Positions 1 to 64,000 of a stretch of DNA of 64,000 bases are shown here, in pieces; positions within the stretch are counted from its first letter, which is position 1, and every line of letters begins with the position of its first letter. The notes below the pieces were generated by a model that saw only the letters and a list, made by a program, of their open reading frames with translations, did no database searches and was not told where the DNA came from. Made by a program: the position numbers and the translations under genes. Source of the stretch: Jiangella mangrovi (GTDB lineage: Bacteria > Actinomycetota > Actinomycetes > Jiangellales > Jiangellaceae); the NCBI RefSeq assembly GCF_014204975.1, contig NZ_JACHMM010000001.1, positions 6,324,037-6,388,036 of the forward strand. Reading direction: 5' to 3'.

Positions 1-2
1 AC

Positions 3-551
3 CCGACCGGCGCGGCCGCGGCTGCCGCCGTCCTCACCGACGAGCCCGGGTTCGAGGGCGGCAGCTACGTCATCGTGCAGAAGTACCTGCACGACATGGA
101 CGCCTGGAACGCGCTGCCGACCGAGGAGCAGGAGCGGGTCATCGGCCGGCGCAAGCTCTCCGACGTCGAGCTGTCCGAGGCCGAGCAGCCGGCGAACTCG
201 CACGTCGCGCTCACGTCGATCACCGACGACGACGGCGAGGAGCTCGAGATCCTGCGCGACAACATGCCGTTCGGTCGGCCGGGCTCCGGCGAGTTCGGCA
301 CCTACTTCATCGGCTACGCCGCCGACCCCGCCGTCACCGAGCTCATGCTCGAGCACATGTTCGTCGGCGACCCGCCCGGCAACCACGACCGGATCCTCGA
401 CTTCTCGCTCGCGGTGACCGGCGGGCTGTTCTTCGCTCCGTCGGGCGACTTCCTGGAGTCGCTCGCGGATCCGCCGTCGTCCTCCGGTGCGGGCGGGCCG
501 GGTACTGGCAGTCTGAACATCGGCAGTCTCAAGAGGGGTAGCGCCTCATGA
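3..551 (+). CDS. Dyp-type heme peroxidase, C-terminal part (encapsulin cargo)
   Basis: This is the last ~182 residues of a heme-dependent dye-decolourising peroxidase; the 5' part, which should carry the distal GxxDG motif, lies before the window. Visible family marks are the proximal-heme histidine in NSHVALT, the arginine of ILRDNMPFG, GTYFIGYA, and the tail GGLFFAPSGDFL. After a Gly/Ser/Pro-rich linker the protein ends in GTGSLNIGSLKRGSAS. This closely resembles the cargo-loading peptide (SLGIGSLK type) that docks peroxidases inside encapsulin shells. The stop overlaps the start of the encapsulin gene as ATGA, so the two are probably co-translated. Function is inferred from family motifs; the partial state is due to the window edge. 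Confidence 0.93.
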   Translation, partial: PTGAAAAAAVLTDEPGFEGGSYVIVQKYLHDMDAWNALPTEEQERVIGRRKLSDVELSEAEQPANSHVALTSITDDDGEELEILRDNMPFGRPGSGEFGTYFIGYAADPAVTELMLEHMFVGDPPGNHDRILDFSLAVTGGLFFAPSGDFLESLADPPSSSGAGGPGTGSLNIGSLKRGSAS

Positions 552-1381
552 ACAACCTGCACCGCGAACTCGCACCCATCTCGGCGGCCGCCTGGGCCGA
601 CATCGAGGCCGAGGCGCGCCGCACCTTCGTCCAGTACGTGGCGTGCCGCCGCGTCGTCGACGTCATCGGCCCCGGCGACGACGTCGTGCACGGCGTGGGC
701 ACCGGTCACCTCCGCCGGCTCGACGGTCCCGGCGACGGCGTCCTGGCGCGCGCACGCGAGGTGCAGCCGATCGTCGAGTTCCGGGTCCCCTTCACGGTCG
801 ACCGCCAGGCCGTCGACGACGTCGAGCGCGGCGCCAAGGACGCCGACTGGCAACCGGTCAAGGACGCCGCGCAGCAGATCGCGTTCGTCGAGGACCGCGC
901 CATCGTGAACGGGTTCACGGCGGCCGGCATGGGCGGGCTCCTGGCGGGCACGACGAACGCCCCGATCACCGTGCCGGCCGACATCCGCGAGCTCGACAAC
1001 GCCGTCGCCCAGGCCGTCACCACCCTGCGGCTCGCCGGCGTCGGCGGCCCGTACAGCCTGCTGCTGTCGGCCGACCTCTACACGGCTCTCGAGGAGACCA
1101 CCGACCACGGCTACCCCATCCGCGAGCACGTCGCCCGCGTCCTGCACGACGGCGAGATCATCTGGGCGCCGGCCATCTCGGGGGCGCTCCTGCTGTCGTC
1201 ACGGGGCGGCGACTACGAGCTGCACCTCGCGCAGGACCTCTCGATCGGGTACCTCTCGCACGACGCCGACACCGTGCAGCTCTACTTCGAGGAGTCCTTC
1301 ACCTTCCTCCTCCAGACCGGCGAAGCCGGCGTCTCCCTTCGCGCGACTGGGCAGGCGCCGCCTGTCGTCGGTCCCGCCTAA
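548..1381 (+). CDS. Family 1 encapsulin nanocompartment shell protein
   Basis: This 277-residue protein has the HK97-type encapsulin (linocin M18-like) pattern: the N-terminal LHRELAPISAAAWADIEAEA helix, RRVVDVIGP, VEFRVPF, LLLSADLYTAL in the P-domain, and the C-terminal DLSIGYLSHD and LYFEESFTF strands. Its length fits the small T=1 (60-subunit) shells. It follows a Dyp peroxidase carrying a loading peptide and overlaps it by ATGA, the classical encapsulin cargo pair used against oxidative stress. No cytoplasmic targeting or membrane segment is seen. Shell size is inferred from length only. Confidence 0.95.
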   Translation: MNNLHRELAPISAAAWADIEAEARRTFVQYVACRRVVDVIGPGDDVVHGVGTGHLRRLDGPGDGVLARAREVQPIVEFRVPFTVDRQAVDDVERGAKDADWQPVKDAAQQIAFVEDRAIVNGFTAAGMGGLLAGTTNAPITVPADIRELDNAVAQAVTTLRLAGVGGPYSLLLSADLYTALEETTDHGYPIREHVARVLHDGEIIWAPAISGALLLSSRGGDYELHLAQDLSIGYLSHDADTVQLYFEESFTFLLQTGEAGVSLRATGQAPPVVGPA

Positions 1382-1390
1382 CTGTTCTTC

Positions 1391-1531
1391 ATGACGGGCC
1401 AGGGAGAGGAACTACTGCGCGCTGCGCTCGCACTGCCGCGCGGCGATCGCGCCGATGTCGCCGCTCAGCTGCTGGCCAGCCGTCTGGCTCGGGCCCTGAC
1501 CGAAGATCGTCCAGGATTGGTGGCGCTATGA
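1391..1531 (+). CDS. Small antitoxin-like ORF, possibly a remnant
   Basis: A 46-codon frame starts with ATG 10 bases after the encapsulin stop and reads MTGQGEELLRAALALPRGDR in its first 20 residues. The pattern LLxAALALPxxDRAxxAxxLLAS resembles the N-terminal helix pair of the addiction-module antitoxin family (Unstab_antitox). No toxin (RelE/ParE type) follows, and the end of the frame runs into a hairpin. No clear ribosome binding site is visible. It may be a decayed antitoxin gene or a chance frame. Confidence 0.35.
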   Translation: MTGQGEELLRAALALPRGDRADVAAQLLASRLARALTEDRPGLVAL

Positions 1532-1552
1532 CACCACCAATCCTGGATGATC
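1505..1552. repeat. 19-bp inverted repeat (hairpin a) after encapsulin operon
   Basis: The arms 1505-1523 and 1534-1552 are complementary over 19 bp with one mismatch, around the 10-base loop CGCTATGACA. There is no T-run after either arm, so it is not a classical intrinsic terminator. It could still end or stabilise the peroxidase/encapsulin transcript. The loop and the inner arm GGATTGGTG link it to other hairpins in this window (see 22196 and 39176). Confidence 0.75.
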
Positions 1553-1648
1553 ATCAGCCGGCCCAGGAACCGGCCGAGAATCCCTGGATTTCGGACAGTA
1601 CGGTGGTGGGTACTCGGCATCAGAAGCGGCTTGGGTCAAGGTCGGAGC

Positions 1649-3193
1649 ATGGATCACTCTCACCACCACACGCACGGCTCTGCGCACCCGCCCGCGACGC
1701 CGTTCCCCACCGATCCGGCCGGGCTGCCCGAGGCGGCCCCGCCTGCGATCATCGAGCCCGGCGACGGCGACACCGTCGCGCTCGCGGTGGGGCCGGTGGC
1801 GAAGCGGATCGGCGACACGACGGTGCGGATGCTCGCGTACAACGGCTCGGTTCCCGGCCCGACGCTGGTGGTGCGGCAGGGCACGGAGCTGAGCGTCGAC
1901 GTCAGCAACCACGGCGACCTCGAGACCACCGTGCACTGGCACGGCCTGCGGCTGGACAACAGCAGCGACGGCGTCCCGCACGACACGCAGGCGCCCATCG
2001 AGGTCGGCGGCGAGTTCGGCTACCGGCTGCGCTTCCCCGACCCCGGCCTGTACTGGTACCACCCGCACATCCGCGAGGACTACACCCAGGAGCTCGGCCT
2101 CTACGGCACCATCCTCGTCCGCCCTGCCGACGACGGCTACTGGCCGCGCGCGCATCGCGACGTCGTCCTGACGCTGGACGACCTGCTGCTCGAGGACGGC
2201 CGCATCGCCCCGTTCAGCCCCACCGAGACCACCCACGCCGCGATGGGCCGCTTCGGCAACGTCTACCTGACCAACGGTGAGCCGGCGCCGTCGTCGCTCA
2301 GCGCCGTCGCCGGCGAGGTCGTGCGGTTCTGGCTCGTCGACACCGCCAACACGCGCGTGTTCAACGTGCGCATCCCCGGCGCACGGCTGAAGCTGGTCGG
2401 CGGCGACTCCGGCCGGCTCGAGCGCGACGAGTTCGTCGACGAGGTGCTGATCGCGCCGTCCGAGCGGGCCGTCGTCGACGTGCTGTTCCCGGCGGCCGGC
2501 GAGTACGCGATCGAGCACCACACCCCCGTCGGCACCCACCGGTTGTCGACGGTGACGGTGTCAGCTGCGGTCCCGCCGGCACCCGACCTGGCGGCCGAGT
2601 TCGACGCCTTGGGCGGCGACCCGGACCTGGCCGTCGAACGCGCCGGCCTCGACGCCTGGCTCGCGACCGAGCCGCATGAGGTCCTCTCCCTGGTCGCCGA
2701 GATGCGCATGGACCACGGCGACCACGACATGCATCACGGCCACGACATGAGCCACGACATGGGCCACGGCGACATGGGCCACGGCGAAGCCACGGCCGGC
2801 GGCATCGAGTGGGAGGACGAGATGGCGGAGATGAACCGCGTCTCCACGCCGGCCACCATGCTCTGGAGCTTCGTCGACCCGGCGACGGGCGGGCCGCCGG
2901 ACTGGCGGTTCACCGTCGGCGACCGGGTCAAGATCCGCCTGGTCAACGGGCTGGACTCGGACCACCCGATGCATCACCCGTTCCACCTGCACGGCGCCGG
3001 CCGGTTCCTCGTCCTCGCTCGCGACGGCGTCACCGAGGCGAACCTGGTCTGGAAGGACACCATCCTCATCCGCACCGGCCAGACGGTCGACATCCTGTTC
3101 GACGTGACGAATCCGGGCCGCTGGATGGCGCACTGCCACATCGCCGAGCACATGGAGAGCGGCATGATGTTCGGCTTCACGGTCGACGCCTGA
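1649..3193 (+). CDS. Multicopper oxidase with Met/His-rich insert
   Basis: This 514-residue three-cupredoxin oxidase probably oxidises Cu(I) or phenolic/metal substrates with O2. All copper-binding motifs are present: HWHG (residues ~93-96), WYHPH (~136), HPMHHPFHLHG (~442) and HCHIAEHM near the C-terminus. A Met/His-rich insert at about residues 352-378 (repeated HDM and HGDM units) resembles the copper-binding insert of CueO-type cuprous oxidases, and the N-terminus is also His-rich (MDHSHHHTHG). The ATG at 1649 was chosen over the longer frame from 1547 because it has AAGG upstream and because the extension runs through a hairpin. No signal peptide is seen, which is unusual for this family. 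The true start or an unrecognised export route should be kept in mind. Confidence 0.9.
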   Translation: MDHSHHHTHGSAHPPATPFPTDPAGLPEAAPPAIIEPGDGDTVALAVGPVAKRIGDTTVRMLAYNGSVPGPTLVVRQGTELSVDVSNHGDLETTVHWHGLRLDNSSDGVPHDTQAPIEVGGEFGYRLRFPDPGLYWYHPHIREDYTQELGLYGTILVRPADDGYWPRAHRDVVLTLDDLLLEDGRIAPFSPTETTHAAMGRFGNVYLTNGEPAPSSLSAVAGEVVRFWLVDTANTRVFNVRIPGARLKLVGGDSGRLERDEFVDEVLIAPSERAVVDVLFPAAGEYAIEHHTPVGTHRLSTVTVSAAVPPAPDLAAEFDALGGDPDLAVERAGLDAWLATEPHEVLSLVAEMRMDHGDHDMHHGHDMSHDMGHGDMGHGEATAGGIEWEDEMAEMNRVSTPATMLWSFVDPATGGPPDWRFTVGDRVKIRLVNGLDSDHPMHHPFHLHGAGRFLVLARDGVTEANLVWKDTILIRTGQTVDILFDVTNPGRWMAHCHIAEHMESGMMFGFTVDA

Positions 3194-3255
3194 CCGGCGA
3201 TCCGTGCATTGACCGCGCCCGAGCGCGGAGATTAGCGTTCCCGAGAGCCGAACTT

Positions 3256-3268
3256 TGAAACGATTCGA
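3256..3268. promoter_or_regulatory. Possible LacI/cre-like operator before SDR gene
   Basis: TGAAACGATTCGA lies 12 bases before the GTG start of the SDR gene. It is near-palindromic around a central CG, as LacI-family operators are, but the right half is imperfect. It may also mark regulation by the same LacI regulator as the operon at 10.2 kb, whose operators are however different in sequence. Confidence 0.3.
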
Positions 3269-3280
3269 AGGAGCGTCATC

Positions 3281-4018
3281 GTGGAGTACGCGGGCCAGAC
3301 CGTCGCCGTCGTCGGGGCGGCCAGTGGGATCGGCCGGGCGGCCGCCGTCGAGCTGGCCGGCCGGGGCGCCCGCGTGATCTGCCTGGACCTGAACGCCGAC
3401 GGCGCGAAGGAGGTCGCCGCCGGGCTCCCGCATGACGCCGTCGCCGTCCACCTCGACGTGACCAGCCAGGACTCCGTCCGCGCCGCCTTCGCGAACCCCG
3501 TCCTCGGCAACGACCTGCACGCGCTCGTCAACTGCGCCGGCACCACGGGCCGCACCGGCCACCCCACCCACGAGGTCGACGTCGACGACTTCGACCTGGT
3601 CTACCGGGTGAACCTGCGCGGCGCGCTACTGCTCTCGCAGGCGGTCCTGCCGGGCATGGTCGAGCGCGGCTACGGGCGCGTCCTGCACGTCGCGTCCATC
3701 GCGGGCAAGGAGGGCAACGCCGGCATGGCCGCCTACTCCGCGACGAAGGCGGGACTGATCGGCCTGGTCAAGTCGATGGGCAAGGAGTACGCGACCAGCG
3801 GCGTCACCGTCAACGCGCTCGCGCCGGCCGTCATCCAGACCCCCATGGTCGAGGCCATGCCGGAGCAGCAGGTCCGCTACATGACGGAGAAGATCCCCAT
3901 GGCCCGCCTCGGCCGGCTCGACGAGGCGGCCCGGATGATCGCCTGGATCGCCTCGGCGGACTGCAGCTTCACCACCGGCTTCACCTTCGACCTCACCGGC
4001 GGGCGCGCCGTCTACTGA
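3281..4018 (+). CDS. Short-chain dehydrogenase/reductase (SDR)
   Basis: This is a 245-residue classical SDR, an NAD(P)-dependent oxidoreductase of an alcohol/ketone pair. Seen are the cofactor motif GAASGIG (residues ~12-18), NCAG, the catalytic serine in VASIAG and YSATK with the catalytic Tyr and Lys. D in CLDLN after beta-2 suggests NAD(H) preference. It starts with GTG behind GAAGGAG. It stands alone between a multicopper oxidase and a convergent HxlR regulator, so the substrate cannot be read from context; it may belong to the catabolic region that follows. Confidence 0.9.
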   Translation: MEYAGQTVAVVGAASGIGRAAAVELAGRGARVICLDLNADGAKEVAAGLPHDAVAVHLDVTSQDSVRAAFANPVLGNDLHALVNCAGTTGRTGHPTHEVDVDDFDLVYRVNLRGALLLSQAVLPGMVERGYGRVLHVASIAGKEGNAGMAAYSATKAGLIGLVKSMGKEYATSGVTVNALAPAVIQTPMVEAMPEQQVRYMTEKIPMARLGRLDEAARMIAWIASADCSFTTGFTFDLTGGRAVY

Positions 4019-4024
4019 TCGGCG

Positions 4025-4540
4025 TCAGCCCGCGGCCCCGCCCGACGCGGCCTTCGCCTCGATCTCGGCCACGGCCGCACCCATCTGCTCCAGCAACGAC
4101 GGCGCCGCCGGGTCGCGCCGCGGCTCCCCCAGGTGGATCGAGCGGAGCTCGGCCATGAACTCCTCCCACAACGGCCGGCCGCCGGCCGCTAGCAGTTCGG
4201 CCCGGATCCGCAGCCGCGGCGTCGTCTCGCGGTGCCGCACGCCCCACGCGCCCAGCTCGGCGAAGACGGGGACCAGCTCGATGGCGGCCTCGGTGAGCCG
4301 GTAGGCGGCCCGCTGTCCCCGGCCGGCGGCGTCGCGGGTGAGCAGGCCGGCCTCGACCAGCCGCTTGAGCCGGTCGGCGAGGATGTTGGAGGCGATGCGC
4401 TCTTCGGAGCCGGCCAGCAGCTCGCGGAAGTACAGGCGGGTGCCGAACATGATGTCGCGCAGCACCAGGAGCGTCCACCGGTCGCCGAACGCCTCGACGG
4501 CCAGGTTGATGGGACACCCTGACCGGGCGGGCTCGCGCAT
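4025..4540 (-). CDS. HxlR-family winged-helix transcriptional regulator
   Basis: This 171-residue protein has the HxlR pattern: CPINLAVEAFGDRWTLLVLRD, the cysteine near the N-terminus, FRELLAGSEERIASNILADR and the wing LVEAGLLTRD. A ~60-residue tail follows the usual ~110-residue HxlR domain. HxlR proteins commonly sense thiol or electrophile stress or aldehydes through the N-terminal Cys. It converges on the SDR gene (6-bp gap) and lies directly downstream of the importer operon ending at 4586. The regulated gene is unknown. Confidence 0.85.
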   Translation of the reverse strand: MREPARSGCPINLAVEAFGDRWTLLVLRDIMFGTRLYFRELLAGSEERIASNILADRLKRLVEAGLLTRDAAGRGQRAAYRLTEAAIELVPVFAELGAWGVRHRETTPRLRIRAELLAAGGRPLWEEFMAELRSIHLGEPRRDPAAPSLLEQMGAAVAEIEAKAASGGAAG

Positions 4541-4570
4541 GCCCCTCCTCCGCCGACGCCTACTGCTTGC

Positions 4571-4576
4571 ATTTTA
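4571..4576 (-). promoter_or_regulatory. Candidate -10 box for the HxlR gene
   Basis: Read on the minus strand, TAAAAT sits about 31 bases before the HxlR start, in the only AT-rich patch between it and the end of the binding-protein gene. No convincing -35 is visible, so this is a weak call. Confidence 0.25.
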
Positions 4577-4585
4577 CTACCGGCA

Positions 4586-5893
4586 TCAGCGCACCACCGC
4601 GTCGAACCGCTCCGCCGCCTTGGCCAGCACGGACCGCACGCCGACCCCGTCGTCGAGCAGCACCTCCTGAAGCGCCTCGGCGAGGATCTCGTTGAGCTGC
4701 GTGTCGTCGACCGGCGACGTGACCAGCTGGCCGTCGGTCTCCATGTAGTCCAGCCACCATCGCATGATCGCGGCCTCGTCGCGCTGGAAGTACGGCAGCT
4801 CGAGGGTGGACCGCCGGGTCGGCAGGCCGAAGGCGACCTCGGCCCAGATCTCCTGCATCGCGGGGTCGGTGCGGTGCTTGATGAGCTCCCAGGCGCCCTC
4901 GACGTCGGGTGAGCCCTGCGGGATCGCGATCGCCCAGCCGGTGATGCTGCACGGCGAGGGCCGGTCGGCGGCGGGACCGGGGATGACGGCGACCTCGACG
5001 TTCTCGGCGCCGAGGCTCTCGACGATGCGGGCGTAGCGGTGCGAGCCCTCGATGATCATGCCGGTGCGCCCGGCGATGAACGCGTCGATCTGCTCCGAGT
5101 ACGCCATGGTGGCGGCGTCGCGCGGCATGATCTCGTGCTCGTACGCCAGGGACCGCAGGAACTCGAACGTCTCGACGCCGGCGTCCTCGTGGAACGCGGC
5201 CCGGCCGTCGTCGTCGAGGATGCGGCCGCCGCGGCCCAGGATCATCGGCTGGAAGATGTACGCGACGTGCCCGGTCTCGGTCGTCGACCCGAAGGTCAGG
5301 AACCCGCTGACGTCGGGCTGCGCCGCCACGAACGCCTTGCCCACCTCGACGAACTCGTCCCACGTCGTCGGGACCGACATGCCGGCCGCGTCGAGCCAGT
5401 CGCGGCGCAGGAACAGCGCGTTGCCGATGTTCTCGATGAGGAACGCCTCGACACCCTCCTCGCCCTCGAGGCTGACGACGAAGTCGTCGAGCTCGCCGTT
5501 CGTGAAGTCGGCGTCGGCCATCGCCTGCAACGGCTCCAGACTGCCGGCCTCGGCGTGGCGGCGGAAGTTGTAGTAGTTGGTCCGCGAGACCTCCGGCGGG
5601 ATGCCGGCCTGCACGGACGTCAGCAGGTTCGGGTCGATCTCCTGCCATGGGATGACCTGTTCGGACACCGTCAGGCCGGTGCGTTCTTCGAACAGGTCGA
5701 AGATCTGCCGCTCGGCGTGCCCGCGCGGGTCGTCGCCGTTCGGGTCCAGCAGCGTCCAGTACCGCAGCGTCCCCGGCGTCGCCTGAGCGCCGCGCGCGCA
5801 GCCGGCGAGCCCGCCGCCGAGTACCGCGGCGCCCGCGGCACCGGCGGCCAGGCCCAGGAAGTCGCGGCGAGAAAGCCCTCGTGTCGATCGCAT
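4586..5893 (-). CDS. ABC importer substrate-binding lipoprotein (CUT1 type, Tat signal)
   Basis: This 435-residue solute-binding protein (SBP family 1) delivers a carbohydrate-like ligand to the two permeases encoded just upstream. The N-terminus MRSTRGLSRRDFLGL carries a twin-arginine motif, and the hydrophobic stretch ends in the lipobox LAGC, so it is probably a Tat-exported lipoprotein. LRYWTLLDPNGDD, IPWQEIDPNLLTSVQAG and the TTWDEF segment are typical of the family. The start is fixed by GAGGGGAG 5 bases before the ATG. It is the last gene of the minus-strand operon 9140-4586. The ligand is unknown. Confidence 0.92.
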   Translation of the reverse strand: MRSTRGLSRRDFLGLAAGAAGAAVLGGGLAGCARGAQATPGTLRYWTLLDPNGDDPRGHAERQIFDLFEERTGLTVSEQVIPWQEIDPNLLTSVQAGIPPEVSRTNYYNFRRHAEAGSLEPLQAMADADFTNGELDDFVVSLEGEEGVEAFLIENIGNALFLRRDWLDAAGMSVPTTWDEFVEVGKAFVAAQPDVSGFLTFGSTTETGHVAYIFQPMILGRGGRILDDDGRAAFHEDAGVETFEFLRSLAYEHEIMPRDAATMAYSEQIDAFIAGRTGMIIEGSHRYARIVESLGAENVEVAVIPGPAADRPSPCSITGWAIAIPQGSPDVEGAWELIKHRTDPAMQEIWAEVAFGLPTRRSTLELPYFQRDEAAIMRWWLDYMETDGQLVTSPVDDTQLNEILAEALQEVLLDDGVGVRSVLAKAAERFDAVVR

Positions 5894-5904
5894 CGCCACT
5901 CCCC

Positions 5905-6792
5905 TCACTGGCTTCCGAGCGTGCCGGCGGTCAGGCCGGAGATGAACTGGCGCTGCAGGACCAGGAAGAGCATCAGCACCGGCAGCAGCGACACGATGGA
6001 GCCGGCGCTGATGGCGCCCCAGTCGACCCCGTACGTGGCGAGGAACATGTGCAGCCCGACGGGCACCGTGCGCATCGAGTCGGACATGGTCAGCGCCACG
6101 GCGAGGATGAACTCGTTCCACGCGTAGACGAACACGATCAGCGCGGCGGCCGCGACGCCGGGCCGGGCCAGCGGCACCACGACCCGCAGCATCGCCCGGA
6201 ACCGCGAGCAGCCGTCCAGCATGGCCGCCTCGTCCAGGCTCACCGGGATCGACTTGAAGTAGCCGCGCAGCAGCCACACCGACAACGGCGTCATCCACAC
6301 CGAGTACACGAGGATCAGCACGACGTAGGTGTCGATCAGGCCGAGCCGCGACGCCAGGAAGTAGAACGGGACGACGGTGGCGACCTGGCCGACCGCCATC
6401 CCGGCCAGGATGACGAACAGCAGTGCCGTCTGCCCGCGGAACTGGAACCGCGTGGCGCCGTACGCGGCCGGGATCGATACGCCGAGCACCACGACGACCG
6501 TGCCGACGGCGACGATCAGGCTGTTGAGGATCCAGCGCAGGAACTGCCCGTCGAGCACCCGCGCGTAGCTGTCGAACGACACCGGGCTCGGGATCAGCGA
6601 CGGCGGATAGGCCAGAATGTCGTCGGGCGCCTTGAGCGACGTGCTCAGCGCCCACAGCGTGTTGGCCGAGAACACCACCACGCCCAGGATCACCAGCACG
6701 ATCGCGGCGATCCGCCACGCACGCCGCCGCTTCGTCGCGACCGGCCCGGACGGCCGGACCGCGGCCGGGCGCGCCTCCACCGTGGTCGTCAT
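5905..6792 (-). CDS. Carbohydrate ABC transporter permease, MalG-like
   Basis: This 295-residue inner-membrane permease has about six helices and the cytoplasmic EAA loop EAAMLDGCSRFRAML that docks to the ATPase. The opening LWALSTSLKAPDDI and YAWNEFILA segments are typical of MalG-type CUT1 permeases. Its ATG overlaps the stop of the partner permease (ATGA). No ATPase gene is nearby, so it probably uses a shared MsiK-like ATPase, as is common in actinomycetes. Confidence 0.93.
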   Translation of the reverse strand: MTTTVEARPAAVRPSGPVATKRRRAWRIAAIVLVILGVVVFSANTLWALSTSLKAPDDILAYPPSLIPSPVSFDSYARVLDGQFLRWILNSLIVAVGTVVVVLGVSIPAAYGATRFQFRGQTALLFVILAGMAVGQVATVVPFYFLASRLGLIDTYVVLILVYSVWMTPLSVWLLRGYFKSIPVSLDEAAMLDGCSRFRAMLRVVVPLARPGVAAAALIVFVYAWNEFILAVALTMSDSMRTVPVGLHMFLATYGVDWGAISAGSIVSLLPVLMLFLVLQRQFISGLTAGTLGSQ

Positions 6793-7736
6793 GCCTCGCC
6801 TCCCGCCTGACGCCGCAGCGCCCGGAAGTAGAAGATGGCCAGCACGAAGTTGATCAGCAGCATGACCATGGTCAGGGTCGCGGCGGTGTCGACGCTGAAG
6901 TACTCGAACGCCTCGCGGTACAACCGCAGGCCGAGGATCTCCGTCGCGCCGGTCGGGCCGCCGCCGGTCAGGTCGAGCACCAGCACGACCATGTTGAAGT
7001 AGTTGATCGTCAGCACGATCACCGTCACGACGATCACGGGCATGATCGCGGGCACCAGCACGTAGCGCACGCGCTTCCAGTAGCCGGCGCCGTCGACCTC
7101 GGCGGCCTCCTCGGTCTGCTTCGGCACCGCCTGGAGCGCGGCCAGGAACATCAGCATCGGGAACGCCAGCGACCGCCAGACGTTGACCAGCGTCAACGCG
7201 GCCAGCGCGCTGGTCTCCGACGCGAACAGGTTCGGGAAGTCGGGCAGGCCGAGCCGCTCGAACACCGAGGTCAGCGGCCCGTACTGCGGGTTGAGCAGCC
7301 AGCGCCAGGTGATCGCGACGACCACCTCGGACGTGATCCACGGGATGAGGATGAACGTACGCAGCACCCGCTGCCAGCGACCGCCGCCCCGCAGCGCCAG
7401 CGCCAGCCCCAGCCCGATGCCCGCGCAGGCCAGGACGCCTCCGAACACGTAGACGGCCGACGCCAGCAGGTTGGTGAGGAACCGCGGCTCCGTCAGCAGA
7501 TGGGTGTAGTTGCCCAGCCCGACGAACTCGACCGGCTCCCACATGCGCATGCGGAACGCGCTGTAGCGCGCCGCGAAGTACAGCGGGTACGCCGTCACGA
7601 CCAGCACCAGCACGAACGCCGGTGCCATGTAGAGCCAGCCGGTGGAACGACGGCGGCGGGCCCGGCCGGCCCCGCCGGCGGCCGGACGGTTCTGCTCGGC
7701 GGTCGACGGCAGCGTTGGCGTGACCGAGGTCGTCAT
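6789..7736 (-). CDS. Carbohydrate ABC transporter permease, MalF-like
   Basis: This 315-residue membrane protein with about six helices is the MalF-type partner of the next gene. The EAA loop reads EEAAEVDGAGYWKRVRYVLVP. A basic, proline-rich N-terminal tail (residues 1-32) precedes the first helix. It follows the FAD oxidoreductase with a 6-bp gap, so uptake and oxidation of one compound are probably linked. Confidence 0.93.
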   Translation of the reverse strand: MTTSVTPTLPSTAEQNRPAAGGAGRARRRRSTGWLYMAPAFVLVLVVTAYPLYFAARYSAFRMRMWEPVEFVGLGNYTHLLTEPRFLTNLLASAVYVFGGVLACAGIGLGLALALRGGGRWQRVLRTFILIPWITSEVVVAITWRWLLNPQYGPLTSVFERLGLPDFPNLFASETSALAALTLVNVWRSLAFPMLMFLAALQAVPKQTEEAAEVDGAGYWKRVRYVLVPAIMPVIVVTVIVLTINYFNMVVLVLDLTGGGPTGATEILGLRLYREAFEYFSVDTAATLTMVMLLINFVLAIFYFRALRRQAGGEA

Positions 7737-7742
7737 GGCGTC

Positions 7743-9140
7743 TCACCCACCGTCCGTCAGTGACTCGATGAGACGGCCGCGCTCGAGCACGGCGTCCTGG
7801 GCCCGCAGTGTGTCCTGCAACCGCGTCACCTCGACCGAGGTGACGCCGTCGCCGGCCGCCGCCAGTGCCGCGAGGGTGCCGGCGGCGTGCCCGGTGACCA
7901 TGCAGACCGCCTGGCCGCGGGTCGAGCCGGCCGCCTCGTGCGTGGCCGAGATCGCCCGCCCGGCGACGACGAGCCCGCCGACGTCGACCGGAACCAGGCA
8001 GCGCACCGGAATGCCGAACGACCTGCGGATCGGCCAGAGCACCGAACCGCCGAGGCCCGGCTCCACGTCGTGGACGTCGAGGGGGTAGGCGCCGCGCCCG
8101 ATCTGGTCGTCGAAGCTGCGACCCTCCACCACGTCCTCCTGCGTGAGCGCGTAGCCCCCGCGGACCCGCCGTGTCTCCCGGATACCCACCTGGTGCGGGG
8201 CCGACACGATGCGCGAGTTCTCGAAGCCGGGGACGTAGCCGCGCAGGAACCGCATGACCTCGGCCATCTGCAGCGTGGTCTCGACGTCGGCACGGGTGAC
8301 GTCGTCGGGGTCGGTCCCGTCGACGCCGTGGACGCGGGTGACGTTGACGCCGACGTCGGACCGGCCGGGCAGCGTGTAGAGGCCGAGCCGCCAGCGCGGG
8401 ATGCTCCAGTGGCCGGCCGCGCGGGCCCGCCTGATGAGGTCGCCGAACGCCTCGATGGTGGCACCGGGCGTCGCGGCCAGCGTGTCGACGTCGTAGTCGC
8501 CGCCGCTCCAGCCCTTCGGCGGCTTGAGGTCCTCGGGGTGCTCGGACAGGTACTCGTAGACGCGCTTGAGGTCGACGTCGCCGACGCGGAAGATCCGGCT
8601 CGCCGGCTGGGTCTTGCGGTCGGCGTCGCGGCCGAACGTGTGCGCCCCGCCGGCCTTGGCCAGCACGTCGGCGTCGCCGGTCGTGTCGACGACGACGCGC
8701 GCGCCGATGGTGCGCACCCCCTGCTTCGTCGCGACGGTGAGGCCGGTGACGGCGCCGTTGCTGACGACCGCGTCGACCACGAGCGCGTGGTAGAGGATCT
8801 CGACGCCGGCCTCGACCGCCATCTCCAGCAGGACGATCTTCGCCATCTCGGGATCGTGACCCAGGATCGAGCCGAACTGCGGGTCCAGCGAGACGGGGGT
8901 CGCGCCGCCCTCGCGCTCCAGCCGGTCGACCAGCTCGCGCCCGACCCCGCCGAGCGCCCAGTGGCCCTCGGCGTCGGCGGCGCCGAGGAGGTTCATCCCC
9001 AGCGCGATGTTCCCGCCGAGGTACGAGTACGGCTCGACGACGAGCGTGCGGGCGCCGGTGCGGGCGGCGGCGATGGCGGCGCAGGCGCCGGCGGTACCTC
9101 CGCCGGCGACCACGACGTCGTAGTGATCCTGCGTCTTCAA
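7743..9140 (-). CDS. FAD-dependent oxidoreductase (FAD_oxidored family)
   Basis: This 465-residue flavoprotein begins with a Rossmann motif VVVAGGGTAGACAAIAAAR (residues ~9-27), then E in VVEPYSYLGGN for ribose binding. A second FAD motif, VDTTGDADVLAKAGG, is typical of the FAD_oxidored (PF12831) group, and GLVVAGRAISATHEAAGSTR near the C-terminus closes the FAD site. Related proteins are often encoded beside sugar importers and act on unknown polyols or organic acids. It is the first gene of an operon with two permeases and a binding protein, and is divergent from a LysR regulator, its likely controller. Confidence 0.88.
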   Translation of the reverse strand: MKTQDHYDVVVAGGGTAGACAAIAAARTGARTLVVEPYSYLGGNIALGMNLLGAADAEGHWALGGVGRELVDRLEREGGATPVSLDPQFGSILGHDPEMAKIVLLEMAVEAGVEILYHALVVDAVVSNGAVTGLTVATKQGVRTIGARVVVDTTGDADVLAKAGGAHTFGRDADRKTQPASRIFRVGDVDLKRVYEYLSEHPEDLKPPKGWSGGDYDVDTLAATPGATIEAFGDLIRRARAAGHWSIPRWRLGLYTLPGRSDVGVNVTRVHGVDGTDPDDVTRADVETTLQMAEVMRFLRGYVPGFENSRIVSAPHQVGIRETRRVRGGYALTQEDVVEGRSFDDQIGRGAYPLDVHDVEPGLGGSVLWPIRRSFGIPVRCLVPVDVGGLVVAGRAISATHEAAGSTRGQAVCMVTGHAAGTLAALAAAGDGVTSVEVTRLQDTLRAQDAVLERGRLIESLTDGG

Positions 9141-9207
9141 CGGGTCCTCCGCGGGATGGCTGTGCGTGCGGTTCCCTTGGAACCTAGGGCCGCCTCGGCT
9201 ATGCGGT

Positions 9208-9222
9208 CCAATACTGAATTGG
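9208..9222. promoter_or_regulatory. Candidate LysR operator in divergent promoter
   Basis: CCAAT-ACTGA-ATTGG is a 15-bp palindrome with 5-bp arms, in the short AT-richer gap between the FAD oxidoreductase operon and the lysR gene. LysR proteins bind such T-N11-A-like dyads to control the divergent gene and themselves. A CATAAT at 9224-9229 could be a -10 box for the regulator gene. Confidence 0.45.
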
Positions 9223-9244
9223 TCATAATTGATAACTTGCGAGC

Positions 9245-10117
9245 ATGGACATCGAGATGCGCCTGCTCCGGTCCTTCACCGTCGTCGCCGAGGAGCTGCA
9301 CTTCAGCAGGGCGGCCGAGCGGCTGCGCGTGAGCCAGCCCGCGCTGAGCCGGCAGATCCGTGACCTGGAGCGACGCATCGGAGCCGACCTGTTGGTCCGC
9401 GACACCCGCACCGTCGCGCTGACCGAGTGCGGCCGGCTGCTGCACCGCGAGGCGACTCGGCTGCTGGCCGACCTCGAGCGCACGGTGGAGCGGGTCCGCG
9501 GCGCCGGGCGCGGCGACGTCGGTCACCTGTTCGTCGGCGTCATCGGCTCGTCGATCGACTCGTTCGTCGTGCCGACGCTGCAGACCGTGCGACGGCGGCA
9601 TCCCCGGCTGACGTTCACGCTCATCGACCGGCCTTGGGTCGAGCAGGCGGCGGGGCTGGAGAACGGCGACGACGACCTCGCCTTCGTCCGCGACCTCCCG
9701 CCCGGCGCACCCTGGACGACGGCGCACGTGGCGACCGAGCCGGTGTGCCTGGTCGTCCCCGCCGACCACCCGTTCGCCGGCCGGGCCCTGGTGCTCCGGT
9801 CGGAGCTGCCGCAGATCGCCGAGACGCCGTTCCTCACCAACCCGTCGTGGATGGCGACGCACTGCCGCGACTGGCCGTTCGAGCCGCGCGTCACCGACGA
9901 GATGGGCGCGACACACGGCATCTTCTCACTGGTCAGGGCGCACTTCGGCATCTCGTTCATGCCGGCCAGCTACGCCTCCTGGGGCGACGACGGACTCTCC
10001 TTCGTCCCGGTCGAGGGCCACTCCAGCACGCTCGTCGTCGCCTGGCGCGCCAACCGCCACTCCGCCGCCCACGACGTGTTCCTCAGCGCCCTCCCCGCCG
10101 AGACCGCCGGTCCGTGA
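9245..10117 (+). CDS. LysR-family transcriptional regulator
   Basis: This 290-residue LysR regulator has its DNA-binding helix-turn-helix in residues ~5-60 (MRLLRSFTVVAEELHFSRAA, LRVSQPALSRQIRDLE) and an effector domain after residue ~90. It is transcribed divergently from the FAD oxidoreductase/importer operon across a 104-bp gap and is the obvious candidate regulator. No strong SD precedes the ATG. The effector is probably the imported compound or its oxidation product (inference). Confidence 0.9.
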   Translation: MDIEMRLLRSFTVVAEELHFSRAAERLRVSQPALSRQIRDLERRIGADLLVRDTRTVALTECGRLLHREATRLLADLERTVERVRGAGRGDVGHLFVGVIGSSIDSFVVPTLQTVRRRHPRLTFTLIDRPWVEQAAGLENGDDDLAFVRDLPPGAPWTTAHVATEPVCLVVPADHPFAGRALVLRSELPQIAETPFLTNPSWMATHCRDWPFEPRVTDEMGATHGIFSLVRAHFGISFMPASYASWGDDGLSFVPVEGHSSTLVVAWRANRHSAAHDVFLSALPAETAGP

Positions 10118-10146
10118 TCGCCGTGGGGGTACGTCGGTACCAGGTG

Positions 10147-10195
10147 TTGACAGGACGGAAACCGGTGTCCATCATTGCCACGGAAACCGGTTTCC
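10147..10195 (+). promoter_or_regulatory. Promoter with two LacI-type operators before importer/acyl-CoA operon
   Basis: A consensus -35 TTGACA is at 10147-10152. With a 17-bp spacer the -10 would be CATCAT (10170-10175), which is weak. GGAAACCGGTTTCC at 10182-10195 is a perfect 14-bp palindrome with central CG, a classic LacI-family operator. GGAAACCGGTGTCC at 10157-10170 matches it with one change and fills the -35/-10 spacer. The centres are 25 bp apart. A repressor bound here would block transcription, and the LacI gene at the end of the same operon (19317) is the likely repressor. Confidence 0.8.
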
Positions 10196-10246
10196 ACAGC
10201 CGGACGACACCGCAACACACCGCACGATGTCGCCAAAGGAGGCCAC

Positions 10247-11620
10247 ATGCGCGCGAAGGGCCGAGGCACCGTCCTGGTCGCCGCCTCGTCGCTGGCGCTG
10301 GCGTCGTCACTCGCACTGGCGAGCTGTGGCGGTGACTCCACGGCCGAGGACGGCCGTGTCGAGATCACCGTCTGGCACACCGAGTCGACGCCCACGACCG
10401 TCGAGGCGCTGGACGAGATCATCGCCGACTACGAAGCCGCCAACCCCGGCGTGACCGTCTCGCAGGAGTCGGTCGGCTGGGGCGATCTGCAGGTGAAGTT
10501 CCAGGCGGCGCTGGCCGCCGGTGACCTGCCGGAGATCACCCAGGTCGAGCCGATGTTCGTCCGCACGCTCTACTCGCAGGACCTGCTGGTGCCGCTCGAC
10601 GGCGTGGTCGACTCGCTGGGCGACGACTACCTGCCGGAGCTGCGCGACATGTTCGCGCTGCCCGACGGTCACGACTACGGCGTCGTGCACGCGTGGGGCA
10701 CCGACTCCGTCGTCTACCGCGCCGACCTGTACGCGAACGCGCCCGGCGCCGGCACGCCCGAGGACCTCGAGACGTGGGACGACTCCGTCGAGCAGTGGCA
10801 GGCCGTGTCCGAGGCGAACGACGACGCCTACGGCCTGATGCTCGCCGGCGACGCCGCCCACAACGTCAACGAGGAGACCTACCTCTGGCTCGGGTCGAAC
10901 GGCGGGCGCCTGTTCGACGACGACGGCCACGTCACCATCGACACGCAGGAGATGCGTGAGGTGCTCGAGTACTGGGTCGAGCTGCGCGACAGCGGGGCGC
11001 TGTCGCCGGCGTGGTCGTCGCAGACCTACGCCGACAGCCTGAGCGCCCTGGCCCTCGGCGAGGCCGCCACCATCTTCTCGTTCGGCCGGGCCACGTACAC
11101 GTTCGAGGACCAGGCGCCGGACCTCGTGCCGGGCGAGGACATCAAGGTCACCGCAAACCGCCCGGTCGGCCCGTCCGGCGATGAGTGGATCACCCAGCTC
11201 GACGCCGAGCCGTGGGTCGTCTTCAAGGACTCCCCCGACGCCGATGCGGCCTCCGACTTCCTCGAGTTCTTCTTCGAGCGCCAGAACTACCTGCGCTGGA
11301 TCGGCTCCGTCCCGACGCAGCTGCTGCCGGTGCGGGCGTCGCTCTTCGACGATCCCGAGTACCAGGCACTGCCCGAGGTGCGGAACTGGGGCTTCTGGAT
11401 CGACCAGCAGCGCCAGATGCTCGAGACCGGCCGGGCCTACCCCCTCATGGTGACGCGGCCGTCCGACCTCGAGCTGCCGTACCTGAGCGACCTCTACGGC
11501 TCGGAGATCCTCGTCGACATGGTCATGGAGGTCGTCGAGGGCGGCAAGGACATCGACGAGGCCATGTCCGACGCCCAGGCCCGCGCCGACGAGCTCCTCT
11601 CCCCCCTGTACGCCGACTGA
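10247..11620 (+). CDS. ABC importer substrate-binding lipoprotein (CUT1 type)
   Basis: This 457-residue solute-binding lipoprotein has signal peptide residues 1-26 ending in the lipobox LASC, followed by an acidic linker. Family marks are ITVWHTES, YEAANPGVTVSQESV and LPEITQVEP. The start was set at 10247 because AAAGGAGG lies 4 bases upstream; a longer frame from 10175 would cover the operator. It is the first gene of a ten-gene operon that continues into acyl-CoA enzymes, so the ligand may be an acid or an acylated sugar rather than a plain sugar (inference). Confidence 0.93.
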   Translation: MRAKGRGTVLVAASSLALASSLALASCGGDSTAEDGRVEITVWHTESTPTTVEALDEIIADYEAANPGVTVSQESVGWGDLQVKFQAALAAGDLPEITQVEPMFVRTLYSQDLLVPLDGVVDSLGDDYLPELRDMFALPDGHDYGVVHAWGTDSVVYRADLYANAPGAGTPEDLETWDDSVEQWQAVSEANDDAYGLMLAGDAAHNVNEETYLWLGSNGGRLFDDDGHVTIDTQEMREVLEYWVELRDSGALSPAWSSQTYADSLSALALGEAATIFSFGRATYTFEDQAPDLVPGEDIKVTANRPVGPSGDEWITQLDAEPWVVFKDSPDADAASDFLEFFFERQNYLRWIGSVPTQLLPVRASLFDDPEYQALPEVRNWGFWIDQQRQMLETGRAYPLMVTRPSDLELPYLSDLYGSEILVDMVMEVVEGGKDIDEAMSDAQARADELLSPLYAD

Positions 11621-11655
11621 CCAGCGCACAACCGACCAGCGCGAAGGGAACGACG

Positions 11656-12600
11656 ATGTCTCTGACGCGAACGACGACGACCGGCGCCCCGGCCGTGAAT
11701 ACCGAGCCCCGGGCGAGCGCCCCACGCCGGCGCATGCCGGGCTGGTTCTGGGGCGCGCTGCTGCTGAGCCCGGCGTTCCTCCTGGTGCTCGGCGTCATCG
11801 CGGCGCCGATCGCCTACCTGGTGCGGCTCAGCTTCACCGACGCCCACGCCTACCTGCCGAAGTTCAGCTCGGTCGGGTTCGACAACTACGCCGCGCTGCT
11901 GCGCGCGCCGCACTTCTGGGACAGCGTCCGCACGACGGTCTGGTACGCCGGGCTGACGGTGGGCCTGCAGCTCGTGCTCGGCGTGCTGATCGCGCTGATG
12001 CTGCACCAGCGGTTCCGCGGCCGCGGCGTCGTGCGGCTGGTCGCGCTGGCGCCGTACATGGTGCCGTCGATCGTGGTGGCGCTGGTGTGGCGCTGGCTGC
12101 TCGACCCGACCACCGGCGCCTACTCGTGGGCGATCGACAAGGTCTGGCCCGGCTCGGAGCCGCCGAACCTGCTCAGCCCGAACCTGATCTTCTGGTCGCT
12201 GATCGCGGTGTCGGTGTGGATGTTCACGCCGTTCATCGTCATCAGCGTGCTGGCTCGGCTGCAGACCATCGACCCGTCGGTCGTCGAGGCGGCGACCGTC
12301 GACGGCGCCGGGGCGTGGCGGCGGTTCTGGCACATCGTGCTGCCGGAGCTCAAGCCCGTGCTCTACACGCTGATCCTGCTGCGCTTCATGTTCATGTTCA
12401 CGAAGTTCGACGTGGTGTACCTCTTCGCCGGGACGGGGACCGAGGTGCGCACCCTGCCGGTGCTGACGTTCCAGCGGATCTTCGGCGAGGCGCGGCTGGG
12501 CTCCGGCGCCGCCGTCGCGATGGTGCTGTTCGTGCTGCTGCTGATCTTCACCACGGTCTACCTGCGCACGCTCTACCGCGAGAGGGAGGAGACGGCATGA
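11656..12600 (+). CDS. Carbohydrate ABC transporter permease, MalF-like
   Basis: This 314-residue permease has about six helices and the EAA loop VEAATVDGAGAWRRFWHIVLP. GAAGGGAACG before the ATG supports the start. It lies 35 bp after the binding-protein gene, and its stop overlaps the next permease (ATGA). No ATPase gene is in the operon. Confidence 0.93.
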   Translation: MSLTRTTTTGAPAVNTEPRASAPRRRMPGWFWGALLLSPAFLLVLGVIAAPIAYLVRLSFTDAHAYLPKFSSVGFDNYAALLRAPHFWDSVRTTVWYAGLTVGLQLVLGVLIALMLHQRFRGRGVVRLVALAPYMVPSIVVALVWRWLLDPTTGAYSWAIDKVWPGSEPPNLLSPNLIFWSLIAVSVWMFTPFIVISVLARLQTIDPSVVEAATVDGAGAWRRFWHIVLPELKPVLYTLILLRFMFMFTKFDVVYLFAGTGTEVRTLPVLTFQRIFGEARLGSGAAVAMVLFVLLLIFTTVYLRTLYREREETA

Positions 12601-13436
12601 CCGCCGCCCTGCACCGGCTGAGCCGGGTCCGCTGGTACCTCGTCATCGGCATCGTGGTGCTGGTCGTGATCAACGGCTTCCCGTTCTACTGGATGGCGCT
12701 GACCTCGGTGAAGCCGGGGACGGAGCTGTTCGCGTTCCCGCCGCGGTTCATCACGACGGCGCCGGACTTCAGTGGCTTCGAGCGGCTCTTCGAGACCACG
12801 AACTTCCTCACGTACGCCAAGAACAGCCTGATCATCGCGACGGGCGCGACGGTGGTGTCGGTGGTGGTGTCCGCGCTGGCGGCCTACGGGCTGACGCGGT
12901 TCCCGTTCCCCGGCAGCCGGGCTTTCAGCACGGCGATCCTCTACGCGTACACCTTCGCGCCGATCGTCATCGTCGTGCCGCTGTACGGGATGTTCCGCGA
13001 GGCCGGGCTCATCAACAGCCACCTCGGCATGATCCTGGCCTACGCCTCGTTCGGCGTGCCGTTCAGCCTGTGGCTGCTGCAGCCGTTCTTCCGCGCCATC
13101 CCGGGCGAGCTCGAGGAGGCGGCGTTCGTCGACGGCGCCAACCGGGTGAAGAGCGCGTGGTACGTCGTGTTCCCGCAGGCGCTTCCCGGGCTGATCGCGG
13201 TCTCGGTCTTCACGTTCCTGCTGGCCTGGGAGGACTACCTGTTCGCCCGGGTGCTGATCACCGAGGACGAGCTGAAGACGCTGCCCATCGCGCTGCACGA
13301 CCTCTACAACGCCAGCCTGCAGGACTGGCCGCTGCTCATGGCGGCCGCCGTCCTCATCAACGTGCCCGTCCTCATCGCGTTCCTCTTCGTCCAGAAGTAC
13401 CTGGTCGCGGGCTGGGGCGCGGGGGCCATCAAGTAA
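12597..13436 (+). CDS. Carbohydrate ABC transporter permease, MalG-like
   Basis: This 279-residue MalG-type permease has about six helices. The EAA loop is EEAAFVDGANRVKSAWYVVFP, and LAWEDYLFARVLI stands where most CUT1 permeases have WNEF. Together with the preceding two genes it forms an importer lacking its own ATPase. The enoyl-CoA hydratase gene follows after 26 bp with its own AGAAGGAG site, so import and CoA-linked breakdown share a transcript. Confidence 0.93.
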   Translation: MTAALHRLSRVRWYLVIGIVVLVVINGFPFYWMALTSVKPGTELFAFPPRFITTAPDFSGFERLFETTNFLTYAKNSLIIATGATVVSVVVSALAAYGLTRFPFPGSRAFSTAILYAYTFAPIVIVVPLYGMFREAGLINSHLGMILAYASFGVPFSLWLLQPFFRAIPGELEEAAFVDGANRVKSAWYVVFPQALPGLIAVSVFTFLLAWEDYLFARVLITEDELKTLPIALHDLYNASLQDWPLLMAAAVLINVPVLIAFLFVQKYLVAGWGAGAIK

Positions 13437-13462
13437 GTCGTTCGCCGCAGAGAAGGAGTCGC

Positions 13463-14236
13463 ATGTACGTCGGTTACGAGGTCCGCGAGGGGACCGCCTG
13501 GATCCGGATCGAGCGCCCGGAGAAGCTGAACGCGCTCGACCTGTCCGGGTGGCACGCCATCACGGACCACCTGACGCGCGCGGCCGACGAGGCGCCCGGC
13601 CCGGTGGTGCTGACGGGGACAGGGCGCGCGTTCTGTGCCGGCGACGACATCGCCACCTTCCAGGAGCACGCCACGCCCGAGCAGGGCATGGACTTCTTCA
13701 TCGGCGGGCTCTACCGGACCGTCGAGGCGATCGCCCTGCACCCGTATCCAGTGATCGCCGCCGTCAACGGACTGGCCTTCGGCGGCGGGTGCGAGCTGGT
13801 GCTGGTCAGCGACCTCGCCATCGCGTCCGACGGCGCCACCTTCAGCCTGCCGGAGGGCCGCATCGGCGCCTGGGCGACCATCGCCGTCGGCGTCGCGCCG
13901 CACGTCACCGGGCGCAAGCCGTTCGGCGAGCTCGTCTACGAGATGGGCCGGCTCGACGCCGAGGAGGCCCGCCGGATCGGCCTCGTCAACCGCGTCGTCC
14001 CGGCCGCGGAGCTGGAGGCCGAGGTCGCCGCGGCCGTCGGGCGCATCCGCGCCGCGTCACCGCACGCGGTCCGGATGACCAAGCGCTTCCTCAACGAGGA
14101 GCTGGTCGCCGTCGGGCTGCCGAAGGTCCGGCGGGCGCTGACGGCGCTGGTCGAGGAGACCCTGCCCACGCACGACCTCCGGGAGGGCACCGCCGCCTTC
14201 CTCGAGAAGCGCGCGCCGGTCTTCGACGGGAGGTGA
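13463..14236 (+). CDS. Enoyl-CoA hydratase/isomerase (crotonase fold)
   Basis: This 257-residue crotonase-family enzyme probably adds water to a 2-enoyl-CoA. The oxyanion-hole segments AFCAGDDI and GGGCEL are present, as are both acidic residues of true hydratases (Glu in GGGCEL and Glu in LPEGRIG). IRIERPEKLNALD is the family's N-terminal signature. AGAAGGAG lies 7 bases before the ATG. The operon also holds a MaoC-type hydratase, so this one may act on a different intermediate or as an isomerase or lyase. Confidence 0.9.
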   Translation: MYVGYEVREGTAWIRIERPEKLNALDLSGWHAITDHLTRAADEAPGPVVLTGTGRAFCAGDDIATFQEHATPEQGMDFFIGGLYRTVEAIALHPYPVIAAVNGLAFGGGCELVLVSDLAIASDGATFSLPEGRIGAWATIAVGVAPHVTGRKPFGELVYEMGRLDAEEARRIGLVNRVVPAAELEAEVAAAVGRIRAASPHAVRMTKRFLNEELVAVGLPKVRRALTALVEETLPTHDLREGTAAFLEKRAPVFDGR

Positions 14237-14241
14237 GCGAC

Positions 14242-15429
14242 GTGCAGAGTCTTCCGCTGACCGGCATCCGGGTCCTCGACTTCGCCCACATGATGCAGGG
14301 CCCGTGGGCCGCCGAGATGCTCGGCGACCTCGGCGCCGACGTCATCAAGGTCGAGGTCGTGGGCAGCGGCGAACGCGGCCGGCAGTCCGGCACCACCTTC
14401 CTCAACGGCGTCAGCGCACAGTTCCTCGCGATGAACCGGAACAAGCGCTCGGTCGCCGTCGACCTCAAGACCGCCGCCGGCCTGCGGGTGGCCGAGGCGC
14501 TGGTCGGAACCGCCGACGTGCTGATCCAGAACTTCCGTCCCGGAGTCATGGAGCGGCTCGGCCTGGGCGTCGACCGGGTGCGGGAGTTGAACCCGTCACT
14601 CGTCTACTGCACGGCCAGCGGGTACGGCGCCGACGTGCCGGACCCGCGCAAGCCCGGCCAGGACCTGCTCGCCCAGGCCCGCACCGGCGCGCTCTGGCTC
14701 ACCGGCACCGCCGAGGACCCGCCGACGCCGGCCGGCCCGTTCGTGGCCGACGTGCACGCCGCGACCATGCTGGCGCTCGGCGCGACGGCGGCGCTGGTCG
14801 AGCGGGTGCGGACCGGGCGCGGCCGGCTGGTCGAGGTCGACCTGGTCGGCGCGATGCTGCACCAGACCGTCCAGGAGGTGGTCGCGACGGTGAACTCCGG
14901 CGAGCCGCCGACTCGCCCGTCGTCGGTCCCGGGAAGCGCCTACATCGAGGCGCCCTACGGCGTGCACGCGACCGCCGACGGCTACGTCGCCATATCCCTG
15001 ACGACCATGGAGGCGCTGGCCGAGGCCCTGGACGCGCGGGAGATCCTGGAGAAGTTCCCCGACAAGGAGGCCGCGACGGCCGGGCGCGACGAGCTGAACG
15101 CACTGGTCAGCGCCCTGGTCGCCACGCGGCCGGCGCAGGAGGTGCTGGACGCGCTCGACGCCGCCGGGGTCTGGTGCGCCCCGGTCAACGACCACCGCGC
15201 CATGACCACCGACCCCTACGTCCGCTGGGACCGGCGCCGGCTCGAGGTCGAACACGCCGTCGCCGGCACCGTCGAGCTGGTCGGCAACCCCATCACGCTC
15301 GACGGCGACCAGCTGCCGGCCCGCCGCCCCGCTCCCCTGCTCGGCGAGCACACCGCCGAGCTGTTGGCCGAGCTCGGCCTCGACGCCGACGAACTGGTGG
15401 CCGACGGCGTCGTGGAGGTGCCCCGATGA
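14242..15429 (+). CDS. CaiB/BaiF-type (family III) CoA-transferase
   Basis: This 395-residue family III CoA-transferase moves CoA between an acyl-CoA and a free acid. Signatures are GIRVLDFAHMMQGPWAAEMLG at the N-terminus, NRNKRSVAVDLK, and the catalytic aspartate in KPGQDLLAQA. GTG at 14242 was chosen because GGGAGG ends 8 bases before it; an in-frame GTG at 14233 also exists. It overlaps the MaoC gene by ATGA. It probably activates the imported or oxidised acid to its CoA ester. Confidence 0.92.
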   Translation: MQSLPLTGIRVLDFAHMMQGPWAAEMLGDLGADVIKVEVVGSGERGRQSGTTFLNGVSAQFLAMNRNKRSVAVDLKTAAGLRVAEALVGTADVLIQNFRPGVMERLGLGVDRVRELNPSLVYCTASGYGADVPDPRKPGQDLLAQARTGALWLTGTAEDPPTPAGPFVADVHAATMLALGATAALVERVRTGRGRLVEVDLVGAMLHQTVQEVVATVNSGEPPTRPSSVPGSAYIEAPYGVHATADGYVAISLTTMEALAEALDAREILEKFPDKEAATAGRDELNALVSALVATRPAQEVLDALDAAGVWCAPVNDHRAMTTDPYVRWDRRRLEVEHAVAGTVELVGNPITLDGDQLPARRPAPLLGEHTAELLAELGLDADELVADGVVEVPR

Positions 15430-15860
15430 CCACCACGTCCTGGTTCCCGCCGGTCGGGGCGCGCAGCACGTACCGCAAGACCGTCACTGAGTCCGACGTC
15501 GGCCTGTTCGCCGGCATCACCGGCGACTTCGCGCCGCAGCACACCGACGACGAGTACATGCGCTCCCGTCCGCAGGGCCGGCGCATCGCGCACGGCGTGC
15601 TGACGCTGGGCCTGACGTCGACGGCGGCGGCCCGGCTCTGCGAGGCGCATGGCGTGACGGCGGTGTCCTACGGCTACGACCGGGTCCGGTTCCTGCGCCC
15701 GGTCTACCTCGGCGACACCGTGACCGTCGACTACGTCATCGACCGCGTCGACGCCGAGGCGCGCAAGGCGTTCGCGGCGATGACGGCGACCACGGGCGGC
15801 GAGCCGGTCCTCGTTGGGACCCACGTCCTCTACTGCTACCCGCCGGAGGGAGACGCCTGA
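15426..15860 (+). CDS. MaoC-like (R)-specific enoyl-CoA hydratase
   Basis: This 144-residue single hot-dog protein carries the hydratase-2 motif GDFAPQHTDDEYM with the catalytic Asp and His, and RRIAHGVLTLG on the dimer helix. It would hydrate a trans-2-enoyl-CoA to the (R)-3-hydroxy form or act as a mesaconyl-type dehydratase. It is coupled at both ends: ATGA with the CoA-transferase and TGATG with the acyl-CoA dehydrogenase. Confidence 0.9.
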   Translation: MTTTSWFPPVGARSTYRKTVTESDVGLFAGITGDFAPQHTDDEYMRSRPQGRRIAHGVLTLGLTSTAAARLCEAHGVTAVSYGYDRVRFLRPVYLGDTVTVDYVIDRVDAEARKAFAAMTATTGGEPVLVGTHVLYCYPPEGDA

Positions 15861-17026
15861 TGCTGGATGCCGTCGACCACTTCATCGAGACGCGGGTGGC
15901 GCCGGCCGCCCGGGCCATCGACGCCGACGCCGACTTCTTCCCCGACCTGCTGACCGGTGCGGCGGCGCTCGGGCTGCAGGGACTCGTGCACGACGGCGCC
16001 GGCTCGCTCGACGTGTCGCGCATGGACCTCGCCCGCGAGGTGACCGAGCGCATCTCGGTGCACAGCCCGGCGGTGGCGCTGGGCGTCGCCGGGGCGCGGC
16101 TGTCGGCGTACCTGCTGGCCAAGTACGCGCCGGCGCACCTGCGGGAGCGGTGGGTGGCCTCGACGCTCGCGGCGCGGACGTACGGCTCGTTCGCCATCAC
16201 CGAACCCGACGCCGGCACCGACGTGCGCGCGCTCAGCACCGTCGCGATCCCCGACGGCGACCACTACCTGCTGAGCGGGCACAAGTGCTGGGTCGGGTTC
16301 GCGCCGGTGGCGGACGTCGCGATCGTGCTGGCGAAGGTCGGCACGACGAACCGAGATGCCCCGATGGTCGCGCTCGTCGTCGACATGGCCTCCCCCGGCG
16401 CATCCGGGCGGCCCGGACCTGCGCTGTCCGGTTTCCGCGGCATGCCCAACGGCGAGCTGCACTTCGACGCGGTCCGGGTGCCGCGCGGCGACCGGCTCGA
16501 CGTCGAGGGGTTCGCCGGCATGATGGACGGCCTCAACATGGCCCGCATCGACGCCGCCGCCTACGCGTGCGGACTGCTGCGCGGATCGCTGCTGGTCAGT
16601 CTCGCGCGGGCCAACGCGCGGCAGGCGTTCGGCCGGTCGATCGGCGACCTGCAGGTCATCCAGCGCAAGCTCGGCCGCATGGCCGCCGACTACCGCGCCG
16701 CCCGCGAGCTGACCCGGCGCGCGGCCGAGTCGTTCGCCCTCGGCGGTGGCGGCGACCAGGACGTCGTGTCGATGGCCAAGATGTTCGCCTCCGACGCCGC
16801 CCGCCGGCACACCGACGAGGCGATGCAGATCCACGGCGCCCTGGGCGTCGTCGCCGACGAGGACGTCAACCGCATGCACCGCGACGCCAAGGTCACGCAG
16901 ATCTTCGACGGCACCAGCGAGATCCACGAGACCATGCTCGGTCGCCGGGCGCTGCGGATGCTGGCGCGCGGCGAGCCGCTCACGGCGTTCCTCGGTTCCG
17001 ACACCCTCGAGGAGGCCCGCGTATGA
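15860..17026 (+). CDS. Acyl-CoA dehydrogenase
   Basis: This 388-residue flavin-dependent acyl-CoA dehydrogenase introduces a C2=C3 double bond. Visible are FAITEPDAGTDV (FAD/substrate loop), RQAFGRSIGDLQVIQ, and EAMQIHGALGVV. The C-terminal catalytic segment reads IFDGTSEIHETMLGR. The residue that is Glu in many family members (YEGT) is Asp here, which may alter activity or substrate. The N-terminal helical domain is somewhat short. It sits between the MaoC hydratase (TGATG overlap) and an SDR (ATGA overlap). Confidence 0.9.
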   Translation: MLDAVDHFIETRVAPAARAIDADADFFPDLLTGAAALGLQGLVHDGAGSLDVSRMDLAREVTERISVHSPAVALGVAGARLSAYLLAKYAPAHLRERWVASTLAARTYGSFAITEPDAGTDVRALSTVAIPDGDHYLLSGHKCWVGFAPVADVAIVLAKVGTTNRDAPMVALVVDMASPGASGRPGPALSGFRGMPNGELHFDAVRVPRGDRLDVEGFAGMMDGLNMARIDAAAYACGLLRGSLLVSLARANARQAFGRSIGDLQVIQRKLGRMAADYRAARELTRRAAESFALGGGGDQDVVSMAKMFASDAARRHTDEAMQIHGALGVVADEDVNRMHRDAKVTQIFDGTSEIHETMLGRRALRMLARGEPLTAFLGSDTLEEARV

Positions 17027-17781
17027 CCGAGACCCGACCACTCGCCGGCGAGGTCGCGCTGGTCACCGGCGCGACAGGAGCCCTGGGTGCGGCGATGTGC
17101 CGCGATCTCGCCCGGGCCGGCGCCGATGTCGCCGTCCACCACCTGGGCGAGGAGGCCGCCGCGAAGGCCCTGGCCGCCGAGCTGACCTCGTCGTTCGGCG
17201 TCCGGGCGACGACGGTGTCCGCGGACGTCACGTCGTGGGACCAGGTGGCCGAGGCGGTCGCCGTCGTCGCCCGCGAGCTGGGAACCATCACGGTCCTGGT
17301 GAACAACGCCGGTTTCATGGAGCCGGTGCGCATCGTCGACTCCGAGCTGGCCGACTGGCGCCGCACGCTCGGCGTCGACCTCGACGGCGTCTTCATCGTC
17401 ACGCGGCACGTCCTCCCGGGGATGCTCGAGATGCACGGGCGCATCGTCAACGTGTCGTCGCAGCTGGCGTTCAAGGGCGCCGTCGACTACGTCGCGTACG
17501 CCACCGCGAAGGCCGGCGTGCTCGGCTTCACCAAGGCGCTGGCCCGCGAGGTGGGGCCGCGGGTGCGGGTCAACGCGATCGCACCGGGGCCCATCGACAC
17601 GCCGATGGTCCGGCCCCACGCCACGCCGGAGTGGGTGCACGCCCGCACGCGCGACTCCGTCGCCGGCCGGCTCGGGGCGCCCGAGGAGATCGGTCCGGCC
17701 GTCGTGTTCCTGGCCGGGCCCGGCGCGGAGCTGATGCACGGGCAGACGCTGCACCTCAACGGTGGCGGAGTGATGGCGTGA
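17023..17781 (+). CDS. Short-chain dehydrogenase/reductase (3-oxoacyl reductase-like)
   Basis: This 252-residue classical SDR has the TGATGALG cofactor loop, NNAGF, catalytic Ser in NVSSQLAF, and the YATAK catalytic Tyr/Lys. In the operon it would oxidise the 3-hydroxyacyl-CoA made by one of the hydratases to a 3-oxoacyl-CoA. The start ATG overlaps the acyl-CoA dehydrogenase stop, and its stop overlaps the next GTG start (GTGA). Confidence 0.9.
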   Translation: MTETRPLAGEVALVTGATGALGAAMCRDLARAGADVAVHHLGEEAAAKALAAELTSSFGVRATTVSADVTSWDQVAEAVAVVARELGTITVLVNNAGFMEPVRIVDSELADWRRTLGVDLDGVFIVTRHVLPGMLEMHGRIVNVSSQLAFKGAVDYVAYATAKAGVLGFTKALAREVGPRVRVNAIAPGPIDTPMVRPHATPEWVHARTRDSVAGRLGAPEEIGPAVVFLAGPGAELMHGQTLHLNGGGVMA

Positions 17782-19310
17782 GCGGACGCCGGCCGATCCG
17801 GTTCCTGACGGCGGCGGCCGCGGCCGACCTCGTCCAGGACGGGCAGACGCTCGCCGTCGGCGGGTCCGGCGGCGGCCTGCTCGAGCCGGACGCCCTGCTG
17901 GCGGCGCTCGGGCGGCGGTTCCGCGAGACGGGGTCGCCGCGCGGGCTGGACCTCGTGCACACGACGGGGATCGGTGACCGTGAGGGCGGCGGCATGGACC
18001 ACCTCGCGCAGCGTGGGCTGGTGCGCTCCGTCGTCGCCGGCAACTGGGGCATGGCGCCCGCCATGAGCGCCATGGCCGTGGCGGGCGAGTTCGAGGCGTA
18101 CAACTTTCCGCAGGGCGTCATGAGCCAGCTCTTCCGCGAGATCGCCGCGGGCCGGCCGGGCGTCGTCACCCACGTCGGGCTGGGCACGTTCTGCGACCCG
18201 CGGGTCGAGGCCGGCCGGCTCAACGACGTCAGCCCGCAGACCCGCGTCGAGGTGGTCGAGCTGGCCGGTCGCGAGTGGTTGTTCTACCCGGCGTTCGACC
18301 TCGACGTCTGCTTCATCCGGGGCACCACCGCCGACGAGCGCGGCAACCTCTCGTTCGAGCAGGAGGGCGCGCGGCTGGAGATGCTGGCCATCGCGCAGGC
18401 CACGCACAACCGCGGCGGCATCGTCGTCGCCCAGGTCAAGAACGTCGCGAAGGCCGGCACGCTGGACCCGCGGCTGGTCGTCGTCCCCGGCATCTGCGTC
18501 GACGTCGTCGTGCACCACCCGTCGCAGCGGCAGGTGGTCACGCACGAGTACAACCCGGCGTTCTCCGGCGAGGTGCGCGCCGCCGTGTCGACGCTGCCGC
18601 CGTTCGCCCTCGACGCCCGGAAGGTGGTGGCGCGGCGGGCGCTGGCGGAGATCTCGCCGGGCGACGTCGTCAACCTCGGGGTCGGGATCGCCGACGGCAT
18701 CGCCTCGGTGGCCGCCGAGGAGGGCCGGCTCGACGAGTTCACCACGACCATCGAGCAGGGCGCCGTCGGCGGCATCCCCGCCCGCGGCGTCATCTTCGGC
18801 GTCGCGACCAACCCGGAGGCGATCCTCGACCAGCCGGCCCAGTTCGACTTCTACGACGGCGGCGGGCTCGACATCGCGTTCCTCGGGTTCGCGCAGGTGG
18901 ACGCCGTCGGCAACGTCAACGTGTCGAAGTTCGGCTCGCGGGTGGTGGGCACCGGCGGCTTCGTCGACATCAGCCAGAACGCCGGCACCGTCGTGTTCTG
19001 CGGCACCTTCACCGCGGGCGGGCTGGACGTCCGGGTCGGCGGCGGCGAGCTGTCGATCCTGGCCGAGGGCCGGCACCCCAAGTTCGTCCCCGCCGTCACG
19101 CAGGTCACCTTCAGCGCGCGTGAGTCCGTCGCCCGCGGGCAGCGGGTCCGCTACGTCACCGAGCGGGCGGTGTTCGACCTGACGGCCGGCGGCCTGCGGC
19201 TGCTCGAGGTGGCGCCCGGCGTCGACGTGCGGCGCGACGTCGTCGAACACCTCCCGTTCCCCGTGCTCGTCGAGGACGTGAAGACGATGGAGCCCGAGTA
19301 CTTTCAGTAG
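17778..19310 (+). CDS. Full-length family I CoA-transferase (YdiF/propionate CoA-transferase-like)
   Basis: This 510-residue fused alpha-beta CoA-transferase has its N-half from FLTAAAAADLVQDGQTLAVGG and its C-half around GDVVNLGVGIADGI. The catalytic glutamate is in TIEQGAVGG and is followed by GFAQVDAVGNVNVSKFG. Such enzymes exchange CoA between acetyl-, propionyl- or 3-oxoacyl-CoA and free acids. It is the second, unrelated CoA-transferase of the operon and may recover CoA at the end of the pathway (inference). It begins with GTG overlapping the SDR stop, and the LacI gene follows with almost no gap. Confidence 0.92.
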   Translation: MSGRRPIRFLTAAAAADLVQDGQTLAVGGSGGGLLEPDALLAALGRRFRETGSPRGLDLVHTTGIGDREGGGMDHLAQRGLVRSVVAGNWGMAPAMSAMAVAGEFEAYNFPQGVMSQLFREIAAGRPGVVTHVGLGTFCDPRVEAGRLNDVSPQTRVEVVELAGREWLFYPAFDLDVCFIRGTTADERGNLSFEQEGARLEMLAIAQATHNRGGIVVAQVKNVAKAGTLDPRLVVVPGICVDVVVHHPSQRQVVTHEYNPAFSGEVRAAVSTLPPFALDARKVVARRALAEISPGDVVNLGVGIADGIASVAAEEGRLDEFTTTIEQGAVGGIPARGVIFGVATNPEAILDQPAQFDFYDGGGLDIAFLGFAQVDAVGNVNVSKFGSRVVGTGGFVDISQNAGTVVFCGTFTAGGLDVRVGGGELSILAEGRHPKFVPAVTQVTFSARESVARGQRVRYVTERAVFDLTAGGLRLLEVAPGVDVRRDVVEHLPFPVLVEDVKTMEPEYFQ

Positions 19311-19316
19311 GTGCAG

Positions 19317-20366
19317 ATGATGGACGACGACCAGGCCGCGCCCGAGCACACCCGTCGGCCGACCATCAAGGACGTCGCCGACCGCGCCGGCGTCACGAAG
19401 GCGACCGTCTCGAAGTACCTCAACCGCGCGCACGGCTACGCCATGGCGGCGTCGACCCGCGAGCGCATCAGGGCGGCCATCCAGGAGCTCGACTTCGAGC
19501 CCAGCCCGCTGGCCCGCGGCCTGACCCGCAGCGCCACGTCGACCATCGGCCTTGTGGTCGCCGACATCCGCAGCCAGTTCTACCCGGACCTCGTCGCCAG
19601 CATCCAGGCCGCCGCCGAGGCGGCCGGCTACACCCTGGTCCTCGGCAGCTCCGGCGACGACCCGCACCGCGAGCTCGACATCGTCCGTTCCATGGCCCAC
19701 CGCCGGGTCGACGGGGTCGTGCTGGTGGCCGTGCGCTCCGAGAGCGACAACATCGACTACCTGCGCCGGCGCGGCATCCAGATCGTGCTGGCCAGCCGCG
19801 ACCTGCCCGAGCTCGTCGCCGACACCGTCGTCGTCGACAGCCTGGCCGGTGGCCGGGCCGCGACCCGGCATCTGGTGTCGCTGGGGCACCGGCGGCTGGC
19901 GCACGTGGCCGGCGAGGCGACGGTGAAGCCGTTCGCCGACCGGCGGCGCGGGTTCGAGCTCGAGACAGCAGGGCTCGGCGCGGAGGTGCCGGTGGCGGTC
20001 GCGCAGTCCAGCATCGAGGGCGGCCGGGCGGCGGCGCTGCGGCTGCTCGACGTCGGCTCACCGCCGACCGGGATCTTCTTCGCCAGCGACACCATGGCGC
20101 TCGGCGGCCTCATGGCCTGCGCCGACCTCGGCCTGCGCGTCCCCGACGACGTCTCCATCGTCGGCTTCGACAACGTCACCGTCGGCCAGCTCCCCGGCAT
20201 CGGCCTCACCACCATCGACAGCGACGCCGTCCGCGTGGGTGAGCTGGCGACGGAGCTGCTGCTCAAGCGCATCCCCGCCCCCCGCGACGCCGACCCCGCA
20301 CCGACCTTGATCACCCGCCCGGCCGTCCTGGTCGAGCGCACCTCCGCCGCCCGTCCCCGTGCTTAG
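19317..20366 (+). CDS. LacI-family transcriptional repressor
   Basis: This 349-residue LacI/GalR regulator has a helix-turn-helix TIKDVADRAGVTKATVSKYL at residues ~16-35. A hinge-like LARGLTRSATSTIGLVV and a periplasmic-binding-type effector domain follow. The start is uncertain: ATG 19317 or 19320, or GTG 19311 right after the preceding stop. It closes the importer/acyl-CoA operon and probably represses it through the two GGAAACC-type operators at 10157-10195. The gene ends inside a hairpin shared with the convergent nuclease gene. Confidence 0.93.
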   Translation: MMDDDQAAPEHTRRPTIKDVADRAGVTKATVSKYLNRAHGYAMAASTRERIRAAIQELDFEPSPLARGLTRSATSTIGLVVADIRSQFYPDLVASIQAAAEAAGYTLVLGSSGDDPHRELDIVRSMAHRRVDGVVLVAVRSESDNIDYLRRRGIQIVLASRDLPELVADTVVVDSLAGGRAATRHLVSLGHRRLAHVAGEATVKPFADRRRGFELETAGLGAEVPVAVAQSSIEGGRAAALRLLDVGSPPTGIFFASDTMALGGLMACADLGLRVPDDVSIVGFDNVTVGQLPGIGLTTIDSDAVRVGELATELLLKRIPAPRDADPAPTLITRPAVLVERTSAARPRA

Positions 20367-20378
20367 CCGTATCGGCTA
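20364..20378. terminator. Small bidirectional hairpin covering two stop codons
   Basis: TAGCCG-TAT-CGGCTA is a perfect 6-bp stem with a 3-base loop. The TAG of the LacI gene is in the left arm and the TAG of the convergent nuclease gene is in the right arm. There is no T-run, so termination is plausible but not certain. Confidence 0.45.
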
Positions 20379-21965
20379 CTCGTGCACCGGCGAGTCCGGG
20401 AGGGGATCCTTCCAACCCTCCGGCGGAACGATCTTCGCGGCTGTTCCCGTGTGTTCCTCCAGGAGATACAGGAGATTCGCGCCATCGATGAGTTCTATCG
20501 GCTTGTTCTTCGCGAAATCGAACGACGCCTGTCCGTAGCCGCTCGTTGTCACCAGGATCCCCTTGCTGGCGCCTTCGTTCTGAAGCGTCCCGAACAGATC
20601 CCGAACGGCAGAGACCCCGACCGTGTGCCTGTACCGCTTGGCTTGGATGACGACCTTGCCGCCGAAGATCGGCCGTTGATCCCATGCGACACAATCGACT
20701 CCGCCGTCGCGAGATGCTCGGGTCTGTTTCGTATCCAGGCCCATCTTGGCGAACAGGTTCTGAATCAGGGACTCGAACTCACCGGGGCTGAGGTCCATGA
20801 GGTTCGTCCGCTGATCGAGGAGGGCCAAAGCATCAGACTCGGCAACGAAGCGCGGATCCACCATGTCGAACTCGAGTACGGGACGTACCGGCACCAGCTC
20901 TGCAGGACTTTTCGAAACACCCGCGGAGAGGTGCTTCAGGCAGGCCAATGGCTCAACCCGCCCAAGATCGAGCTCGCCGAAGGTGTCCCTGGTCGTCCGC
21001 AGAGTGACCAGGCACGGCTTGATCGGTCTGCCACTTCCAGGGTCGATCGTGTGGAGAACGCCGTTCAGCACCACCACATCCAGGTGACGGCCGCGATCAG
21101 CCTCGAACAGCTCGTGTACCGTGCGCAACGCGATCTGTGCGACCACGGACGCGTACGTCGCCCGCACCTGTGAAGCCGGCCGAGCAGTCTCGTTGACCTT
21201 GTCGGTGGACTTGACGTACCTGTATCCCTTGACGGCCGGGACGACGTCGACGGGCGGCAGTTCGTACTCCACCACCGCCTGTCGGGACTCCGGAACGTAA
21301 GCCAATTTGAACGACTGCGGGAAGCCCTCTGGGTAGTCCGAGGCTTGGAGGATCAGCTCGAAATAGTTGATGACGGCCTCGGGATCACCGCCTTCGAAAT
21401 CCCGACGGAACGCATCGACCTCGGCGTGTTGGGCTGCTGCCTTCGCCTCCGCATCCCGAACTGCGGCAGCGTAGTCCTTCTGTCGCCGATCCAGCTCGGC
21501 AAGTCGTGAGCGTTCCTGACCTTGATGGGCCGTCAAAGCCGCTGCGTACGCGGTGTTGCCGGCTTCGACCGCCTTCTGGTGCTTCGTCTTTCCGAACACC
21601 TTGTTCAGTCCCGACGGTGATGGCGGAGCGAACTGCTCCGGCCGCGGCGGGTGGGCTGCACGTTCGAGTTCGGAGAACCGCCATCCCGGCAACCGCGGCG
21701 GCTGTTTGAGTGTCTCGAAGTCGAGGTGATCGTCGACGCCGAGCGTGTCCCGCAACAGGTCGTCCAAGGCCTTCATACGAGAGTCGAGTTCCTCGTTCAT
21801 CACCTCGACGTCGGCAGCGCGACTCTCCACGTAGAGTCTCTTCCGTTCCTTCTCTTCTGCGGCAAGCCCCCGTGCGTAAGCCGCCCGAGCACGTTCCGCC
21901 TCCCGACGTGCCCTCGCCTGCTCGCGCGCCCTGGCTGCTTCTGCGCGAGCCATCTCACGCTGCAT
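20376..21965 (-). CDS. Mrr-type restriction endonuclease-like protein with coiled-coil N-terminus
   Basis: In this 529-residue protein, residues 1-60 are Ala/Arg/Glu-rich and predicted coiled coil. A middle region of unknown fold follows, then a C-terminal Mrr_cat nuclease domain from about residue 395. SPGEFESLIQNLFAKMGL leads to the catalytic Asp in GGVD and the QAK motif of VVIQAKRY. Proteins of this type cut modified or foreign DNA or act in stress responses; no methylase is nearby. Base composition is visibly less GC-rich than in the flanking operons, with more A/T-ending codons, suggesting acquisition by transfer. Confidence 0.85.
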   Translation of the reverse strand: MQREMARAEAARAREQARARREAERARAAYARGLAAEEKERKRLYVESRAADVEVMNEELDSRMKALDDLLRDTLGVDDHLDFETLKQPPRLPGWRFSELERAAHPPRPEQFAPPSPSGLNKVFGKTKHQKAVEAGNTAYAAALTAHQGQERSRLAELDRRQKDYAAAVRDAEAKAAAQHAEVDAFRRDFEGGDPEAVINYFELILQASDYPEGFPQSFKLAYVPESRQAVVEYELPPVDVVPAVKGYRYVKSTDKVNETARPASQVRATYASVVAQIALRTVHELFEADRGRHLDVVVLNGVLHTIDPGSGRPIKPCLVTLRTTRDTFGELDLGRVEPLACLKHLSAGVSKSPAELVPVRPVLEFDMVDPRFVAESDALALLDQRTNLMDLSPGEFESLIQNLFAKMGLDTKQTRASRDGGVDCVAWDQRPIFGGKVVIQAKRYRHTVGVSAVRDLFGTLQNEGASKGILVTTSGYGQASFDFAKNKPIELIDGANLLYLLEEHTGTAAKIVPPEGWKDPLPDSPVHE

Positions 21966-22195
21966 CTACACCAGACTTGCCGTGAATGAACGCCGTCGCG
22001 CCATGCTGCCCCTCGCCCCACATTGACCGTACGTATCGCCCAACTTGGTCATGGATTGTCGACCAGGGAGTGATCATCTGTCGAGATCCTTGAACGACTA
22101 GATTGCGATGCACCCCAACGTTCACTGGCATCCTCGAGCTGACACCTCGGACGGCCGCACCCACCTGCCTTGCCGATCTCCTGACGCGGTCCGGA
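21966..22195. other. Non-coding spacer upstream of nuclease gene
   Basis: Together with 22196-22371 this forms a 406-bp gap between two divergent genes. I see no convincing gene here. It has a lower GC content than the surroundings, as does the nuclease gene, and presumably holds that gene's promoter. A small dyad TGGTC...GACCA lies around 22045-22064. Confidence 0.5.
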
Positions 22196-22245
22196 GGTGG
22201 TTGAGGGATTGGTGTCGCCAGGGCGACACCAATCCCTCAACCACC
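22196..22245. repeat. 24-bp perfect inverted repeat (hairpin b)
   Basis: Arms 22196-22219 and 22222-22245 are perfectly complementary over 24 bp around the 2-base centre AG. It lies between divergently transcribed genes, so it cannot be a terminator for either. The inner arm GGATTGGTG matches hairpin a at 1505-1552. It may be a mobile palindromic repeat, a protein-binding dyad or part of a small transcript. Confidence 0.85.
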
Positions 22246-22371
22246 CGTCGACGGGTCCCTGCGCGAACTGGAGCCGACGCGCCACTGTTCCGCCGGTCAC
22301 ATCGGGTCGATAGTTGTCACGTCGGAGGCCCGTACGCCGTCGTCAGGGTAGGAACACGAGGAGGCACGCAG

Positions 22372-23787
22372 ATGCGCAGGATCCTGATCGTCGGTGGCGG
22401 CTACGCCGGCTTCTACACCGCGTGGCGGCTGGAGAAGAAGCTTCGCCGGGACGAGGCGGAGGTGACGCTCGTCGACCCGCGGCCGTACATGACGTACCAG
22501 CCGTTCCTGCCCGAGGTGACCGCCGGCTCGGTCGAGGCGCGGCACGTCGCGGTCCCGCTGCGGCGCAACCTGCGCCGCACCCGGCTGATCGCCGGCACCG
22601 TCGTCAACATCGACCACGCCCACCGCAGGGCGACGGTCCACCCGGCCGAGGGGCCGGAGCGAGAGCTCCACTACGACACCATCGTCCTGACGGCGGGCGC
22701 GGTGACCCGGACGTTCCCCATCCCGGGCGTCGCCGACGAGGCCATCGGGCTCAAGCACGTCGAGGAGGCCGTCGCCATCCGCGACCGGCTGCTGACGGCG
22801 TTCGAGCGCGCCGCCACCCTCCCGCCCGGCCCGGAGCGGCGCAAGCTGCTCACCGTCACGTTCGTCGGCGGCGGGTTCACCGGCGTCGAGGGCTTCGGCG
22901 AGCTGCTCTCGCTGGGCACCGCGCTGCTGAAGTTCTACCCGGAGCTGAGCTTCGACGACCTCGACTTCCACCTCGTCGAGGTCCGCGACCGCATCCTCCC
23001 GGAGGTCACCGACAAGCCCGGGCAGTGGGTGGTCGAGCACCTCGAGAAGCGCGGCGGGCACGTCCACCTCGGCACCAAGCTGGTGTCGGCCGCGGACGAC
23101 CACATCGTGCTCTCCGACGGCACCGAGTACGACAACCACCTGCTCGTCTGGACCGCCGGCAACCAGAGCAACCCGGTCGTCGCGCGGCACACGGACCTGC
23201 CGGTGCACCCGGACGGGCTGTTCCAGGTCCGCGCCGACCTGCGGGTCGGGACCGACGACGCCCCCGTGCCGGACGCGTGGGCGGCCGGCGACAACGCCGC
23301 CGTCCCGGACCTCGCGTCGGACGTGCCGGGCGCCTACACCGTCCCGAACGCCCAGAACGCCGTCCGGCAGGGGAAGCGGCTGGCCGCCAACCTCGTCGCC
23401 GACCTGCGCGGACGCACGGTGAAGCCGTACGTGCACCACAGCCTCGGCACCGTCGCCACGCTCGGCCTGGGCAAGGGGATCTTCCAGTACCGCCGCATCG
23501 TCATCAAGGGCCTGCTGGCCTGGCTCATGCACCGCGGCTACCACGTGCTGGCCGTCCCGACATGGGAGCGCAAGGTCCGGGTCTTCCTGGTCTGGGTCGC
23601 GGCGCTGTTCTACGGGCGCGACATCGCGTCGCTGCTCTCGGTGCAGCACCCGCGGGCCGCGTTCGTCGCCGCGACCCTCGGCGCCCGCAACCGCCGCCCG
23701 GCCGTCGAGGCCGAGACCGGCCCCGCCACCTCATCCGGAACGGACGAAGCGGTCGCCGCGGCCCCGCGGGAGGGTGGGGGTAGCTGA
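22372..23787 (+). CDS. Type II NADH dehydrogenase (NDH-2)
   Basis: This 471-residue membrane-associated flavoprotein oxidises NADH and reduces quinone without pumping protons. FAD motif VGGGYAGFYTA (residues ~7-17), E/D switch VDPRPYMTYQPFLPEV, NADH motif VGGGFTGVE (~165) and the second FAD segment AWAAGDNAAVPD are present. The C-terminal region after GKGIFQYRRIVIKG carries the hydrophobic/amphipathic membrane segment, and the last ~40 residues are low complexity. GAGGAGG lies 7 bases before the ATG, so the long upstream extension through the hairpin was rejected. The next gene is glucose-6-phosphate dehydrogenase. Confidence 0.92.
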   Translation: MRRILIVGGGYAGFYTAWRLEKKLRRDEAEVTLVDPRPYMTYQPFLPEVTAGSVEARHVAVPLRRNLRRTRLIAGTVVNIDHAHRRATVHPAEGPERELHYDTIVLTAGAVTRTFPIPGVADEAIGLKHVEEAVAIRDRLLTAFERAATLPPGPERRKLLTVTFVGGGFTGVEGFGELLSLGTALLKFYPELSFDDLDFHLVEVRDRILPEVTDKPGQWVVEHLEKRGGHVHLGTKLVSAADDHIVLSDGTEYDNHLLVWTAGNQSNPVVARHTDLPVHPDGLFQVRADLRVGTDDAPVPDAWAAGDNAAVPDLASDVPGAYTVPNAQNAVRQGKRLAANLVADLRGRTVKPYVHHSLGTVATLGLGKGIFQYRRIVIKGLLAWLMHRGYHVLAVPTWERKVRVFLVWVAALFYGRDIASLLSVQHPRAAFVAATLGARNRRPAVEAETGPATSSGTDEAVAAAPREGGGS

Positions 23788-23808
23788 CCCGCACCGGTGG
23801 AGGTGGCC

Positions 23809-25206
23809 ATGACGACGACAGGTACGAGCCCGGCCGACGTCCTCGTGGTCTTCGGGATCACCGGCGACCTCGCGCGGGTGATGACGTTCCGCTCGCTGTA
23901 CCGGCTCGAGGCCCGCGGCCTGCTGACCTGCCCGGTCGTCGGCGTCGCCGTCGACGACTGGACGGTGGACCGCCTGGTGCAGCGGGCGCGCGCGTCGATC
24001 GAGGGGTCCGGCGAGCACGTCGACCAGGCCGTCTTCGACCGGTTCGCCGCCCGGCTGTCCTACGTCAGCGGCGACTTCACCGACGCGGCCACGTACGGGC
24101 GGGTGGGTGACGCGATCAAGGGTGCGGAGTCACCGGTCTTCTACCTGGAGATCCCGCCGTTCCTGTTCGGCACCGTCGTGAAGGGGCTGTCCGACGCCGG
24201 CCTGACGGAGTCGGCTCGCGTCATCGTCGAGAAGCCGTTCGGCCACGACCTCGCCTCGGCCCACACGCTGGCCGAGGAACTGCACCAGTACGTCGACGAG
24301 TCGCAGCTGTACCGGATCGACCACTACCTCGGGAAGATGGGGATCGAGGAGATCCTCTACCTGCGCTTCGCCAACTCGATCCTCGAGCCGGTGTGGAACC
24401 GCGACCACGTGCGCTGCGTGCAGATCACCATGGCCGAGAGCTTCGGCGTCGAGGACCGCGGCCACTTCTACGACCCCGTCGGCGCGCTGCGCGACGTCGT
24501 CGTCAACCACCTCATGCAGGTGGTCGCGGCGGCCGCCATGGAGGCGCCGGCCCGCGGCGACGTGCGCACCATCAAGGAGTCGCAGGTCGCGCTGTTCCGG
24601 GCCGTCGCCGACGCCGACCCGGCCCACTACGTGCGCGGGCAGTACGACGGCTACCTGGGCATCGACGGCGTCGCGGCGGACTCGGAGACCGAGACGTACG
24701 CCGCGCTGCGCCTCGAGATCGAGAACTGGCGCTGGTCGGGCGTCCCGTTCTTCATCCGCACCGGCAAACGGCTCGCGGCGACGCAGACCGAGCTGCGGCT
24801 GGTCTTCAAGCACCCGCCGCGGCTGGGGTTCTGGCCGGCCGAGAGCCGGCCCGGGTCGGACCAGATCGTGGTGCGGCTGGACCCGTCGACCGGCATCAGG
24901 GTCGTGCTCGACGCCCGGCGGGCCGACCGCCAGGGCGCGGCGCCGATCGGCCTGGACATGGAGTTCGCGGCCGAGGGCGGCGAGGGCCCGACGCCGTACG
25001 AGGTGCTGCTGCTCGCTGCGATGCGCGGCGAGTCGACGAGGTTCGCCCGGCAGGACGGCATCGAGGAGACCTGGCGGGTCATGCAGCCGCTGCTCGAGGC
25101 CGCGCCGCCGGTGCACCGCTACCAGCCCGGCACCTGGGGTCCGGCGGCCGCCGACGCGCTGACGGCCGGCGAGGGCGGCTGGCAGGATCCGTGGGTGTCG
25201 TCGTGA
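23809..25206 (+). CDS. zwf: Glucose-6-phosphate 1-dehydrogenase
   Basis: This 465-residue enzyme oxidises glucose 6-phosphate with NAD(P)+ at the entry of the pentose phosphate pathway. Seen are VFGITGDLAR (nucleotide loop), VIVEKPFGHD, and the active-site peptide RIDHYLGK with the catalytic His region. The length is normal to slightly short. ATG 23809 follows GGTGGAGG, which suits better than the GTG at 23797. It is not next to the usual tal/tkt/pgl genes but sits between NDH-2 and an exporter, so it is probably an accessory paralogue. Confidence 0.93.
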   Translation: MTTTGTSPADVLVVFGITGDLARVMTFRSLYRLEARGLLTCPVVGVAVDDWTVDRLVQRARASIEGSGEHVDQAVFDRFAARLSYVSGDFTDAATYGRVGDAIKGAESPVFYLEIPPFLFGTVVKGLSDAGLTESARVIVEKPFGHDLASAHTLAEELHQYVDESQLYRIDHYLGKMGIEEILYLRFANSILEPVWNRDHVRCVQITMAESFGVEDRGHFYDPVGALRDVVVNHLMQVVAAAAMEAPARGDVRTIKESQVALFRAVADADPAHYVRGQYDGYLGIDGVAADSETETYAALRLEIENWRWSGVPFFIRTGKRLAATQTELRLVFKHPPRLGFWPAESRPGSDQIVVRLDPSTGIRVVLDARRADRQGAAPIGLDMEFAAEGGEGPTPYEVLLLAAMRGESTRFARQDGIEETWRVMQPLLEAAPPVHRYQPGTWGPAAADALTAGEGGWQDPWVSS

Positions 25207-25233
25207 CGACGGCCGGAAGGTAGGCGTCACGAC

Positions 25234-26841
25234 ATGGGCGCGCCGGCGCGCACGCCCCGCACGCCGGCGCGGCCAGGGCTGGTCCTCGGCGCGCTGATCC
25301 TGGTCGCGGCGGTGGCGAACCTCAACCTCGCGGTCGCCAACGTCGCGCTGCCCGACATCGGGCGGGCGTTCGGCTCGTCGCAGACCACGCTGGACCTCAT
25401 CGCCGTCGGCTACTCGCTCGGGCTGGCGGCGTCGGTGCTGTACCTCGGCGGGCTGGGCGACCGCTACGGCCGCAAGCTCATGCTGATCCTGGGCGTGACG
25501 CTGTCGATACCGGCCTGCCTGCTGGCCGCGTACGCGCCGTCGGACGAGGTGCTGATCCTCGCGCGGGTGCTGGGCGGGCTGTCCGCCGGCATGGCCTACC
25601 CGACGACGCTGGCACTGATCACGGCGCTGTGGGCCGGTCCTGCGCGGACCAAGGCGATCGCGCTGTGGTCCGGCATCGGCGGCGCCATCGCCTCGCTCGG
25701 GCCGCTGCTGTCGGGCTGGCTGCTGGAGCACTTCTGGTGGGGCTCGGTGTTCCTGGTGACGCTGCCGCTGGCGGTGGTCGCGCTCGTGCTCGCGTGGCTG
25801 TTCGTGCCGAGCCACGTCAACGAGACCACCGACCCCGTCGACAACCTCGGCGGGCTGCTGTCGATCGTGCTCGTGGCATCGCTGGTACTGGCGATCAACT
25901 TCGCGCCGGTGCCGGGCAAGGGCGCGCTGGCCATCGGGCTGGCGGTGATCGCTCTGGCCGCGGGCGCGGCGTTCCTCCTGCGCCAGCGCCGGGCGCCGAA
26001 CCCGCTCTACGACCTGACGGTGGCCGGCCGGCGCATCTTCTGGGTCGCCGCCGTCGCCGGGATCATCGTGTTCGGCACACTGATGGGTGCCATGTTCGTC
26101 GGGCAGCAGTTCCTGCAGAACGTGCTCGGCTACTCCACCTTCGAGGCGGGCCTGTCGATCCTGCCTGCCGCCATCCTGATGGTGCTGGTGGCGCCGCGGT
26201 CGGCCTCGCTGGTCGAGTCGCACGGGTCGCGGGTCGTCCTGCTGCTCGGCTACGCCTGCTGCCTGCTCGGCTTCGTCGCGATGCTGCTGCTGTGGGACCA
26301 GGACGCGTCGTACTGGGTGATCGGTCTCGCCTACGCGCTGGTCGGGGCGGGCGTCGGGTTCGCCGGCACGCCCGCGTCGCACGCGCTGACCGGGTCGGTG
26401 CCCGTGCACCGGGCCGGCATGGCGTCGGGAACCGCCGACCTGCAGCGCGACCTCGGCGGCGCGATCATGCAGTCGATCCTCGGGGCGCTGCTCACCGCCG
26501 GCTACGCGTCCGCCGTCTCGGCCGCGATCGCCGCCGCGCCCAACAAGCAGGACATCACCGACGGCGTGCAGACGGAGCTGATGAACTCCTTCGCGTCGGC
26601 CGAGGCGACCGCCCAGCAGTACCCCCAGTACGCCGACGCCATCACCTCTGCCGCCGCCCAGTCCTTCCTCGACGGCGCCGACTGGGCCTACATCGCCGGG
26701 ATCGTCGCCATCCTCATCGGGTCCGCGCTGGTCAGCCTGCTGTTCCCGGTCAAGGAGGACGAGTCCCGCCTCCTCGCCGAGTACCACGCCGCCGACGCCC
26801 GCACCCTCCCCGAGGCGGTCCCCCCACCCGACGACCCCTGA
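25234..26841 (+). CDS. MFS drug/solute exporter, DHA2 (14-helix) type
   Basis: This 535-residue membrane protein has about 14 hydrophobic segments. NVALPDIGRAFG in helix 1, the motif-A loop GGLGDRYGRKLML, and ARVLGGLSAGMAYPTTLALI are typical of EmrB/QacA-type proton antiporters. An acidic, proline-rich tail ends the protein. The substrate is unknown. It is followed by a strong hairpin before the convergent GMC gene. Confidence 0.9.
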   Translation: MGAPARTPRTPARPGLVLGALILVAAVANLNLAVANVALPDIGRAFGSSQTTLDLIAVGYSLGLAASVLYLGGLGDRYGRKLMLILGVTLSIPACLLAAYAPSDEVLILARVLGGLSAGMAYPTTLALITALWAGPARTKAIALWSGIGGAIASLGPLLSGWLLEHFWWGSVFLVTLPLAVVALVLAWLFVPSHVNETTDPVDNLGGLLSIVLVASLVLAINFAPVPGKGALAIGLAVIALAAGAAFLLRQRRAPNPLYDLTVAGRRIFWVAAVAGIIVFGTLMGAMFVGQQFLQNVLGYSTFEAGLSILPAAILMVLVAPRSASLVESHGSRVVLLLGYACCLLGFVAMLLLWDQDASYWVIGLAYALVGAGVGFAGTPASHALTGSVPVHRAGMASGTADLQRDLGGAIMQSILGALLTAGYASAVSAAIAAAPNKQDITDGVQTELMNSFASAEATAQQYPQYADAITSAAAQSFLDGADWAYIAGIVAILIGSALVSLLFPVKEDESRLLAEYHAADARTLPEAVPPPDDP

Positions 26842-26859
26842 GGCGACCCCTCCCCAGAA

Positions 26860-26930
26860 GTTGATCTTGGAGTAACCGCGGAGTCACCGCCCGATTCGCC
26901 CGATTGATCCCGCGTTACTCCGAGATCAAC
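26860..26930. terminator. Long hairpin between convergent genes
   Basis: Arms 26860-26880 and 26911-26930 pair over about 20 bp with one mismatch and one bulge; the loop is 30 bases. It lies between the ends of the exporter gene and the convergent GMC gene, so it probably terminates both. No T-run follows either side. Confidence 0.65.
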
Positions 26931-26950
26931 TCGGGCCTGGCGAACCGCGC

Positions 26951-28504
26951 CTAGTTCAGGCGGTCGAGGAGGTGGTCGCCCACCCGCAGCGCGTTGGCCA
27001 TGACCGTCAGCGCCGGGTTGACCGCGCCGATGCTCGGGAAGAAGCTCGTGTCGACCACGTACAGGTTGTCCAGCTCGTGCGCCTTGCAGTTCCGGTCGAG
27101 CACCGACGTGGCCGGGTCGCTCCCGAACCGGGCCGTTCCGGCCTGGTGGGCGCAGCCGGCGACGGGGACGTCGTTCTTCATGTAGACGTCGCGCGGGATC
27201 AGGTGGTGCGGGTGCATCCCGAGGTGCCCCAGGTGGCCCTTGACCCGCTTGTACAGCTGCTCGAGCGGCTCGCGGTTGTTCGGCGTGTAGTGGAGCACGA
27301 CGTCGCCGGTGGGGCTCAGCGTCACCCGGTTGTCCGGGTCGGGCAGGTCCTCGACGGAGAGCCAGAAGTCGACGGCGTGCTCGGCGACCTCGTCGAGGGC
27401 GAACATCGGCGCCAGGTTCGCCAGCACGGGCTTCTCGCCGCGGTACATGGGCGCCGACGACTTGCCGACCATCTGCACGTTGCCCATCGGGTACTCGAAG
27501 TCGTCGTCGCCGAAGTAGTAGTCGTTGAGGCCCAGCGTCTTCTGGAACCGGGTGTCGTTCTTCTCCGTCGACACCGCCAGGAACGCGCGGCTGTTGTGGA
27601 ACAGGTAGTTCCGCCCGACCTGGTCCGACCCGTTGGCCAGCCCACCCGGATGCCGCTCACCAGCGCTCGCCAGCAGCAGTTTCGCCGTGTTCGCCGCCCC
27701 CGCCGCCACGACGACCACCGACCCCGTGAACCGCTGCTCGACCCCGCCGACCGCAGCGACCACCGTAGTCACCGTCCGCCCGGCCGGGTCCGTCTCGAGC
27801 CGGCGCACCTCAGCGTTGCGCACGAGCGTCACGTTCGGGTGCCGCAGCGCGGGCCGGACGGCGACGACGTCGGCGTCGGACTTCGCGTGCACCAGGCAGG
27901 GGAAGCCGTCGCAGGTGGCGCACCGGATGCAGGCGCTGAGCTCCGGCCGGGCCTCGTCCAGCATGATCCCGCTCGGCGCGTGGAACGGGTGCAGCCCCGT
28001 GTCGGCGAGGTCGTCGAAGAGCCGCTGGATGCGCGGCTCGTGCGACACCGGCGGGTAGGGATAGGGCGACGGCGACGGCGGCTCGGTCGGGTCCTCGCCG
28101 CGGGCGCCGTGCACCTGGTACAGCTGCTCGGCCTGCGTGTAGTACGGCTCCAGCTCGTCGTAGCCGATGGGCCAGGCCGGCGAGACGCCGCCGTGGTGGC
28201 GCAGCTCGGTGAAGTCGCGCTCGCGCAGCCGGTACAGGGCGGCGCCGTAGAACTTGGTCGCACCGCCCACGTAGTAGTGGATCTGCGGCTGGAACGGCTT
28301 GCCGTCGCCGTCGTACCAGGTGTCGGCCGACACGTACCGGTTGTCGACGAAGACCGCCGCCGCGTCCCAGTTCTCGATCTCGCGCGGCAGCCAGTCGCCG
28401 CGCTCGAGGATGAGAACGCGCTTGCCCGACGGTGCCAGCCGGTGCGCCAGCGTGCCCCCGCCGGCCCCGGATCCCACGATGATGACGTCGTACTCGTCGG
28501 CCAT
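26951..28504 (-). CDS. GMC-family FAD oxidoreductase
   Basis: This 517-residue GMC (glucose-methanol-choline) oxidoreductase oxidises an alcohol, sugar or sterol. The FAD motif VGSGAGGGTLAHRLA is at residues ~10-24, E in LILERG binds ribose, GGATKFYGAALYRLRERDF lines the FAD, and the active-site histidine region is GCAHQAGTARFG with NPALTVMANALR. A cysteine-rich segment CIRCATCDGFPC is typical of the bacterial cellobiose/gluconate dehydrogenase-like branch. No signal peptide is seen. It is the last gene of the minus-strand chain starting with the LuxR regulator, behind NDH-2. Confidence 0.9.
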   Translation of the reverse strand: MADEYDVIIVGSGAGGGTLAHRLAPSGKRVLILERGDWLPREIENWDAAAVFVDNRYVSADTWYDGDGKPFQPQIHYYVGGATKFYGAALYRLRERDFTELRHHGGVSPAWPIGYDELEPYYTQAEQLYQVHGARGEDPTEPPSPSPYPYPPVSHEPRIQRLFDDLADTGLHPFHAPSGIMLDEARPELSACIRCATCDGFPCLVHAKSDADVVAVRPALRHPNVTLVRNAEVRRLETDPAGRTVTTVVAAVGGVEQRFTGSVVVVAAGAANTAKLLLASAGERHPGGLANGSDQVGRNYLFHNSRAFLAVSTEKNDTRFQKTLGLNDYYFGDDDFEYPMGNVQMVGKSSAPMYRGEKPVLANLAPMFALDEVAEHAVDFWLSVEDLPDPDNRVTLSPTGDVVLHYTPNNREPLEQLYKRVKGHLGHLGMHPHHLIPRDVYMKNDVPVAGCAHQAGTARFGSDPATSVLDRNCKAHELDNLYVVDTSFFPSIGAVNPALTVMANALRVGDHLLDRLN

Positions 28505-28523
28505 GACGGCCCCCTCAGCGATT

Positions 28524-29809
28524 TCAGTCCAGCGAGATGTGCGGCCGGTCGGCCTCGTCGTCGCCCCAGGCGATGCGCTGCGGCGCGGACGAGGCCTCGA
28601 TGGTGGCGGTGCGGTCGCGGTCGAAGTAGTCCCAGGCCCACGTCACGAACGCGTCGGTCTTGCTGTGCACGCCGCTCATCAGCATCATGTGCACCCCGAG
28701 CCAGGCGGCGAACGCGACCGGTCCCTCGACCTGGTGGTGGCGCTTGCCGACCTCGGCGACGGCGGCGTTGCGGCCGATCATCGCCATGATGCCCTTGTCC
28801 TTGTAGCGGAACGGCCGGGCCGGCTCGCCCTTCAGGTCGCGCAGGATGTTCTCGGCGGCCCACTTCCCCGACTGCTGCGCGACGGAGCCCAGCTGCGGCC
28901 ACGTCCCGCCGCCCGAGCCCGACGGGATGTTCGCCGCATCGCCGACGGCGTAAGCCCCCGGGTAGCCGTCGACGCCGAGGTCCGCCCGCACGTCCAGCCG
29001 TCCGCCCCGTCCGGGAGACGGCCCGGCCGACCGCGCGACGGACGAGGCCAGCTCGCCGCCGCCCCACACCACCGTCCGGGCCGGGATGCCGCCGCCGTCG
29101 TCCAGCTCGACCCGGTCCGGGCGCACGGCCGCGACGCCGGTGCCCAGCCGCACCTCGGCGCCGGCCTCGGTGAGCTTGCGGGCGGCGTACTCGTGCGCCT
29201 TCGGCGAGAACTCGCCGAGCAGGGCGTCGCCGCGGTCGACGAGGGTGATCCGCCCCGGCCGCACGACGCGGCCGGTCTCGTCCCAGACGCCCATCAACTC
29301 GGCCAGCGCGCCGGCGGTCTCGACGCCGGTCGGCCCGCCGCCCACGACGACCACGTCGAGCGCACCCGGCTCGTCCGGCGACCGCAGCAGGTCCTGCAGG
29401 TGCAGCCGCAGCCGCTCCGCGTCGGCGACGGAGTACAGCGGGAACGCGTGCTCGGCGGCGCCCGGGATGCCGAAGAAGTTCGGCCGGGCGCCGGCCGCGA
29501 CCACGACGTGCGACCCGCTGAGCGTGCGCCCGTCGGCCAGGACGAGGCCGCGCTCGGCCAGCCGCGCCTCGGCCACGTCGGCCGTCACGACCTCGACCGC
29601 GTCGTGCTCCCTGAAGATGGCCCGGTGCGGCCGGGCGACGTCCACGGCGGGCAGCTGCGAGCTGGCCACCTGGTACAGCAGCGGCTGGAACTGGTGGTAG
29701 TCGTTGCGGTCCACCAGCGTCACGGCGACGTCCTCCTCGGCGAGCCGGCGCGCGCAGGCGACGCCGGCCAGCCCGCCGCCCAGCACCAGCACGCGGTCGG
29801 CGGTCCCGG

Positions 29810-29813
<4 letters not shown>
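28524..29813 (-). CDS. Type II NADH dehydrogenase (NDH-2), second copy
   Basis: This 429-residue NDH-2 has FAD loop VLGGGLAGVACARRLA, VDRNDYHQFQPLLYQVA, NAD motif VVVGGGPTGVETAGALAEL, and AYAVGDAANI. The C-terminus (FAAWLGVHMMLMSGVHSKTDAF) holds the membrane-anchoring part. The GTG start overlaps the GH15 stop (GTGA). Being in one transcript with cytochrome bd oxidase, it can feed electrons from NADH through quinone to bd without complex I or III. Confidence 0.93.
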
Positions 29814-31674
<1,861 letters not shown>

Positions 31675-31678
<4 letters not shown>

Positions 31679-32679
31679 GAGCCCTCCTCGGGTAGAAGTC
31701 CGCGCTGGTCCAGGACGTAGAGGACGATGAAGCCGGGCACCACGACGAGTACGGCGAGCCCGACGACGACCAGGACCGTGGTCAGGGTGGCGTCCGGCGC
31801 GGCGGCCGCGGACACCTTCAGGCTCTCGGGCAGCAGGTACGGCCACTGCGCCACGCCCCAGGCGGCGACGATGCTCGCGACGGCGCCGACGGCGAGCAGC
31901 CGCCCGCCGCGCGCGGCGTCGCGGACCAGCAGCACGAGGGCGCCGACTCCGGCCGCGACGCTGACGAGGACCACCGGCAGTGCCCGCGACGTCAGCTCGC
32001 CGTACACGTACTCCGCGTCGGCGCGCAGCACGAACAGGCCGATGATCCCGATGACGGCGACGGCGACGGCGGCGGCCACCGCGCGGCGGCGGAAGTAGGC
32101 CGCCATCTCGGGGTCGCCCAGCCGCCGGGCGTCCCACACCAGGTAGGCGGCGGCCAGGTAGGCGACGGCCGCGACCGCCAGCACGCCGCCGAGGATCGAG
32201 GTCGGGTTGATCCAGCTGTCCACCGGGTCGCCGGCCCGCCCGCCCGCCGGCACCCGGCCCGACGCGATGCCACCCGCGATCGCGCCCAGGGCGAACGGGA
32301 CCAGCACCGACGACAGCGCGAACGCCCCGCCGAACACCCGCCGGTGCTCCAGGCGGACGACGGCCTTGCGGAACGCGAACCCGGCCCCGCGCAGGACGAT
32401 GCCGAGCGCGGCGATGGCCAGCGGCACGAACAGCGTCAGCGTCACCGACGCGTAGGCCTCGGGGAACGACGTCCACAGCACGACGAACACGAAGATCAGC
32501 CAGACGTGGTTGGCCTCCCACACGGGGCCGACGGAGTGCTCGATGACGGCGCGCGGCCGGGCGCCCCGCTCCGGCCCGCCCGCGACGAGGTCCCAGAACC
32601 CCGCCCCGAAGTCGGCGCCGGCGAAGATCGCGTACGCGATGATCCCGGCCAGCAGCACGATGGCGACCGTCGTGCTCAC
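31675..32679 (-). CDS. cydB: Cytochrome bd ubiquinol oxidase subunit II
   Basis: This 334-residue membrane protein has about nine hydrophobic segments. GADFGAGFWDL in helix 1 and VIEHSVGPVWEANHVWLIF are CydB signatures. It pairs with CydA to form the high-affinity terminal oxidase. The GTG start overlaps the cydA stop. No cydCD genes for assembly are in the window. Confidence 0.95.
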
Positions 32680-34127
32680 GGGACCGTCTCCTCCTCGGAC
32701 TCGGCCTCCCGCCCGGCCCCGGCCCCGGCTCCGCGTTCGGCGGGTGCGCGCGGGCCGTACGGGGCGTCGCCCTCGCGCTGCCCCTCGCCCTGCCGCCACC
32801 GCCGGCTCATCCCGCGCAGGACGAGCACCAGCGTGGTCCCGAGCGCGGCGTAGAGGACGACGACCGAGACGAACATGATCCAGACGCCGGTGTTGCCGGT
32901 GGCGGCGTCCTCGACCTTCATGTGGCCGTACACGATCCAGGGCTGCCGGCCGACCTCGGTGACGACCCAGCCGGCCTCCATGGCGATGACGGCGAGCACG
33001 CCCGACGCGGCGGCGCAGCGCAGGAACCACCTGCTCTGCGGCATGTGCCGGCGGAACGCCCAGACGACGCCGTACCAGACCGAGAGCAGGAACAGCAGCG
33101 TCCCGAGCCCGACCATGACGTCCCAGGCCAGGTGGACGATGTTGACCTGCCGCGTCGTGGGCCGCTCGTCCGCCGGGAACGCGTCGAGGCCCTGCACGAC
33201 GGTGTCCCTGCCGGTGCTCGGGTCGGACAGCCACGAGGCCAGCCCGGGGATCGGGAAGCCGCCGCTGACGGTGCCGTCGTCGTTCAGCCGGCCGAGCAGC
33301 GTCTCGGGGACGTCGCTGCCGGTCTCCGGCACCAGCTCGATCGCGGCGAACTTCGCCGGCTGGTTGTCGTACACCCAGCGGGCCAGGGCGTCGCCGACCC
33401 CCAGCTGGATCGGGGTCATGACGGCGGCGACGGAGAACGCGATGACGAAGCCGAGCCGGTGGTAGTGGTCGCGGCGCCCGCGAAGCATCCCCGTCGCATA
33501 GACGGAGGCGACCAGGAACCCGCCCACCAGGTACGCGGCGATGATCATGTGCGCGGTCTGCAGCGGCATCGAGTCGTTGAAGATCACCTGCACCGGGTCG
33601 ACGTCGACGACGTTCCCGTCGGAGTCCAGGGTGAAGCCGCCGGGCGCGTTCATCCAGGCGTTCGCGGCGACGACGGAGGCGCTGCCGAAGATGCCGGCCA
33701 GCACGATCGGGACGCCGGTCCAGAAGTGCGTCCAGGGCCGCAGCCGGCGCCAGCCGAAGATGTAGATCGAGATGAAGATCGCCTCGGTGAAGAAGAAGAT
33801 CCCCTCGAACATGAACGGGATGCCGAAGACGTCGCCCCACTGACCCATGAACCTGGGCCAGAGCAGGCCGAACTCGAAGCTCAGGACGGTGCCGGTGACG
33901 GCGCCGACAGCGAACGTCACGGCCATGTACTTCGACCAGCGCTGGGCCAGCAGCAGCGCGTCGCGGTCGTCGTGCTTGAGGGCGCGATAGTTCGCGATGA
34001 GGGTGAAGAACGCCCATGACACCCCGAGCGGCACCAGGATGATGTGGAAGCCGAGCGTGAACGCCATCTGCCCGCGTGCCCACGGGACGGGGTCGACGGC
34101 GGCCAGCGCCGCGGCGAGGGAGCCCAT
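32676..34127 (-). CDS. cydA: Cytochrome bd ubiquinol oxidase subunit I
   Basis: This 483-residue membrane protein carries the heme ligands. It has the N-terminal GFHIILVPLG histidine, SMPLQTAHMIIAAYLVGG with the b558 histidine, PIQLGVGDALARW and the GWVVTEVGRQPWIVYG block near the third heme ligand. The quinol loop is of the short type. The enzyme reduces O2 to water at low oxygen or under stress. The ATG is one base after the stop of the LuxR gene, with only weak SD, so translation is likely coupled to the regulator. A low-complexity acidic tail ends the protein. Confidence 0.95.
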   Translation of the reverse strand: MGSLAAALAAVDPVPWARGQMAFTLGFHIILVPLGVSWAFFTLIANYRALKHDDRDALLLAQRWSKYMAVTFAVGAVTGTVLSFEFGLLWPRFMGQWGDVFGIPFMFEGIFFFTEAIFISIYIFGWRRLRPWTHFWTGVPIVLAGIFGSASVVAANAWMNAPGGFTLDSDGNVVDVDPVQVIFNDSMPLQTAHMIIAAYLVGGFLVASVYATGMLRGRRDHYHRLGFVIAFSVAAVMTPIQLGVGDALARWVYDNQPAKFAAIELVPETGSDVPETLLGRLNDDGTVSGGFPIPGLASWLSDPSTGRDTVVQGLDAFPADERPTTRQVNIVHLAWDVMVGLGTLLFLLSVWYGVVWAFRRHMPQSRWFLRCAAASGVLAVIAMEAGWVVTEVGRQPWIVYGHMKVEDAATGNTGVWIMFVSVVVLYAALGTTLVLVLRGMSRRWRQGEGQREGDAPYGPRAPAERGAGAGAGREAESEEETVP

Positions 34128-34128
34128 C

Positions 34129-36882
34129 TCAGACGAGGCCCAGCTGACGGGCCCGGCGGACCGCCTCGTTGCGGCGCGACGCGGACAGCTTGCGCAGGAT
34201 GCCGCGGATGTGGGTCCGGACGGTGTTGACGGAGATGTACATCGCCGACGCGACCTCCTCCGTCGTGAGCAGCGACGACAGGTGCCGCAGCACCTCGAGC
34301 TCGCGGTCCGAGAGCGCCCGCCCGGGCGGCACGCCACCGTCGGGGTCCTCGTCCTCCGCGCGGGTGGTGTGCGCCGGCCCGGCGCCGCCGGGACGCAGCC
34401 AGTCGGCCCGGGCGGCCACGTCCGCGTCGAGGCGCATCAGCCGGCGCACCCGCGGCGAGACGTGCGTGAACGGGCGCCGCAGTCCGTCGCGCTCGGCCAG
34501 GCGCAGGGCGCGCACGACGGCGGCCCGGCTCGCCTCGGCCTCGCCGCGGGCGAGCTGGCGATGCGCCTGCTGGAGCAGCTGCTCGACCCGCGCGGCCTGC
34601 GGCTCGATCCCGGCGGGACGGGGTGCGGCCGGGGTGTCGCGGGTGGCGTCCCGGGTGGGGTCCCTGCGGGCGTCGACGGCGGCCGCCTCGGCGTCGATCA
34701 GGGCCCGGACCCAGGCCGGGCCGGTCCCAGACCGCTCCAGCAGCCGCCGGGCGCCGTCGGCGTCGCCCTGGTCGCGGCGGAGCCGGACCTGGAGCAGCAC
34801 CCCGACCGACGCCAGCAGCGGGTCGTCGCGGCTCTCCTGGATCCGGACGGCCCGGCGCAGCCAGTGCTGGGCGCCGGCCAGGTCCTGGCGCTGCAACGCC
34901 GTCCACGCCCGCGCCAGGTGCGCCGCGGCGGGCCGGTCGGCGGCCGCGACGGACGACTCGCCGGCCAGCGCCTCGGCCGCGCCGGCCAGCTCCCGCACCC
35001 GCGACAGCCGGCCCCGGCTCGCCTCCGCGAGGGCGAGCATCCCGAGGCAGCGCAGCCGGATCGCCGCGGCGCAGCCGTCGACGCCGTCGTCCCCGCCGCC
35101 GCCCGGGCCGGCCGCCCTGCCGTCGACCCCGTCGACCCCGTTCCCACCCGCGCCGTCGCCGCCCGCGCTCGCGCGGCGCCCGGCGCTACCGTCCGTGCCC
35201 GGCTGCTCGTCGCCGGCGGCGGCGAGGGCCGCCATGGCCTCGGCCAGGTCGGTGCAGGCGGCCACCGGGTCGCCGTCGCGCAGCCGGGCGGTGCCGGCCG
35301 CGAGCAGCCCCAGCGCCCGCAGCTCCCCGAGCCGGGCCGGGTCCACCCAGGTGGCGCCGCGCACGACCTCGAGCAGGTGCCCGGCGGCCGCGAGCGTCGC
35401 GCCGGCGTCGCCGACCCCGTCGGCCAGCATCGTCCGGGTGGCCGCGACCGCCAGCGCCAGGCCGGAGCCGGACGCGCCTCGGCCGAGCGACGCCAGCCGC
35501 TCGTCACACCGCGACAGCCGGCGTGCGGCCCGCCGCGGCTCGCCCCGTCCGACCGCGAGTGCCGCCAGCACCGCCGCGGCGGCCGGCGTGTCCACGTCGG
35601 CGGGCAGCCGCTCCAGCCGCCCCACCAGGGCCGATCCCGGGCCGGGCACCAGCAGCGGCGCCAGCGCGCCGCCGTCGACCACCAGGGTGGCCGCGCCGGC
35701 CCAGTCGCCCGCGGCCACCAGCTGGTCCACCGCCTCGGTGAGCCGGCCCGACGCGGCGAACCAGCGCGCCGCCCGGCGGTGCAGCGTGACCGCCTCGCCC
35801 GGGCTCTCCCGCGCCAGCACCGTGCCCAGCAGGTCGCGCACGAGCGGGTGGGTCCGGTAGGCGCCGGCGGCGTCGGGCACCGCCAGGACGAACGCGTTGC
35901 CGCGGACCAGCTCGGCCAGCAGCCGCTCGCTGTCGCGGCGCCCGCTGAGGGCCTCGGCCAGGCCGGGCGTCAGCTCCGCCACGACGCTGGTGCGGGTCAG
36001 GAAGTCCAGGTGGGCGGGCGGCAGCGCGTCGAGCACCTCCGCGGCCAGGTACTCCCCCAGCACCGACCCGTCCGGCTCCAGGCTGGCGCGGACCTCGTCG
36101 GCCGCGGCGGCGGTGCGGTGGTCCTGCAGCGCCATGGCGGCGAACCGGACGCCCGCGGCCCAGCCCTCGGTGCGCTCGGCGACCATCCTGGTCAGCTCGG
36201 GGGTGCGGACGCCGTGCAGCTCCAGCAGCACGGCGACCTCGGCGGGGGTGAAGGCGAGGTCGTCGTAGCGGACCTGCGCCACCGTCGCGTCCAGCCGGTA
36301 CCGGTGCAGCGGCAGCGCGGGATCGGTCCGCGTGACCATGACCAGCCGGAACCGCGGCCCGGCGGCGCGCAGCAGCTGGTCGAGCTGGCGGCCGATGCGC
36401 CGGTCGGTCAGCCGTTCGGCCTGGTCGAGGACGAGGGCGACGGGGGCGTCGTGCGTGAGCAGCTCGGCCGCGAGCCGGTCGACGAACGCCGGGTCCAGGT
36501 CGCGGCCCGGGTCCGGGGCGCCGTCGACCACCGCGCCGGTCCGGGAGAGTGCGGCGATCACGTGCGACCAGAACACGCCGGGCCGGTCGTCGCCGTCGTC
36601 GAGCGTGAGCCACGCGGGCGGGCCGGCCAGCCGCGCCGGCGGCACACCCCGGCGCGCCCGGGTGGCCCAGGCCGCGGCGAGCACCGTCTTCCCGGATCCC
36701 GCCGGTGCCCGGATCAGCGTGAGCGGAGCGCTCTGCACCCCTGCCGCGACGGCGTCGACCAGCCGGTGCCGGTCGACGACCGGGAAGGCGGGCCGGGGCG
36801 GGCGCAGCCGGGCGGGCAGCGCCGGCGGCCGTGCGCCGCTCACGCGCTCACCCATGATCGTTCTGGCAGCGTGCCCCGTCAC
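34129..36882 (-). CDS. Large LuxR/MalT-type ATP-dependent transcriptional activator
   Basis: In this 917-residue STAND-type regulator, Walker A APAGSGKT is at ~59-66, Walker B VALVLDQAE is near 150, then come winged-helix and TPR-like repeats with low-complexity Gly/Asp stretches near residue 590. The C-terminal LuxR domain spans about the last 62 residues (LSDRELEVLRHLSS, TTEEVASAMYISVNTVRTHI). The GTG at 36882 has GGTGAGG upstream; ATG 36855 is an alternative. It sits one base before cydA on the same transcript and may control the respiratory operon. Confidence 0.9.
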   Translation of the reverse strand: MTGHAARTIMGERVSGARPPALPARLRPPRPAFPVVDRHRLVDAVAAGVQSAPLTLIRAPAGSGKTVLAAAWATRARRGVPPARLAGPPAWLTLDDGDDRPGVFWSHVIAALSRTGAVVDGAPDPGRDLDPAFVDRLAAELLTHDAPVALVLDQAERLTDRRIGRQLDQLLRAAGPRFRLVMVTRTDPALPLHRYRLDATVAQVRYDDLAFTPAEVAVLLELHGVRTPELTRMVAERTEGWAAGVRFAAMALQDHRTAAAADEVRASLEPDGSVLGEYLAAEVLDALPPAHLDFLTRTSVVAELTPGLAEALSGRRDSERLLAELVRGNAFVLAVPDAAGAYRTHPLVRDLLGTVLARESPGEAVTLHRRAARWFAASGRLTEAVDQLVAAGDWAGAATLVVDGGALAPLLVPGPGSALVGRLERLPADVDTPAAAAVLAALAVGRGEPRRAARRLSRCDERLASLGRGASGSGLALAVAATRTMLADGVGDAGATLAAAGHLLEVVRGATWVDPARLGELRALGLLAAGTARLRDGDPVAACTDLAEAMAALAAAGDEQPGTDGSAGRRASAGGDGAGGNGVDGVDGRAAGPGGGGDDGVDGCAAAIRLRCLGMLALAEASRGRLSRVRELAGAAEALAGESSVAAADRPAAAHLARAWTALQRQDLAGAQHWLRRAVRIQESRDDPLLASVGVLLQVRLRRDQGDADGARRLLERSGTGPAWVRALIDAEAAAVDARRDPTRDATRDTPAAPRPAGIEPQAARVEQLLQQAHRQLARGEAEASRAAVVRALRLAERDGLRRPFTHVSPRVRRLMRLDADVAARADWLRPGGAGPAHTTRAEDEDPDGGVPPGRALSDRELEVLRHLSSLLTTEEVASAMYISVNTVRTHIRGILRKLSASRRNEAVRRARQLGLV

Positions 36883-36911
36883 GATGCCTCACCCCCGTGT
36901 TCCACATCCCT

Positions 36912-36929
36912 TCACGGCTACGGCCGTGA
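36912..36929. promoter_or_regulatory. 7-bp dyad in the LuxR leader
   Basis: TCACGGC-TACG-GCCGTGA forms a perfect 7-bp stem with a 4-base loop, 30 bases before the GTG start of the LuxR gene. It could be an operator or a leader stem. Confidence 0.4.
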
Positions 36930-36940
36930 GCCATCACCCG

Positions 36941-36961
36941 AAAAAGGTGAGAGCACTCTCA
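36941..36961 (-). terminator. Intrinsic terminator after the membrane-protein pair
   Basis: On the minus strand a TGAGAG-TG-CTCTCA stem (extended by GG/CC with one bulge) is followed by CC and five T. It overlaps the stop codon of the 36959-37756 gene and precedes the LuxR gene. It would separate the two small membrane-protein genes from the respiratory operon. Confidence 0.5.
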
Positions 36962-37756
36962 TCCGCGCTGAAAGAAGCCGGTATCCAGGTCGCGCACGAC
37001 GGCGTCGACGGCATCGCCGCCGACCGTGATCGGGCCGCGCCACGGCGCGCTGAGCGCGAACAGCAGCGCCAGGCTGAGGCCGACCACGCCGGCCAGACCG
37101 ACCACCAGCAGCGAGATCCGCGCGCCGCCCCGGACCGCCAGCGCGCTCGCGTTGACGATCAGCGCGACCCCGCTGGCCACCAGCGTGACGACGTAGAGCG
37201 CCGGGATCTCGTGGTCCGCGGCGACGATGCGGGCCCGGCGAGTGCTGGTGACGGCGTCCACGGCCGTGAGCAGCTCGGTCGAGGCCGGCGTGCCGATCTG
37301 CTGCCAGCGGCCCGCCTGCGTCCGGACGGCCTGCTCCATGGCCGCGATGGCGCGCTCGGTGTCGGCGTCGTCGCCGGTGGCGGCGGCCGGGCCGCTCCAC
37401 TCCCGCTCGCGCGTGGTGATCAGGTAGTCGCGCAGGGCCGCGTGGATCGGCTCGGAGTCCACGCCGGGGTTGGTCGCCGCCCAGGCCAGCCGCGCCGCCG
37501 CGGCGCCCTCGTCGCTGACGTAGCCCTCCGCGGCGCGCAGGTAGCCGGCCTCGCTGGACAGCGTCAGCGCGCTGAGGATGGCGAACGCCGCCCCCAGGGC
37601 CGGCATCAGCGGCGCGGCGATGCGCTGGACGCGGTCCCGCTCGGCCTCGGGGACCAGCGCCCGCACGGCCGCCGTCGACGCGACGACCACCAGCAGCGCC
37701 AGCACGAGGCAGCCCCCGACGAGCACGCCGGCCGGGAGCGAGCTGAGCCAGGTCAT
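36959..37756 (-). CDS. Membrane protein, DUF4239/bestrophin-like
   Basis: This 265-residue protein has two N-terminal hydrophobic segments, a soluble helical middle (residues ~75-170), and two or three C-terminal helices. The topology and segments like RRARIVAADHEIPALYVVTLVASGVALI resemble the DUF4239 group, a bestrophin-like membrane family of unknown role. It is translated from an ATGA overlap with a similar neighbour. I do not know its function. Confidence 0.6.
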   Translation of the reverse strand: MTWLSSLPAGVLVGGCLVLALLVVVASTAAVRALVPEAERDRVQRIAAPLMPALGAAFAILSALTLSSEAGYLRAAEGYVSDEGAAAARLAWAATNPGVDSEPIHAALRDYLITTREREWSGPAAATGDDADTERAIAAMEQAVRTQAGRWQQIGTPASTELLTAVDAVTSTRRARIVAADHEIPALYVVTLVASGVALIVNASALAVRGGARISLLVVGLAGVVGLSLALLFALSAPWRGPITVGGDAVDAVVRDLDTGFFQRG

Positions 37757-38589
37757 CGGCCGGCCTCCAGGGCGATGCCCCGGTCGTCACAGGGCGGCGG
37801 GTCGTCCGTGCCGACCAGCTCGAGCTCCTGGTCGATGACCTGCAGCACCCGCTCCATCGCCACCGGCTGCAGCCCGCCGACGCCGGGATGGAACGGGTCG
37901 TTGAGCGCCTGGACCAGGAGCAGCAGCGCCGTGATGACCGAGACGACGGTGCCCATGAGCAGCGCCTGCACCTGGATCGCCTCGCCGCTGTCGGCGAAGA
38001 ACAGCATGTAGAAGAAGATCAGCACCGAGGCGAAGAGCAGCACGATCCACATCGGCGCCGGGATCACGCCGACGGCGCCGTGGATGCGGTCGTTGCGCGC
38101 CGCCTCGCGGTCCGACGTCTGGCTCAGCCAGGTGTCGAAGGCCGACTCCTGGACCGATGTCGTCGGCTCCACCGTGCGGATCGTCCGGAACAGCTCCGCA
38201 CCCCACGGGTTGAGCTCCTCGCCGAGGGTGCCCGCGTACATCCGCTCCCACTGCACCCCGGCGACCGACCGCGCGTAGCAGACCAGCTCCCCCGTCAGCT
38301 CCGCCGCCTGGGGGGCCGGCAGCAGCTGCGCGGTCTCGACCTGCTGGGCGACGATCAGCGCCTCGTCCTCCGCGCCCACGCGGGCAGCGTCGTAGCTGGT
38401 GAAGGCCAGGAAGACGACGAAGCCGAGCAGGACGGCGAACCCCGTCGCGAGCACGCCGAACACCCCGGCCGCGCGGTCGCCGTCGTGGAAGTAGCCGCCG
38501 TCCGGTGCACCGCGCCGGACCAGCAGCATGACGCCGACCGCCACCGCCGTCACCGCGATGACGACCACCGCGGCGACGACGATGTTCAT
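37753..38589 (-). CDS. Membrane protein, DUF4239/bestrophin-like, paralogue
   Basis: This 278-residue protein has the same layout as its downstream neighbour. Two N-terminal helices (GVFGVLATGFAVLLGFVVFLAF) and a soluble helical part with DTWLSQTSDREAARNDRIHG are followed by MWIVLLFASVLIFFYMLFF and another helix. The pair probably arose by duplication and may form a hetero-oligomeric channel or pore (inference). Confidence 0.65.
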   Translation of the reverse strand: MNIVVAAVVVIAVTAVAVGVMLLVRRGAPDGGYFHDGDRAAGVFGVLATGFAVLLGFVVFLAFTSYDAARVGAEDEALIVAQQVETAQLLPAPQAAELTGELVCYARSVAGVQWERMYAGTLGEELNPWGAELFRTIRTVEPTTSVQESAFDTWLSQTSDREAARNDRIHGAVGVIPAPMWIVLLFASVLIFFYMLFFADSGEAIQVQALLMGTVVSVITALLLLVQALNDPFHPGVGGLQPVAMERVLQVIDQELELVGTDDPPPCDDRGIALEAGR

Positions 38590-38602
38590 CGGCGCCGGCC
38601 GG

Positions 38603-39037
38603 TCAGCTGCCGGCGGTGATGTCCCGGCCGTGGACCGTCAGCGCCCAGACGACGCTCACGGCCACCGCGATGATCACGACTGCCCAGATCGGGTAGTACG
38701 GCAGCCACGCGAACGCCGCCAGCATGCTGAGTCCCGCGAGGATCACGCCCACGGTGCGGGCCGCGACCGACCCCGTGAACAGCGCGGCCCCCGCGATCAC
38801 CAGCACGATGCCCAGGATGAGGTGGATCCAGCCCCAGGTGTCCGCGTCGAAGTCGAAGACGTACTCCCTGACCTGCGTGAAGAAGTCGTCGTCGAAGATC
38901 GCGACCAGTCCGGCGATCGCGTGGAACACGCCGATCATGACCATCATGACGGCGGCGAAGACGATCCAGCCCACGGCCCACGCACTCGGCTCGCGGTAGT
39001 CGTCCTCCGTGTCTCTCGGAATGTGGAGATCGGTCAT
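38603..39037 (-). CDS. Small four-helix membrane protein (DUF7144-like)
   Basis: This 144-residue protein has four hydrophobic helices: SAWAVGWIVFAAVMMVMIGV, TWGWIHLILGIVLVIAGAAL, TVGVILAGLSMLAAFAWLPY, and WAVVIIAVAVSVVWAL. The pattern fits a common actinobacterial family of unknown function. AGGTGCGAG precedes the ATG. It is the first gene of the unit with the two DUF4239-like genes. Confidence 0.7.
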   Translation of the reverse strand: MTDLHIPRDTEDDYREPSAWAVGWIVFAAVMMVMIGVFHAIAGLVAIFDDDFFTQVREYVFDFDADTWGWIHLILGIVLVIAGAALFTGSVAARTVGVILAGLSMLAAFAWLPYYPIWAVVIIAVAVSVVWALTVHGRDITAGS

Positions 39038-39175
39038 CTCGCACCTGCCTCGACGGCGGTCTACTGCCGGCACGCGGTTCGCGCCGGCTAGGTGCGACGC
39101 TCTCCCGACCGGGGGTGCGGTCGCATCACCCCCCGAGGGTGATTGCTTGCTCACCCCTGGGACGCTCGGCCCAGG

Positions 39176-39223
39176 ATGGGTGAGCACCTGCTGGTGCCAT
39201 AGCGCCACCAGACGCTCACCCAT
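39176..39223. repeat. Nested hairpin with CCATAGCG apex (hairpin c)
   Basis: Outer arms ATGGGTGAGC and GCTCACCCAT (10 bp) enclose inner arms CTGGTG and CACCAG around CCATAGCGC. It lies in the 257-bp gap between two minus-strand genes and belongs to the dispersed family described in the findings. Confidence 0.75.
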
Positions 39224-39253
39224 CGACGCCCGAGGGCACCCGGGCGCGATGGT

Positions 39254-39297
39254 TGAGGGATCCGTGCTGCTATGGCTACCCGCACCCATCACCCTCA
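39254..39297. repeat. Interrupted hairpin with GCTATGG apex (hairpin h)
   Basis: TGAGGG pairs with CCCTCA and GTGC with GCAC around an apex containing GCTATGGCTA. The 3' arm contains the stop codon of the beta-helix lipoprotein gene. It may act as its terminator, but no T-run follows. Confidence 0.5.
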
Positions 39298-40629
39298 GAG
39301 GGCGGAGCGGTCGGCGAGCAGGGCCGGGTCGGGGACGGCGATTGCGGCGGCGTCGGGGCGCTCGGGGGTGTCCGGGAGAGGCTCGGGGACGACGGTGAGG
39401 TCACCGTCGAGGCCGGGCTGCGGGCCGGGCGGGGTGACGTCGAGGAAGGGGACGCCGGGTGGGGCGGCGGGGACGTCGGTCAGGGTCACGCCGGAGATGT
39501 CGGCCGTCCCGGCCGGGCAGATCGCCGTCCCCAGGACGTCCGGCAGCACCGAGGCGAACCCGTTGTCCTCGAGGCAGGTGCCGTTCGACGGCGCCCGCTC
39601 GGTGGAGACGTCGGCGATGTCGACGCGGTTCCGGCTGAACAGGTTGGACACGAACCGGTTGCCCAGCGACGGCACGTCCTCCGCACTGCCGATCAGCGCG
39701 CCCGCGGTGGTGTTGCCGCCGATGAGGTTCCGCTCGACGACGTTCTGCTGCCCGCCGCTGATCCCGATGCCGACGCCGAAGCCGCCCTCGGCGTGGGCCG
39801 GCGAGTCGGCCTGGGTGTTGTCGCTGATGACGTTGCCGACGACGACGTTGCCCTGCTGCGGGACGAACGCCTCCTGGTAGTCCGAGGTCAGCGTCATGCC
39901 GACGCGGTTGCCGGCGAACCGGTTGCCGGTGATCAGCACGCCACCCGACGCGTTGGCGTTCTCGAAGCCGACGGCGTTGCGCTCGGCGACGTTGCCGGTG
40001 ACGACGGCGTCGCAGTCGACGCACTGGCCGAGGTAGAGCCCGGAGTCCGCCCCGCCCGACGCGTAGCTGTCGATGATCGCGCCGTGCTGGGAGTGGAACG
40101 CATAGATGCCGTACAGGCCGTTGTTCGTCGACGTGACGTTGCGGACCTCGTAGCGCTGCAGCAGCTCCTCCTCCGGCGCGGCGCTGGAGTAGCCGTCGCC
40201 GGGGACGGTGCCGGACGCGTCGTGCACGCCGGAGATCAGCACCCCGGCCAGCGTGTACCGGGTGGTCGTGAGGTTCTGTACCCGCACGCCGTCGGCGATG
40301 CCGAGGATCCCGATGGACCGCTCGCCCTCACCGTCGACGACGACGGCGTTGCGGTCGGCGCCGCGGATGGTGACGTCGGTCTTGTCGACGACGACGGCCT
40401 CGGGGTACGTGCCCGCATCGATCAGCACCATGCCACCCGGGGCGACGGCGTCGACGGCGGCAGCGATCGTGGCCGCGTCGGCCGGCACCCGGACCAGCTC
40501 GGCGCCGCCGTCGGTCGGCGTGGCGTCCGGGGAGCCGCCGCCGTCCCCGTCGCCGTCGCCGTCGCTCGAACACGCCGTCACGAGCAGCAGAAGGACGAGG
40601 AGGCCGGCAGGCCGGAGACGGTTGCGCAC
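39295..40629 (-). CDS. Secreted right-handed parallel beta-helix lipoprotein
   Basis: In this 444-residue protein, residues 1-20 form a lipoprotein signal (GLLVLLLLVTAC lipobox), then a Gly/Asp/Ser-rich linker. Next come about ten beta-helix coils with repeating NxxxxN patterns (VTGNVAERN, ITGNRFAGNRVG, VVVGNVISDNTQ, VVERNLIGGNTTAG), as in NosD/pectate-lyase-like folds. The C-terminus is Pro-rich. The GTG start at 40629 fits the signal peptide. The family binds or cleaves polysaccharide or acts as a surface scaffold; I cannot tell which. Confidence 0.8.
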   Translation of the reverse strand: MRNRLRPAGLLVLLLLVTACSSDGDGDGDGGGSPDATPTDGGAELVRVPADAATIAAAVDAVAPGGMVLIDAGTYPEAVVVDKTDVTIRGADRNAVVVDGEGERSIGILGIADGVRVQNLTTTRYTLAGVLISGVHDASGTVPGDGYSSAAPEEELLQRYEVRNVTSTNNGLYGIYAFHSQHGAIIDSYASGGADSGLYLGQCVDCDAVVTGNVAERNAVGFENANASGGVLITGNRFAGNRVGMTLTSDYQEAFVPQQGNVVVGNVISDNTQADSPAHAEGGFGVGIGISGGQQNVVERNLIGGNTTAGALIGSAEDVPSLGNRFVSNLFSRNRVDIADVSTERAPSNGTCLEDNGFASVLPDVLGTAICPAGTADISGVTLTDVPAAPPGVPFLDVTPPGPQPGLDGDLTVVPEPLPDTPERPDAAAIAVPDPALLADRSAL

Positions 40630-40730
40630 CCCGGAACGGTAAGCACAGCCCGGTCGCGCCCGCCGCCGGTTCGGCGAAAAGTGATCAAACCGGCGGCCGG
40701 GTTGTCGTAACCGGCACACCGTCGTTCGTC

Positions 40731-40771
40731 TCCTGGGTAGAAAGGCCACACGGGCCGAGACACCCAGGAGG
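40731..40771 (+). promoter_or_regulatory. Leader stem overlapping the SD of the VOC gene
   Basis: TCCTGGGT (40731-40738) can pair with ACCCAGGA (40762-40769). The second arm overlaps the Shine-Dalgarno AGGAGG just before the ATG at 40777. If transcribed, the stem would hide the ribosome site. The upstream gap also holds the promoters for the divergent lipoprotein gene. Confidence 0.35.
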
Positions 40772-40776
40772 ACCAT

Positions 40777-41244
40777 ATGAGCGTGCAGCCGACCCCCGCG
40801 CACTACCGCCGCGTCACCCCCTGCCTCGTCGTCGACGGGGCGGCGAAGGCGCTCGAGTTCTACGCCGAGGTGTTCGGCGCGACCGAGCGGATGCGGTTCC
40901 CCGGGCCTGGCGACAGCGTCGCGCACGCCGAGATCGAGATCGGCGACTCGGTGCTGATCGTCGAGGACGCGTCGCCGATGATGGGCACCGAGGCGCCGCC
41001 GGCCGGCGGGCTGCCGGGGTCGCCGTCGTTCCTGTTCCTCTACGTCGCGGACGTCGACGCCGTCGTCGCCCGCGCCGTCGAGCTGGGGGCGACGCTGAAG
41101 CGGGCACCCGAGGACCAGTTCTACGGCGACCGCGACGGCTTCGTCGTCGACCCGTTCGGGCACGGCTGGACCATCGCGACGCACGTCGAGGACGTCGAGC
41201 CCGAGGAGCTGGGCCGCCGCCTGGCCGCGCTGCAGGGAGCCTGA
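40777..41244 (+). CDS. VOC-superfamily (glyoxalase/PhnB-like) protein
   Basis: This 155-residue protein has two beta-alpha-beta-beta-beta modules: TPCLVVDGAAKALEFYAEVFG at the N-terminus, and DVDAVVARAVELGATLKRAPEDQFYGDRDGFVVDPFGHGW in the second half. It resembles PhnB-type proteins of unknown substrate. It starts the unit VOC - DGPF protein - ECF sigma factor. Confidence 0.88.
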   Translation: MSVQPTPAHYRRVTPCLVVDGAAKALEFYAEVFGATERMRFPGPGDSVAHAEIEIGDSVLIVEDASPMMGTEAPPAGGLPGSPSFLFLYVADVDAVVARAVELGATLKRAPEDQFYGDRDGFVVDPFGHGWTIATHVEDVEPEELGRRLAALQGA

Positions 41245-41248
41245 CTAC

Positions 41249-41590
41249 ATGAAGTACGTGCTGTTGTTCGTCGACACCGAGCAGTTCCACGCCGACCTTC
41301 AGGCTATGACGCCCGACGACCGCGCCCGCGCGTTCGGGCTGGTCGACGCGTGGGTGGCCGAGCACCGCGGCGTCATCCGCGGCGGCAACAAGCTCCAGGA
41401 CGCCCACACCGCGACCACCGTCCGCCTCGACGGGCCGGAGCCGGTCGTCACCGACGGACCGTTCGTCGAGGGCAAGGAGGTCGTGAGCGGCTACTTCGAG
41501 ATCGAGGTCGCCGATCTCGACGAGGCGCTGCGCATGGCGAAGAGCTGGCCGGGCTGCCCGGTGATCGAGATCCGGCCGCTGGAGTCATGA
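41249..41590 (+). CDS. YCII-related DGPF-domain protein
   Basis: This 113-residue protein has the YCII-like fold. The motif VTDGPFVEGKEVVSGYFEIE includes the DGPF signature. Such proteins are consistently encoded beside ECF42-type sigma factors and probably work with them. It overlaps the sigma factor start (ATGA). Confidence 0.9.
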   Translation: MKYVLLFVDTEQFHADLQAMTPDDRARAFGLVDAWVAEHRGVIRGGNKLQDAHTATTVRLDGPEPVVTDGPFVEGKEVVSGYFEIEVADLDEALRMAKSWPGCPVIEIRPLES

Positions 41591-42807
41591 CGGCGGCAGG
41601 CCCGGCTCGCGACGAGGCGGCCTACGACGAGCTGGCCCGCACCGTGCGCGAGCACGCGGGCCGGCTCGCGACCGCCCTGGTCCGGCTGATCGGCGACTTC
41701 GGCGCCGCCGAGGACCTGGTCCAGGACGCCGTCGTCGAGGCGCTGCGGCGGTGGCCTGTCGACGGCATCCCGGACCGGCCGGACGCCTGGCTGTTCACCG
41801 TCGCCCGGCGCCGCGGCCTCGACGTGCTGCGCCGCGAGGCCCGCTACCGCGAGAAGCTGGCCCAGGTGCAGTGGCCGGTGCCGTCGGAACCGGACGAGCG
41901 CCTGCGGCTGATCTTCACCTGCTGCCACCCGGCGCTCCCCCGGTCCGCGCAGGTCGCGCTGACGCTGCGCGTGGTGTGCGGGCTGACGACGGCGCAGATC
42001 GGGCGCGCGTTCCTGGTGCCGGAGACGACGGTGGCGCAGCGGATCACGCGGGCGAAGCGGAAGATCGCCGACGCCGGGATCCCGTACCGGCTACCGGTCG
42101 AGGCGGACCTCCGGGCGCGGACGGCCGAGGTGCTCACCGTCGTCTACCTCATGCTCAACGAGGGCTACCTGTCCTCAGGCGGCGAGGTCGCGTCACAGCG
42201 GCTGGTCGACGACGCCGAGTGGCTGGCGGCGCTGCTGCACGAGCTGCTGCCGGACGAGCCGGAGGTCGCCGGGCTGCTGGCGCTGATCCGGCTGCACCGC
42301 GCCCGGGCGGGCGGCCGCTTCTCCGCCGGCGGCGACCTCGTGCTGCTCGCCGACCAGGACCGGTCCCGCTGGGACCACGCGGCCATCGCCGACGCCGTCG
42401 ACCTGCTGACCCGCACGGCCCGGCGCCGGCAGCCGGGGCCCTACCAGCTGCAGGCCGCGATCGTCGCCTGTCACGCCGAGGCGCCGCGGTGGGAGGACAC
42501 CGACTGGGAGCAGATCGTGCTGCTGTACGACCTGCTGCTGGCGGTCGCGCCGTCGCCGGTGACGCGTCTGCACCGGGCGGTGGCGCTGCGGTACGTGGCC
42601 GGGCCCGAGGCGGCGTTGGCCGAGCTGGACGGCGAGCCGGCCGGGCGGCTCGACGCGTACCACCTGTGGCACGCGACCAGGGCCGACCTGCTGCGCGACC
42701 TCGGCCGACCGGCTGAGGCTCGGGCGGCGGACGAGCGCGCCCTGCGTCTCACCAGCAACCCGGCCGAGCAGGCGATCCTGCACGAGCGGCTGCGCTGGGA
42801 GCCCTGA
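41587..42807 (+). CDS. ECF sigma factor, ECF42 type, with C-terminal TPR-like domain
   Basis: In this 406-residue sigma factor, region 2 reads EDLVQDAVVEALRRWP and region 4 is ALTLRVVCGLTTAQIGRAFLVPETTVAQRITRAKRKI. A ~200-residue helical extension follows (LMLNEGYLSSGGEVASQRLV, AVALRYVAGPEAALAEL), typical of ECF42 proteins, which lack a classical anti-sigma factor. Coupling to the DGPF gene supports this class. Its target promoters are unknown. Confidence 0.92.
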   Translation: MTAAGPARDEAAYDELARTVREHAGRLATALVRLIGDFGAAEDLVQDAVVEALRRWPVDGIPDRPDAWLFTVARRRGLDVLRREARYREKLAQVQWPVPSEPDERLRLIFTCCHPALPRSAQVALTLRVVCGLTTAQIGRAFLVPETTVAQRITRAKRKIADAGIPYRLPVEADLRARTAEVLTVVYLMLNEGYLSSGGEVASQRLVDDAEWLAALLHELLPDEPEVAGLLALIRLHRARAGGRFSAGGDLVLLADQDRSRWDHAAIADAVDLLTRTARRRQPGPYQLQAAIVACHAEAPRWEDTDWEQIVLLYDLLLAVAPSPVTRLHRAVALRYVAGPEAALAELDGEPAGRLDAYHLWHATRADLLRDLGRPAEARAADERALRLTSNPAEQAILHERLRWEP

Positions 42808-42812
42808 CCCGC

Positions 42813-43622
42813 TCAGCCAGTGCGATAGAACTCCGCCAGCTTCGGCGCCAGCAGCGCGGGATCGGCGACGTGGCCGGCGATCTCGACGGTGAGCCGCCGG
42901 GCGTCCGGAAGCGCGTCTGCCGCGGCGTCTGCGGCCGCACCGAAGAAGTCGACCGGCAGCCCGGCCGAGTGCGGGTCCACCGTCGCGCCGGTCGACAGCA
43001 GCACCGGCTGCGCGACCTGCGCCAGCCGGTCCGCGGGCGGCGGGCCGTCGCCCAGGCAGGCGGCGTCGTAGCGCAGCGTCGGCGCGAGGTCGAGCAGCGC
43101 GGGCCAGACCGGCGCCGCCTCGGCCCCGGCAATGTCCTCGTCCGACGACCCGGCCAGCCGCATGAACAGCCGCAACGCCTCGTCGCGGTCCCCTGCATCG
43201 AGGGCGCGGCCGAGGTCGGTGACGTACTGGCGCCAGGCCGCGACCATCGGCTCGGTCAGCAGGTACGGGACCTCGTGCACGGCGATCCGGCCCACCGGCA
43301 GCCCCGCGGCCGCCGCCTCCAACACCAGCGCCCCGCCCGACGACGCGCCGAACAGGTGCGCCGGACGGCGGGTCGCGTCGATGACCGCGGCGAGGTCCTC
43401 GATCTCCCGCTCGACGGCGTACGGCTGCGTGTCGCCGCTGTCGCCCCGGCCGCGGCGCCGGTAGTTGACGACGGCGAACCCGGCGCCCGCGAGGTGCTCG
43501 CCCAGCGGCACGTTCTCGCTGCCGTCGTCGAGCCCGCCGCCGACGAGCACCACGGTGTCGCCGTCGTCGCTCAGCCGGTCGTACCCGATGCTGGTGCCGT
43601 CGGCCGATCTCACATGTGGCAT
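42813..43622 (-). CDS. Alpha/beta hydrolase
   Basis: This 269-residue alpha/beta hydrolase has VVLVGGGLDDGSEN (oxyanion region), the nucleophile elbow LFGASSGGALVLEAAA with Ser, and a late HVADPALL histidine. The start at 43622 is fixed by GGGAGGATCC just before the ATG. It converges on the ECF gene with a 5-bp gap. The substrate is unknown. Confidence 0.88.
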   Translation of the reverse strand: MPHVRSADGTSIGYDRLSDDGDTVVLVGGGLDDGSENVPLGEHLAGAGFAVVNYRRRGRGDSGDTQPYAVEREIEDLAAVIDATRRPAHLFGASSGGALVLEAAAAGLPVGRIAVHEVPYLLTEPMVAAWRQYVTDLGRALDAGDRDEALRLFMRLAGSSDEDIAGAEAAPVWPALLDLAPTLRYDAACLGDGPPPADRLAQVAQPVLLSTGATVDPHSAGLPVDFFGAAADAAADALPDARRLTVEIAGHVADPALLAPKLAEFYRTG

Positions 43623-43699
43623 GGATCCTCCCTGGGTCGCACGTTGCGCCCAATCTAGGTCGCTGCTTGTGCGCGAACTGACGACGGCCGGTAGGGGTC

Positions 43700-43742
43700 G
43701 AGGGCGAGTTGCTACTGCTATAGCGGTAGTAACCCCGCCCTC
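43700..43742. repeat. Hairpin with GCTATAGC apex (hairpin d)
   Basis: GAGGGCG/CGCCCTC, GTT/AAC and CTAC/GTAG stems stack below the perfect 8-base palindrome GCTATAGC. It overlaps the stop codon of the 43741-44361 gene. It aligns closely with hairpin f at 53934. Confidence 0.75.
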
Positions 43743-44361
43743 AGCGACGGCGGACTCGCACTTTCGTCGAGTACCAGACACGCCTCACCCATGACTCCTC
43801 GAGATTCTGAAACTTCGAGGGCGACGGGCGGCCGGCAGGCCATCTGTTACCCAGGGACGGAGTGTCGCCGCTGCGGTCGTACTGCCACCGATCGGACCAA
43901 CGCGCGTAATCCTCGTCGTGGATCGAGACTCTCAAGCGGCCGCCTCGCATGGAACGCTTCAATAGCGTACGAATCTCCCCCAGGGCCTCAGCCGCGTGAT
44001 GGATGCCTCGTTCATTGACGAAACGGCCGCTTCGGAACGGCTCAAGATCGAGCACGTAGCGAAGCGGCTCCTGCCCCTTCCCGCGATAATCCGAGAACTG
44101 CACGCACACGTCGAAGCGCCAAGGGAGCTCGGGATCCTTGTTCCGTTGAATGGCCGAATCGAAGATTCGGGCCAGGCGCATGCGCGGAGGCATGGTTGGT
44201 ATCCCATTGACCAGCAGGTAAGAGCCCTCGAGCCTCGTGTCGTGCAACGAGGATGTCAGGGGCGAGTCGCGACGGTTCCGACCGCGGACCATTGCGACGC
44301 ACCCCAGTTCTGCACCCGTGCCTCCATCCGTCCGGATGAGAGTACGGACAGGCACCGACAC
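43741..44361 (-). CDS. Orphan protein of unknown function, lower GC, possibly truncated
   Basis: This frame of up to 206 codons has less GC than its neighbours. No family is recognised. Segments such as WRFDVCVQFSDYRGKGQEPL and FVNERGIHHAAEALGEIRTL look like the C-terminal soluble part of a membrane protein whose N-terminal helices are missing. The start is uncertain: GTG 44361 or ATG 44292. The gene is bracketed by hairpins d (43700) and e (44371), which suggests an inserted cassette. Confidence 0.55.
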   Translation of the reverse strand: MSVPVRTLIRTDGGTGAELGCVAMVRGRNRRDSPLTSSLHDTRLEGSYLLVNGIPTMPPRMRLARIFDSAIQRNKDPELPWRFDVCVQFSDYRGKGQEPLRYVLDLEPFRSGRFVNERGIHHAAEALGEIRTLLKRSMRGGRLRVSIHDEDYARWSDRWQYDRSGDTPSLGNRWPAGRPSPSKFQNLEESWVRRVWYSTKVRVRRR

Positions 44362-44370
44362 TGTGGGCGT

Positions 44371-44420
44371 CGTCAGGAGGGAGTTTCACCCGCTATAGCG
44401 CGGACAACTCCCTCCCGACG
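44371..44420. repeat. Hairpin with CGCTATAGCG apex (hairpin e)
   Basis: GGAGGGAGTT (44376-44385) pairs with AACTCCCTCC (44406-44415), with CGTC/GACG outside. The centre is the perfect palindrome CGCTATAGCG. It lies between the GH36 gene end and the orphan gene start. It aligns closely with hairpin g at 53983. Confidence 0.75.
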
Positions 44421-44431
44421 CGACCAGCCGG

Positions 44432-45760
44432 TCAGCGGGTCAGCAACCGGCGGGTGGTCTCGAGGCCCCAGTCGTCCAGGCCGAGCAGGCGGTCGCTGCT
44501 CACGACGGCGCCGCCGACCTTCTCGACGTGCGCGGCCCAGGTCTCGCGGTTCTCGACCTTCGGCCCGACGATGAGGCAGTCGGGGTCGTTGGCGAAGAAT
44601 ACGCCGTTCATGAACTGCCGCCCGTCGGCCGACAGCACCGCGGCCTGCTGGCTCGGCGAGCACATGTCGCCGTCGCCGGGCTCGAGGGTGTGGCCGGTGT
44701 CGGCGCTGACGCGGATCGAGTCGACCAGGCCGACCGAGGGCAGGACCGGCGCCCCGCAGCCGAGGATGTGCGCCGACGGACCCACGGCCGACCGGATCAG
44801 CCGCAACCCGTCCCGGTACGCCGTCACCGGATCGACTCCCGAGTAACGCGAGCCCGGGATCGCCCCGGCCGCGATGAAGTCGATCTTGAAGTAGTCGATC
44901 CCCCACTCGGCGAAGGTGGAGAACACCGAGCTCATCCACTCCGCCGCGCCGGGGTGCGACAGGTCGAGCGAGTACAGGTCCTGGTTCCAGTTGTTGCCGG
45001 CGTGCAACAGGCCGCCGTGCGGGTGCCGCAGCAGCCAGTCCGGGTGCTCGTCGGCCAGCCGCGACCGCGCGCCGGCGAAGAACGGCGCCAGCCAGATGCC
45101 GGCCCGGCGGCCCTCGCCGCGGATCTTCTCGACCAGGCCACGGAGATCGGTGAAGGTCGACGACGGCGTCAGCCAGTCGCCGATCTCGGCGGAGTAGCCG
45201 TCGTCGATCTGCACGACGTCGATCGGCAGGTCGAGCGTGCGCATGGCCCCGAGGTTCTCGACGACGTCGGTCTCGCGGACGTCGCCCCAGTACTCGTACC
45301 AGGAGCACCAGGCGGTCGGCGCGGGGCGAGCAGGCGCTAGACCGGCCCCCTCCACGGCACCGACAGCCCACGACCGCAGGGCCTCCTGAACCGACGACCC
45401 GGGCACGACGGTGACGGCCACCGGCCCGTCCGCCCCCACCACGACCGAGCCGCCAGGGTCAGCGACCGCCTGCAGCCGCACCCCCGTCGTGAACGGGTCG
45501 GCCGCGGCCACGACGTGCACGGCACCAGAACCGTCGGCCACCGCCAGCACGCCCTCGCTGAAGTAACCCTCGCGGCCGGGGTGCGACGCCTGCCGGTAGT
45601 TGAGCATCCGGTTGCGCTCGGACGTGGGCCGGTGCGGCCGGGTGCCGAGTGGGTAGGCGGTGGTCGGGCTGAAGGACTGCCAGCCGTGCTCGAACACCTC
45701 GGCCCCCGAGGAGGAAGCGGTCAGCTCGTGCACGACGTCGAAACCGGGAGAGAGAGACAT
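44432..45760 (-). CDS. GH36-type alpha-galactosidase
   Basis: This 442-residue cytoplasmic glycosidase is of clan GH-D. The TIM barrel carries AWCSWYEYWGDV, VVQIDDGYSAEIGDW, GIWLAPFFAG, the nucleophile region DYFKIDFIAAG and an acid/base Asp in RVSADTGHT. It is shorter than classical ~700-residue GH36 enzymes, with a reduced N-terminal beta domain. It is the last gene of the alpha-galactoside operon and would cleave the imported sugar. Confidence 0.87.
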   Translation of the reverse strand: MSLSPGFDVVHELTASSSGAEVFEHGWQSFSPTTAYPLGTRPHRPTSERNRMLNYRQASHPGREGYFSEGVLAVADGSGAVHVVAAADPFTTGVRLQAVADPGGSVVVGADGPVAVTVVPGSSVQEALRSWAVGAVEGAGLAPARPAPTAWCSWYEYWGDVRETDVVENLGAMRTLDLPIDVVQIDDGYSAEIGDWLTPSSTFTDLRGLVEKIRGEGRRAGIWLAPFFAGARSRLADEHPDWLLRHPHGGLLHAGNNWNQDLYSLDLSHPGAAEWMSSVFSTFAEWGIDYFKIDFIAAGAIPGSRYSGVDPVTAYRDGLRLIRSAVGPSAHILGCGAPVLPSVGLVDSIRVSADTGHTLEPGDGDMCSPSQQAAVLSADGRQFMNGVFFANDPDCLIVGPKVENRETWAAHVEKVGGAVVSSDRLLGLDDWGLETTRRLLTR

Positions 45761-45785
45761 AGACAGAGCTTTCAGAGAGGGGCCG

Positions 45786-46616
45786 TCAGGCCTTGATTCC
45801 GGACATCGCGATGCCGCGGATGAACTGTTTCTGCAGCAGGACGAAGACCAGCACCATCGGCAGGATCGTCAGCAGCGAGCCCGCCATCAGGACGGGATAG
45901 TCGGTGCCCTGGGCGCCCTGCAGGGTGGCCAGGCCGACCGGCAGCGTCATCCGGTCCGGGATGGTGTTGACGATCAGCGGCCAGAGCAGGTCGTTCCAGG
46001 AGAACAGCGAGGTGAGGATGGTCAGGGCGGCCAGCGCCGGCCGGCACAGCGGCAGGATGATCCGCAGATAGATCTGCCAGGGGTTGGCCCCGTCGATCTT
46101 CGCGGCCTCGTCCAGCTCGGGCGGCAGCGTCCGCATGAACTGGTACAGCACGAACACGCCGAACGCGCTGAACGCACCGGGCAGCGCCAGCGCCTGGACC
46201 GAGTTCAGCCAGCCCATCGTCCGGATCACCTCGTACTGCGGGATCACGAACAGCTGCGGCGGCACCATCAGCACCACCAGGAAGCAGGCCAGCAGCGGCC
46301 CGCGGAAGCGGAAGCGCAGCCGCGCGAACACGTACGCCGCCAGCGACGCGATCAGCAGTTGGGCGACGACGCGCAGCACCAGCGCGAGCACACTGTTCAC
46401 GGCCATCGAGCCGACGGGCACGACGTCGAAGAACTCGGAGTAGTTCGACCACTGCGGCGACGACGGCAGCACCGTCAGCGGGATCCGGGTCGACTCCCCC
46501 AGCGTCTTCAGCGACGTCAGGAACTGCCAGAGGAACGGCGACACCATGAGCAGCGCGCCGGCCATCAGCACGACGTGCGTCACCAGGTGACGGGAAGAAC
46601 GCGCAGACTCACGCAT
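45786..46616 (-). CDS. Carbohydrate ABC transporter permease, MalG-like
   Basis: This 276-residue permease has about six helices. The EAA loop is DEAAKIDGANPWQIYLRIILP, and FSWNDLLWPLIV follows. It overlaps the MalF-type gene by 8 bp. It is part of the alpha-galactoside importer; no ATPase gene is present. Confidence 0.94.
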   Translation of the reverse strand: MRESARSSRHLVTHVVLMAGALLMVSPFLWQFLTSLKTLGESTRIPLTVLPSSPQWSNYSEFFDVVPVGSMAVNSVLALVLRVVAQLLIASLAAYVFARLRFRFRGPLLACFLVVLMVPPQLFVIPQYEVIRTMGWLNSVQALALPGAFSAFGVFVLYQFMRTLPPELDEAAKIDGANPWQIYLRIILPLCRPALAALTILTSLFSWNDLLWPLIVNTIPDRMTLPVGLATLQGAQGTDYPVLMAGSLLTILPMVLVFVLLQKQFIRGIAMSGIKA

Positions 46617-47559
46617 AGGTCACCCACCGTCGCTGCAGGCGGAACTGCACGGCCGTCACCGCGAGCGTCACCACCAGGGTGACCAGCGCGATCACCGCGC
46701 CGAGCGGGCGGTCGTTGCGCACGAACGCCTCCTCGTAGAACAGGTAGACGATCGTCTTGGAGTCGGCCAGCGCCGGGTTCGTGCGGCCGAGCATGATGAA
46801 CAGCAGGTCGAACATCTGCAGCGACCCGATCACGCTCAGCACCGACACCAGGAAGATCGACGGGGTCAGCAGCGGCACCGTCACGGAGAAGAACCGCCGG
46901 ATCGGCCCGGCGCCGTCGAGCATCGCCGCCTCCTCCAGTGTCTCCGGCACGGCCTCGAGCCCGGCCGCCAGAATGATCAGGTTGGTGCCCAGCGCCATCC
47001 AGATGCCGACGACGGCGACGGCGTACAGCGCGGTGTCGGGGTCGGCCACCCAGGCCCTCGTCGGCCCGCCGACGGAGTCGAGCACCTCGTTGAGCAGGCC
47101 GAAGTCGCCGTTGTAGATGTAGCGCCAGACCATCGCGACGGCCACGGGCATGGTCACGACGGGGACGAAGTACAGCGTGCGGTAGAACGACCGGCCGCGC
47201 AGGCCCTTCTGGTGCAGCAGGGCGGCGATCACCATGGCGAGCGGCACGCCCAGCAGCACGATCGCCGCGTACACCAGCGTGTTGACCAGCGCCCGCCAGA
47301 CGTCGTCGCCCTCGAACAGCTGCCGCCAGTTGTCGAACCCCGTGACCGTGTAGCCGGTGAACGCCGTCCCCTCGGAGAGGCTGAGCAGCACAGTCCGCAG
47401 CAGCGGCCACAGGTAGAAGATCACCAGGCCGGCGAACGGCACCGCGAGCAGGATCGCCGCCCACGCGTTGTCCGGGTGCCGGTTCGGCCGGCGGCGGCCG
47501 CCCGGCGGGGCCGGCGGCGCGGGTGGCGCCGCCGAGCCCTTCGTCTGGGTGACGGTCAT
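46609..47559 (-). CDS. Carbohydrate ABC transporter permease, MalF-like
   Basis: This 316-residue permease has a Pro/Gly-rich basic N-terminal tail, about six helices and the EAA loop EEAAMLDGAGPIRRFFSVTVP. It follows the binding-protein gene after 7 bp. Confidence 0.94.
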   Translation of the reverse strand: MTVTQTKGSAAPPAPPAPPGGRRRPNRHPDNAWAAILLAVPFAGLVIFYLWPLLRTVLLSLSEGTAFTGYTVTGFDNWRQLFEGDDVWRALVNTLVYAAIVLLGVPLAMVIAALLHQKGLRGRSFYRTLYFVPVVTMPVAVAMVWRYIYNGDFGLLNEVLDSVGGPTRAWVADPDTALYAVAVVGIWMALGTNLIILAAGLEAVPETLEEAAMLDGAGPIRRFFSVTVPLLTPSIFLVSVLSVIGSLQMFDLLFIMLGRTNPALADSKTIVYLFYEEAFVRNDRPLGAVIALVTLVVTLAVTAVQFRLQRRWVTYA

Positions 47560-47566
47560 CAGAGCG

Positions 47567-48862
47567 TCAGTTCTCCTGCGCCAGTGCCTCGTTCATGGCC
47601 CCGGCGAGACCCGCGGCCGCCTCCTCGACGGTCTGCTCACCGGTCCAGGCCGGGGTCAGGAACTCGCCCTCGCGGCTGGCCCAGGCGTCGGTGTTGCGCG
47701 ACACCGGGAGCACGACGCCGTTCTCGGCCTGGTCGAGGAACGCCTGCAGGTTGAACTGCGGGAACGCGTCGACGAAGGCCTGCTGGGTGCCGTCGTAGGA
47801 GCCGATGACGGTGCCGGTCTCGCTGGAGATCTGCGAGGCCTCCTCACCGCTGAGGAAGACGGCGAGCCGGGCGGCCTCCTCGGGGTGCTCGGTCGAGGCG
47901 AGGGCCACGTTGCCGATGCCGTTGATGATGGTCGCCTCCTGGGCGCCGCCCGGCAGCTCGGTGACGTCGAAGTTCTCCGACGAGTACGGGTCGTTCGCGA
48001 ACCGGATCGCGTAGAACGAGCCCGTGGTCAGCATGGCGAGCCGGCCGGACATGAACTGGGCGACCGACTCGGTGTCGGCGAACGACTCCAGCGTGGGCGA
48101 CACGTGGTGCACGTTGATCATGTCGGTCCAGAACTTGATGCCCTCGATCGCCTCGGGGCTGTCGTAGCCCGACGTGGTGCCGTCCTCGGAGATCACCTCG
48201 CCGCCGGCCTGGTAGATCGTGTTGTAGTACGTGGCCTGCGGGTCCATGGGCGCGCCGATGCCGTAGACGCTGCCGTCGGGCTTGGTCAGTGCCTTCGCGT
48301 TGGTGATGACGTCGTCCCAGGTCCAGTCCGGCGTCGGGTAGGCCAGGCCGGCCTCGTCGAACAGCGCCTTGTTGTACCAGAGGCCGATGGTGTCGAAGTC
48401 CTTGGGCAGCGCGTAGGTGGTGCCGTCGTCGACGAACAGGTCGACCAGCTGCTCCGGGTACTTCTCGATGTCGAGGCCGGACTCCTCGAACGCGTCGTCC
48501 AGCGGCAGCAGCACGCCGCCGTCGATGTACTGGCCGATCTTCGCGCCGAGCATCCAGGCGACGTCCGGGCCGGTGCCGCCGGCGGTCGACGTCTGCAGCG
48601 TGCTCCAGTAGTCGGTCCACGGGATGATCTGGATCTCGACCGAGACGCCCGGGTTCTGCTCCTCGAACACGTCGAGGACCTCGCGGATGGCCGACTCCTG
48701 GTCCGGCGAGAACGTCGCGAAGGTCAGGTTGACCTCCTCGGCGCTGTCACCGCCGTCGCCGTCGTCGGAGCCGCCGGCCGAGGCGCCGTTGTCGCCGCAT
48801 GCGACCAGCGTCAGGACGGCCGCCGCGGCCATCAGGCCGAGCAGGGTCTTCGTCGACTTCAT
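47567..48862 (-). CDS. Sugar-binding lipoprotein of CUT1 ABC importer
   Basis: This 431-residue binding protein has signal peptide MKSTKTLLGLMAAAAVLTLVAC (positions 48862 down to 48797) with the lipobox LVAC, then an acidic Gly/Asp-rich linker. Family marks include FEEQNPGVSVEIQIIPW, LPKDFDTIGLWYNKALFDEAG and MSGRLAMLTTGSF. Between the GH97 and permease genes, it probably binds melibiose/raffinose-type alpha-galactosides. Confidence 0.94.
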   Translation of the reverse strand: MKSTKTLLGLMAAAAVLTLVACGDNGASAGGSDDGDGGDSAEEVNLTFATFSPDQESAIREVLDVFEEQNPGVSVEIQIIPWTDYWSTLQTSTAGGTGPDVAWMLGAKIGQYIDGGVLLPLDDAFEESGLDIEKYPEQLVDLFVDDGTTYALPKDFDTIGLWYNKALFDEAGLAYPTPDWTWDDVITNAKALTKPDGSVYGIGAPMDPQATYYNTIYQAGGEVISEDGTTSGYDSPEAIEGIKFWTDMINVHHVSPTLESFADTESVAQFMSGRLAMLTTGSFYAIRFANDPYSSENFDVTELPGGAQEATIINGIGNVALASTEHPEEAARLAVFLSGEEASQISSETGTVIGSYDGTQQAFVDAFPQFNLQAFLDQAENGVVLPVSRNTDAWASREGEFLTPAWTGEQTVEEAAAGLAGAMNEALAQEN

Positions 48863-48894
48863 CGTCGTACCTTCCGTTCGTATGGGAGCGTGAC

Positions 48895-51405
48895 TCAGGT
48901 CAGGGGCCGCACGTGCGGGTCGATCCAGTCCACGTGCGCGGGCTCGGCGCCGGCGGGCGGTGGCTGCACGACCAGCCGCAACCGGGTGATGCCGGTGAGG
49001 TCCACGTCCAGCTCGCGCGCGGGTTCGCCGTGCGCGACCTCGACGGTGGACAGGACGCGCCCGTCGCCGACGACGGCGCAGGTCGCCGTCGTGCCGGCCG
49101 GGCTCTCGTCGTCGACGCCGACGGACGCGGTGAGCCGCGCCGCCGTGCCGTCGAGCACCCAGGTGACGTCCGCCGGGGCGCAGACACCGAGGCCACGGGG
49201 GTGGTGCACGCCGGCCACGGACATCGGCCGGCCGTCGGCGGGGTTGCCCTCGCCGTTGGACATGTCCCGCTCGACCGGCCCGCTGCCGTTGACGGCGGCG
49301 ACGGGGGTGAGCGCGACGAGCGACGCGGGTTGCGCGCCGAGGGGGCTGACGACGCGCACGTGCGCGAGGGTGGAACGACGGGGTCCGAGCGGCTCGCCGG
49401 CGTGGACCGCCAGCACGGCGACGTGGCCGGGCTCGGTGTCCGCGGGGACGGTGACCGACCAGACGCCGTCGCGGACTGGGCGCGGCGGGTCCCAGCCGGG
49501 CGGGACGACGAGGTGCGGCTCGGCGCCGGTGACGGTGGCGGCGATCTCGACCGGCTCACCGGGGACGCCGCGCACGATCGGGTCGGCGACGGCGACGGCG
49601 ACGGCTGCCGGCTGCGGCTGTCGTGACGCAGCGGCCCCCGCGCCGCCGGGCGGGGCGAGCAGGACCAGCGCGCCGCCGTTGGGCCGCAGGGTGAGGTCGA
49701 CGGCGTCCGCCGCGGTCACCGGCCGGATCGCCCGGGAGAGCTTGCCGCCGTCGTCGTCGGTGATGATCGTAGCGGTGTACTCACCGGTGTTCAGGCCTAG
49801 AACGGTGAGGTCGACGGTGACAGGCTTCGGCTCGGCCAGCGCGGACAGCGCGCCGACGAACCACTCGGCGCCCGAGCGGCGGGCCAGCACGACGTACTCC
49901 CCCGGCCGCCCGGCCAGCAGCCGCGTCTCGTCCCAGTGCGCCCGGATCCGCTCGATCGCCGCCTCGGCGATGGGCCGCTTGGCGTACTCGTCGATCTCGT
50001 CGGCGTAGTTCAGCAGCCCCGACTCCAGCACCAGGGCCAGCGCCAGCTCGTGCGCCTCGGTGGTCAGCCGGGCGGCGGCCGAGAACGTCACCGGCGTGTA
50101 GTCGGCCGAGCCGACGACGTTGCGGGTGAACGGCACGATCGTGTTGTGCTCGGGGGTCAGCGGCTCGCTGTAGAAGACGTAGTACTCGGCACCGCGCACC
50201 GCCTCGTAGCTCATGACGTGCGGATACGTGCGCGACCAGCCGCGCGGGATGACCGAGCCGTGGAAGTTGATCATCAGGCCCACGCGGGCGCACTCAGCGA
50301 TGACCTCGTCGTACCAGCGGTAGCGCGCCTGCGCCTCGGACTCCATGAAGTCGACCTTGACGCCGGCGACGCCCCACGACGCCCACTCGGCGAGCTTCCG
50401 CCGCTGCTCCGGTGTGGCCAGGTGGTCCCAGACGACCCAGACGAACACGCCGACGCCGCGCTCGCTGGCGGCCGACACCAGCTCGGGCATCCAGACGCCG
50501 TCCCAGCCGCAGTCGACCAGCACGTACTCCCAGCCGCGGGCGGCGGCGTAGTCGAGCATGCGCAACTGCTTGGACAGGTGCGCACCGCTGTAGAAGTCCG
50601 ACCACCACGACCACGCGGCGCGACCCGGCCGCGCCCAGACGGGCACGGTGCCGCCGGCCACCGGCGGAGCGAGGTCGTCGACCAGGTGCGACGCGACGAC
50701 GGTGCCGAGGTCGCCGACGATGGCGACCCGCCACGGCGTCGCCACGCTGTCGCCGTCGAGCACCACGTCGTCGGCGAGCGTGACGGTGAGCGCGCCGCCG
50801 CCGTCGTACCGCGCGAACGAGCCGCCGTAGCGGCCGTCCAGGTCGGCCTCGGTGACCAGCGCGAACGTGTCCTCTGCCAGCTCGACGAGGAACGGGAAGC
50901 CGTAGTCGCCGGGCTCCAGCGCGTCGAGCGTGCTGGTGAATCGGGTGGTCTCGTACCAGGGCGTGTAGGTGAGCGGCCAGACCGGCGCCGTCGCCGGGAA
51001 CCGCAGGCCCGCGTCGCCGCCGGTCACCGTCACGCCGTCGAGCCCGATCAGGACGAACCGGAAGGCGACGCCGTCGGGCGCGGCCCGCAGCACGACGGCG
51101 ACCTCGCCACCGCCGTCGCCGGCTGTGGCGAAGCGGATGGTGCGCTCGCGGTGGTCGACGGCGTGCGGGCCGACCCGCTTGCCGACGACCAGCTCGTACT
51201 CCTCGGTCACCTCGCGGGTGTCGTCGCCCCGGTAGGTCGCGCCCGACAGCAGGTCGCGGCCGTCGCCGGTGCGCAGGTGCAGCGGCGCGGGTGCGGTGAC
51301 CTGGACGCCGTCGTGCAGCGCGGTCCAGGTGAGGCGGCCGCGGAACCACGTGAGCGCGATGGTGTTCGCGCCGTGGGACACGGACCAGGTGGAGGACTCA
51401 GACAC
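48895..51405 (-). CDS. GH97 retaining alpha-galactosidase with C-terminal NPCBM-like domain, intracellular
   Basis: This 836-residue GH97 enzyme has an N-terminal beta-supersandwich, then a TIM barrel with RAAWSWWSDFYSG and YVLVDCGWDGVW. The nucleophile-type Asp is in GVKVDFMES (residue ~352), and a Glu 55 residues later (AVRGAEYY) has the spacing of the Asp/Glu pair in retaining Bacteroides GH97 alpha-galactosidase. Residues ~690-836 resemble an NPCBM carbohydrate-binding domain (HHPRGLGVCAPADVTWVLDG). No signal peptide is seen. The GTG start at 51405 follows AGGGG and overlaps the ROK stop by 8 bp; a longer in-frame extension was rejected. Confidence 0.9.
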   Translation of the reverse strand: MSESSTWSVSHGANTIALTWFRGRLTWTALHDGVQVTAPAPLHLRTGDGRDLLSGATYRGDDTREVTEEYELVVGKRVGPHAVDHRERTIRFATAGDGGGEVAVVLRAAPDGVAFRFVLIGLDGVTVTGGDAGLRFPATAPVWPLTYTPWYETTRFTSTLDALEPGDYGFPFLVELAEDTFALVTEADLDGRYGGSFARYDGGGALTVTLADDVVLDGDSVATPWRVAIVGDLGTVVASHLVDDLAPPVAGGTVPVWARPGRAAWSWWSDFYSGAHLSKQLRMLDYAAARGWEYVLVDCGWDGVWMPELVSAASERGVGVFVWVVWDHLATPEQRRKLAEWASWGVAGVKVDFMESEAQARYRWYDEVIAECARVGLMINFHGSVIPRGWSRTYPHVMSYEAVRGAEYYVFYSEPLTPEHNTIVPFTRNVVGSADYTPVTFSAAARLTTEAHELALALVLESGLLNYADEIDEYAKRPIAEAAIERIRAHWDETRLLAGRPGEYVVLARRSGAEWFVGALSALAEPKPVTVDLTVLGLNTGEYTATIITDDDGGKLSRAIRPVTAADAVDLTLRPNGGALVLLAPPGGAGAAASRQPQPAAVAVAVADPIVRGVPGEPVEIAATVTGAEPHLVVPPGWDPPRPVRDGVWSVTVPADTEPGHVAVLAVHAGEPLGPRRSTLAHVRVVSPLGAQPASLVALTPVAAVNGSGPVERDMSNGEGNPADGRPMSVAGVHHPRGLGVCAPADVTWVLDGTAARLTASVGVDDESPAGTTATCAVVGDGRVLSTVEVAHGEPARELDVDLTGITRLRLVVQPPPAGAEPAHVDWIDPHVRPLT

Positions 51406-52633
51406 GACGGACCCCTGGGCGACGGCGCACGTCGGCGGTGACGCGCTGGCGGGACGGGAAAACGAGCTCCTGGATGGCGACCGCGGCGGCACCGCGGGCC
51501 CACTCCTCGAACGGCAGGTCGCGCACGTGGATGGGCACCTGGTGGGCGGCGCCGAACGCCTGCTCCGCGAAGGCCTCGCGGAGGGCGGTCTCGAACAGGT
51601 CGAAGCTGGACACGCCCTCACCGGCGACGATGACGCGTTCCGGGCCGAGCAGGTTGGCCACCGACGCGAGTGCCAGCCCGATGAGCCGGCCGGCCCGGGC
51701 GAAGATCGCGCGGACGCCGTCGTCGCCGGTGCGTGCCAGCTCCACCGCGGACTCGATGGTGAGGTCGTCGCGGCCGGTGACGGCGCGGCAACTGTCCAGC
51801 AGCGCCTTCGTCGACGCCTCGGCCTCGACGCAGCCGTGCGCGCCACAGTGGCAGCGGACCGCGGGGTCGCCGAGCGGCAGGTGCCCGATCTCGCCGGCCA
51901 CACTGTGCGCACCGCGGACCAGGCTCCCGTCCACGACGAGGGCGCAGCCGATGCCGGTGCCGATGGTGACGACGGCGAAGTTCGTGATGCCGCGCCCGAG
52001 CCCGAACCACTGCTCGGCGACGGTGAGCGCCTTGACGTCGTTCTCGACGACGACGGGGGCGCCGACGGCGATGCTGACGGCGGCGCCGAGGTCGACGTCG
52101 CGCCAGCCGAGGAACGGCGAGTAGCGGACGTAGCCGGTGTCGTGGTCGATGTCGCCGGAGAGGCTGAGCCCCAGGTCGTGCGGCGCGACGACGAAGCCGA
52201 CGTCCTCGGCGCGGGCGACGAGCTCGCGGTGGAACGCGGCGATCGCGGCGACCGTGGCGTCGACGGAGTTGTCCGGCAGCGGGCGGCGCTCGGAGACCCG
52301 AGGTGCACCGGCGAGGTCGCACACCATGCCGATCAGCTCGTCGCGGCGGACGATGATGCCGAACGACCCGGTCTGCCGGGCGTGCACCTGAAGCGGGCTG
52401 CTCGGCCGGCCCATGCGGGTCTCGTCGCCGTTGTTCTGCTGGGGCTGGTCCGGGGCGTACTCGAGGTAGCCCTCGTCGATGAGCAGCTTCGCCACCCGCG
52501 TCACGGCGGCCGACGACAGCCCGGTCTCGCGGGCGATGTCGACGCGGGCGATGGGCCCGGCGGTCAACGCGGAGAGGAAGACGGCGCCCTCGGCCGGGGT
52601 TCCCTCGACCGGGCCGCCTCGCTGGATCGGCAC
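51398..52633 (-). CDS. ROK-family transcriptional repressor
   Basis: This 411-residue protein has an N-terminal winged helix (ARVDIARETGLSSAAVTRVAKLLIDEGYL) and a ROK sugar-kinase-like domain. VTIGTGIGCALVVDG is the ATP/sugar site, and GEIGHLPLG plus CHCGAHGCVEAEAS is the zinc site. It is the first gene of the alpha-galactoside operon and probably autoregulates it through the AT-rich region at 52650-52675. It starts with GTG, with no SD and a promoter only ~9 bases away, so the mRNA may be leaderless. Confidence 0.93.
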   Translation of the reverse strand: MPIQRGGPVEGTPAEGAVFLSALTAGPIARVDIARETGLSSAAVTRVAKLLIDEGYLEYAPDQPQQNNGDETRMGRPSSPLQVHARQTGSFGIIVRRDELIGMVCDLAGAPRVSERRPLPDNSVDATVAAIAAFHRELVARAEDVGFVVAPHDLGLSLSGDIDHDTGYVRYSPFLGWRDVDLGAAVSIAVGAPVVVENDVKALTVAEQWFGLGRGITNFAVVTIGTGIGCALVVDGSLVRGAHSVAGEIGHLPLGDPAVRCHCGAHGCVEAEASTKALLDSCRAVTGRDDLTIESAVELARTGDDGVRAIFARAGRLIGLALASVANLLGPERVIVAGEGVSSFDLFETALREAFAEQAFGAAHQVPIHVRDLPFEEWARGAAAVAIQELVFPSRQRVTADVRRRPGVRRV

Positions 52634-52641
52634 GTAGCCGA

Positions 52642-52691
52642 CGCTACGGAGACTTAATAAACTTTGTCAAGTATGTAACTCGTGACATAGT
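52642..52691. promoter_or_regulatory. Divergent overlapping promoters and AT-rich operator
   Basis: The minus strand has TTGACA (52670-52665) with a 17-bp spacer to GTAGCG (52647-52642), pointing at the ROK gene. The plus strand has TTGTCA (52664-52669), a 16-bp spacer and CATAGT (52686-52691), pointing at the AraC gene. The two -35 boxes overlap. Transcription would start at or next to both GTG codons, implying leaderless messages. ACTT...AAGT flanks an AT-rich core typical of ROK operators. CGTAGC/GCTACG (52633-52648) is a second dyad. Confidence 0.55.
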
Positions 52692-52697
52692 GGACGT

Positions 52698-53564
52698 GTG
52701 CCAGCCCGCGACGGTCTACGCCAGCAGGAGCGGCTGTACGCCGTGCCGCGGCGGCAGATCACGGCGGCACTGGGCGCCCCTGTCACACGGCGGCTGGTGG
52801 TCACCGACGCCGGCTACTCCCCCGCGTCCGTGGGGTTCGGGGTGGCCGGCTGTGACGGTGCGCGGCAGACCCTGGTGGCGGTGTGCGCCTCCGGCAGTGG
52901 CTGGGCCGAGGTGAGCGGCCGCCGTCATCGCATCGGGGCCGGCGCAGCCCTGGTCGTCCCGGCCGGGACGCCGCACGCCTACGGCGGGTCGCCGTCGTCG
53001 CCCTGGACGGTGTGGTGGTGCCGGCTGCGCGGCAGCGACGTGCCCGAGCTGGTCGAGGCGCTGGGCTCCCCCGTCGTGCCGATCCGCCGGCTCGACCGTG
53101 CGGTCGCGCTGGCCGACGAGATCGTGGCCCGCCTCGCCCGCGACGACGACGGCGGTCCGGCGCGGCTGGTCGGGGTGGCCGGCACGGCGTGGAAGCTGCT
53201 GACCCAGCTGATCGCCGACCGCGCCGCGACTCCGCCGGCGGCGGACGACCCGCTCGAGCGGGCCATGGCGTACCTGGCCTCGCGGCTCGACGGCACCGTG
53301 CGGGTGCCGGAGCTGGCCGCCCTGGTGGGTGTGTCGACGTCGCACCTGACGACGCTGTTCCGGCGGGCCACCGGCGGCGGGGTGCACGCCTACCACACGA
53401 CGCTGCGCATGGAACGGGCCCGGCTGCTGCTGACCACCACCGAGGCGACGGTCGGCGAGATCGCCCGCGACGTCGGCTACGGCGACCCGTTCCACTTCTC
53501 GCGCCAGTTCCGCCAGGCGCACGCGATGAGCCCGACGGACTTCCGCCGGCGCTCTTCCGGTTGA
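52698..53564 (+). CDS. AraC-family transcriptional regulator
   Basis: This 288-residue regulator has an N-terminal cupin-like sugar-binding part (HRIGAGAALVVPAGTPHAYGG) and a C-terminal double helix-turn-helix (VRVPELAALVGVSTSHLTTL, ATVGEIARDVGYGDPFHFSR). It is divergent from the ROK/GH97 operon and probably activates it with alpha-galactosides. The GTG start coincides with the predicted transcription start. Confidence 0.92.
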   Translation: MPARDGLRQQERLYAVPRRQITAALGAPVTRRLVVTDAGYSPASVGFGVAGCDGARQTLVAVCASGSGWAEVSGRRHRIGAGAALVVPAGTPHAYGGSPSSPWTVWWCRLRGSDVPELVEALGSPVVPIRRLDRAVALADEIVARLARDDDGGPARLVGVAGTAWKLLTQLIADRAATPPAADDPLERAMAYLASRLDGTVRVPELAALVGVSTSHLTTLFRRATGGGVHAYHTTLRMERARLLLTTTEATVGEIARDVGYGDPFHFSRQFRQAHAMSPTDFRRRSSG

Positions 53565-53586
53565 TGGTTGGCCGGGGGGATGAGGT

Positions 53587-53735
53587 TGGGCTCCCCGTCC
53601 CCCTGCTGCCCATTCTCTTAGCCGGTCACGCGCGCCTCAAGTCCGACATGGAGGCGCTTCGCGCCGGAGAGGCGGACTTGACCCGCGCGCACCCGGCCAA
53701 GAACCTGGCAGCTATCAGGGGGACGGGGAGGCCCT
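53587..53735 (+). repeat. Long-hairpin element, copy 1
   Basis: This is an almost fully self-complementary ~150-bp block. From the outside inward it has four stems. CTCCCCGTCCCCCTG (53591) pairs with CAGGGGGACGGGGAG (53716), and CTGCC (53606) with GGCAG (53707). TCTTAGCCGG (53616) pairs with CCGGCCAAGA (53693), and TCAAGTCCG (53637) with CGGACTTGA (53673). The apex is GGCGC-TTC-GCGCC (53653-53665). It starts 22 bp after the AraC stop. Copy 2 at 55601 keeps the stem order but is inverted. It may be a 3'-end RNA structure, terminator or mobile palindrome. Confidence 0.85.
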
Positions 53736-53933
53736 GGGCACGCCTCGCCCCTTCCGTGCCCGTTTCGTCCCGCTTTGGCGGGCTGCGGGCCGCGATGATC
53801 ATCAACGATCCGCTACATCACCACGATTACCCGAGCCCCAACACGATTGCAGGCGTGATGAGGATCAGGTAATCGTGGTGGGCGGCCCAGCAAACGCCCC
53901 CGAAATCCCACATCGTGGGACACCGCGGATCTC
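53736..53933. other. Non-coding spacer with 13-bp perfect inverted repeat
   Basis: No gene is seen here. CACCACGATTACC (53819-53831) is perfectly repeated in inverse at 53868-53880 with a 36-base loop. GATGATCATC (53794-53803) is a perfect 10-bp palindrome. TCCCAC-ATC-GTGGGA (53906-53920) is a small stem. These form part of the palindrome-rich island before the IS element. Confidence 0.7.
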
Positions 53934-53973
53934 GAGGGAGAGTTACTACCGCTCTAGCAGCAGTAACTCGCCC
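53934..53973. repeat. Hairpin with GCTCTAGC apex (hairpin f)
   Basis: GAGTTACT (53940-53947) pairs with AGTAACTC (53962-53969) around CGCTCTAGCAG, with a GGG/CCC outer stem. It aligns with hairpin d at 43700 along its whole length. Confidence 0.7.
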
Positions 53974-53982
53974 ACGACGCCC

Positions 53983-54029
53983 GTCAGGAGAGAGTTCTCC
54001 CCACCATAGCGAGGGAAGTCCCTCCCGAC
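53983..54029. repeat. Imperfect hairpin with CCATAGCG apex (hairpin g)
   Basis: The segment runs from GTCAGGAG to CTCCCGAC with an imperfect stem and CCATAGCG near the centre. It aligns with hairpin e at 44371 base for base over most of its length, so it looks like a decayed copy. Confidence 0.65.
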
Positions 54030-54065
54030 ACCATCAAAGGGTCGACTTCACTCGCCATTAGTGAC

Positions 54066-55473
54066 GTCCGGCAGAGTGGTGTACCGATCCCGGTGAGCGT
54101 GTCGCTGTAGATGTGGGTGACGGCCACCGGGTGATCCTTCGAGTGATCTCTCACAACCGACTCGAAGAAGGACACCAACGATGACCGTCAGGACCAGTAT
54201 CGACCCTGCCCGCCTGCTCGAGGAACAGCTGGCCCAGGCCAGCCCGGATCTGTTGCGCGAGTTGCTGCAGACGTTCATCAACACGCTGTTGTCGGCCGAG
54301 GCTGACGCGGTGTGTGGTGCGCAGTACGGCACGACCAGCCCGGAGCGGGTGAACCGGCGGAACGGCTACCGGCACCGCGACTTCGACACCCGTGCCGGCA
54401 CGATCGATGTCGCGGTGCCCAAGCTGCGTCAGGGGTCCTACTTCCCCGAGTGGCTGCTCGAGCGCAGGAAGCGGGCCGAGCGGGCACTCACCTCGGTGGT
54501 GGCGACCTGCTACCTGCTCGGGGTGTCCACCCGGCGGATGGACAAGCTGGTGCAGTCGTTGGGCATCACGGCCCTGTCGAAGTCGCAGGTTTCGGAGATG
54601 GCCAAGGACCTCGACGCGCACGTGGAGCAGTTCCGCACCCGCTCGCTGGCCGACGCCGGGCCGTTCACGTTCGTCGCCGCCGACGCACTCGTGCTCAAGG
54701 TCCGCGAGGGTGGCCGGGTCGTCGCAGTCCACGCGCTGGTCGCGACCGGCGTGAACGCCGACGGGCACCGCGAGATCCTCGGCATCCACGTGACCACCAG
54801 CGAGGACGGCGCCGGCTGGCTCGCCTTCTGCAGAGATCTGACCGCCCGCGGCCTCACGGGGGTCAAGCTCGTCACGTCCGATGCCCACCGCGGGCTGACC
54901 TCCGCGATCGAGGCGACTCTGCCGGGTGCGGCCTGGCAACGCTGCCGCACCCACTACGCCGCCAACCTCATGTCAGCGACACCGAAGAACTCGTGGGGCT
55001 GGGTCAAGGCCCTGCTGCACTCCATCTACGACCAGCCCGACGCCGAGTCGGTGCATGCCCAGTTCGACCGCGTCGTCGACGCCCTGACCGAGAAACTCCC
55101 CGCCGTCGCTGACCACCTCGAACACGCTCGCGCCGACATCCTGGCCTTCACCGCGTTCCCCAAGGAGATCTGGCGACAAATCTGGTCGAACAACCCCAAC
55201 GAGCGCCTCAACCGCGAGATCCGCCGCCGCACCGACGTGGTCGGGATCTTCCCCGACCGGCCCTCGATCATCCGCCTCGTCGGCGCCGTCCTGGCCGAAC
55301 AGCACGACGAGTGGGCCGAAGGCCGCCGCTACCTCGGACTCGACGTCCTCACCCGCTCCCAGGCCGTCGCAACAGCCGAGCAGGAGGTGACCGACGAGGA
55401 GCTGACCCTGCAAGCCATCACGGCCTGAAGCACAACGACGAGGGATCAGACCTCGTACACCACGTCACCGGAC
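54066..55473 (+). mobile_element. IS256-family insertion sequence, apparently intact
   Basis: The element is about 1.4 kb. Candidate terminal inverted repeats are 54066-54084 and 55455-55473. Both read GTCCGG, then a variable 4-base block, then GTGGTGTAC when viewed from outside, i.e. 15 of 19 matching. One complete transposase gene is enclosed. No clear 8-9 bp target duplication was found next to these ends, so the boundaries could be off by several bases. It sits inside the palindrome-rich island between the AraC gene and the secreted GH97 gene. Confidence 0.8.
54181..55428 (+). CDS. IS256-family transposase
   Basis: This is a 415-residue DDE transposase of the Mutator/IS256 type. VNRRNGYRHRDFDTRAG is the N-terminal signature, followed by the first catalytic Asp in VAADALVLKVREGG, the second in LVTSDAHRGL with LPGAAWQRCRTHYAANL, and the Glu in NPNERLNREIRRRTDVVGIF. 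The length is normal and no frame break is seen, so it may be active. An AGAAGGAC site precedes the ATG. Confidence 0.96.
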   Translation: MTVRTSIDPARLLEEQLAQASPDLLRELLQTFINTLLSAEADAVCGAQYGTTSPERVNRRNGYRHRDFDTRAGTIDVAVPKLRQGSYFPEWLLERRKRAERALTSVVATCYLLGVSTRRMDKLVQSLGITALSKSQVSEMAKDLDAHVEQFRTRSLADAGPFTFVAADALVLKVREGGRVVAVHALVATGVNADGHREILGIHVTTSEDGAGWLAFCRDLTARGLTGVKLVTSDAHRGLTSAIEATLPGAAWQRCRTHYAANLMSATPKNSWGWVKALLHSIYDQPDAESVHAQFDRVVDALTEKLPAVADHLEHARADILAFTAFPKEIWRQIWSNNPNERLNREIRRRTDVVGIFPDRPSIIRLVGAVLAEQHDEWAEGRRYLGLDVLTRSQAVATAEQEVTDEELTLQAITA

Positions 55474-55490
55474 TTGACCTCGCCATTGGC

Positions 55491-55560
55491 GACTTCACTT
55501 GGCACAACCATCTTCTGCGGCCCCGCCAGAGCTCAGAAGACGGTTCTCGCTAGTGAAGTC
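55491..55560. repeat. Two-tier hairpin on the right of the IS element
   Basis: GACTTCACT (55491-55499) pairs with AGTGAAGTC (55552-55560). Inside, AACCATCTTCTG (55506-55517) pairs with CAGAAGACGGTT (55534-55545) with one mismatch and a 16-base loop. GACTTCACT also occurs on the left side of the IS at 54044-54052. The direct repeat CGCTAGTGAAG / CGCTAGTAAAG follows at about 55548 and 55567. Confidence 0.75.
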
Positions 55561-55600
55561 GGCTGGCGCTAGTAAAGACGCGACCCACCCGTCGCCAGAC

Positions 55601-55735
55601 TCCCCCCGTCCCCCTGATAGCTGCCGAGTTCTTGGCCGCGGGTAGCCGGGTCAAGTCCAAGCGCCCCCAGGGCGCGCGGACTTGAGGCGGGTGCACGCGG
55701 CCAAGACACTGGGCAGCAGGGGGACGGGGAACCCA
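55601..55735 (-). repeat. Long-hairpin element, copy 2 (inverted)
   Basis: The stems are CCCCGTCCCCCTG (55604) with CAGGGGGACGGGG (55717), CTGCC (55621) with GGCAG (55712), TCTTGGCCGCG (55630) with CGCGGCCAAGA (55696) and TCAAGTCC (55651) with GGACTTGA (55678). The apex is GCGCC-CCCAG-GGCGC. The 4-base bulge ATAG lies on the left arm, whereas copy 1 has CTAT on the right arm, so the copies are in opposite orientation. Read on the minus strand it begins about 44 bp after the stop of the secreted GH97 gene, as copy 1 follows the AraC gene. Confidence 0.85.
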
Positions 55736-55778
55736 GCGCAACCACGCGGGTCCCCCGTCCCACGGAACTCCCGATGGA

Positions 55779-58439
55779 TCAGTTGGTGACGGTGATGCGG
55801 TCGATGTCAGGCGCAGCGCCGGAGCCGCCGGTGACGGTGACCGTGTTGCCCGCGCCGGCGTTGAGGCCGAGCCCGAGCGTGACCGTCGCGGTCGCCGTCG
55901 CGCCGCCGGTCGACGGGAACTCGACGGTAACCGGGGCGGCACCACCCACACTGACCTGCGCCGTGCTGTCCACCGTCGCGGCGTAGTCGACCCGGACGGT
56001 GTGGTTGCCGGCCGCTGTCGCCGTCAGCCCGTTGAACCGCACCGAGCCGCCACCGCCGAGCCCCGTCACCTTCGACCCGCCCGAGCACGGACCGCAGGCT
56101 GACACCGTCGCGCCGCTGGCCAGGGTGTTGCCGGCCGCCTCCGCCTCGGTGTGCCGCGACACGATGAGCGCGTCGATGTCCGGGCCGAAGGCCGCCGGGT
56201 TGGAGAAGCGGATCGTGTTCGCGCCGGCGTTCAGCGGCACGTCGATGGTCCACTTGTTGACGAACTCCCAGCCGCCGGAGTCCTTCAGCGCCTCGGTGCC
56301 GACGACCGACCCGTTGACCTCGATCTGGATCGAGCGCGGGTCGCCGGAGGTGTAGGTGAAGGTCAGCTCGTGCGTCCCGGCCACCCCGGCCATGACGTTG
56401 TTGAACTGCACCGCGCCGCCGTTGCCGAGGAACCCGACCTTGGCGCCGCCGGAGCAGCCCTTGCAGTTGTCGGTCACGGCGCCACCGGACAGCGTGTTGC
56501 CCGGCGCCTCGGCCTCGTAGCGCACGTCGCCGCTGCCGATCTGCGCCAGCGGGGTCTTCGAGATGTGCACGGCGGCGCCGCCGGTGGCGATCATCGGCAG
56601 GGACAGCGTCGACGCGCTGGTGACCTGCTGCGTCGTCACCGACGACACCCGGCCGTTGGCGTCGTCACCGAAGATCGTCGCGGTGTAGGTCCCCGAGCCG
56701 AGGAAGGACAGCGGCACCGACGCGGTCCGGGCCGGGTCGGTCATGGCGCCGATGAACCAGTCGTCGCCGCTGCGCCGGGCCATGGTGACGTGGTCGCCCG
56801 GGAAGCCCTCGACCACGCGGGTCTCGTCCCACACCGTCGGGACCGCCCGCATGAGGTGCCGGCCCGGCCACTGCTCGTATGCGGCGGCGGAGTCGGAGTA
56901 GTTGACCATGCCCGACGTGAACACGACGGCCTGCGCCAGGGTGTGCGCCTGGGTGAGGATCGAGCCGTTGAGCGAGATCATCGTCGGCGTGTAGTCCATG
57001 CCGCCGATGGGGTTGCGGACGAACGGGAACGTGGCGTCCAGCCGGGCCGTCGTGGGCGGCGGGTACAGGTAGTGCTCGGTGCCGGCGACCGCCTCGGACG
57101 TCACGACCCACGGCCAGGTGCGGTTCTCGCCGCCCGGCTTGGTGCTGCCGTGGAAGTTCAGCATCAGCTCGTGCTCGCCGGCGGCGTCGCCGATGGACTG
57201 GTACCAGCCCATGACCTCCTGCGAGTCGTTGAGGAAGAAGTCGACCTTGAGCCCGACGACGCCGTACGCCTTGTGCTCGGAGACCAGCGCGTCGGCCTGG
57301 GCGGGCGTCGCGAACGGCTCGGCGGTGACCCACGCGAAGATGTCGACGTTGCGCTGGGCGGCGTACTGCGAGATGGCCGGCAGGTCGACGTCGGGGTCGT
57401 AGCAGCAGTCGACGGTGACGTACTCGAAGCCCATGGACGCGGCGAAGTCGACCATCTGCTTCTGCTTGTCGAGGTCGGCCGCGCTGTCGCCGTCGCTGAA
57501 CCAGGACCAGGCCGCCCGGCCCGGCTTCACCCAGTCCGCATCGGCCGTTGCCGGCGGGTTGAGGTGCTGCACGAGGTCGGAGTTGACCAGCGTGTCCAGG
57601 TCGGCGGCGATGACCGCGGCCCGCCACGGCGTCTGGAACGGGTACGTGCTCGAGATCGGGAACGCCTGGTCCGGCGTCCGCTCCACGTTCAGCAGGCCGT
57701 CGTTGGCCTGGCTGCCCTTGAGCAGCGACGGCGCGTAGCTCGCGTCGGCGTTGTAGACGTTCGCCTCGGAGATGACGGTGAAGTAGGCGTTGTCGTCGAT
57801 CGAGGCCAGTAGCGGCATCGTCAGCTCGGTGCCGTCGTTGAGTCCGGCCGCGGACCGGTAGACGTAGTCCTGCTCGTAGTTGCCGTTCCACACCGCGGCC
57901 CAGCCGCCGGTGGGCGCCGGCAGCCGGAACCCGCTCGTCTCGTCGGTGATGCTGACGGCGCCACTGCCGCCGGGCAGCTCGTAGCGGTAGGCGACGCCGT
58001 CGTCGTAGGCGCGCACCACCAGCCGCATGGTCTGGCCGCCCTTGGTGTAGCTGAGCACCAGCTCGTTGGCGTGGTCGCGGTACGACGGCTTCGTGCCGGC
58101 GGGCAGCGTGTAGGTGTCGTCGATGGTCGTGCGGCTCTGCGACGCGTACGCCAGGCCGGTCGAGAAGTCGACGCCGCTGGTGGCGATGCCCAGCGGCGAC
58201 TCCTCGAAGATCGTGGTGGTGCCGGCGGTGACCTCGTAGGTCAGCGCGCCGGACGCCTGCTCGTGGACGGCGAAGGTGATCTCGCCGTCCGGGGACGTGA
58301 CGGTGTGCGTGGTCAGCGCCTGCGCCGGCACCACGCCGATGTCGGTCGTCATCAGCGACGCGACGACGGACGTGGTGACGACGACGGCGGCTGCGGCCAG
58401 TGCGGCGGGCCGCCGGCGGCGTCTCGAACCTGGGATCAC
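55779..58439 (-). CDS. Secreted GH97 alpha-galactosidase-type enzyme with two CBM35-like domains
   Basis: In this 886-residue protein, a basic N-terminus and hydrophobic stretch (PAALAAAAVVVTTSVVASLM) form a signal peptide ending near VPAQA. The GH97 domain holds GRAAWSWFSDGDSA, YVTVDCCYD and the nucleophile-type Asp in GLKVDFFLNDSQ. A Glu lies 55 residues later in AVAGTEHY, the spacing of retaining GH97 enzymes. Two C-terminal CBM35-like domains start at RYEAEAPGNTLSGG and HTEAEAAGNTLASG, each with a paired-cysteine motif. The GTG at 58439 follows AGGAGGAG. It probably releases galactose from external polymers for the importer operon. Confidence 0.9.
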   Translation of the reverse strand: MIPGSRRRRRPAALAAAAVVVTTSVVASLMTTDIGVVPAQALTTHTVTSPDGEITFAVHEQASGALTYEVTAGTTTIFEESPLGIATSGVDFSTGLAYASQSRTTIDDTYTLPAGTKPSYRDHANELVLSYTKGGQTMRLVVRAYDDGVAYRYELPGGSGAVSITDETSGFRLPAPTGGWAAVWNGNYEQDYVYRSAAGLNDGTELTMPLLASIDDNAYFTVISEANVYNADASYAPSLLKGSQANDGLLNVERTPDQAFPISSTYPFQTPWRAAVIAADLDTLVNSDLVQHLNPPATADADWVKPGRAAWSWFSDGDSAADLDKQKQMVDFAASMGFEYVTVDCCYDPDVDLPAISQYAAQRNVDIFAWVTAEPFATPAQADALVSEHKAYGVVGLKVDFFLNDSQEVMGWYQSIGDAAGEHELMLNFHGSTKPGGENRTWPWVVTSEAVAGTEHYLYPPPTTARLDATFPFVRNPIGGMDYTPTMISLNGSILTQAHTLAQAVVFTSGMVNYSDSAAAYEQWPGRHLMRAVPTVWDETRVVEGFPGDHVTMARRSGDDWFIGAMTDPARTASVPLSFLGSGTYTATIFGDDANGRVSSVTTQQVTSASTLSLPMIATGGAAVHISKTPLAQIGSGDVRYEAEAPGNTLSGGAVTDNCKGCSGGAKVGFLGNGGAVQFNNVMAGVAGTHELTFTYTSGDPRSIQIEVNGSVVGTEALKDSGGWEFVNKWTIDVPLNAGANTIRFSNPAAFGPDIDALIVSRHTEAEAAGNTLASGATVSACGPCSGGSKVTGLGGGGSVRFNGLTATAAGNHTVRVDYAATVDSTAQVSVGGAAPVTVEFPSTGGATATATVTLGLGLNAGAGNTVTVTGGSGAAPDIDRITVTN

Positions 58440-58580
58440 GGCACTCCTCCTCGAGGTGCTGCGGACGGGGCTGGGGGTCCCCCGCCGCGTGACGCTAGTC
58501 GTGACCCGGTGTCGTCCGGAATGACGAAAACGCGCCCACACCTGGAGAAAGCGATGATCATGGACGAAGCGTGCAGGCTC

Positions 58581-60305
58581 CTACTCGACGAGCTTGCCCG
58601 CGGTGTCGACCTCGCGCATGAGCGCGGCGATCTCGGCCGGCACCGGCGGGATCTCTTCGCGGACCACGCCCGCCGTGGGCGACCACACGAGGTTGACCTG
58701 CAGCGACGGGTCGAGCTGCGGGTAATCGGCGCGGTTGTGGCAGCCGCGGGTCTCGCGCCGTTCGAGTGCGGCCTCGAGCGTCGCCCGGGCGGCCAGCGCC
58801 GACGACGTCAGGTCGAAGGCGTGCGCGAGGTCCTGGAACCCGGCGATGTCGGGGTGGATGCCGACGTCGGCGATGCGCGCGTCGATGTGGTCGAGCTCGG
58901 CCAGCCCGGCCTTCAGTCCCGTCTCGTCGCGGACGACGCCGGCGTGCTCGGTCATGGTGTCGCGGATGGCCCGCTGCAGGGCGCGCACGTTCTCGGGACC
59001 GTCGGCGGCCAGCAGGTCGTCGACCTCGGCCCGGGCCTGGGCGACGGCGTCGGGCGAGCGTCGCTGGGCGTCGAGGCCGGCGGAGTGCGCGACGGCGGCC
59101 CGGCCCACGATGCGCCCGAAGACCAGCAGCTCGATCAGCGAGTTGCCGCCGAGCCGGTTGGCGCCGTGCAGCCCGCTGGCCGCCTCGCCGATGGCGTAGA
59201 GGCCGTCGACGCCGGTGCCGTGGTCGTCGGGCCGGACCCACACGCCGCCCATGGAGTAGTGCGCCGTCGGCGCGACCTCGACCGGGGTGGTGGTGATGTC
59301 GAGCATCTGGAACTCGAGCATGGTCTGGTAGACGCGCGGCAGCCGGCTCATGATCGTCTCGCGCGGCAGGTGCGACACGTCGAGCCAGACGCCGCCCTTG
59401 GCGGTGCCGCGGCCCTCCTTGATCTCGGTGTACGCGGCCAGCGCGACGCGGTCGCGGGTCGACAGCTCCATGCGGTCGGGGTCGTAGCGGTCCATGAACC
59501 GCTCGCCGAGCGCGTTGCGCAGGATGCCGCCCTCGCCGCGCGCGGCCTCGGAGATCAGCGTGCCGGCCGCGTTCTCGGGCTCGATGATGCCCGACGGGTG
59601 GAACTGCACCAGCTCGGGATCGCGCAGCCGCCCGCCTGCCTCGACGGCCAGCCGGAACGCGTCGCCGGTGTTCTCGTCGCGGCGTGAGGACGTTCGGCGC
59701 CAGATGCGGGTGTGGCCGCCGGCCGCCAGGATGACCGCGTCGGCGTGGATCAGGTAGCGCGTGCCGTCGCGCAGGTCGAAGCCGTACGCGCCGAACACGA
59801 CGTTGTCGCGCACGAGCAGGCGCGTGACGTACACGGTGTCGAGGATCGGGATGTCCAGCTCCTCGGTGCGGTGCACCAGCGTGCGCTGGATCTCCAGCCC
59901 TGTGTAGTCGCCGGCGAACGCGGTGCGCCGGAACGTGTGGGCGCCGAAGAAGCGCTGCGAGATGCGGCCGTCGGCCTCGCGGGCGAACGCCATGCCGTAG
60001 CGCTCGAGGTCGCGGATGCCCTGCTCGGCGCCGCGCGCGACGATCTCGACCGTGTGCGGGTTGGCGAGGAGGTAGCTCTCCTTGATCGTGTCGGCGGCGT
60101 GCTGCTGCCAGCTGTCGTCGGCGTCCATGGTGCCGAGCGCGGCGTTGATGCCCCCGGCGGCGAGGGCGGTGTGGGCGTCGTGACGGGGCCGCTTGCCGAC
60201 GGCGAGCACGTCGACGCCCTGCTCGGCGACCTCGATGGCCGCCCGCAGGCCAGACCCTCCTGTTCCGATGACGAGGACGGTGGTGGACAGCTGGCGTTCA
60301 GTCAT
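58581..60305 (-). CDS. Fumarate reductase/succinate dehydrogenase-type flavoprotein, stand-alone
   Basis: This 574-residue FrdA/SdhA-like flavoprotein has VLVIGTGGSGLRAAIEVAEQG, the FAD-attachment histidine in AHTALAAGGIN, ELVQFHPSGI, the catalytic region ARGEGGILRNALGERFMDRY, HYSMGGVWV and GLYAIGEAASGLHGANRLGG. The C-terminal helical domain is present. No iron-sulfur or membrane-anchor subunit gene is adjacent. It may work alone or act on another dicarboxylate, as aspartate oxidases do. It is divergent from a LysR regulator. No strong SD is seen before the ATG. Confidence 0.9.
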   Translation of the reverse strand: MTERQLSTTVLVIGTGGSGLRAAIEVAEQGVDVLAVGKRPRHDAHTALAAGGINAALGTMDADDSWQQHAADTIKESYLLANPHTVEIVARGAEQGIRDLERYGMAFAREADGRISQRFFGAHTFRRTAFAGDYTGLEIQRTLVHRTEELDIPILDTVYVTRLLVRDNVVFGAYGFDLRDGTRYLIHADAVILAAGGHTRIWRRTSSRRDENTGDAFRLAVEAGGRLRDPELVQFHPSGIIEPENAAGTLISEAARGEGGILRNALGERFMDRYDPDRMELSTRDRVALAAYTEIKEGRGTAKGGVWLDVSHLPRETIMSRLPRVYQTMLEFQMLDITTTPVEVAPTAHYSMGGVWVRPDDHGTGVDGLYAIGEAASGLHGANRLGGNSLIELLVFGRIVGRAAVAHSAGLDAQRRSPDAVAQARAEVDDLLAADGPENVRALQRAIRDTMTEHAGVVRDETGLKAGLAELDHIDARIADVGIHPDIAGFQDLAHAFDLTSSALAARATLEAALERRETRGCHNRADYPQLDPSLQVNLVWSPTAGVVREEIPPVPAEIAALMREVDTAGKLVE

Positions 60306-60344
60306 GTCTTCGACGCTAGGCCGGATCCGACGATAACTCCAATG

Positions 60345-60379
60345 CATAGTTCGGCTCGTTTCGATACGCATAGACTATG
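60345..60379. promoter_or_regulatory. Divergent promoter region with LysR-type dyad
   Basis: CATAGT (60345-60350) and ACTATG (60374-60379) form an inverted pair in the 78-bp AT-richer gap between the flavoprotein gene and lysR. TAGACT at 60371-60376 could be a -10 box, placing transcription close to the ATG at 60384 (short or no leader). Confidence 0.4.
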
Positions 60380-60383
60380 AAGC

Positions 60384-61346
60384 ATGAACCTGGAGCAACT
60401 GCGCGGGTTCGTCGAGGTCGCACGGCTCGGCCACTTCACCCGCGCGGCCGAGCACCTGCACCTGGCCCAGCCCTCGCTCAGCCGGCAGATCGCGTCACTC
60501 GAGCACGACCTGGGCGCCGAGCTGTTCCACCGCGCCCGCGGGCACATCGCGCTGACCGCGGCCGGCGAGGCCCTGCTGCCGCTGGCCCGGCGCATGCTGG
60601 CCGACGCCGACGCCGTCCGCCGCGAGATGGCCGAGCTCGCCGGGCTGCGCCGCGGCCGGGTGCGGCTGGGCGCCACACCGACGCTGTGCATCAGTCTGGT
60701 CGCCGAGGCGGTCAGCGCCTTCCACGGCGCGCATCCGGGCATCGACCTGCACCTCACCGAGGGCGGCTCGCGCGTGCTGATCGACCAGCTGGCCGGCGGC
60801 GCGCTGGACGTCGCCCTGATCACCGCGTCCGAGGGACCACCGGTGGCCGGGGCGAGCCTCACCCGCACGCCCCTGCTGACCGAGGAGCTCGTCGTCGTCT
60901 CCTCGGCCGCTCGGCCGCCCGTGACCACGCGGGCGTCGATCGGCCTCGACCGGCTGGCCGAGTTGCCGCAGATCGTCTTCCACGAGAGCTACGACCTGCG
61001 GGTGACCACGGAGGCGGCGTTCCGCGCCGCCGGCCTCGCCCCGTCGGTCGTGCTCGAAGGGGCCGAGATGGACGCCGTGCTGCGCTTCGTGGAGCGCGGC
61101 CTGGGCGTCGCCGTCGTGCCCGCCATGGTGCTGCTCGACCGGCCGGGGCTGCGCTCGGTGCGGCTCACCGGGCCCACACTGACCCGCACCGTCAGCCTGG
61201 CGCACCGCTCGGACGTGACGCCGACCCGGGCCGCCGCGGCGATGCAGCAGGTCATCGTGGCCACGGCCGACGCGCTGGCCGCCCGGGCACCGGCGACGGT
61301 CAGTCGGGCGACGGGTCGGGGCCGCCGTTCCACACCCAGCGAGTGA
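60384..61346 (+). CDS. LysR-family transcriptional regulator
   Basis: This 320-residue regulator has an N-terminal helix-turn-helix (LEQLRGFVEVARLGHFTRAA, LHLAQPSLSRQIASLEHDLG) and an effector domain. It probably controls the divergent fumarate reductase-type flavoprotein. Its 3' end overlaps the convergent PPOX-fold gene by 47 bp, which could limit joint expression. Confidence 0.92.
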   Translation: MNLEQLRGFVEVARLGHFTRAAEHLHLAQPSLSRQIASLEHDLGAELFHRARGHIALTAAGEALLPLARRMLADADAVRREMAELAGLRRGRVRLGATPTLCISLVAEAVSAFHGAHPGIDLHLTEGGSRVLIDQLAGGALDVALITASEGPPVAGASLTRTPLLTEELVVVSSAARPPVTTRASIGLDRLAELPQIVFHESYDLRVTTEAAFRAAGLAPSVVLEGAEMDAVLRFVERGLGVAVVPAMVLLDRPGLRSVRLTGPTLTRTVSLAHRSDVTPTRAAAAMQQVIVATADALAARAPATVSRATGRGRRSTPSE

Positions 61347-61770
61347 ACGTGGGGCCGGTGAGCGCCTCCCACCAAGCCAGCGCGCGTTCGGGGCGGAGCT
61401 CCCAGAGGCGGTTGGGAGGGTCCATGGCCAGCCGGTACGCGGTGCCGTCGGGGGTGAGGTACTTGGCCGCCATGGCGTCGTCGACCCGCTGCCTGACGGC
61501 GTCGTCGTCGACCCGCGCCGTCGTCCCCTCGATGACCAGCACGTCGTGGCCACCGTCGATGTGGACGGCGGCGCGCGGCTCGCTCGCGAGGTTGCGGCCC
61601 TTGACCGAGGCCGGGTCGGTACTGAAATAGAGCCGGCCGTCGAGCCACACGCCCCACAACGGCGCCACGTGCGGCCGGCCGTCGGGCCGGGTGGTGCTGA
61701 GCCAGTAGTCGGAGGCGCGCTCGAGGCGACGCCGGTGCATGGGCCAGGGAACACGATGCGAAATGATCAT
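61300..61770 (-). CDS. Pyridoxamine-phosphate-oxidase-fold protein (PPOX, FMN or F420 type)
   Basis: This 156-residue split-barrel protein has YWLSTTRPDGRPHVAPLWGVWLDGRLYFSTDP and RNLASEPRAAVHI, the usual cofactor-binding strands. Members use FMN, F420 or heme; the cofactor cannot be told here. AAGG lies 8 bases before the ATG. Confidence 0.85.
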   Translation of the reverse strand: MIISHRVPWPMHRRRLERASDYWLSTTRPDGRPHVAPLWGVWLDGRLYFSTDPASVKGRNLASEPRAAVHIDGGHDVLVIEGTTARVDDDAVRQRVDDAMAAKYLTPDGTAYRLAMDPPNRLWELRPERALAWWEALTGPTFTRWVWNGGPDPSPD

Positions 61771-61814
61771 GGTCGTACCTTCTCACCCACCACCGACAAG
61801 GTCGGGCCGAACCG

Positions 61815-62939
61815 TCAGCCGACCTCGTCGGCGAAGGCGAGCAGGTCGGCAGCCAGGAGGTCGGGCGCCTCGAGGGCGGCGAAGTGGCCGCCGCGCGGCT
61901 GGTCGGTCCAGCGCTCCAGGCGGTACATCCGCTCCAGCCAGGAGCGCGGCGCGTCCTCGCGGAACCCGCGCTCGTGGCCGAACCTGGCGACCTCCGTCGG
62001 CACCTCGATCCGCACACCACGGGGCAACACCGTCGTGCCGGCGGCGCGGTTGTCGGCGTAGTCGAGCACCGAGGTCTCCGCCGTCGCCGTCGCCCACCAC
62101 CAGGTCAGCAGCTCGGGCAGGGCGTCGGGCCCGACCCGGGCGGCCACCGTCGGACCCAGCGCGGGGTCGGTCCACGCGTCCCACTTGTCGAGCACCCAGG
62201 CGGCCAGCCCGGCCGGCGAGTCCAGCAGCGCCGGGGCGAGCGCGCCCGGCCGGGTCGACTGGATCTCCTTGTAGCCGTTCTCGCCGCGCCACCAGCCGCC
62301 GAACCGGGCGAGGTAGGCCTGCTCCTCGGCCGTCGGCTCGTCACCCTCGGGGAGCGACGGAGCGAGGTCGACGTTGGACAGGTGCAGCCCGGCGACGGCG
62401 CGCGGGTGGTCCAGGGACAGCCAGCTCGCGACGTCGGACCCGAAGTCGGTGCCGTGCGCGACAAACCGGCCGAAGCCGAGCGCTGCCATCGTCGACGCCA
62501 GCAGCCCCGCGGTGTCGCGCGTCGTCCACCGTCCGGCCGGGCGTCGCGACAGCCCGTAGCCCGGCAGCGACGCGACGACGACGGTGCGCGGCACCAGCAG
62601 CGGGACCAGCCGCTCGAACTCGAGGAAGCTGCTCGGCCAGCCGTGCAGCAGGAGCAGCGGCGGGCGCCCGTCGCCGTCGTGGACCGCAACATGGACGGCG
62701 CCCGCGCCCCCACTCGCCCGCACGAGCAGGTGGCGGGCCTGGTTGATGCGCGCCGCGGCCGCCGGCCAGTCGAACCCGCCGGCCCATCGGTCGCAGAGCT
62801 CCCGTAGCTCGGCGCTGCGCGGCCCGAGGGCGGTGCTGGACGCCTCGCGCCGCGCCCACCGCGTCGCCCGGAGCCGCGCGCCGAGGTCGTCCAGCACGGC
62901 GCCGTCGACCGCGACCGTCACCGGCTCGATCCGCACCAC
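61815..62939 (-). CDS. Epoxide hydrolase (alpha/beta hydrolase with EHN domain)
   Basis: This 374-residue protein has an N-terminal EHN domain (VDGAVLDDLGARLRATRW) and an alpha/beta-hydrolase core. HGWPSSF supplies the oxyanion hole, the nucleophile Asp is in HGTDFGSDVA and the late histidine in QPRGGHFAALE. It hydrolyses an epoxide to a diol in the family model. The start is GTG 62939 or 62936 with no SD; the longer frame upstream runs through the ArsR operator and was rejected. Confidence 0.9.
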   Translation of the reverse strand: MVRIEPVTVAVDGAVLDDLGARLRATRWARREASSTALGPRSAELRELCDRWAGGFDWPAAAARINQARHLLVRASGGAGAVHVAVHDGDGRPPLLLLHGWPSSFLEFERLVPLLVPRTVVVASLPGYGLSRRPAGRWTTRDTAGLLASTMAALGFGRFVAHGTDFGSDVASWLSLDHPRAVAGLHLSNVDLAPSLPEGDEPTAEEQAYLARFGGWWRGENGYKEIQSTRPGALAPALLDSPAGLAAWVLDKWDAWTDPALGPTVAARVGPDALPELLTWWWATATAETSVLDYADNRAAGTTVLPRGVRIEVPTEVARFGHERGFREDAPRSWLERMYRLERWTDQPRGGHFAALEAPDLLAADLLAFADEVG

Positions 62940-62959
62940 GGGCTCAGCGTAGCGATGTC

Positions 62960-63003
62960 TCGAACATCTACTTGCATGTATATATGTACTTGTGTATGTT
63001 CGA
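62960..63003. promoter_or_regulatory. ArsR-type operator/promoter
   Basis: TCGAACAT (62960-62967) and ATGTTCGA (62996-63003) are perfect inverted 8-bp arms around an AT-rich core with GTATATATGTAC and a TACTTG direct repeat. The core can supply a -10 (TATATG-like) for the ArsR gene. It lies between that gene and the divergent epoxide hydrolase. Confidence 0.65.
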
Positions 63004-63006
63004 GGC

Positions 63007-63351
63007 ATGGACGAGCTGCAGCACCGGCTGAGCGTGATCGCGGAGCCCAACCGCTTCCGCATCGTCGAGCTGCTCCGGTCCGGCCCGCGCAGCGTCGGCG
63101 CCATCGTCGACGCGCTCGGGCTGGCGCAGCCGCACGTGTCGCGGCATCTGCGGCTGCTGGCCGACGCCGGCGTCGTCGAGGCGACCCGGCAGGCCCAGCA
63201 GCGCATCTACCGGCTGCGTCCGGAGCCGCTGCGCGACATCGGCGCCTGGGCGCAGACCTTCGCCGTCCTGTGGACCGACCGGCTGGACCGCCTCGGCGAC
63301 TTCCTCGGCGCCGCCGAGACCACTACCGAACCGAACGGAGAGCGCCCATGA
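63007..63351 (+). CDS. ArsR-family repressor
   Basis: This 114-residue winged-helix protein has LSVIAEPNRFRIVELLRSGP and the recognition region LGLAQPHVSRHLRLLADAGV. No metal-binding Cys pair is present, so it belongs to the metal-free ArsR group that usually sits with SRPBCC proteins. The start is uncertain: GAGG is only one base from ATG 63007, and GTG 62992 is possible. ATGA overlap with the next gene. Confidence 0.9.
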   Translation: MDELQHRLSVIAEPNRFRIVELLRSGPRSVGAIVDALGLAQPHVSRHLRLLADAGVVEATRQAQQRIYRLRPEPLRDIGAWAQTFAVLWTDRLDRLGDFLGAAETTTEPNGERP

Positions 63352-63827
63352 GCGCCGACGGCATCGTCATCGACGAGCAGAACTACACCCTGACCATCGC
63401 CCGGCGCTACCCCGCGGCGGCCGACCGCGTGTGGGCCGCGTGGACCGAGCCCGACGCCATCGCCCGCTGGTGGGGACCGCACGGCTGGACCACCACCGTC
63501 GAGCGGATGGACGTCCGCCCCGGCGGCGAGTGGCGGTACTCCATGGCCGCCGACGACGGCTCCGGCGGCCCCGTCCACCTCGTCGCCACCTACGGCGAGG
63601 TGCGCCCGCGGGAGCGGCTGAGCTACCTCGACCGGCAGGCGACCGCGGACTGGGTCGCCGTCGGCGACGGCATCCCCACCGATGTCGTCTTCACGCCCGA
63701 CGGCACCGGCACCCACGTCAGCATCAACGCCGGCTTCCCCGACGGCGACACCCTGCGCCAGTGGGTCGCGAGCGGCATGGGCGAGGGCTACCTGGAGGCG
63801 CTGGAGCGCCTCGACACCATCCTCTGA
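63348..63827 (+). CDS. SRPBCC (AHSA1-like) domain protein
   Basis: This 159-residue protein has the START-like fold. LTIARRYPAAADRVWAAWTE, ARWWGPHGW and VRPGGEWRYSM are typical of AHSA1-type proteins paired with ArsR repressors. It presumably binds a hydrophobic ligand. It overlaps the ArsR stop. Confidence 0.9.
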   Translation: MSADGIVIDEQNYTLTIARRYPAAADRVWAAWTEPDAIARWWGPHGWTTTVERMDVRPGGEWRYSMAADDGSGGPVHLVATYGEVRPRERLSYLDRQATADWVAVGDGIPTDVVFTPDGTGTHVSINAGFPDGDTLRQWVASGMGEGYLEALERLDTIL

Positions 63828-63839
63828 AAGGACACCACC

Positions 63840-64000
63840 ATGGACACCTTGACCTCGAAGGACGGCACCACCATCGCCTATGAGACGGCCGGCTCCGGCC
63901 CCGCCGTCATCGTCATCAGCACCGTCGCCGAGGACCACACCGGCGTCGCCGGCATCGCCGCCGCACTGGCCAAGCACTTCACCGTCGTCAACTACGACCG
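63840..64000 (+). CDS. Alpha/beta hydrolase, N-terminal part (cut by window end)
   Basis: The first 53 codons read MDTLTSKDGTTIAYETAGSG then AVIVISTVAEDHTG and FTVVNYDR, the start of an alpha/beta-hydrolase. GAAAGGAC precedes the ATG. It is the third gene of the ArsR/SRPBCC unit. Confidence 0.85.
   Translation, partial: MDTLTSKDGTTIAYETAGSGPAVIVISTVAEDHTGVAGIAAALAKHFTVVNYD

What the first reader, a model, noticed from the sequence alone, without database searches (positions are those of the whole stretch)
26951..36882. Compact respiratory transcript: LuxR/MalT regulator, cydA, cydB, GH15, NDH-2, GMC oxidoreductase
The first five genes, from the LuxR regulator to NDH-2, overlap by a few bases or are one base apart, and GMC follows NDH-2 after 19 bp. 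NDH-2 plus cytochrome bd makes a minimal non-pumping NADH-to-oxygen chain. A GH15 (likely trehalase) inside this chain, and glucose-6-phosphate dehydrogenase with a second NDH-2 across the divide, suggest that stored sugar is burned to feed this chain under stress or low oxygen. The ATP-binding LuxR protein upstream may sense the energy or sugar state.
Basis: partly seen in the sequence, partly recalled or inferred. Interest (0 to 1): 0.5.

Follow-up and report, generated by a model that had tools for sequence, protein, structure and literature searches.

The report
Shuffled glucose-to-oxygen respiratory gene module
A Jiangella operon that joins a sugar-cutting enzyme, sugar-oxidising enzymes and an oxygen-consuming oxidase proves to be one version of a widely shared gene set, reordered and with parts exchanged in other bacteria, which probably burns glucose straight to oxygen.

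Summary
In detail: on the minus strand of a Jiangella genome, luxR-cydA-cydB-GH15-ndh2-gmc overlap by 4 bp or lie 1-19 bp apart. In 48 loci with close cydA relatives, GH15, GMC, NDH-2 and G6PDH recur near cydAB in 31, 24, 27 and 30, in many orders and orientations; in 21 hand-picked loci of ordinary-type cydA none recurs. Among 31 GMC-bearing cyd loci, G6PDH stands in 23 and a glucose-1-dehydrogenase-like SDR in 7, never both. Some relatives add mutarotase, gluconolactonase or gluconokinase. The oxidase itself is exchanged: ordinary-type cyd in two actinomycetes, heme-copper oxidases on some proteobacterial and cyanobacterial plasmids. Most of these G6PDHs lack the arginine that binds NADP phosphate, so NADH for NDH-2 is predicted. 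GMC is nearest to glucose and fructose dehydrogenases. Best reading: an accessory chain that frees glucose from an alpha-glucoside, oxidises it by a flavin and a nicotinamide dehydrogenase, and passes electrons by quinol to its own oxidase. Trehalase identity is not supported; stress role and sensing by the regulator are untested. My literature searches listed no description. All function is inferred from sequence.

The parts
34129..36882 (-). LuxR-type regulator with an ATPase-like N-terminal part (P-loop APAGSGKT at residue 59) and C-terminal GerE DNA-binding domain
   Evidence: similar gene models in 11 of the 47 contig loci, E 1e-15
32676..34127 (-). cydA, cytochrome bd quinol oxidase subunit I
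   Evidence: best PDB match 9r2g, cytochrome bd menaquinol oxidase subunit I
31675..32679 (-). cydB, cytochrome bd subunit II
29810..31678 (-). GH15 alpha-glucoside hydrolase, no signal peptide seen by eye; E418, E582 and E583 invariant in 29 of 29 aligned
28524..29813 (-). NDH-2-type NADH:quinone oxidoreductase
26951..28504 (-). GMC flavoprotein, nearest to FAD glucose dehydrogenase and fructose dehydrogenase large subunit; C192, C195, C203 in the loop that holds the [3Fe-4S] cluster in the former
23797..25206 (+). G6PDH that lacks the NADP 2'-phosphate arginine; convergent, member of the same neighbourhood set
22108..23787 (+). second NDH-2-like flavoprotein (start may be 22372); seen beside the module only in Jiangella
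25234..26841 (+). MFS (DHA2-type) transporter; its cluster occurs in 6 of the 47 contig loci and the window

Best explanation
The operon with the neighbouring G6PDH gene is the Jiangella version of an accessory sugar-respiration module. GH15 (no signal peptide seen, so probably cytoplasmic) releases beta-glucose from an alpha-glucoside. The glucose is oxidised at C1 by two routes: directly by the GMC flavoprotein, whose electrons go to menaquinone (inferred), and, after phosphorylation, by an NAD-preferring G6PDH whose NADH is oxidised by NDH-2. Both routes reduce the quinone pool, and the cytochrome bd of the module reduces oxygen to water. Shown by sequence: gene content, conserved and reshuffled linkage, use of either G6PDH or an SDR glucose-dehydrogenase-like gene, exchange of the oxidase, conserved candidate catalytic residues. 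Inferred: substrates, cofactor preference, electron flow from GMC to quinone, purpose (oxygen removal or redox relief with low energy yield).
For: Linkage: of 48 close-cydA loci, GH15 31, GMC 24, NDH-2 27, G6PDH 30 within 10 kb, all four in 18; 0 of 21 ordinary-cydA loci for each. Twelve ordered same-strand neighbour pairs among six components, 11 of the 12 median gaps under 50 bp. Reverse test: 9 of 10 GMC copies of at least 59% identity in 148 genomes of the class lie within 10 kb of a cydA, two of these of the ordinary type. G6PDH only 23, SDR only 7, neither 1, both 0 of 31 GMC-bearing cyd loci. SDRs: 4 of 4 tested pass the cut-off of a glucose 1-dehydrogenase subfamily, and the best PDB matches of one are glucose 1-dehydrogenases. 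Mutarotase in 8 of 48; gluconokinase in a Streptomyces canus plasmid locus and four unnamed loci that group with it; gluconolactonase on 7 of 20 plasmid loci. Oxidase exchange: bd 3, heme-copper 4, both 2 of 20 plasmid GMC loci. G6PDH: V/A/G/S in 26 of 29 at the position of the canonical arginine. GMC: C192 49, C195 52, C203 49 of 53.
Against: 10 of 48 close-cydA loci have none of the six partner families, seven of these at least 17 kb long. Of 37 loci with cydA at 44-57% identity, only 5 have GMC and 5 GH15. A Jiangella relative (L094) keeps GH15 and NDH-2, but cydA is only fragments and cydB and GMC were not detected; 7 of 9 genomes of the genus show no intact copy of this cydA. In the phylum sample 1 of 6 further GMC copies has cydA nearby, although 4 of the other 5 lie on contigs under 14 kb. 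11 of 20 plasmid GMC loci show no oxidase in the stretch read. GMC cysteine spacing differs from the Burkholderia enzyme; Roseomonas, Aureimonas and Mesorhizobium INR15 relatives lack two of the three cysteines and an Arthrobacter plasmid relative (46%) all three. Three of 29 G6PDHs keep K or R. The AlphaFold model of GMC was poor, mean pLDDT 63. No expression or enzyme data.
Confidence: 0.6

Rival explanations
1. A stress or hypoxia operon in which cytochrome bd and NDH-2 are the point and GH15 mobilises trehalose or glycogen; GMC is a bystander.
For: bd oxidase expression is linked to microaerobic conditions in Streptomyces coelicolor and M. tuberculosis (passages of PMC6302529); GH15 includes trehalases and glucoamylases (passages of PMC12446779).
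Against: GMC has oxidases of unrelated kinds as neighbours and sits with gluconolactonase or SDR also where no oxidase is seen. Trehalase model scores lie below the cut-offs. No regulatory data for or against.
Confidence: 0.2
2. A sugar-acid pathway (alpha-glucoside to gluconate to 6-phosphogluconate) in which the oxidase only disposes of electrons; the aim is carbon use, not oxygen removal.
For: Gluconokinase, gluconolactonase and mutarotase neighbours in some loci.
Against: None of the 47 contig loci with close cydA matched the gluconolactonase or gluconokinase query at E 1e-8; a dedicated oxidase is not needed for mere carbon use.
Confidence: 0.15
3. Plain co-inheritance on a mobile island of genes with unrelated functions.
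For: Patchy presence within the genus (2 of 9 genomes carry the cydA, a third has fragments); plasmid copies, some near transposases.
Against: The same partner families recur in many orders, with non-homologous replacement of the oxidase and of the NAD(P)-linked dehydrogenase.
Confidence: 0.05

Closest known systems
Sugar-oxidising respiratory chain of acetic acid bacteria (membrane sugar dehydrogenases, quinone, terminal quinol oxidase; recalled, not tested)
   Same: Sugar dehydrogenases feed quinol to a terminal oxidase with low energy yield
   Different: Here genes for hydrolase, flavin and nicotinamide dehydrogenases and oxidase lie together, and GMC and GH15 show no export signal by eye
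Burkholderia cepacia FAD glucose dehydrogenase and fructose dehydrogenase (GMC family with [3Fe-4S] cluster)
   Same: Closest solved relatives over the whole length; three cysteines in the corresponding loop
   Different: Cysteine spacing C-x2-C-x7-C instead of C-x5-C-x3-C; no hitchhiker or cytochrome c subunit among the operon genes
Kribbella flavida isomaltose glucohydrolase and GH15 trehalases
   Same: GH15 catalytic domain; W417-E418 aligns with the WE of the isomaltose enzyme
   Different: Additional N-terminal part; specificity unknown
NDH-2 plus cytochrome bd respiration
   Same: Both enzymes present with family-level matches
   Different: Encoded together with sugar hydrolysis and dehydrogenation genes

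Membership tests
Cytochrome bd quinol oxidase | CydA and CydB families, adjacent | tested here: met
   Pfam 413 and 214 bits; best PDB match 9r2g over residues 16-461
Cytochrome bd quinol oxidase | heme ligands and activity | not tested
   ligand positions were not mapped onto a structure; no assay
NDH-2 | nearer to NADH:quinone oxidoreductases than to sulfide:quinone reductases | tested here: met
   the best seven PDB sequences (6e-47 to 1e-33) carry NADH dehydrogenase-type names, or for three the general name of a pyridine nucleotide-disulfide oxidoreductase that I recall as NDH-2; sulfide:quinone reductases follow from 6e-11
GH15 trehalase | score above the curated trehalase cut-offs | tested here: not met
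   367 against 820 and 319 against 1000; these are archaeal models, so a bacterial trehalase is not excluded
GH15 | general acid and general base glutamates | tested here: met
   E418, E582 and E583 invariant in 29 of 29; E418 aligned to the isomaltose enzyme; which of E582/E583 is the base was not settled
[3Fe-4S] GMC glucose or fructose dehydrogenase | whole-length homology | tested here: met
   E 4e-54 over profile positions 2-514
[3Fe-4S] GMC glucose or fructose dehydrogenase | cluster ligand cysteines at equivalent positions | tested here: inconclusive
   three near-invariant cysteines in the same loop, other spacing
[3Fe-4S] GMC glucose or fructose dehydrogenase | hitchhiker and cytochrome c subunits | tested here: inconclusive
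   none among the operon genes scanned; the rest of the genome was not searched for them
NADP-dependent G6PDH | arginine for the 2'-phosphate of NADP (recalled role) | tested here: not met
   V in the window, R in the own paralogue
MalT regulator | score above the MalT cut-off | tested here: not met
   197.7 against 537

The most novel reading that the evidence does not exclude
A mobile plug-in respiratory module spread over at least four phyla (Actinomycetota, Gemmatimonadota, Pseudomonadota, Cyanobacteriota) acts as a water-forming glucose oxidase built from parts: intracellular glucose is oxidised by a GMC dehydrogenase and by an interchangeable NAD-linked dehydrogenase, and electrons go to an own, interchangeable terminal oxidase, mainly to remove oxygen or relieve reductant rather than to make ATP.
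Probability: 0.3. Interest if true: 0.75.

Novelty: new variant of a known kind. Interest (0 to 1): 0.6.

Why it matters
It gives a testable role to a GMC subfamily for which I found no assigned function, to a bd oxidase that coexists with two other cydA-like genes in the same genome, and to a G6PDH type that may make NADH. If oxygen removal is the aim, it would be a genetically portable oxygen-scavenging circuit, found also on plasmids.

Tried and rejected
Promoter and terminator scan of 26500-39100: one promoter-like site on the other strand and one terminator-like site (1.1 expected), no use for transcript limits. AlphaFold of GMC: mean pLDDT 63, so no fold search was run. First gene caller and clustering merged overlapping frames; replaced. 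A first attempt to place the own G6PDH paralogue read a wrong frame; corrected. A first P-loop pattern that began with G only missed the motif; one search found it with A in front. MalT and trehalase membership were not accepted on scores. The second NDH-2 (22108-23787) as a module part was not accepted: its cluster holds L021, the window and two other places of the own genome, plus L094; several loci end too early to tell. Literature: ten searches. Of these, looked for the gene set; judged from titles and abstract starts, none of the listed papers describes it (one search listed 20 of 108 papers). Passages of four papers were seen, none read whole; PMC9927152 had nothing on the gene set in the passages shown. 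Only open-licence PubMed Central papers are covered.

Full report
What is there. The window lies at 6324037-6388036 of a one-contig 7.16-Mb genome. The closest named cydA relatives are two Jiangella (87% identity); the genus name rests on that. G6PDH, an MFS transporter and a second NDH-2-like gene face them tail to tail.

Own genome. It has two further cydA-like genes, at 33% and 29% identity, one with cydB and one near two ABC transporter genes that would fit cydDC, so the window oxidase is an extra one. GH15 has one paralogue at 42%, NDH-2 five weaker matches, one of them the second gene in this window, and G6PDH one paralogue at 39%.

Linkage. A scan of one-per-species genome contigs gave 47 loci with cydA at 68-87% identity; one more (L093, about 89%) came from the whole-genome sample. 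Within 10 kb of cydA in these 48, GH15 is in 31, G6PDH in 30, NDH-2 in 27, GMC in 24, mutarotase in 8 and a glucose-dehydrogenase-like SDR in 4; 18 have GH15, GMC, NDH-2 and G6PDH together; 10 have none of the six families. 39 of the 48 stretches are at least 17 kb long. In 37 loci with cydA at 44-57% identity (25 of at least 17 kb) the counts are SDR 6, GH15 5, GMC 5, NDH-2 2, mutarotase 2, G6PDH 1. In 21 loci of ordinary-type cydA (27-34%; 19 of at least 17 kb) all these are 0. The last two sets were picked by hand from the list. Fisher p for GH15, GMC, NDH-2 and G6PDH in the first against the last set are 1e-7, 2e-5, 2e-6 and 4e-7; the loci are related, so these overstate the evidence. More telling is that order and strand change: GH15-NDH2-GMC after cydAB, GMC before cydA, G6PDH-GH15 as a divergent pair, NDH2-G6PDH as a divergent pair. 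Twelve ordered same-strand neighbour pairs occur, 11 with a median gap under 50 bp. In a further phylum member G6PDH, GH15, GMC, NDH-2, cydA and cydB follow each other on one strand (L164).

Reverse test. In 148 genomes of the class, 10 GMC copies of at least 59% identity were found in 9 genomes; 9 of the 10 lie within 10 kb of a cydA. Two of these oxidases are of the ordinary type: cydAB-SDR-NDH2-GMC on one strand in one genome, cydAB divergent from GMC-G6PDH-NDH2 in another. In 396 genomes of the phylum, 6 further copies (57-72%) were seen; 1 of 6 has cydA nearby, 4 of the other 5 lie on contigs under 14 kb, and one (L168) has none in 19.9 kb.

Exchange of parts. Among 31 GMC-bearing cyd loci, 23 have a G6PDH and no SDR, 7 an SDR and no G6PDH, 1 neither and none both (Fisher p 3e-6, same caution). 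Read by eye on the GMC tree, the change falls in at least three places. Four SDRs from four loci pass the NCBIfam cut-off of a glucose 1-dehydrogenase subfamily (226-238 against 215), and the best PDB matches of the L047 SDR are glucose 1-dehydrogenases; SDR names are weak evidence of substrate. On plasmids, GMC relatives were found in 75 records, among them Pseudomonadota, Cyanobacteriota, Bacillota and Actinomycetota. together list 25 records with at least 49% identity (not every record was listed); I opened 20 of these, and one at 46%. Of the 20, three have bd, four a heme-copper oxidase and two both, and 11 have none in the stretch read (annotations). An SDR match of at least 34% identity is in 13 of 20, a gluconolactonase match in 7, with one more short piece by annotation. 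A Streptomyces canus plasmid carries GH15, gluconokinase, GMC, cydAB, an NDH-2-like gene and SDR. In the 47 contig loci no gluconokinase or gluconolactonase match was found at E 1e-8. These extra genes point to glucose, its lactone and gluconate as intermediates.

Enzyme details. The G6PDH of the window has GVAVDDW and GDLARVM where the own paralogue has GFARRDW and GDLARKK. At the arginine position, 26 of 29 readable sequences from these loci have V, A, G or S, and 3 have K or R. That this arginine binds the NADP phosphate is recalled. The PDB entry 4lgv, the closest solved G6PDH, also lacks it (GVASDD), so the subtype is probably not confined to the module. GMC is homologous over its length to Burkholderia FAD glucose dehydrogenase, whose [3Fe-4S] cluster is held by Cys212, Cys218 and Cys222 (passages of PMC6719666). 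By eye, C203 aligns with Cys222, and C192 and C195 lie in the same loop with other spacing. The three are present in 49, 52 and 49 of 53 rows, the window included. GH15 keeps candidate catalytic glutamates in 29 of 29, and GH15 hydrolases release beta-glucose (passages of PMC12446779), which fits the mutarotase neighbours.

How it works, most likely. Alpha-glucoside to beta-glucose by GH15; glucose to lactone by GMC with electrons to menaquinone; glucose 6-phosphate to its lactone with NAD, and NADH to menaquinone by NDH-2; menaquinol to oxygen by cytochrome bd. Gene content and linkage are shown; each reaction and the purpose are inferred. The LuxR-type protein has a P-loop and may control the operon; similar gene models stand in 11 of the 47 contig loci, but nothing about its signal was tested.

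Against. Ten close-cydA loci without partners, few partners in the middle tier, a Jiangella relative with cydA reduced to fragments but GH15 and NDH-2 kept, plasmid loci without a nearby oxidase, and four GMC relatives without the full set of cysteines limit the claim. No experiment supports it.

Novelty. Each enzyme belongs to a known family, and sugar dehydrogenases feeding a quinol oxidase are known from acetic acid bacteria (recalled). The conserved, reshuffled combination with exchange of oxidase and dehydrogenase was not seen in print in seven searches for the gene set, judged from listings only.

Noticed in passing
window 20376-21965 (-): Protein with Mrr-type restriction endonuclease domain next to the module; the 2-kb block 20001-22000 has the lowest GC of the window (0.647).
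   Followed up: no
window 36959-38589 (-): Two overlapping bestrophin-like genes directly upstream of the LuxR gene, also there in L021, L022, L093 and L094.
   Followed up: partly
L094 (G144:C1:3527000-3546900): A Jiangella relative keeps GH15, NDH-2 and LuxR matches, but cydA is only fragments and cydB and GMC were not detected.
   Followed up: partly
L153 5526-13169; L163 6512-14408: Two cyanobacterial plasmids carry heme-copper oxidase genes, GMC and cydAB side by side, near ferrous iron transport genes.
   Followed up: partly
L145, L146, L147, L149, L151, L158, L160: Most of a recurring set DoxX, cupin, gluconolactonase and VOC protein stands beside these proteobacterial GMC genes; DoxX could be a membrane partner of GMC.
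   Followed up: no
L041, L042, L046, L061: Four Williamsia loci keep the close cydAB relatives in another conserved neighbourhood without module genes, while a fifth (L043) has the module.
   Followed up: no
L024, L028, L030, L044, L056: DUF2252 genes recur near cydAB in five loci, but one control locus (L117) has one too; aquaporin-like genes in L028, L030, L044 and beside GMC in L143.
   Followed up: no
window 41587-42807 (+): Sigma factor with a C-terminal DUF6596 domain, near a glyoxalase-like gene.
   Followed up: no
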